The notes beneath the pieces were generated by a model, which worked only from the letters and a program-made list of their open reading frames with translations, had not been told where the DNA came from and ran no database searches. Position numbers and translations under genes: made by a program. A stretch of DNA of 22,389 nt, taken from the IMG/VR virus record IMGVR_UViG_3300047358_000271, positions 1 to 22,389 of that record, one strand, 5' to 3'. Below are positions 1 through 22,389 of the stretch, piece by piece. Numbering within the stretch: position 1 is the first letter of the stretch; the number at the start of each line of letters is the position of its first letter. Origin of the DNA: a virus.

Positions 1-1257
1 GCAAACTTAAGAGTAACTTGGGATAACTGGTGGAAGAAATGGGTTTATGAGATTGAATGGTTAATCGATGGACCTAATGGTTTACACCAAGAATATAGAG
101 GTGCGATTGATGATTACAAGCAATTAGCAGTTAGTTTACCCTATGTAGGTTCATATACTGTAGAGATGAGAACATACGACTTATTTGGTCACATGTCTTT
201 CTATAAAACAGAGGACTTATTTGATGTTAAATTAAAAGATTTAGAATTGTATGGTATCTATAAGTGGTTAGATATAGATGGAGATAAAGTTCCGTATACA
301 TGGGATTCTAAAAAGATAGAGTGGAACAAGACTGGAGGTTACTGGGAGTTCCCACAAGATAACGAAACTAAAGTAGATGAAAGTATTGCAACTATGTACT
401 TAACCCTAGACAGGGCTAATTATATACATAATGAAGATCAAGGTATTAGATTCTCTACAGTTAGAAGATATGATGACATTTATTCAGATACCGGTTTTTC
501 TGAAACTACAGGTCCATATACTTATGACGAGTCTACATTTAGATGGAAAGATACAGAACACCTCTGGTGGAATGCGATGAGGGTTGGTCCGGATTTAACA
601 GCATCATTTAAAATTGATTGGATTGAGTATGGAGATACTTTAAGGGTTGTATACAAAGATCCAGTAACAAACGCAGTTTCTTTTGGTGAACATACTATTA
701 CTACTACAACTCCGGTTAATGCTGCAGATTTCGCAGGATGGCAAGCTATTGTAGCTGACCTAGAGTCAAGTAATGACCCTATCATAAATAAATTTAATTT
801 TAATCCTGTATTTGAGGACTTTGGCGATGGAGGTCAAATGCTAGATAAATTTCACTATATACTATGTGTAGGACAAGAATATTCTAAAACTTACGACTTT
901 GAAACAGTTGAAATAATTAAAGGTACTAATGCCTCTAATGCTCAAGTTAGTGGAGAAGTTCATGTAAAACACTACAACCCAACATGGGATGATACGAGAG
1001 TGTTTAAACATCATGCAACGGTAGATAGATCGACGCATGTAACTATATCAACCGATATTTCTAAGTTTCCTGGAGCTAAAAATCCAAAATGGACTATTAC
1101 GAATCTAAGTAACCCAGAAATCAATGATATATACTATAATAATATGTGGCTAACGTACATTTTTAAGGAGCCTGGAGATTACTCTATTCAACTTGAAGCG
1201 GAAGATACATATAACAACAAAAACGTCATAAGACGTAATATGATAAAAGTAAAATAA
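1..1257 (+). CDS. Phage structural protein with PKD/Ig-like domains (5' end outside window)
   Basis: The reading frame is open from base 1, so the gene starts upstream; the ATG at 166 is internal. The visible 418 residues end at TAA 1255-1257. Early on, a stretch with the pattern LPYVGSYTVEMRTYDLFGH looks like the last strands of an Ig/PKD-like beta sandwich. The C-terminus (EPGDYSIQLEAEDTYNN followed by a final basic strand) repeats the typical PKD ending, in which Pro-Gly-x-Tyr is followed by alternating hydrophobics and a Thr/Asp-Asn turn. The middle is rich in Trp, Tyr and Asp and has no enzyme motif that I recognise. Six bases separate it from the next gene in the same direction, so they are probably co-transcribed. 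A baseplate or tail-associated role is inferred from the domain type and neighbours. The exact family is not recognised. Confidence 0.75.
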   Translation, partial: ANLRVTWDNWWKKWVYEIEWLIDGPNGLHQEYRGAIDDYKQLAVSLPYVGSYTVEMRTYDLFGHMSFYKTEDLFDVKLKDLELYGIYKWLDIDGDKVPYTWDSKKIEWNKTGGYWEFPQDNETKVDESIATMYLTLDRANYIHNEDQGIRFSTVRRYDDIYSDTGFSETTGPYTYDESTFRWKDTEHLWWNAMRVGPDLTASFKIDWIEYGDTLRVVYKDPVTNAVSFGEHTITTTTPVNAADFAGWQAIVADLESSNDPIINKFNFNPVFEDFGDGGQMLDKFHYILCVGQEYSKTYDFETVEIIKGTNASNAQVSGEVHVKHYNPTWDDTRVFKHHATVDRSTHVTISTDISKFPGAKNPKWTITNLSNPEINDIYYNNMWLTYIFKEPGDYSIQLEAEDTYNNKNVIRRNMIKVK

Positions 1258-1263
1258 ACTAAA

Positions 1264-1827
1264 ATGGCAAACATTACAGAAATTTTAGGTACCGACTCGG
1301 TATCGTCTTCAAGACCAACTATTAACAGTAACTTTGAGTTGTTAAACGACGAGTTAGCTTCTGTTATTGCTCTATTAAATCCTACTACTTCGGTATTAAG
1401 TGGTTTATCTAGTGCAACTACAAATTCATTGACAGTTAATGATGGTACGAATCTTTTAGTAGTAAATTCATCAGGTGTGGCAGTTAGTACGTCGGCGGCG
1501 TTTGCTGGTAACGTTTCACTAGCTGGTAGAATATCTAAGTCTGGTGTTGTTGGAACCGCTTCGGCTCCTGCAGCTAACTTACAACCATCTGAGATTACAA
1601 AAGGTTCTTACTTTATTAATGCTGCATTTACAATTCCAACTGCAGTTGATGGAACAGAAGTTACTTTGATTAATGTCGGAGGTGCTAGTTCAGCGGTTAG
1701 TGCTGGAGCAGGTGCTTCTTTAGGTGCTACTTCAATAGCATTAAACGACACTAACTCAACATTGACTTTAAGATGTTTTGAAAACAAATGGTATATTATT
1801 AGCTCATACGCTTGTACTATATCTTAA
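1264..1827 (+). CDS. Small fibre- or whisker-like virion protein
   Basis: A 187-aa protein. The N-terminus (residues 3-26: ITEIL, then DS.S, then INSNF) has the IN.NF pattern seen near the start of many phage tail-fibre and neck proteins. It resembles the N-terminus of the collagen-like fibre at 16058, suggesting a common docking peptide. Residues 40-110 are Ser/Thr/Ala/Val-rich short strands of the fibre-shaft kind. The C-terminal part (about 105-187) is a compact beta domain ending in a Trp-containing strand (RCFENKWYIISSYAC) with two cysteines. No membrane segment or catalytic motif is visible. The start ATG is preceded by an A-rich leader (taaactaaa) that includes the end of the upstream gene. 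A trimeric fibre or whisker subunit is the best guess. It is too short to be a complete receptor-binding fibre, so it may be an adaptor. Confidence 0.7.
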   Translation: MANITEILGTDSVSSSRPTINSNFELLNDELASVIALLNPTTSVLSGLSSATTNSLTVNDGTNLLVVNSSGVAVSTSAAFAGNVSLAGRISKSGVVGTASAPAANLQPSEITKGSYFINAAFTIPTAVDGTEVTLINVGGASSAVSAGAGASLGATSIALNDTNSTLTLRCFENKWYIISSYACTIS

Positions 1828-1851
1828 ATTAATTAAACTGAAACCTAATAG

Positions 1852-3792
1852 ATGGCAACTCCTTTAGTTAGAATACCACAGCCACAAGGTGGCACGATGT
1901 ATGCTTTTGCTTCTTCAGCAAGAGATATGACTAGGGCGTTTAACAGTTCTGATTTAAAATTTGAGTTTAGTAAATTCGCTTTACTAGACCTACCAGATTT
2001 TACAGACTCTGTGAACGGCTCTAATACTATTGACTTTGAATTGAATTTAAAGCAAGCATCAGGACAAGCTTATGTAGCTGGACAACCTAATATAGATTGG
2101 GCACAGACTTTCCAGAACTATGCTTTAAATATGGAAGAGATTCTTTTAAAGGACGATGATTATGACCCAATTATTTTAGCATCTGACGCTGAAAAGATTT
2201 TCTTCAAGTGGATGTCTGCTCTTGGTGCAATTGGCTTTAGACCTACAGATTCAAATGAGTCTACGACAGGCGCTTATGCTGAGAATGATAATGCAATTCT
2301 AGGAGGTTCGAACTACGATAGAGTAGTTAAGTATTTAGGTACAATCGACGCAGAGAATGATGTGGCTTACCAAGGTAATACGTATCATGAAGTTTATATT
2401 AATGTACCAACGTCTGTTGGAAATACTCCTCTGGTTTTATTTAAGCCAACTGAGTACAATACAACAGGTAATAAATTATTCCCTACTGATACAGAAGCTG
2501 CGAATATTGAGGGAAGAGAGGGTCAAACACATCCAGACCCAAATATTAATCTTGCACCAGTTGTAGATAACTGGACGCAAAGCCAAGGAGCATATTATGA
2601 TATTCATACAAATGCTACAGATTCTGTAGGTATTGATTGGGACACATTATCTTATGCAGGAATTCAAAATAACCCGGATGTAAAGTCTCTATTAGACTTT
2701 GCAAAGACTGGCCAACAATTTAGATTTAATGCCGTTTTAGTTTACTATGATTTATATAGCCAGTCAGTTCCAGCAAACAGATCTACCAATCTATATGGTA
2801 TCTTAATATTAGATGATATTTTAGATGCTTATGGTCCTGGTACAAAAATTCACGAACAAATTAAGTTTAAGCCTAATGAAGTTACCGGTCTTAATGGTAA
2901 TGCTTATTCATTAAAATTAAATCTTAAATTTAATTCATCTCTAGATAATGTAGGTGTTGAGACAAGTGTAAATGACTTTACTACTTTCTCGATGGACCTT
3001 TTCATGGACACTACTACTGCTTTAGAAAATGCGACCGATTTATTATTACAAACTAATAATAGGTATTCTAAAGTTACAGATAGATTAGATAGTTTAGAGA
3101 ATATAATTCTAGGTACTGCAAAAGCAGCCGATCTAGAAGCTAGAATAAAAGAATTAGAAGATGACTTTACTGCATCTTCATTACAATTACAAGATTCATC
3201 AGCTTTGTTAGATCTTGTAAATAATGCACATGCTAAAATCAACCAGTTAATTGATGGTACGATTCCAGTAGAATTACAATATAATACAGATGTAATTTTT
3301 GCAGGAAAGGGAACTACAGTTGATAAATCAGTTGCTGGTAAAATTAAGGTAAACAACACTGTTGATGGTTATATGATTGCCGACGTGTTTAGATGGGATA
3401 TTGCTTCTAGTGTAGTAGTTAATCAATTATCTGCAAGCAACTTATTTGAACCTAACGTAGCTAACCAATATGGAGTATGGGCTAAACTAGTTCCTTTCTC
3501 TAATAGATTAAGTTTAAAGAACATTACAGACTCTGGGGTGTTCAACGGAAATCTTAATATATACATTGATGATTCTACTAACGGATGGTCGAAAGGTCAG
3601 ATCTTTAGAGTTGCATTAGATAATATAGACATTAACGGAAACAATATAAAAATTTGGACGAGTACTTCTACAGGATTCAATCAAGCAGTTGCTAATATCG
3701 ACCCAACACAGTTGATTACAACAACTCCTTACATTGAAGTAATATGTATAGACCCATCCAATTATGTATTTGAAGCAGATATTTTAAGATAA
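1852..3792 (+). CDS. Phage structural protein with central coiled coil
   Basis: A 646-aa protein with no signal peptide or membrane segment. Residues 1-130 hold features I associate with a conserved structural protein of large Bacteroidota phages: an opening RIPQPQGGTMYAFASSARD, then DWAQTFQNYALNMEEIL and SDAEKIFFKWMSALGAIGFRP. This recognition comes from memory and was not tested by a search. Residues 180-385 are mixed alpha/beta. Residues about 388-466 form a coiled coil with heptad hydrophobics (LENATDLLLQ, VTDRLDSLENII, LEARIKELEDDF), implying oligomerisation. Residues 470-646 are beta-rich. Only one base lies between its stop and the next ATG, so translation is probably coupled. A 24-base gap with a 'taaactgaa' leader precedes its start. 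Baseplate or tail component is an inference; I cannot match it to a numbered T4 protein. Confidence 0.7.
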   Translation: MATPLVRIPQPQGGTMYAFASSARDMTRAFNSSDLKFEFSKFALLDLPDFTDSVNGSNTIDFELNLKQASGQAYVAGQPNIDWAQTFQNYALNMEEILLKDDDYDPIILASDAEKIFFKWMSALGAIGFRPTDSNESTTGAYAENDNAILGGSNYDRVVKYLGTIDAENDVAYQGNTYHEVYINVPTSVGNTPLVLFKPTEYNTTGNKLFPTDTEAANIEGREGQTHPDPNINLAPVVDNWTQSQGAYYDIHTNATDSVGIDWDTLSYAGIQNNPDVKSLLDFAKTGQQFRFNAVLVYYDLYSQSVPANRSTNLYGILILDDILDAYGPGTKIHEQIKFKPNEVTGLNGNAYSLKLNLKFNSSLDNVGVETSVNDFTTFSMDLFMDTTTALENATDLLLQTNNRYSKVTDRLDSLENIILGTAKAADLEARIKELEDDFTASSLQLQDSSALLDLVNNAHAKINQLIDGTIPVELQYNTDVIFAGKGTTVDKSVAGKIKVNNTVDGYMIADVFRWDIASSVVVNQLSASNLFEPNVANQYGVWAKLVPFSNRLSLKNITDSGVFNGNLNIYIDDSTNGWSKGQIFRVALDNIDINGNNIKIWTSTSTGFNQAVANIDPTQLITTTPYIEVICIDPSNYVFEADILR

Positions 3793-3793
3793 T

Positions 3794-6700
3794 ATGAACA
3801 CAAACAACTCTATTTCCAACTCACTGAAAAGGCTCCTAGAGCTTAATACTAATTCATTAAAAACTTTTGAAAGAATTAATGAGGCAGTAACTACTGAGCA
3901 GAAAAGTATTCCATTAGAGATACTTACTGACGAGGGTACTAAAATAGTATCTATACCTGGATTTGGCTTTATGCAAAAAGAGTTGCAGAGATTAGATACT
4001 AATCTTAAGGCTTTAACTGGTTTAGGTAAAGGTACAACTAAGATTAAATTACCAGATGGAACTTTTCAAAATATTATTACATCTGCTCTTAAGAGTCCAG
4101 CAAATGATTTAACTACAGTAGGAAGACCTATTAACTTCTCAACTGCTCCTAATTATTTTGCTGAAGACTTTTTAAACCCAATGCTTAAAACTTCTTTTGA
4201 TGTAAGTGGTCAAATTCCAAATGACACTGAAAGAGTTTTAGTAAAAAGAATTATATTTGATTCTTCAAATCAGGCTGCTGTAGAATTCTTTAACGATAAC
4301 TACAGAAACCAAGAGAATGTAGATTATTTAACTGCTATTAGAGATGTAGTAAATAATAACATTGCATATATTGTTGATGAAGAATTAAGAGATATGCCAT
4401 ATAGAACTGGACAATATACTGGAAAGTTTGATGTCCTATCAATTTCAAATTCACAGAGAGAAGTTATTGAAGGTGGCGTAACTAAGAAACAAGCTATTAA
4501 ATTATACACTTTAGACAAGTTAACTTATTCTGACAAATCAAAAGATCTAGACCAGACTGAATTACTTCGCGTAGGTGATGAATTGATGGTCGCTGGTGGT
4601 GCTAAAAACACAAGATATAGAATTGACAAGCTAGACTCTTCAACTAGACAGGTTGAGCTTAGATTGATTGAGGGCTATGAACCAATTAAGATTGGGGCTA
4701 ATGTTTTAGGTATCTACAAGAACGAAGATAATAACTTACAAATTGAAATTCCATGTGGATTCAACGAGAGAGTCTTAATGTTTATGAAAGCAATTGATGC
4801 TGATTCTAAACTATTAGCAGAGAACTGGTCTCCAGGTGTTGGTTATTATACAAATGAATTAACTCTTACTCAAGAGGATGGTGTAGAAATTACACTAGCA
4901 GAATACTATAAAGAGAATGTAGCTGATTTCAGTAGAATGATTGATGCATTAAAAGTAGATTCAGTTCCTCCTGCTGCAGTTGGTGTAACTCCTGATGCTC
5001 CTACATTAGATGGTGAGAATTTTAAGGTAGTACAAATTAATACACACCTAAGTGCAAACGATGCTAAGGGTAAGATTACAAAATTAAATGCTGATAAAAT
5101 TACAGTTGATGAGGCTGTTAAGAAATTAGATAGTACAATTGCTAAAAAGAGAGAAGAAATTGCTACTAAGAAATACGAATCTAACGTACAAAGAGATAAA
5201 GATAGATCCGAGTTAAACTCTTTAGTAGAAGAAAGAGTTTCTGAGGCTAAAATGTTTAGCTCTATTGTAAATCAAATCCAGAGTGTTTCTTCAGATACTA
5301 ACGTTAAGAAGGCATCTCCTAAATATAGAATTAGAGGTTTCTGGGCAATACCTACTGCTAAGAAAGTTGCAGATACTGCAGACCAAGAAGTAGTACAGTT
5401 TATTGTTGCATATAGATACCTATCAACTTCTGGTAAATCAGGTGAAGCTGCCCAACTTAAATTCAAAGAAGCAGGTAGAGAGAAAACAGCAGTATTCTCA
5501 AACTGGAATGAAAAGAAAACTAAAGTAAGACCAAGGGCTAAGTCGATTGCACCAGATGGTACAGTTTCTACTAAGTTTACATGGCAGCCATCAAGAGTAG
5601 AAGATGGTCAAGAGATTAACTTTAACCAATTAGATATTGCAATTAGTCAAGGTGAAACTGTAGAAATTAGAGTTAAATCAATTTCTGAAGCAGGTTATCC
5701 TCAGAATCCAATCATGTCTGATTGGTCAGAGTCATTAACCGTTGCTTTCCCAGAAGCTGAGATCGATACAGCAGATATTGCTGCAACAGTTGAAGCTAAT
5801 TTAGCTGAATTGGCTAGAGTAAGAATGAATGAAGAGTTAACTGCTCAAGGAGTTTATACTCACGTTGGAGATTCTTTTACTGCTAATGAAAGTTATTATG
5901 CTCACGTTGCAACCAATATTGCATCTGGATTCCTATCCCCAGAACAAAAACCAATCTCTGTTTATGACAAGATTGCTGAATTAGAAGCTATGATTTCTAG
6001 CCTTAAAGGTGAGGTTGAAGCTGAAGTTGGCGAGTTGGTTGTTAAGATAATATCTGAAGATGGTACTGTAACTAATGTAGCTAAAGATCAAACTATTCAA
6101 TTATTTGCTGGATATTATGTAGATGAGGTTGCTGGTTTGACTATTAGAAAGGGACATATTGTAAATAAGACATTTAAGTTACAGTTAGAAAATAGTAAAG
6201 CTACTAAACTAGAATTAGTTTCTAGATTAGTTGGTGATAGAAGCCTACCGGCTTATAGATCTTCTGCTCAAGGTTCAACAGAGAGTAGTAATGGTTTTGG
6301 TTTAGAACAAAATGACAATAACGCTGATGCTCCAGATAGAAAAGTAATAAATGATACTTATTATTTAACTGAGGGTAAATATGATTTAGCTCCTATTCAA
6401 TATCAGAATGTAGATACTAATAACGTTACTGAAGCTGGAGATGCTCCATATCAGTCAGCACAAAGACGTGGTCAATTTGTTTATAGTAGATTTATGGATG
6501 TTGCAAATCAAAACGCACATTATATCGTAGAACCTCTAGAAACTATTCCTTCAAACCCTAATGCTACTGATTATGAACATGCTTTAAGTTATGACTCTGG
6601 AACAGCTTTAGCCCCAAGTACTAGTGCAAATGATTTTATTTGGAACGGTGATTTTGGAGACGGCGAAGATTCTAATGGAAATTCATTAGGTGGATATAAT

Positions 6701-7522
6701 GGTCAATGGGATCCTAGTAAAGTAACTACCACTAGTGTTAGTAGTATAGGACTTTACCCATATAATAGAGGTTTGTATATACATAAAGACCATCCATTAC
6801 TAGAAAATGTATGGGAAGATGCTGATGAAAATCCAAATGGAATTGATATAGATGCTGTTAGAGATAGTATGATATTTTCAATGCCTAAAACAGCTACACA
6901 AGCGTTTGGTGCTACTTTATTTAGTTTCTTTGGTTACAATAGTGCACTTAAAAGTGCAAGTATTGGAAATAAGCAACAAACAGCATTCCATAATGGTAGA
7001 AGTTTAAGTGTTTCTAGCCCTGGAAGCGACTTAGGAAGACCTCTTAAAATGTCGTTTGAAGAAAATGACCAATACCTATTAGGTGGTAGATCTTGTGGTG
7101 CGTTCTTATTTATGTCCCCAATCAATATAGAAACATTAAAAGTTGGCGGTGACACTAGAAGAAGTAAAAAAGAAATAAACCCTAAAAAAGATAATGAATC
7201 TAATGCGGTTTCTGTAGACATTGTGTTCCAATATAGAATGACAGATTATTTTGGTAACAATGAGTCTATGGACACCGGAAGAATTGGAGGATTTGCTAGA
7301 TTAGCCTACAACAACCTGACTTATACTAAAAAGATTGGTTTAGATATTTTCGATAAATATGATGAGCAGTTCTCGTTTGATTTAGAGATATTTGCTAAAT
7401 ATAGTCCAAAAGGTAAAAACTTAAATTCAATTAAGGCCGCTAAGATAACTAGATCGGGCTCTATTTCAGGTCAACAGTGGTATTCACAGAGTAACGGTAG
7501 GAATATATTTAATACTATTTAA
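3794..7522 (+). CDS. Large structural protein with fibronectin-III-like core
   Basis: A 1242-aa protein. Residues 1-100 are helical and probably mediate assembly. Residues 135-400 are mixed alpha/beta. Residues about 422-500 form a charged coiled coil (KITKLNADKITVDEAVKKLD and onward). Residues about 505-652 look fibronectin type III-like: a RIRGFWAIP strand, an IVAYRYLS strand, FSNW, then GETVEIRVKSISEAGYP and SDWSESLTVAFP, which matches the usual FN3 ending of a 'RV.S.s..G' strand followed by 'SdWS'. A second short coiled coil lies at about 722-745. The remainder is an Asn/Asp/Gly-rich beta region ending in a basic tail. It follows the previous gene with a 1-base gap and is followed by the largest internal gap of the window, so it may close one transcription unit. 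FN3 modules are common in phage tail-tip, baseplate and fibre proteins. Its specific role is unknown. Confidence 0.72.
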   Translation: MNTNNSISNSLKRLLELNTNSLKTFERINEAVTTEQKSIPLEILTDEGTKIVSIPGFGFMQKELQRLDTNLKALTGLGKGTTKIKLPDGTFQNIITSALKSPANDLTTVGRPINFSTAPNYFAEDFLNPMLKTSFDVSGQIPNDTERVLVKRIIFDSSNQAAVEFFNDNYRNQENVDYLTAIRDVVNNNIAYIVDEELRDMPYRTGQYTGKFDVLSISNSQREVIEGGVTKKQAIKLYTLDKLTYSDKSKDLDQTELLRVGDELMVAGGAKNTRYRIDKLDSSTRQVELRLIEGYEPIKIGANVLGIYKNEDNNLQIEIPCGFNERVLMFMKAIDADSKLLAENWSPGVGYYTNELTLTQEDGVEITLAEYYKENVADFSRMIDALKVDSVPPAAVGVTPDAPTLDGENFKVVQINTHLSANDAKGKITKLNADKITVDEAVKKLDSTIAKKREEIATKKYESNVQRDKDRSELNSLVEERVSEAKMFSSIVNQIQSVSSDTNVKKASPKYRIRGFWAIPTAKKVADTADQEVVQFIVAYRYLSTSGKSGEAAQLKFKEAGREKTAVFSNWNEKKTKVRPRAKSIAPDGTVSTKFTWQPSRVEDGQEINFNQLDIAISQGETVEIRVKSISEAGYPQNPIMSDWSESLTVAFPEAEIDTADIAATVEANLAELARVRMNEELTAQGVYTHVGDSFTANESYYAHVATNIASGFLSPEQKPISVYDKIAELEAMISSLKGEVEAEVGELVVKIISEDGTVTNVAKDQTIQLFAGYYVDEVAGLTIRKGHIVNKTFKLQLENSKATKLELVSRLVGDRSLPAYRSSAQGSTESSNGFGLEQNDNNADAPDRKVINDTYYLTEGKYDLAPIQYQNVDTNNVTEAGDAPYQSAQRRGQFVYSRFMDVANQNAHYIVEPLETIPSNPNATDYEHALSYDSGTALAPSTSANDFIWNGDFGDGEDSNGNSLGGYNGQWDPSKVTTTSVSSIGLYPYNRGLYIHKDHPLLENVWEDADENPNGIDIDAVRDSMIFSMPKTATQAFGATLFSFFGYNSALKSASIGNKQQTAFHNGRSLSVSSPGSDLGRPLKMSFEENDQYLLGGRSCGAFLFMSPINIETLKVGGDTRRSKKEINPKKDNESNAVSVDIVFQYRMTDYFGNNESMDTGRIGGFARLAYNNLTYTKKIGLDIFDKYDEQFSFDLEIFAKYSPKGKNLNSIKAAKITRSGSISGQQWYSQSNGRNIFNTI

Positions 7523-7558
7523 TATAGCAATAACCCTCCATTTAGTTAGATAATAATC

Positions 7559-7571
7559 TTGATATATAATA
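7559..7571 (+). promoter_or_regulatory. Possible late-type promoter box
   Basis: The sequence TTGATATATAATA lies 39 bases upstream of the giant gene's ATG, counted from the end of the box. It is similar to, but not identical with, the T4 late promoter box TATAAATA. The same 13 bases recur at 15989-16001 upstream of the next gene. In such A+T-rich DNA a TATA-like string is weak evidence alone; the repeat and the position in the largest gap are what support it. Confidence 0.35.
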
Positions 7572-7589
7572 GAGACGGAAACATCTCTA
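7570..7589 (+). other. Small inverted repeat in leader of giant gene
   Basis: TAGAGA at 7570-7575 can pair with TCTCTA at 7584-7589 around an 8-base loop (cggaaaca). The stem is 6 bp and A+T-rich, so it is only marginally stable in RNA, and no T tract follows it, which argues against a terminator. If transcription starts near the box at 7559-7571, this hairpin would lie at or near the 5' end of the giant gene's mRNA, where it could protect the transcript. That role is speculation. Confidence 0.3.
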
Positions 7590-7609
7590 AAATAAAGATT
7601 TAAAACTGA

Positions 7610-10600
7610 ATGGCAAATATAAGTTTTCAACTTAATCCTACTGGACAAAATACTGCTGCATTGGCTATCACAAATGGGATGGGCGGTTCTGCAATTACTG
7701 TTTGGACAGATGATGTTAATAATTCTGGTACAGTTAATAGCAATGACGACGTTTATACAACCGAGTCTCAAGGTGTTTTATCCGGGCCATTTGCTGGAGG
7801 GAATCAATACTATGCGATTCAGGAAGCAGCAGGAAGTATTAATGCAGCACAAATAGACAATTCTGGTGAGATAATATCAATATCTACAATTGACTTTGGT
7901 TCTAGTGAAGCAAGTCCAATAACTATTCCAGCAGGCGGTGTTGGCGATACTATTGTTATTAATAATATAACATTGGCAGCAGGTACTGTTACAGCAGTTA
8001 CACCTGCTACTTACCAATTAGGTTCTACAACTTATGATGTTGATATTACTGTGCCCGCAGGATATTCAAATAGTGGGTCTACAATTACACTCCAATCTAC
8101 TGCAACAGGTACAACTACTACTGCACCTCCAGCTCAAACATTTACTATTTTAGTAACTGATAGTAATGGTGCAACACCTAGTCCGTTAGAATTCAATGAG
8201 GGTGATACAATAAATGTAACTATTCAGGCTAGTGTAACAGGTGGTACAACATCTCTTGATCTGGTTGGTAGTACTGCGGTAGAAGCAGATTTTACAACAT
8301 GGCCAACTGAGATTGGAACAGGGAATACGACAGCGACTCTAGATTTTAGTAATGCTACTACAGTTCCTTTACAATTTACTGTTTCTAATGATTTCAGTGA
8401 TAATACAAATAGTGGTGGTTCTCCAGAGGGCTCAGAGACTATTGTATTAACATTAACAGATGGAACAACTGAGACTATAACTATTATAGATTCTAGTCAG
8501 AATCAACCGCCGGTAACATCCGATGTAAATGCTACTATTACTCAGACTGGGGGTGCACTGAATTTTGTAACTATTGATTTATCTGCAGGAACTAATGACC
8601 CTGAAGGTAATCCTAATAATAGTTTAGAGTGGGTAATTAGTGATATACCTGCTAACGGTACTTTTAGAGATCCGGTGCTTTCAGGTGTAGATCTTACAGT
8701 CAACGACCTTCCATATACTTTACCCGGCTATGAATTACGATATTATCCTGGAACAATATTTCAGGGAACAGAGACTGTAACAGGGTGGTTGGTATCAGAT
8801 CCAAACGGAGGACAGAGTAATACATCTGATATTATCATAAATGTAACTGCCCCTACTAACCAAGATCCGGTTGCAACAAATGTTTCAGAGACTATTTCAG
8901 GAACTGGAGCTGGCATTAATGTTAACTTTAGTAGAGCTGCGACTGATGATTTAATCGGTGGAGCTTTACAACCGTTTCAATGGTGTTTAGCAGATGGAAC
9001 TCCACAGACTTTAGCACAAATAAATGCTACGCTAACTTATGGTTCTGTAAGTAATATTGCAGCAGAGGTCTGGCAGTATACAACCAATGCAAGTGCGACT
9101 TTAAACCCTGGGGCATCTTCAGTTGATGATACATTTTACTTTTTAGCAACAGATGCTGCAGGTGGAATTGATGTAGGTCAGGTTCAAATTCAAATTACAG
9201 CACCTGGTAATACAGCACCATACTTTAACGTATCAAATCCTGCTCCTATTGCAATTGACCAGGGGACTGCACATGTTGTGAGTAATATTGCTACAACAGA
9301 CCCTGAGGGACATACAGTAACGATTACTAAAATAGGCCAGGGAGGAACTGACACAGGTGCTAATGCTACTCTTAGTGGCAATACATTAACAGTTGTAGGT
9401 TCATCGCCAGGTACGGTTACTGTAACCCTAAGAGCAACTGACCAATTTGGTTTATCTGATCAGAGCAATGATGTAACTTATACATTTAACGTGACTGCAG
9501 TACCTTATAGAGCTGTAAGACATTCTAGTTTTTCAAATTCAGATGCAGCAGCATGTGGACTAGAAAGACCAATTAGTGAAATATACTACTATAATACTGG
9601 TCAAGGCGGGGCAACCTTTTTAGCTAATTTAGCAATAGGAGATGTTTTATACCAAGATTCCTCGTTAACTTTACCGGTTGTACCTAATAGCTCTAATTCT
9701 GCTTGGGTTTCATTAGAGGAAACATCACAGCAAACGGTAAAGGCTGCTAAATTAAACGCGACAACAGGGGCTATTGAAGAGTTTTTAAACTGTACTATTA
9801 CAGGGGGTAATGCATGGTCTATTGTAGTTAGATATTCTGAAAACTCATCACTTTATTGTGGTGGACTCTATGAAGAGGGAGAAGCTTGGCAAAATATAGG
9901 TCCTACTGCAACACTAACAGATGTTGTATCTGTAGGTGGTCAATTATTCCCAGATGAATTTTCTGCTAACCAATACTCAGGTGCTACAGCACCTACTGAT
10001 AGAATTTTAGCAGATGGTATTTACAATCAAGAGGATGATCCTGAGATTCCAAGTAGAGGATATTACTCTTACAATAACGGTTGGCAAACAAATCCAAATC
10101 CAGAGCCCAACGATCCAACCAACGATCCAAACGCGGTCGCGCAAGTGAATAGACTATATGTATGTCCACCAGATATTGTATATCAAACTAAATCGCTAGA
10201 TTGTTATTTTCTTAGCCAAGATCCTGCTAACGTAAGCGCGGTTTGTAATGCTATGACTGAGGTTGAATGGGATGATTCAAAACTTAACTTTGATGCAATA
10301 ACTATTTACTATAGACAAGATGTAAATGATAATGATACTTGGTCTTTACTAGATATTGCGAAAAATCAAACGCTTGTTTATACTGATCAAAACGCTGCAG
10401 ATAGTTTAAACTACAATCTTTTACAACCTACTTCTATTTTATTAGACTCTAGTAGTGGAGGTTTTGTTTTATGGGATAATAACGAATTTACAGGATATGA
10501 TGGTTCATATAAGTGGTATGCATTCTCTCCAGATGATGGGAATGTTGCCACACAAGATAATATACTAGAGGTTGCTGATATAGGATCTATTTACGGAGCA

Positions 10601-13600
10601 TGTGGCGATGGAATAACCGGACCTAGTGCTGATTATGAAAGACCTAATCTTTTTGAAATACAGGATGGCCTTACTAATATAGGCGTTGGAACTAATAGTG
10701 GCACTGGAACTAATGTTTATTATGTGTTTTATGCATGTGACTCTGAATTAGATCCAGGAGTACCTGGAGGTTCTCCATATTACCCGGTTTATTTAGTAGA
10801 TGGTATGGTTGAAAACATCCAAATGCTTGACCCTGGTTATTCTTATATTAATGATTTTGTAAGAACTATAACAGGTACTAGTAAAAATACAAGAGCTCAA
10901 ATTAAACTAGGTGGTAAATGTTTAACATATACGAATTATGTTGTAGCAACCAATATAGAAGAGGCTGTTGCTTTTATGGAAGCAGAGATAGAAGGTTTAT
11001 CTACGGATAATATTGCACTATCAGGTGCGGGAGATGTTCCTGCTCGTGTTGTTTCTATTAACGCTATAGATTTAGGGTTTGCAAGTGAGGCTCAAGCTTC
11101 TTGGTTACAGATTGATAATGCAAATAAAGATACTATATGTTACACTTGTTTAACTCAAACAGGGAACTGGACTTTATATGATTTTCCAACTATAGATAAT
11201 GCTGAGATTCTAAATAGGACTCTACCTAATTTTGACCTAGAAGAAAACTATGTATTAGACGGTGTATCAAAGCCATTATTAAGAACTAATCCTAAGTTAT
11301 CAACTAACGTTAAATTAGTAGTAAATAATGATGATAGAATTTATATTGAGTCTATTGATGCTACTAAAGAGTTAGCTTCCGTAGAGTATAAAAGATGGGA
11401 ACTTAACCCTAATGGGGATTGGTCTCAAGATTTATATAAATTCTTTAAGAGTAGTTCTACTCCTGCTGATATAATGTATGCGACAAGATCTGATTACTCT
11501 GATTTTACAGTACAAGACTCTTTTGATAAACAAATAGAAGAGGTATATCATTATGGGACAACATATAACTATTCTAAACTACACGATGAGGATTTTAGAA
11601 TGTTAGCTCCTATTTGGTTAGATAAAGATATTCCTAAAAGATTCGTAGTATTTAGGGTTAACGATCCTGTTGGTGAGTTAGACTTTGACGATAAAACTAA
11701 CTTTAATAATATACAAGATATTTTAAAACATTCTCAAATTATTAAGACCTTTGATTTAACAGATGATTCTTCTATTGGTAAATATATTAGAAACCATGTT
11801 AACTCAGAATCTTTCCCTAAAACTCCAATACAGTTTAACTTTTCTAAAGGAGAAAAGAGTAATTTTAGAGGTATTGATTTAGGAAAAGGAGGGTTTACTT
11901 CTAAGGGCGAATATTTACATAAAGATTTTGTTTATACAGACAATCCTTTAATATCTAGTAACGCTTTAATTACAGATGGTTTTGAAAGAAATAAGCTTGC
12001 TTGTGCTAACCTAATTAATTTAGAATTCTTATTTAATGATGACGGGGCGTCCGATTATACTATTAATAGATATTTTGGATTATATGTAAACGATATTGAT
12101 TCTGGGTACGGTTCTTTAAGTTCTGCGGATAATGGTAATATTATATTTAATTCTTTAAATTCACAAATTAATGAAGACCCTACATCAGCAATACCTTCGT
12201 TTAAACATATTTCAGGAACACCTACATTAGGCTATATGTCTATTAGTAATGAGTTCTATAAAATATCATCTAAAGCAAAATATGACCCTGAGAACTTAAA
12301 TTTAATAGTTGAAGATGATACTAATAAAATACCTGCTGAAATTAAAACTGCAGAAAATGATAAATCTGTAGATATTGTAAAAGAAGATTCTGTAGGTTTT
12401 GACTTTGTTAAATTTACAGTAACGGGAACTCCAGCAGTAAATGATAGATTTACGGTCTTCGAATCTAGAGAATCTTCGTATTCTTTAAAATTCTTAAGAC
12501 ATATACCTAACGAACAATGGAATCTTTCTTTTAACAATGGCGGTAATGTTCAAAATATGACTATTGTAACACAAAGTAATATCCAGGGGACTGTAGGAGT
12601 TATATCTGCTGCAATAAACTCTAATAATATTAATGTTACGTATGATGAAACTATTAATCCTAAAGAGTTTTATATTACAGAAAAGAATGCAACGCTAGGA
12701 GATTTAGAAATATCATTTAACGCTATTTCCCCTCTTACTAGTAGCAGTATAGTTAAGATTACTCAAATACAATCTTCTTTAAATTTAGGCAACTCTACTT
12801 TCTTTGCTACACATAACTTAGAGCCTGGAACTTTTAATCAAACTTCTTTCTCTCTACAAGGCTCATTTGCTGATATTGCACGTGCAATATCTGGAGCTAT
12901 AAATGCAAGTTCAATTAATTTCGACGCTGTGATAGAGGACGGAGCAACTGAATTTTATGTTAAGAATAGAGTATCTGGCTATAAACTTTTACAATCAGGT
13001 GTTTTAATTCCTTTTAATAATGCTAATAATTTTATTACTTTAGAAAATAGAGATTTAAAATCTGACGGATTACCTAATGGCGAGTTAAGATTGGCTAATA
13101 ATGTTGCTACTTCTAATTTTGTACACTTTATGAAGGGTGGTAACTCTGCTGGTAAGTCTGTTTTAATAACTAAAGATTCTGTTTCGGATATTAACATAGG
13201 AGATATGTTAGCTACAAGTTCGACAGGTGTTTTTAATAAAGTAATAGATATTGTAGATGATATTTCAAATTCAAATACTATATACAAAAAGTTAATTTTA
13301 GAAAGTAAAAATACTTTAGAAAGTGGAGAACAAAAAGTTTACGCAGAAAATATTGCTAGGCTTGGGTTATTCTCAGCATACGATATTCATGATATGAATT
13401 TCGATTTTTACGATACAAAAAATTCTGACCTAAAAGAATTAGAATTAGAAACTGCTACTAATATTAACTACGAACCTGAAAGAAGTACATCTAATACCCT
13501 TTCAGTTTTTGGAAATGATTATGATATAACAGATCCTTATAGTTATTTTAGTGGTATTAGTGATGTTTTACCTGAAGAAATATTAGATGAATATAACGAA

Positions 13601-16054
13601 GTTAAGTTATCTAGTGAATACGACAGGTTAGAAGAAAACAACTTAAAAGAGTTTGCTGTTAGATCTAGAGTAACTCCTAATATTAACAAATGGGTTTTAA
13701 AAGATAGTTTAACTGTAAGAGAACAGCCATATTACTTAAATGCTAATGAGGCTTTTGGAAGGACTAACTTTTCACCTGATTTTGGAGCAAATAATAGAGA
13801 TAGACTTGGGATGACGCATGAGTGGTTTTACATGGATAACTTACCTAAGTATTTACAATATACAGACCTTAATAATACGTTTAGTTATGTAAACTTTATG
13901 GACGGTTTTGAATTAAAACCTTCACATTTTAAAAGCACAACATATAACTACTTTGATAAATTTATGATAACGGATGGTTTTGAAATAAAAGACCAGTATG
14001 ATATAAATACATTTATTAAAACAGACCTAAAGAAAAAGTATACTTTAATTTCAGGCGGTAATGATGTATCTTTTGCTAGTACTATTTTTAAGGGTATTAA
14101 AGTTGATTTTAAAAATAGAAAAGAGTTTTTAAATAATAAAGCTACTGAGTTTGTTAAAACATCTGATTTTAATGGGTATAAGTTTAGTACTTTACTTTTA
14201 GTAAGAGGTGGAGCTAATAGAAACGGAGTTGAATATGAGATAATTCAAAATAAAGCTTTTAAATTTGTTATATTTTTAATCACAGTATCTTTAGATGATT
14301 TATGGATAGACGGAGCTTTAAATAGAAAACTTATGTATGAGATGAATCATAGTTTTGTATGGAACCATGAAGAAAGAAACTTCTCTTACTCTGATGTAAA
14401 ACTTTCTGGTGCATTAAATCTAAATGATATTAATTTTACAGCCCCAAGTGCTGCTAATTATTTAATAGCTAATGGAATTGAACACTCCGATGGAACTTTG
14501 CCTCAATTCTTAGATCAAATTAACCCAGATGACGATGATGCATTTGGTGAAATTTTCATAACCATTACAGATTCTACTGGTGAAACAACTATTAAGGTTA
14601 AAATAAACTCTGTAGATGACCAAGGTCAAATAACTCTAGCTGGACCTCCAGTTGACTTAAATGGCAACTCTGTTAATGTTTCTAATATAGCTGGTTACAT
14701 TCAAAGAAGCGCAGAGTATGTATATAAACAGGGTGGTAAAAACGCATTCACGACGATCTTAGACCAATTAGCAGTAGCTAATGTAGATAATTTATTAAAA
14801 CTAAATGACGGTGATATAACTTATACTACTATTGAAGAAGATGGAGAAGTTTTAAATAACCAATTTGAATTAGAATTTGAAAACGGAGTTGAAATTATTA
14901 AAGAGGCTAGTTTAGTTACAATTTCTGATGAGGATAAACCTAAAACCTTTAAATTAAAACAAGGTACTATAGGTTACAATCTTTTTTCTGCAGATACGTA
15001 CTATCCATTCTTAGTTAGACATAACGGAAACTATACACTAGATACTAGACCTGTTGTAACTTTTACAGATACTTATTCTCATTTTAAAACTAATACTCTA
15101 CAGACTTCATTAAATACAAGAGAGTTGAATTTTGAAGAGCCTATATATAAACATTCTTTAACTAGGGCAGAAGAAATTAAATTAGCTAGAGATTATTACA
15201 AGAGATATAATAGATGTGGAACTGCATTTAACTTAGGGTTCATACAAGATAATGGAATACATGATTCGGAGTGGGGTATAATTAAAAACCACTTCTATAG
15301 AAAGGTAAATGAATCTGGTGCAACTAACGTAACTAAATTATCAGCAACAACTGATAAATTACCTTTATATCCATTGATTGGAGAAGTTGCAATAGATAAA
15401 AAAGACGTAAATGTATTTAGGTCTTCTTGGGATAAGAATTATTATACCAGGTCTTTATCAGGAGGTTTGGCACAGCCAGTTCCGGGTACATTTGAAACTA
15501 AGGAGGAGAGATCTTATTTAGGTTCTACTATTATGAAAGTAAAAGACTCATATAATATGACTCAATTTACTACTACAACTGTAAAAACTCAAAAAGAGCA
15601 AGATTCTATATTAGCTAATAATAACAATACGACTGATGTGGTGTTATTTGAAGATAAAAAATATGTATACATAGATTTCTATATTACTACTACTATTAAG
15701 AAGTTATTAGCACAAGATGGTGTATTAGATTCTATTAATAAATATGTTGCTGCGGTAGATTCTGCAGGTGATAAAACTACAACTAAGGACGATGCACTAC
15801 TTTATGTTGAAGATAATTTGATTAATACTTTTAATTTAGATATAATTAAAATATATTCTAATAGAATAAAGGGTGTTTCTTCAGAAATACTTTCTTCTGC
15901 AAGTATTGACAATTTAGATGATGGTGGCTATAAAAACGATATAAACTTTACGTTTAAGTCGCATGAACAAAAGCCCCTTAATTTTAGATTGATATATAAT
16001 AAAAGATTAGGTTACTCTTATATGATTAGACCTATGGTAAAAATAAAGTCATAA
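7610..16054 (+). CDS. Giant modular virion protein (2814 aa) with adhesin-type N-terminal domains
   Basis: Residues 1-165 are Gly/Thr/Asn-rich beta; about 166-176 form a Thr-rich linker (GTTTTAPPA); about 177-295 resemble Calx-beta (FNEGDTINVTI, late EGSETIVLTL). About 298-415, 417-530 and 533-632 look like cadherin-like/tandem-Ig repeats, starting N..PV or NTAPYF with DPEG, ATD and DPNGG turns. About 645-730 is a Cys-flanked module with GDVLYQDSSLT. An Asn/Pro linker lies at about 828-845, then a Cys-rich region to about 1190. From about 1222 (PLLRTNPKLSTNVKLVV) to the end is a long region whose late part (AFNLGFIQDNGIHD, VNVFRSSWDKNYYTRSLSGG) I recall, unsearched, from other large Bacteroidota phages. 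No signal peptide, membrane helix or enzyme motif is visible. It is probably a long tail, baseplate or fibre protein: the C-terminal two-thirds the conserved body and the N-terminal third the likely surface-binding extension. Confidence 0.8.
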   Translation: MANISFQLNPTGQNTAALAITNGMGGSAITVWTDDVNNSGTVNSNDDVYTTESQGVLSGPFAGGNQYYAIQEAAGSINAAQIDNSGEIISISTIDFGSSEASPITIPAGGVGDTIVINNITLAAGTVTAVTPATYQLGSTTYDVDITVPAGYSNSGSTITLQSTATGTTTTAPPAQTFTILVTDSNGATPSPLEFNEGDTINVTIQASVTGGTTSLDLVGSTAVEADFTTWPTEIGTGNTTATLDFSNATTVPLQFTVSNDFSDNTNSGGSPEGSETIVLTLTDGTTETITIIDSSQNQPPVTSDVNATITQTGGALNFVTIDLSAGTNDPEGNPNNSLEWVISDIPANGTFRDPVLSGVDLTVNDLPYTLPGYELRYYPGTIFQGTETVTGWLVSDPNGGQSNTSDIIINVTAPTNQDPVATNVSETISGTGAGINVNFSRAATDDLIGGALQPFQWCLADGTPQTLAQINATLTYGSVSNIAAEVWQYTTNASATLNPGASSVDDTFYFLATDAAGGIDVGQVQIQITAPGNTAPYFNVSNPAPIAIDQGTAHVVSNIATTDPEGHTVTITKIGQGGTDTGANATLSGNTLTVVGSSPGTVTVTLRATDQFGLSDQSNDVTYTFNVTAVPYRAVRHSSFSNSDAAACGLERPISEIYYYNTGQGGATFLANLAIGDVLYQDSSLTLPVVPNSSNSAWVSLEETSQQTVKAAKLNATTGAIEEFLNCTITGGNAWSIVVRYSENSSLYCGGLYEEGEAWQNIGPTATLTDVVSVGGQLFPDEFSANQYSGATAPTDRILADGIYNQEDDPEIPSRGYYSYNNGWQTNPNPEPNDPTNDPNAVAQVNRLYVCPPDIVYQTKSLDCYFLSQDPANVSAVCNAMTEVEWDDSKLNFDAITIYYRQDVNDNDTWSLLDIAKNQTLVYTDQNAADSLNYNLLQPTSILLDSSSGGFVLWDNNEFTGYDGSYKWYAFSPDDGNVATQDNILEVADIGSIYGACGDGITGPSADYERPNLFEIQDGLTNIGVGTNSGTGTNVYYVFYACDSELDPGVPGGSPYYPVYLVDGMVENIQMLDPGYSYINDFVRTITGTSKNTRAQIKLGGKCLTYTNYVVATNIEEAVAFMEAEIEGLSTDNIALSGAGDVPARVVSINAIDLGFASEAQASWLQIDNANKDTICYTCLTQTGNWTLYDFPTIDNAEILNRTLPNFDLEENYVLDGVSKPLLRTNPKLSTNVKLVVNNDDRIYIESIDATKELASVEYKRWELNPNGDWSQDLYKFFKSSSTPADIMYATRSDYSDFTVQDSFDKQIEEVYHYGTTYNYSKLHDEDFRMLAPIWLDKDIPKRFVVFRVNDPVGELDFDDKTNFNNIQDILKHSQIIKTFDLTDDSSIGKYIRNHVNSESFPKTPIQFNFSKGEKSNFRGIDLGKGGFTSKGEYLHKDFVYTDNPLISSNALITDGFERNKLACANLINLEFLFNDDGASDYTINRYFGLYVNDIDSGYGSLSSADNGNIIFNSLNSQINEDPTSAIPSFKHISGTPTLGYMSISNEFYKISSKAKYDPENLNLIVEDDTNKIPAEIKTAENDKSVDIVKEDSVGFDFVKFTVTGTPAVNDRFTVFESRESSYSLKFLRHIPNEQWNLSFNNGGNVQNMTIVTQSNIQGTVGVISAAINSNNINVTYDETINPKEFYITEKNATLGDLEISFNAISPLTSSSIVKITQIQSSLNLGNSTFFATHNLEPGTFNQTSFSLQGSFADIARAISGAINASSINFDAVIEDGATEFYVKNRVSGYKLLQSGVLIPFNNANNFITLENRDLKSDGLPNGELRLANNVATSNFVHFMKGGNSAGKSVLITKDSVSDINIGDMLATSSTGVFNKVIDIVDDISNSNTIYKKLILESKNTLESGEQKVYAENIARLGLFSAYDIHDMNFDFYDTKNSDLKELELETATNINYEPERSTSNTLSVFGNDYDITDPYSYFSGISDVLPEEILDEYNEVKLSSEYDRLEENNLKEFAVRSRVTPNINKWVLKDSLTVREQPYYLNANEAFGRTNFSPDFGANNRDRLGMTHEWFYMDNLPKYLQYTDLNNTFSYVNFMDGFELKPSHFKSTTYNYFDKFMITDGFEIKDQYDINTFIKTDLKKKYTLISGGNDVSFASTIFKGIKVDFKNRKEFLNNKATEFVKTSDFNGYKFSTLLLVRGGANRNGVEYEIIQNKAFKFVIFLITVSLDDLWIDGALNRKLMYEMNHSFVWNHEERNFSYSDVKLSGALNLNDINFTAPSAANYLIANGIEHSDGTLPQFLDQINPDDDDAFGEIFITITDSTGETTIKVKINSVDDQGQITLAGPPVDLNGNSVNVSNIAGYIQRSAEYVYKQGGKNAFTTILDQLAVANVDNLLKLNDGDITYTTIEEDGEVLNNQFELEFENGVEIIKEASLVTISDEDKPKTFKLKQGTIGYNLFSADTYYPFLVRHNGNYTLDTRPVVTFTDTYSHFKTNTLQTSLNTRELNFEEPIYKHSLTRAEEIKLARDYYKRYNRCGTAFNLGFIQDNGIHDSEWGIIKNHFYRKVNESGATNVTKLSATTDKLPLYPLIGEVAIDKKDVNVFRSSWDKNYYTRSLSGGLAQPVPGTFETKEERSYLGSTIMKVKDSYNMTQFTTTTVKTQKEQDSILANNNNTTDVVLFEDKKYVYIDFYITTTIKKLLAQDGVLDSINKYVAAVDSAGDKTTTKDDALLYVEDNLINTFNLDIIKIYSNRIKGVSSEILSSASIDNLDDGGYKNDINFTFKSHEQKPLNFRLIYNKRLGYSYMIRPMVKIKS
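10109..10132 (+). repeat. Two 12-bp tandem units encoding an Asn/Pro linker
   Basis: 'aacgatccaacc' at 10109-10120 is followed by 'aacgatccaaac' at 10121-10132, encoding the NDPTNDPN part of a proline/asparagine linker near residue 835 of the giant protein. The linker separates the adhesin-like N-terminal third from the Cys-rich and conserved remainder. The following bases (gcggtcgcgc) are locally more G+C-rich than their surroundings, which could mark a past joining point. Confidence 0.6.
15989..16001 (+). promoter_or_regulatory. Possible promoter box inside the 3' end of the giant gene
   Basis: An exact copy of TTGATATATAATA, also found at 7559-7571, ends 56 bases before the ATG of the collagen-like fibre gene at 16058. 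Here it lies within coding sequence for residues reading LIYN. Together with the copy before the giant gene, it may give each of these two genes its own late transcript. Coincidence in A+T-rich coding DNA remains possible. Confidence 0.3.
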
Positions 16055-16057
16055 GAA

Positions 16058-17770
16058 ATGGCCATTAACATTCAAGAAATACTACACCCTAGTGACTCTG
16101 ATAGTATCAAGTTTGAGAAGATTAACTATAACTTCGACCAGATACTAGCAAACGGTGGCGGACCTGTTGGACCTAAGGGCCAAAAGGGAATCCAAGGAGT
16201 ACTAGGTCAAACCGGTGAAAAAGGCGAAAAAGGTGACTTAGGTCCAGTTGGCCCATCTGGTGAAACAACTAGCCCTTGGAAATCTATTGCGATAGATTTG
16301 AATGCACAAGACGGCGTAAATGATGTCACTATTTTAAAGCCTAAGCCGCAAAATGATAAAGAAACTCCTGTTATTTGGTTAGGAGATTCTGCATTTATTA
16401 ATGATGGTAATCCAGCCGGGGATGGAGATGTTACTTTAAGATCTACTTTGAATATTAGTAGACACTCTAATTTTGGACCTCCCTCGAGTATTGAGGCTGG
16501 GTATGTAACTTTATGGCATGATGCTAATAATAAAATTAGAATTGATTCTGAGAATGTAAATACTGGCTCTGGCTTTGTTAGATATAACATAACCCCAGTA
16601 CAGCCTATTACCGGTAGTCAAGATATTAGATTGCAGATTAATGCACCAACAATACACACAGAGACATTTCAATTAGATAATCAGGCTGCTAGTGGAGCTT
16701 TATCTAGTGGTATGATTAGATATAATTCAGGTGGTAATAAATTTGAAGGTTATATTAATAATGCTTGGGTAGAGTTTTGTATGGATCCTTGTGGTTCAGG
16801 CGGAGTTACTGGTACTATTTCAATATCAGGTGGAGACTTAAACCTTAACGCTGATGGTACTTTAAGTGGAGATTCCATTTCAATATCAGGTGGCGACTTA
16901 AATCTTAATAACGATGGTACTGTTAATAGTGGGTCTACATCTTCTACGACATCTACATCTTCTACGACATCTACATCTTCTACGACAGCAGCGCCCCAAA
17001 CTCAACAATATACTATCTATTTTTCTGGTAATAGTTTGGCTAATAACAATTGGGACATTGACTCCCTGGTATTAGATCAAGCTTATTCAGGTTCTGCTAG
17101 TAATCCTAATTTTTCGTATGATAGCGGAACATTGACTGGTATGATAACTGCAGCAGCGGGAGATATTTTAAGATTTCAAATAACAGCAAGTGCAACAGTA
17201 GGTCGAGAGTTTAGTAGTGGAGCTCCATTTAATGTTGGAGGTGGAACGATAATATCCCAGCAGGTATCTCAAAATAATACTGATGCTGGTCTTGAAATTG
17301 AAATAGGTTTACCTATGACAGGTACATCTGATAATGTTACTATTGAAGCTGCAACAGTTCAATTATTGCCGCCTAATGCGGACGACTTTGATTTTACTAC
17401 AGGTCAAATGACTAATCCATCCGGTCTACCAGTGACCTTTGGAAACGGTATGCTAGATCAACTTCCTGTAACTCAAGGCGGTGGAAATATAGCTCTTCAT
17501 TTTGATTCAAGTAATACTATAGCACAGTCTGATTTTTCTATTCCTAATTTTGTTACATGGGCTAGTTCTAACCCGTTAAGTTACAATGGTACAACTGATA
17601 CTGGTACCTTGAATTTAGTAGTTAATGGAAATACTGGAAGTAATTCTAATGCTAGAACAGGTAATGTTACATATACTGGTACATTGACGATGGGTAATGT
17701 AGGGAACGTCCAGATACTGCAAGACGGTAATAGTGTAACGAGTCCAAGCCCTTATGGTCAAAATAACTGA
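16058..17770 (+). CDS. Collagen-like tail fibre with Ser/Thr stalk and BACON-like tip
   Basis: A 570-aa protein. Residues 3-26 carry the docking-like pattern NIQEIL...DS.S...INYNF, shared with the protein at 1264. Residues 35-70 are twelve uninterrupted Gly-X-Y triplets, a short collagen-like helix implying a trimer. Residues about 71-215 are beta-rich. Residues 218-241 (SGMIRYN, FEGYINNAWVEFC) match the end motif of many phage fibres. Added after this are two 20-residue SISGGDLNLN repeats (252-291), a Ser/Thr linker (about 292-313), a beta domain (about 315-435) and a BACON-like domain (about 470-560: W at 501, NARTGNVTY, then VQILQDGN). BACON domains are typical of Bacteroidota and their phages and are thought to bind carbohydrate or mucin. 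Three bases separate it from the upstream gene. It is the only gene here ending in TGA, immediately followed by an in-frame TAA. A host-recognition fibre is inferred. Confidence 0.8.
   Translation: MAINIQEILHPSDSDSIKFEKINYNFDQILANGGGPVGPKGQKGIQGVLGQTGEKGEKGDLGPVGPSGETTSPWKSIAIDLNAQDGVNDVTILKPKPQNDKETPVIWLGDSAFINDGNPAGDGDVTLRSTLNISRHSNFGPPSSIEAGYVTLWHDANNKIRIDSENVNTGSGFVRYNITPVQPITGSQDIRLQINAPTIHTETFQLDNQAASGALSSGMIRYNSGGNKFEGYINNAWVEFCMDPCGSGGVTGTISISGGDLNLNADGTLSGDSISISGGDLNLNNDGTVNSGSTSSTTSTSSTTSTSSTTAAPQTQQYTIYFSGNSLANNNWDIDSLVLDQAYSGSASNPNFSYDSGTLTGMITAAAGDILRFQITASATVGREFSSGAPFNVGGGTIISQQVSQNNTDAGLEIEIGLPMTGTSDNVTIEAATVQLLPPNADDFDFTTGQMTNPSGLPVTFGNGMLDQLPVTQGGGNIALHFDSSNTIAQSDFSIPNFVTWASSNPLSYNGTTDTGTLNLVVNGNTGSNSNARTGNVTYTGTLTMGNVGNVQILQDGNSVTSPSPYGQNN
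16160..16267 (+). other. Collagen-like Gly-X-Y segment
   Basis: This stretch encodes twelve consecutive Gly-X-Y triplets (residues 35-70 of the fibre), including GPK, GQK, two GEK and two GPV/GPS-type triplets. Lys and Glu are enriched in the X and Y positions, which stabilises triple helices without hydroxyproline. Such segments are known in phage fibres as trimer-forming rods. Confidence 0.85.
16811..16930 (+). repeat. Two 60-bp tandem copies within the fibre gene
   Basis: Copies at 16811-16870 and 16871-16930 are in frame and encode 20 residues each with the core SISGGDLNLN.DGT. The first halves are nearly identical at the DNA level, including 'atttcaatatcaggtgg', and differ mostly later in the unit, which fits an in-frame duplication followed by drift. 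They lie just after the usual fibre end motif and just before the Ser/Thr stalk. Confidence 0.85.
16934..16987 (+). repeat. Three perfect 18-bp tandem copies encoding a Ser/Thr stalk
   Basis: The unit tctacatcttctacgaca occurs three times without any mismatch, at 16934-16951, 16952-16969 and 16970-16987. Each copy encodes STSSTT in the fibre frame. Perfect identity at synonymous positions indicates recent expansion or ongoing slippage. Because the unit is a multiple of three, gain or loss of copies would change the stalk length without breaking the gene. Confidence 0.92.
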
Positions 17771-17789
17771 TAAGATTAATATAAAATAT

Positions 17790-18599
17790 ATGAACGACAA
17801 AATAAAAAATATATTAGCAAATAGAACTCTGGTAACTTTCGTTGCGGGAGCTCTTCTGTGTTTATTATTTCTTAAACAATGTAATAGTATTGAGAATTTA
17901 AAACAAGATGTAAAATTAGCACAACAAGATGCTGATAGAAATCTTAATAATTTTAAAGCAGCTCAAGATTCAGTTACTGTTTTAAGAAATGATAACGGAG
18001 ACCAGTTAGCTCAAATTAGATCTTTTGAATTTGATTTATCTAACTTACAGAATAGTCAAGCTAATTTAACTAAAAGATACCAAAAGGCTCTTGCGTTAAA
18101 TAAAGACTTGAAGAAGGTTAACTCGCTGATTTCTGCAGAATTAGAAATTACAGATAGCCTAGACGTTGCAACGTCAACGGAGGTAGTAGATACAACTACA
18201 TCAAAAATTAATTTCGAGTCTAGTAGAGATTTCGGAAATGGAAACTCAAGATTCTTAACTGGATATTCCACTGTTAAATATGACTTTGGTAAATTTACGG
18301 TATTAGATACTAAATTTGAGTTAAAACAAACTCTAAGCTTAATGGCTGCAATTGAAGAAGGAGAAGATGGTGCAGATAGATTAAAACTGTCAACGACGTA
18401 TCCTGGCTTAGAGATTAAAGATATTGAAAATATCAACCTAGTTAATACTAGACTAAATAGAAGATCAGAGAAAAAAGCTGGTTGGGGTATTGGTCTTGGT
18501 GTAGGTTATGGTATTAATTTAAACAATAACCAAGTGATTAGTACAGGCCCTTCAATTGGGATCGGTCTTTATTGGTCACCTAAATTTTTAAGATTTTAA
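17790..18599 (+). CDS. Membrane-anchored coiled-coil protein, spanin-like layout
   Basis: From ATG 17790 this is 269 aa. An alternative in-frame ATG at 17754 would add 12 residues and overlap the fibre gene by 17 bases; 17790 is preferred because an A-rich leader precedes it and the N-terminus then reads directly into the membrane segment. Residues about 13-29 are hydrophobic (TLVTFVAGALLCLLFLKQ) with Lys/Arg before them, fitting an N-in inner-membrane anchor. Residues about 33-118 are a long coiled coil. Residues about 140-225 are beta/helical. Residues 228-269 are Gly-rich and amphipathic (GWGIGLGVGYGINL...GPSIGIGLYW) and end in Phe, like outer-membrane beta strands. One anchor, a periplasmic coil and an outer-membrane-like end suggest an envelope-spanning protein such as a spanin, though a tail or assembly role is possible. 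I do not recognise the family with certainty. Confidence 0.72.
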   Translation: MNDKIKNILANRTLVTFVAGALLCLLFLKQCNSIENLKQDVKLAQQDADRNLNNFKAAQDSVTVLRNDNGDQLAQIRSFEFDLSNLQNSQANLTKRYQKALALNKDLKKVNSLISAELEITDSLDVATSTEVVDTTTSKINFESSRDFGNGNSRFLTGYSTVKYDFGKFTVLDTKFELKQTLSLMAAIEEGEDGADRLKLSTTYPGLEIKDIENINLVNTRLNRRSEKKAGWGIGLGVGYGINLNNNQVISTGPSIGIGLYWSPKFLRF

Positions 18600-20672
18600 A
18601 TGGCGCAATCAAGTAGATATTTTAGAATAGACGAAGACATCCTGTTAGAGTTTATCTACCACGATCAAGGTGACTTGGAAAAGTACAAGATTGAAGTAGA
18701 TGATAACGGTAGCGAGGTAATGTTTTTAGATACAGTAGATCAAGATCCGTATCAAGCTAGACACTTAATTAATGAATTAGGTTCTGCGGTAGTGAACTTT
18801 GATGTTACTGTTATGAGTGGTTATATTGCTGTAGAAAACTTCGCGGCTAGAACTCTACTTCTGCAAAATGGTAAGACTTACAAATTTGATTTGAGTGCTC
18901 TACCTAATCCAGCTGATTTTTCTATCTCTGGTCAATTAGGTATTTACACTTATTCTCCAGTTACTAATATTGGACAATTTACTCCAAATGTAAATGGTAA
19001 AATTTCTTACAGCTATCCAGGACTAAAGGGTGGTAAAATAATTGTAGATACTAGAGCTAATCCTCTTTTTGCATCACCAGATGAAGCAACAGGAAATGAT
19101 ATTAACCAGACAATTGGAAGATACCATGCAATTAAAACTCCTGGACCATCAGATACTACAAAGTATGCTCTTTTAGGTTACGACTCAACCGGAGATTATG
19201 ATATGCATAACTATATTAATAATAGTTTTGAATGGCAAGGTGGTAATGAGGCTGATTTATTAAATTATCAAACAGAAGCAACTCAAAATATTAACTATAT
19301 TTTATACGATAGTATTAGACTGCATTTAAAATCAGGTTTTAGTTTTTCTGCAAGAGGATATGAGGGTTTCTTATTTGAAGTTACTTCTAGAAGAACAAGT
19401 GGTATTAATAACTTTTTGACTCAGTTGGTTTATTTAAACCAAAGTAACTATGAGTTTTCAAATCCTAAACCATTTATTTTAGGAGAGACACTTTGGTCTA
19501 AATATATTAATTTAAAAATACCTACTATTGTAAATCAGAATTCAGAATTTAATGATAGGTTTTACGGAAATGGATCTCCAGGTTCAAGTGACTTAGACCT
19601 AACTGCTAATTACGGGATTAGATTTGCACTTCTAGATCAATTAAGAACTATCGAAGGTTTCGACTATGTTTATACTGCAGAAGAGAATAAGTTTACAGTC
19701 TCTAGAGAAGATGAATATGCTGATTTCACAGTTGTAGTTGAAGATGCGGAAGACGGGGATTACTTTAATATTTACGGAGAGAAAGACAATTCAATCAATA
19801 ATTTTGAGGGACATATATTAAATAGAATTCAAACGTCAGCAGATGATATTGTGGTTATGTATGACGTAGATGTATTTGAGCAAATAGGAACTGCTCAAGT
19901 AAAATCTTATACTAGTCAATTTACACAATACGAGAGTTTTAACGATCCAATAAAATTTAGACCTGTAATTAACCAAGCTAATATTGCTGTTAACTTCTCG
20001 ATTGAAGTAACAATGAGAATTTACAATCAAACAGATAATACACAGATTGTAAAAAGAGCAAGTTTAACAATAGACCAAGCTGCTAGATATGGTAAGAAGT
20101 TAAGTGCTTTAAAAATTGATAACCCAAATATATTAACTGAGGTTTACAATATACTGCCTAGCCTTGCTACTAATAAAGTTATCTCAGGTTTTATTACTGA
20201 CAATCTACCAAGATCAGTAAAAACAGTACCCGCATTTGTTGAAAGACATAATGTAATTGCTAGTTCTGCAAAAGTAAATTTAGTCGGTGCTGGTGATAAT
20301 CCAATTACAAAAGAGGTTGAAGAATTCGATACAACTGATTTTGTAAATGAAGGTGATTTATCTATTAGTATTCCTCCTTTTGCATCTTACTATAAATTTG
20401 CTATTGCTAAGAAAAGAGGAGATGATTTTGATATGATTTCATTTGAGAATGCAGAAAGAGTTATACTTACATTTAATGACGGTAAACAAAAATTAAAATT
20501 TAACCATGTCTATAATAAAGATATTGATATGGGCTTAGGTGAAGTTCTGTTTACTATTAATGAAGCTAACGCGACAAGTATTAGAGGTATGAAGACTGAC
20601 GCTTTCTATATTAGCATTGATAATGGGACCGAAGAGACTATGATTACTAAAGGTAAATTTACTATTGGATAA
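18600..20672 (+). CDS. Phage structural protein of unknown role
   Basis: A 690-aa protein with no signal peptide, membrane segment or catalytic motif. It opens with SRYFRIDEDILLEFIYHD, which I recall loosely, without a search, from structural proteins of Bacteroidota phages. Residues about 60-160 are beta strands (VVNFDVTVMSGYIAVENF, GKISYSYPGLKGGKIIVDT). The centre has Asn/Tyr-rich strands, and about residues 490-530 contain RIYNQTDNTQIVKRASLTI followed by YGKKLSALKI. The C-terminus is a beta domain. Its ATG directly follows the TAA of the upstream gene with no spacer, and its own stop overlaps the next ATG by one base (TAATG), so translation with the tail-tube-like gene downstream is probably coupled. 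A tail or baseplate component that contacts the tube is plausible from this pairing but unproven. Confidence 0.7.
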   Translation: MAQSSRYFRIDEDILLEFIYHDQGDLEKYKIEVDDNGSEVMFLDTVDQDPYQARHLINELGSAVVNFDVTVMSGYIAVENFAARTLLLQNGKTYKFDLSALPNPADFSISGQLGIYTYSPVTNIGQFTPNVNGKISYSYPGLKGGKIIVDTRANPLFASPDEATGNDINQTIGRYHAIKTPGPSDTTKYALLGYDSTGDYDMHNYINNSFEWQGGNEADLLNYQTEATQNINYILYDSIRLHLKSGFSFSARGYEGFLFEVTSRRTSGINNFLTQLVYLNQSNYEFSNPKPFILGETLWSKYINLKIPTIVNQNSEFNDRFYGNGSPGSSDLDLTANYGIRFALLDQLRTIEGFDYVYTAEENKFTVSREDEYADFTVVVEDAEDGDYFNIYGEKDNSINNFEGHILNRIQTSADDIVVMYDVDVFEQIGTAQVKSYTSQFTQYESFNDPIKFRPVINQANIAVNFSIEVTMRIYNQTDNTQIVKRASLTIDQAARYGKKLSALKIDNPNILTEVYNILPSLATNKVISGFITDNLPRSVKTVPAFVERHNVIASSAKVNLVGAGDNPITKEVEEFDTTDFVNEGDLSISIPPFASYYKFAIAKKRGDDFDMISFENAERVILTFNDGKQKLKFNHVYNKDIDMGLGEVLFTINEANATSIRGMKTDAFYISIDNGTEETMITKGKFTIG

Positions 20673-21223
20673 TGATTTTAAATAGCAGAAATAACGCATA
20701 CGATTTTAGATTCCCTAGAAAGTTTATTCCTGAGGAAGTAGCTGAGAAATACAAGAAGTATTTGAATAGAGTTCCAGGTGGACTTTTAGCAGAGCCGATT
20801 GATTTTGTTAACTATTCTATCCAAGGTCTTAATATTCCAGGTGTAGCTTTCGAACCAATTACTCAATCAGATAATGATGGTACCGTAAGAAACCATAGAG
20901 GTGCAGTACCAATTCAAAATACAATTACTAGAGAGTTTACAGTCACATTTCAGTTATTAGATGGTTTCATTAATTACTGGATTATGATGGACACTCTATT
21001 ATATTACTATGCTAGATCGACAAAACAGGCTTATATTGAACCTATGACTCTAAGAATTTTAGATGCCGAGGGAGCTTCAGTAGCCTATATGGAATTCAAT
21101 GGTATTATTATGAACTCAATTAATGAGTTAAATTTAAACATGGCAGAAAATGTATCTGATTTCAGTACTTTTGAATGTAGTTTTGTTTACAACAAACTAG
21201 ACCTGAGATTAGAAATAGAATAA
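20672..21223 (+). CDS. Tail-tube-fold protein (T4 gp19/gp54-like candidate)
   Basis: A 183-aa protein. The order of elements resembles the tail-tube fold shared by T4 gp19 and the tube-initiator gp54: an N-terminal segment (FRFPRKFIP), a strand with an 'I.IPG.....P' turn (SIQGLNIPGVAFEPI, cf. the 'LPAG...IPV' strand of gp19), a strand ITREFTVTFQLLDG (cf. 'RTFDDWTVTVMND'), a helix (NYWIMMDTLLYYY), then two strands with a hairpin and the ending MNSINELNLNMAENVSDFSTFECSFVY, like the 'NVGELQLDWD....I.TFEVTL' ending of gp19. The length is close to gp19 (163 aa). The match is judged by eye and is of fold rather than close sequence. It could be the main tube, a baseplate-tube junction or a tube-like minor protein. 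It overlaps the stop of the upstream gene by one base. Confidence 0.6.
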   Translation: MILNSRNNAYDFRFPRKFIPEEVAEKYKKYLNRVPGGLLAEPIDFVNYSIQGLNIPGVAFEPITQSDNDGTVRNHRGAVPIQNTITREFTVTFQLLDGFINYWIMMDTLLYYYARSTKQAYIEPMTLRILDAEGASVAYMEFNGIIMNSINELNLNMAENVSDFSTFECSFVYNKLDLRLEIE

Positions 21224-21225
21224 AA

Positions 21226-21234
21226 GATATATAA
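21226..21234 (+). promoter_or_regulatory. Partial TATA-like box before the small head-protein candidate
   Basis: GATATATAA here is identical to the core of the boxes at 7561-7569 and 15991-15999, but it ends only three bases before the ATG at 21238. A promoter this close would give an almost leaderless transcript, so it may be only part of the A-rich translation leader ending in 'aaact'. Confidence 0.2.
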
Positions 21235-21237
21235 ACT

Positions 21238-21615
21238 ATGAAAGATACTAAAACATTTAACGAATACTTAGTTGAGCAAAAGCTGACTGATACGGATATG
21301 AAGCTTTTACAAGAAGGCCTTCAACAAGAGTGGACTCAAGATTTAGAAGATAAAGTTGATTATGCATTAGAGCAATTTGTACAACAATACCAAAAAGAAG
21401 ATGGTACTTTTGAATTAGACAGACTAGAAGAAGCTTTTGTAAATGAAGGACTTTTAGGTTCTATCTTTGGTGGTTTAGCAGGATTTGCTTTAGGTAAATC
21501 TGTTGGTAAAGTTATTGCTAAAGTACTTGGTATTCAAAAAGGTATTTTCTACGATTTATTAACTTCCCGTTTAGTTGGCGCTGCCCTAGGTGCTGCAATG
21601 GGTAAAAGAATCTAA
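21238..21615 (+). CDS. Small glycine-zipper protein with T4-like capsid-targeting N-terminus
   Basis: A 125-aa protein. Residues 5-13 read KTFNEYLVE and align without gaps to the T4 internal-protein capsid-targeting sequence KTYQEFIAE, matching the pattern K-T-aromatic-x-E-aromatic-aliphatic-x-E. In T4 this peptide directs proteins into the prohead core and is cut after the final Glu by the gp21 protease, which favours Leu/Ile-x-Glu. LVE at 11-13 fits that rule, and LQE (24-26) and LEE (63-65) are further possible sites. Residues 14-68 are acidic and helical. Residues 70-125 are hydrophobic with regular Gly/Ala spacing (GLLGSIFGGLAGFALGKSVG, then RLVGAALGAAMGK), a glycine-zipper pattern of membrane-inserting peptides. 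Inference: a head internal protein that may enter the host with the DNA. Alternatives are a scaffold or core protein, or a holin-like peptide. It lies 14 bases after the tube-like gene. Confidence 0.65.
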   Translation: MKDTKTFNEYLVEQKLTDTDMKLLQEGLQQEWTQDLEDKVDYALEQFVQQYQKEDGTFELDRLEEAFVNEGLLGSIFGGLAGFALGKSVGKVIAKVLGIQKGIFYDLLTSRLVGAALGAAMGKRI

Positions 21616-21616
21616 A

Positions 21617-22288
21617 TTGAATTTAGTTACAGTTGACTTCTCGCTTAATTCCCCTGGTATTTGTATCTGGCAATCTAGTACGAACAGGTATCACTTTATC
21701 TCATATCTTAAACCTAATTCAGGTACAAAAGCTGAACAGCGAAGACAAGAAGAAATAGAGACATTCTCAGATGTTTCATTAATACATCAACCTGATTGGA
21801 AAGCTTCAGTAGGAGATTATTCTAAAAACGAATTCGCTAAGATAATAAGATACAAGACTACAGCAGACCATCTTATTAAATTAATCACAGGTATTACACA
21901 AACCACAGAAGATTATTACATTGCTTTCGAAGGTTCTTCTTACGGATCTAAGATGGGAACTAATAATATTATCGATATGGCAGCAGGAGCTGCAATACTT
22001 AAAGAGCAAATGATTGCTAGACTCGATGTCAAAAAATTAATGACCGTTGCACCGACTACAATTAAGAAACATGCCGGTAAAGGGAATATGAATAAGTTAG
22101 CTCTTTGGATGGCATTCTTAAATAATGTTTGTGAGTCACCTGAGTTAGCTAACAGTCCTCTATATAAATATTGTGTAAGTGAAATTGGTGAGGTTAAAAA
22201 AGTTCCGAAGCCTTTTGATGACCTAGTCGATGCTTGGTTTCTTAATCATTATTTGCTCTCGCAACTTGGGGAAAATTTGCCAGACTAA
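21617..22288 (+). CDS. RuvC-like Holliday junction resolvase / RNase H-fold nuclease
   Basis: A 223-aa protein if it starts at TTG 21617. It would cut branched DNA in the cytoplasm. Visible RuvC-type elements in order: Asp7 in the first strand (TVDFSLNSPG), Glu105 (IAFEGSSYG), a glycine/lysine loop at 148-160 (TIKKHAGKGNMNK, cf. RuvC 'vK..v.G.G.A.K'), and the final acidic helix Asp201, Asp202 and Asp205 (PFDDLVDAWFL, cf. RuvC 'D..DA.A'). These complete the expected metal-binding set. Start choice: ATG 21590 would add nine residues (MLQWVKESK) and overlap the upstream gene, in a G+C-rich stretch with no A-rich leader. TTG 21617, two bases after the upstream stop, has such a leader (gggtaaaagaatctaaa) and places the first Asp at the usual distance. 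Placement beside virion genes fits a role in debranching DNA before packaging, analogous to T4 gp49. Confidence 0.82.
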   Translation: MNLVTVDFSLNSPGICIWQSSTNRYHFISYLKPNSGTKAEQRRQEEIETFSDVSLIHQPDWKASVGDYSKNEFAKIIRYKTTADHLIKLITGITQTTEDYYIAFEGSSYGSKMGTNNIIDMAAGAAILKEQMIARLDVKKLMTVAPTTIKKHAGKGNMNKLALWMAFLNNVCESPELANSPLYKYCVSEIGEVKKVPKPFDDLVDAWFLNHYLLSQLGENLPD

Positions 22289-22389
22289 CCAAATCTCTGC
22301 TTTCAAGCCTCTTCTGGCTAGTCTCTGCTTCCGGTACTACTCTTCCCCTGAGGTTAAATACATAACTTATATGCTAGTTCCCAGAAAAG
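22289..22389. other. Terminal segment: pyrimidine-rich gap, possible start of another gene
   Basis: After the resolvase stop the + strand becomes pyrimidine-rich and less A+T-rich than the rest of the window. TCTCTGCTTTC (22294-22304) is nearly repeated as TCTCTGCTTCC (22322-22332). A 4-bp G+C stem, AGCC 22306-22309 with GGCT 22316-22319, lacks a T tract, so no terminator is claimed. TTAAATA at 22354-22360 precedes an ATG at 22371 that opens a frame reading MLVPRK to the window end. This could be the start of the next gene, but six codons are not enough to say. The same frame is open back through the gap. Confidence 0.35.

Follow-up and report, generated by a model that had tools for sequence, protein, structure and literature searches.

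A variable modular N-terminal arm on a conserved, putative baseplate protein of phages related to PAU, PTm1 and Lak

Does a phage protein whose N-terminal part is assembled from modules of the surface-adhesin type point this end towards the host? The question is raised by a gene residing on the IMG/VR virus record IMGVR_UViG_3300047358_000271, a DNA of 22,389 bases, the whole of which was analyzed and is called the window here. The gene (7610..16054, plus strand) is a single open frame with an ATG at 7610 and a stop at 16054. It encodes 2814 amino acids and occupies 38% of the window, in agreement with the initial annotation, which had noted one gene on more than a third of this DNA. Full-length frames homologous to it exist in relatives. 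No inverted repeat was found just upstream of the gene.

Conservation along the protein

A scan of IMG/VR with the full protein yielded 57 loci, from which 42 closed frames of more than 2300 aa (37 unique) were aligned to the window protein. The alignment disclosed a sharp step of conservation at about residue 1200. In blocks of 200 residues, the mean identity to the window protein amounted to 11, 16, 22, 30, 25 and 28% before the step and to 60, 57, 38, 48, 71, 44, 65, 58 and 77% after it, the last block being short. At the same position gaps dropped from 56% to 0-3%, and many indels gave way to almost none. Residues from about 640 to 1200 were intermediate in conservation rather than conserved. 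A variable N-terminal part followed by a conserved remainder had been predicted in the initial annotation; the alignment bore this out, and the same pattern was seen in close pairs of homologues and in dN/dS values. The annotation had also described an adhesin-like N-terminal third. Ig/cadherin-like modules are indeed contained in this region, but its size had been underestimated, as the variable part comprises 1208 aa (43% of the protein) and additionally includes, at residues 640-1208, three units framed by cysteines and a junction domain, which had not been separated before.

A conserved body shared with named phages

Judged by sequence comparison, residues from about 1209 to 2814 are a conserved body, which is homologous to a hypothetical protein of the phages PAU, PTm1, pT24, MA9V-1 and MA9V-2 and of megaphages including Lak. 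The N-terminal domain of the body (residues 1209-1520; 11234..12169, plus strand) is its most widely conserved part and forms the protein start in body-only homologues; within it, residues 1222-1498 match phrog_31887 (E 1.5e-46). Highly conserved is also the C-terminal part (residues 1901-2814; 13310..16051, plus strand). By tblastn, the body was detected in 30 annotated phage records, among them the Tenacibaculum phages pT24, PTm1 and PTm5, Sphingomonas phage PAU, the Chryseobacterium phages MA9V-1 and MA9V-2, Prevotella Lak phages and uncultured huge phages of 462-735 kb. According to a title in the reference list of PMC10537231, the host of PAU is now placed in Sphingobacterium and thus, the named hosts of the body-carrying phages found here are Bacteroidota. 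Mostly Bacteroidota are also the predicted hosts of the moraphages, aquatic jumbo phages described in PMC12619734, which are similar to the phages studied here.

The proteins of PAU (gp265), PTm1 (ORF-295), pT24 (BPT24_145) and MA9V-1/2 start 0-20 residues before the conserved motif. The same body-only start was found in the uncultured phages L059, L064, L066 and L069 as well as in the contigs L056, L136, L140-L144, L146 and L148, and several body-only relatives share the neighbours of the window gene. Thus, we concluded that the body is a widely shared protein, while residues 1-1208 of the window protein are an addition. PAU gp265, representing the phrog_31887 family, has in common with the window protein a homologous N-terminal domain of the body. 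Homologous is the upstream neighbour too: the window gene at 3794..7522 (plus strand, 1242 aa) matches phrog_29329 (E 3.5e-153), corresponds to PAU gp264 and is kept beside the body gene. In contrast, PAU gp265, PTm1 ORF-295, pT24 BPT24_145 and MA9V-1 ORF15 are only 1020-1478 aa long and lack the 1208-aa arm of the window protein. All these members of the family are annotated as hypothetical or merely by number, and a search of the PDB by sequence did not reveal a body homologue of known function.

The body was modelled using residues 1208-2400 and 22 sequences. With a mean pLDDT of 54, the model permits conclusions on a single domain at most, located at about residues 1619-1726 (12464..12787, plus strand). 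In this low-confidence model, the predicted fold of the domain is similar to the protruding domain of contractile tail sheaths and to that of FliD, with a best Z of 10.1 over 88 residues at an rmsd of 2.3. Fold matches, also with regard to wedge proteins, were confined to this domain.

Modules of the arm

At the extreme N-terminus, hmmsearch identified a cap (S0, residues 1-85; 7610..7864, plus strand), which recurs at this position in many extended homologues and exhibits a weak profile similarity to the first Cys-framed unit, U1 (hhalign probability 46.8%). The variable region at residues 170-300 (8117..8509, plus strand) had been labelled Calx-beta. This label had to be abandoned, since the family PF03160 gave no match in any of nine records even at E <= 1 and was absent from a Pfam scan of 18 N-terminal segments. 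Three Ig/cadherin-like modules, supported by Big_9 matches and hhalign, reside at about residues 300-636 (8507..9517, plus strand), the second and third of which are related to each other (hhalign 96.7%). The Big_9 matches in the window (8990-9190, E 5.0e-6; 9239-9466, E 2.3e-4) scored 21.9-22.5 bits and thus stayed under the curated cut-off of 23.6, which was exceeded in seven of the nine records examined. In 22 arm segments, Pfam disclosed Big_9 (20 segments), Cadherin_5 (nine) and Bact_surface_Ig-like (six), while the outer 500 residues of 18 proteins contained Bact_surface_Ig-like (six), HYR (three), Big_3 (three) and fn3 (one). It is by these modules only that the arm may be called adhesin-like.

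The Cys-framed units U1, U2 and U3 span residues 640-1003 (9527..10618, plus strand) and were modelled with a confidence of mostly 80-96. Each unit is bounded by two cysteines that are invariant in 22 aligned sequences (649/728, 750/852 and 879/998). U2 and U3 are related (hhalign 95.7%), but a relationship of U1 could not be demonstrated by hhalign. The junction domain J (residues 1031-1208; 10700..11233, plus strand) likewise contains two cysteines, 1104 and 1180, invariant in the 22 sequences; the invariant positions of the arm also include Trp and Gly residues. Profiles prepared from the window modules revealed a common order, in which the cap comes first, followed by Ig-type modules in varying number, by U1-U2-U3 and finally, beside the body, by J. 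Among the matches listed, J directly precedes the body in 62 of 69 non-redundant extensions, and it was found in 27 of the 33 listed extensions that had not been used for profile building. The seven extensions without a detectable J are those of L065, L106, L111, L113, L135, L145 and L147. L106 possesses the smallest arm, in which about one Cys-framed unit of approximately 100 aa was recognized by eye, though not by the profiles.

A model of residues 620-1520 (58 sequences) reached a mean pLDDT of 81 and a pTM of 0.46. It contained a low-confidence stretch at 1204-1211, which is the border between arm and body. A fold match to this model was not found in the PDB (best Foldseek E 0.5, best Z 3.1); as U and J were modelled only within 620-1520, we refrain from calling the fold new. 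In BFVD, the model matched body-family proteins, namely those of PTm1 and pT24 and one of 1262 aa, which is as long as PAU gp265. A few shorter proteins matched as well, including one from Cellulophaga phage phi17:1. The U and J region and the single unit of L106 gave no tblastn match in 50,697 phage records, 22 arm members had no match in PHROGs, and a scan of bacterial genomes with the U and J alignment yielded two pattern matches but no relative. The Cys-framed units may be a surface-binding domain so far absent from Pfam and PHROGs.

Length variation and unrelated N-terminal additions

Searching more widely with the body domain added at least 80 loci. At least 143 loci carry the body domain at its start, many loci of both IMG/VR scans sitting on the same contigs. 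Among the matches listed, 81 closed non-redundant proteins were available for comparison, 65 of them extended and 16 body-only. Open-ended frames, exact duplicates, Lak sequences read with table 11, the frame-broken L038 and L093, and L015 and L109, whose frame ends early, had been dropped; the split L097 was not counted, and L126, which ends at a contig edge, did not contribute a body-only protein. The body gene is interrupted in the metagenome contigs of L038, L093 and L097, where it falls into several frames.

Within this listed set, the 65 extended proteins had arms of 107-1601 aa (mean 958, sd 247) on bodies of 1594-1780 aa (mean 1644, sd 34). Sixteen of the 81 listed proteins begin at the N-terminal domain of the body, which is preceded by 1208 residues in the window protein. 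L135 has an N-terminal addition of 356 aa with TSP_3 repeats (E 4.2e-22) and is nested in an otherwise body-only clade (support 98/98 and 100/100; a second tree agrees). Because of long branches among the named phages and Lak, only this placement was used from the trees. In Lak-C1 and Lak-B5, 817 and 750 extra N-terminal residues were found when TAG was read as Gln. The Lak homologues thus resemble the window protein in that a long, less conserved N-terminal addition (47% identity between the two Lak phages versus 78% in the body) is joined to a homologous body, but they differ from it as their additions match none of the arm-module profiles of the window lineage. Hence, there are three kinds of N-terminal additions unrelated in sequence, the J/U/Ig arm, the TSP_3 addition of L135 and those of Lak. 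An extension at the other end was detected in L069, whose N-terminus is of the body-only type. It comprises 1118 aa, includes a LamG lectin-like domain (E 1.4e-15) and indicates that the C-terminus of the body is not always buried and can be accessible.

Rates of evolution

For dN/dS, 13 pairs were chosen from the alignment, and the gene was divided into the arm (here residues 1-640), U plus J (641-1208) and the body. The values were 0.30-0.94 for the arm, 0.05-0.45 for U plus J and 0.05-0.20 for the body, the arm exceeding the body in all 13 pairs. In pairs whose bodies were 98-99% identical, identity was 74-92% in the distal arm and 93-100% in U plus J. In L024/L026, L004/L007 and similar pairs, dS was level along the gene, so that the gradient of dN/dS can be ascribed to selection. 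In L010/L046 and L024/L031, the arm dS reached about five times the body value, suggesting an exchange of arm sequences. To judge from these dS values, part of the arm variability is recombination. Since no dN/dS above 1 was obtained, positive selection is not claimed.

Polarity in comparison with the neighbouring fibre gene

The gene located directly downstream (16058..17770, plus strand) encodes a collagen-like protein of the tail-fibre type (570 aa) with a conserved N-terminus and a variable C-terminus. In comparison with 56 closed non-redundant next genes of other loci, among the matches listed, its identity stood at 84% over the first 30 residues and had dropped to 6-10% past residue 300. 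According to the usual rule for fibres (PMC10684548), the conserved N-terminus binds to the tail and the variable C-terminus to the receptor. Determined by fifths from the N- to the C-terminus, identity was 19, 31, 52, 58 and 59% for the arm gene and 70, 34, 34, 12 and 15% for the fibre gene. Nine window genes, each measured in 12-20 loci, were included in this control. None of the other seven displayed a comparable N-terminal collapse, the lowest first fifth being 50% (gene at 17754). The window protein is similar to a conventional tail fibre or tailspike by its modular, fast-evolving part on a conserved anchor, but the polarity is reversed, the N-terminus being variable and the C-terminal body conserved. 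As far as conservation tells, the arm protein breaks the polarity rule that its downstream neighbour obeys.

It had been supposed from the beginning that the N-terminus would face outward if the body is anchored via its C-terminus. An outward N-terminus is supported by evolution, namely by the body-only starts, the tolerance of arms of 107-1601 aa, the unrelated N-terminal additions and the opposite polarity of the fibre gene. The premise of C-terminal anchoring did not find support; with the C-terminal LamG extension of 1118 aa in L069, this end can be accessible too. Literature searches for reversed-polarity fibres or N-terminal Ig fusions on baseplates gave no matching report, which does not prove their absence. 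By its arm/body architecture and reversed polarity, the protein would represent a variant among the modular host-contact proteins of tailed phages.

Position within a baseplate gene cluster

A gp25 gene, always scoring under the family cut-off, was found in six of 13 contigs searched. In all six, it resides on the strand of the body gene, 11.06-11.40 kb upstream of it, as derived from the locus coordinates; two of these contigs are those of the body-only L148 and of L135. The sole contig in which the genes in between were read is that of L158. There, a V/gp5-like spike gene (PF04717, 2.4e-7) and gp25 are followed by a gp6-like wedge gene (609 aa; phrog_219, E 1.6e-29), a 93-aa frame, homologues of the first four genes of the window and the body gene. 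Thus, compared with the T4-type baseplate wedge, the body gene lies in a baseplate cluster (gp25; the gp6-like gene in L158). Searches of the PDB disclosed neither a sequence match to the T4-type wedge proteins gp7, gp8, gp10 and gp11 nor a baseplate role for the neighbours at 1-1257 and 3794-7522. The sheath family PF17482 matched in four of seven related contigs, PF04984 in none of the seven; the search for tail-tube families was silent in the controls too and hence uninformative. Virion proteomics naming any body homologue was not found.

Two other genes of the cluster deserve mention. In L158, a gene at 3091-4374, located among the baseplate genes, has a product that contains S1 RNA-binding domains (PF00575, E 4.3e-20). 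For the window gene at 1-1257, a likeness to P2 gpI or T4 gp7 was considered, but was not borne out by Pfam. All ten aligned homologues of this gene (L041 938-3694 and relatives) showed a weak PKD match (best E 0.0025), suggesting that Ig-type folds may not be confined to a single gene of the cluster.

A putative host-facing arm

On the whole, we consider it probable that the protein sits at the periphery of the baseplate and bears a modular, host-facing adhesion arm on its exposed N-terminus. Its presence in the virion is suggested by the baseplate gene cluster. The protein would form part of the outer baseplate in a large phage with a contractile tail, akin to PAU, Lak and PTm1. While the C-terminal 1600 residues would be built into the particle, the N-terminal 1200 residues would leave the body via a flexible hinge near 1204-1211 and project outward as a modular arm, composed, from the body to the tip, of the junction domain, the three Cys-framed units with their putative disulphides, a row of Ig/cadherin-like spacers and the N-terminal cap. 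Glycans or proteins on the surface of the host may be contacted by the arm, which could serve as an additional adhesin or take part in the choice of receptor. It would work beside the ordinary fibre with a C-terminal tip that is encoded just downstream.

It is less likely, but has to be taken seriously, that the same exposed arm forms a decoration layer, which mediates weak, unspecific adhesion without host choice. A role of this kind has been suggested for the Ig-like domains of other phages. A mere decoration would agree with the free interchange of Ig-type modules (Big_9, Bact_surface_Ig-like, HYR, fn3 and Cadherin_4) and with the fact that the arm can shrink to one unit of about 100 aa (L106) or be absent, which means that it is not essential for infection in this family. 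On the other hand, evolution is fastest in the distal part, yet with dN/dS below 1, as expected for a ligand-binding tip under host change, although this pattern separates the two readings poorly. It is rather improbable that the body belongs to the neck, the collar or a head fibre and that the arm is a whisker or head fibre. This idea derives from PTm1 and pT24, in which the body gene adjoins the genes for a DNA end protector and the portal, PTm1 harboring in addition an annotated neck protein gene three genes upstream, and from the fibres reported on PTm1 and PTm5 heads (PMC13282480). In the window lineage, however, the gene is located downstream of the spike, gp25 and gp6-like genes and just before the collagen-like fibre gene, and in PAU and MA9V-1 the gene next to the body gene encodes a tail protein (phrog_8763), termed short tail fiber in PMC10537231. 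Very improbable is a weakly constrained, dispensable spacer varying by relaxed selection, which would suit the big length changes, the losses and the recombination in the arm, but is opposed by the invariant Cys, Trp and Gly positions, dN/dS values below 1, confidently predicted compact units and the repeated acquisition of modules of the surface-protein type.

Beyond the baseplate-borne adhesion arm, which we prefer, it is conceivable, though somewhat doubtful, that in PAU/Lak-related phages the N-terminus of the body generally is a plug-in socket for unrelated host-facing arms (Ig modules with Cys-framed units, TSP_3 rods, the 750-817 aa of Lak), constituting a receptor-binding apparatus of reversed polarity beside a normal fibre. 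Ig-like domains on phage virions are usually placed C-terminally. Such virion domains, the subject of Fraser et al. 2006 as cited in PMC5259590, have in common with the window protein that Ig-type modules are joined to a structural protein and swapped between relatives, whereas the window protein combines several modules and Cys-framed units in one N-terminal arm of a baseplate-cluster protein. The N-terminal position of the arm suggests a different build of the part that makes the first host contact. Predictions of host range usually consider the C-termini of fibres. If our reading is true, host-contact genes have been missed in aquatic phages and gut Lak megaphages, hidden in a hypothetical protein of the baseplate cluster. 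The natural variants with a body only or with one unit make the role of the arm directly testable.

Other observations on the structural genes

Relatives of the gene at 17754-18599 match only from residue 10-17 on and therefore, its true start is probably located later. The product exhibits an N-terminal hydrophobic stretch, a glycine-rich C-terminus and a weak match to DUF6808 (E 0.0021), like an envelope protein. The body of L147 contains an insertion of about 100 residues (about 1797-1901), which resembles residues 58-149 of the product of window gene 18600-20672 (34% identity, E 2.2e-4), hinting at an exchange of modules between neighbouring structural genes. At the end of the structural gene run, a RuvC-like Holliday junction resolvase is encoded at 21590-22288 (phrog_159, E 1.8e-11).

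Follow-up and report, generated by a model that had tools for sequence, protein, structure and literature searches.

A variable, optional C-terminal arm on the collagen-like tail fibre of a probable Bacteroidota phage

The window analysed here is a 22,389-base metagenomic virus fragment (IMG/VR record IMGVR_UViG_3300047358_000271), all large open reading frames of which lie on the plus strand. A single frame encodes a tail fibre, whose parts and neighbours are listed in Table 1. Residues 1-34 of this protein probably serve in attachment to the virion. The collagen-like stretch behind them matches PF01391 at 20.6 bits, below the cut-off of 27.2 bits; 46 of 49 homologues match this family, and the Gly-X-Y pattern is clear. 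A beta-rich body lies between the collagen-like stretch and the GMIRYN...FEGYINNAWVEF motif, and the latter (SSGMIRYNSGGNKFEGYINNAWVEFC, residues 216-241) is followed by 329 residues. Several elements of this C-terminal part had been named in a preliminary description of the DNA and were confirmed. The duplicated 20-residue unit is mirrored in the DNA by two 45-nt copies (16817-16861 and 16877-16921; 87% identical, spacing 60), and the Ser/Thr stalk contains exact DNA repeats. T/S/P-rich linkers occupy the position of the stalk in most homologues. Beyond it, about 260 further residues follow in the window fibre.

Table 1. Features of the fibre locus, in window coordinates.
Feature	Position	Strand	Evidence or remark
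Giant structural protein, 2814 aa, directly upstream of the fibre	7610..16054	+	Homologue in LR756500 is 1527 aa
Tail-fibre gene, 570 aa	16058..17770	+	75 homologous IMG/VR loci; phage LR756500 (462 kb) has a syntenic fibre gene encoding 1789 aa
Conserved N-terminal segment, residues 1-34	16058..16159	+	Identity 0.96-0.97 over residues 1-30 (55 distinct homologues)
Collagen-like Gly-X-Y stretch, residues 35-69	16160..16264	+	PF01391, 20.6 bits (below cut-off)
GMIRYN...FEGYINNAWVEFC motif, residues 216-241, internal	16703..16780	+	No homologue stops there
Duplicated ISISGGDLNLNxDGT unit, residues 254-288; last conserved part of the core	16817..16921	+	Repeat family D1
Segment without counterpart in short-form L002, 870 bases	16902..17771	+	blastn
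Ser/Thr-rich stalk, residues 290-312	16924..16993	+	Three exact 18-nt repeats at 16934-16987
Middle beta-sandwich domain, residues 314-437	16997..17368	+	Replaced in L059, absent in L002; AF2 pLDDT 76, 11 strands
Tip domain, residues 442-560, beta-rich	17381..17737	+	BACON-like by its homologues
Next gene: membrane anchor, coiled coil, C-terminal DUF6808-like	17790..18599	+	PF20647, 18.5 bits, below cut-off

None of the relatives of the giant upstream protein in the annotated phage collection has its first 1212 residues: their matches begin at residues 1213-1223, and the LR756500 homologue also begins at about this point. The added region (7610-11245) carries a TTTTAPP-type linker and repeats and represents a second large addition in the cluster. 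Downstream of the fibre, the next gene encodes an N-terminal hydrophobic segment, a coiled coil and a DUF6808-like C-terminus. Its called start at 17754 overlaps the fibre stop and is probably too early: homologues begin with MxDKIKNIL, which corresponds to about position 17790 in the window, and in the window's subgroup the orthologues begin with these residues about 2-22 nt past the fibre stop. Further away, the C-terminus of a 363-aa frame (166-1257) partially matches PKD at 23.8 bits against a cut-off of 23.5, which places a further Ig-like module close to the tail genes, and the protein encoded at 21590-22288 is 26-27% identical to annotated RuvC-like Holliday junction resolvases of Dickeya, Salmonella and Enterobacter phages. 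Proteins encoded next to the fibre match those of Tenacibaculum phages PTm1, PTm5 and pT24, Flavobacterium phage MaF61 and Chryseobacterium phages MA9V, as well as Lak phages of Prevotella, Sphingomonas phage PAU and huge uncultured phages; one neighbour is annotated as a baseplate wedge in MaF61. LR756500 is syntenic, and its fibre shares residues 3-74 with that of the window at 40% identity. The whole fibre, used as a query, had no match in the annotated phage collection. From the neighbour matches, which involve distant relatives, and the baseplate wedge annotation, we infer a Bacteroidota host and a tail location; the source is probably a large Bacteroidota-infecting phage.

The homologue set comprised 75 IMG/VR loci, 55 of them distinct with the window excluded. 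Mean identity between the window fibre and these 55 is 0.96-0.97 over residues 1-30, about 0.4 in the motif at residues 216-241, 0.40-0.54 over the duplicated unit as well as over residues 211-285 at large, and only about 0.05 (range about 0.03-0.13) past residue 315. Conservation holds to about residue 288 and then collapses. The preliminary description had taken the motif for the normal end of the fibre, a view we abandon because none of the 55 distinct homologues stops there and conservation continues well beyond it; hence, the duplicated unit belongs to the core. The shortest natural fibres extend about 28-68 residues past the motif. Seven short forms (L002, 286 aa; L015 and L017, 274 aa; L004, 312 aa; L061 and L069, 308 aa; L062, 307 aa) stop at the repeat unit, and in them the orthologue of window frame 17754-18599 starts about 2-11 bases past the fibre stop. 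These short forms therefore place the end of the core at about residue 288, some 45 residues beyond the boundary first proposed (241). The idea that short forms result from programmed frameshifting was rejected, since the other frames after the short stop code for the next gene and not for the extension.

We found that what follows the core differs from one relative to the next. The close relative L002 ends at the core boundary and has the same next gene directly after it: blastn homology with the window covers 10718-16901 (74%) and resumes over 17772-22389 (82%), the 870 bases in between being absent from L002. L059 keeps the core and the tip and differs in the middle (DNA breakpoints 16923/17382), where the same core and tip enclose an fn3 domain (E 6.5e-5) together with a second domain. 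L001 shares the window architecture with a diverged middle (breakpoints 17023/17384). Other homologues carry unrelated modules behind Thr/Ser/Pro-rich linkers, and the L072 fibre has a Peptidase_S74-like end. Because close relatives are devoid of the arm, have another middle part or bear wholly different modules at this position, residues 289-570 are shown, at the level of sequence comparison, to be a variable and modular extension that is optional and exchangeable. The fibre family thus combines a constant N-terminal part with a divergent C-terminal part, and its C-terminal modules are replaced or missing at one junction between the same flanking genes. In related phages the extension is either variable or absent, and the homologues do not share a single C-terminus, since seven shorter forms exist.

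The extension had been read as the graft of a tip onto a complete fibre. The short forms and the DNA breakpoints uphold one half of this reading, namely that the C-terminal part is optional and exchangeable; the boundary lies near residue 288 and not at 241, and the direction implied by the word is not established. The opposite account, to which we would give slightly less than even odds, holds that the long form is ancestral and that short forms of the L002 type arose by deletion, no tip ever having been added to a finished fibre. In a tree of the core, L002 falls inside the clade of the window, L001 and L059 (91/89 support), and the tip and downstream flank are common to L059 and the window, both of which favour deletion. 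However, the tree has short forms at three or more separate positions (L002; L015/L017; L061/L062), and neighbouring lineages bear unrelated extensions, so that neither state is clearly ancestral. Since short forms are scattered over the tree, a graft cannot be claimed as the direction of change; it denotes one direction only, and loss is equally possible because L002 sits within a clade of extended forms. Both gain and loss of the arm have probably happened.

The arm contains two beta-rich domains. For the middle one, AF2 predicts an all-beta sandwich (Table 1), in agreement with the beta domain originally described. A structure search with this model returned an adhesin as best match (Z 6.2), which is not diagnostic; many equal weak matches were found, and for this reason we assign no family. 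Relatives of the window middle domain are present in L001, L052 and L060. Single-sequence searches of viral contigs with the tip and middle domain confirmed no relatives, profiles of both domains had no significant hit among PDB sequences, and NCBIfam and PHROGs searches of the arm gave nothing useful.

The identity of the tip is less clear. It had been described as BACON-like, and a profile search for PF13004 (BACON; Pfam gathering cut-off, 25 bits) gave no match in the window protein or in the tip alone. The support comes from its homologues: the window tip is 57-65% identical to the tips of L001 and L059, for which BACON is the best Pfam match, in both cases below 25 bits (L059, 19.9 bits, E 7.6e-4; L001, 18.6 bits, E 1.8e-3). 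In hhalign, the tip profile reached a probability of 8.7 against the BACONs of L032 and L034, and of 1.4 against 18 BACONs of the same group; the latter exceeds chance only slightly, since 9 of 400 column-shuffled controls scored as high. When the tips were taken singly, equally high scores were reached by 0 of 1000 shuffles for L001, 2 of 1000 for L059 and 137 of 1000 for the window. AF2 modelling of the tip with three sequences did not recover a fold (pLDDT 46) because alignment depth was lacking, and Foldseek and VIA matches of the tip were set aside because of this pLDDT. An alignment-based tip search of viral contigs found L001 and L059 only, and neither tip nor whole fibre had a homologue in bacterial genomes. 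PF13944 (Calycin_like; E 0.008, below cut-off) was considered for the tip and rejected, as the tip homologues do not match it. Given the missing match in the window tip, the sub-threshold homologues, the near-chance profile and the failed fold prediction, we therefore call the tip only BACON-like, a weak and unproven assignment.

BACON domains are, on the other hand, frequent around this fibre, a setting that speaks in favour of the BACON-like reading. PF13004 matches 37 of 50 related records (30 above cut-off) and 2 of 14 control genomes; many BACON-bearing records are near copies, and thus these counts do not represent independent events. Among the 37, the domain lies in a separate gene directly downstream of the fibre in 29, within the fibre in four and in the upstream giant protein in four. 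Two of the four in-fibre cases are the sub-threshold tips of L001 and L059, whereas those of L032 (27.2 bits) and L034 (28.8 bits) exceed the cut-off in the same variable region. The L032 and L034 fibres also carry a Listeria-Bacteroides repeat (PF09479; residues ~514-576) in the variable arm together with BACON. Within the 50 related records, in-fibre and downstream-gene BACONs never coincide. The downstream BACON genes mostly start about 20-60 bases past the fibre stop, an intervening gene being present in L054 and L055, and 17 of them terminate in a Hint-like domain with Cys, T-x-E-H-P and H-N motifs (in L014, PT-HINT at E 6.5e-6, just below its cut-off). Moreover, the C-terminus of the L003 fibre (residues 774-935) is homologous to the Hint-like C-terminal domain of these downstream genes (E ~1e-28). 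Modules therefore pass between the fibre and the downstream gene, by fusion or fission.

The order within the downstream genes (L014:8020-9567, L013:7440-8996, L028:7717-8970 and similar ones) is BACON, a T/P-rich linker, sometimes a beta domain, a Gly-rich stretch and Hint. Their Hint (intein-like) domains have the Cys, T-x-E-H-P and H-N elements intact and mostly no Cys/Ser/Thr past the Asn, with a short tail left. A self-cleaving phage adhesin is a possibility for the downstream gene and the L003 fibre. As a tentative and rather doubtful extension of these observations, the gap between the core and the next gene may constitute an adhesin-exchange slot of undescribed large Bacteroidota phages, filled by fusion with, or fission from, a separate BACON-linker-Hint gene; forms with Hint would self-cleave, and the window would represent a fused form without Hint.

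Our preferred reading, to which we assign a probability of about 0.65, is that the gene encodes a tail (baseplate-associated) fibre whose core, spanning residues 1 to ~288, is constant, while its C-terminal putative adhesin arm (~289-570) varies. The conserved N-terminus would hold the fibre on the virion, and the collagen-like part and beta repeats would form a trimeric shaft. At the free end of this trimeric fibre, the arm would consist of the Ser/Thr linker, the beta-sandwich and the BACON-like tip, the flexible stalk keeping the beta domains away from the shaft. These domains may contact glycans or proteins on the surface of the Bacteroidota host in a low-affinity, multivalent fashion, and recombination at the core/arm junction would exchange the arm and change adsorption specificity. 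The arm is a putative module most likely devoted to receptor binding or adhesion; mucus binding, also envisaged in the preliminary description, is no more than a possibility, and no feature seen here points to a mucosal habitat.

We consider it less likely that the beta domains are merely accessory Ig-like decorations or spacers, comparable to T4 Hoc or the BACON of BoGH5A, that lengthen the fibre or confer weak non-specific stickiness while host specificity resides elsewhere, for instance in the core or another fibre. Functional-looking relatives do without the arm, a bacterial BACON has been described as a spacer (PMC11216935), and the giant neighbour (7610-16054) has its own extra 1212-residue linker/repeat region, as promiscuous decoration predicts. 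However, the arm occupies the free C-terminal end of the fibre, where receptor binding usually takes place, and no part of the protein varies more; both features fit selection on recognition. Finally, an assembly chimera or sequencing artefact, conceivable in a metagenomic virus fragment, is extremely improbable, as independent contigs from other samples (L001, L059) join the same tip to the same core or flank, the frame is open, and DNA identity to L001 and L059 is 75-83% rather than near-identity.

A junction for gain, loss and exchange of a fibre tip is mapped to within a few bases, with the short forms as built-in controls. In addition, work on phage BACON has mostly dealt with crAss-like phages, and the present group, in which BACON is common at the fibre locus, is a different one. 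Should the arm govern adsorption, short/long pairs would make the role of BACON on a phage directly testable. For the solved bacterial BACON (BoGH5A), carbohydrate binding was not shown and a spacer role was reported (PMC6949934, PMC11216935), and BACON proteins of gut phages displayed on another phage raise adhesion to epithelial cells (PMC13370021).

The shuffling of phage receptor-binding and Ig-like modules is a known phenomenon, and variable fibre ends are widespread and ordinary. The BACONs of crAss-like phage tail proteins (PMC6949934) resemble the present ones in being linked to Bacteroidota, in lying in or near tail genes, and in showing a poorly conserved C-terminus and domains shuffled between lineages. 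In contrast to those phages, the present group, which is related to large Tenacibaculum, Flavobacterium and Lak phages, has single BACON or BACON-like domains that either occupy their own gene behind a collagen-like fibre or are fused to the fibre; in the sole gene with both scored, PF13004 scores well above viral BACON_2. Gut-phage Ig-like adhesins with BACON and PKD (PMC13370021) and T4 Hoc likewise combine modular beta-sandwich domains in various ways on proteins of the virion, whereas our modules stand at a fibre end. Collagen-like phage tail fibres (PHROG 366, 18350 and 10972) share a Gly-X-Y stretch behind a short N-terminal domain, but the similarity of the window is confined to the collagen-like part. 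The tail-fibre C-termini of marine phages in metaviromic islands (PMC3909814) show the same combination of constant N-terminus and lineage-specific C-terminus, within the host-recognition module; they belong to another phage group, whereas in the present one the exchange slot can be mapped with the help of exact short forms and of an adhesin gene next to the fibre. Altogether, earlier work had described variable marine-phage fibre C-termini (PMC3909814) and the occurrence of BACON on tail proteins of phages (PMC6949934); the phage group, the exact junction, for which short forms exist in nature, and the exchange of modules between the fibre and the BACON-Hint gene beside it are new.
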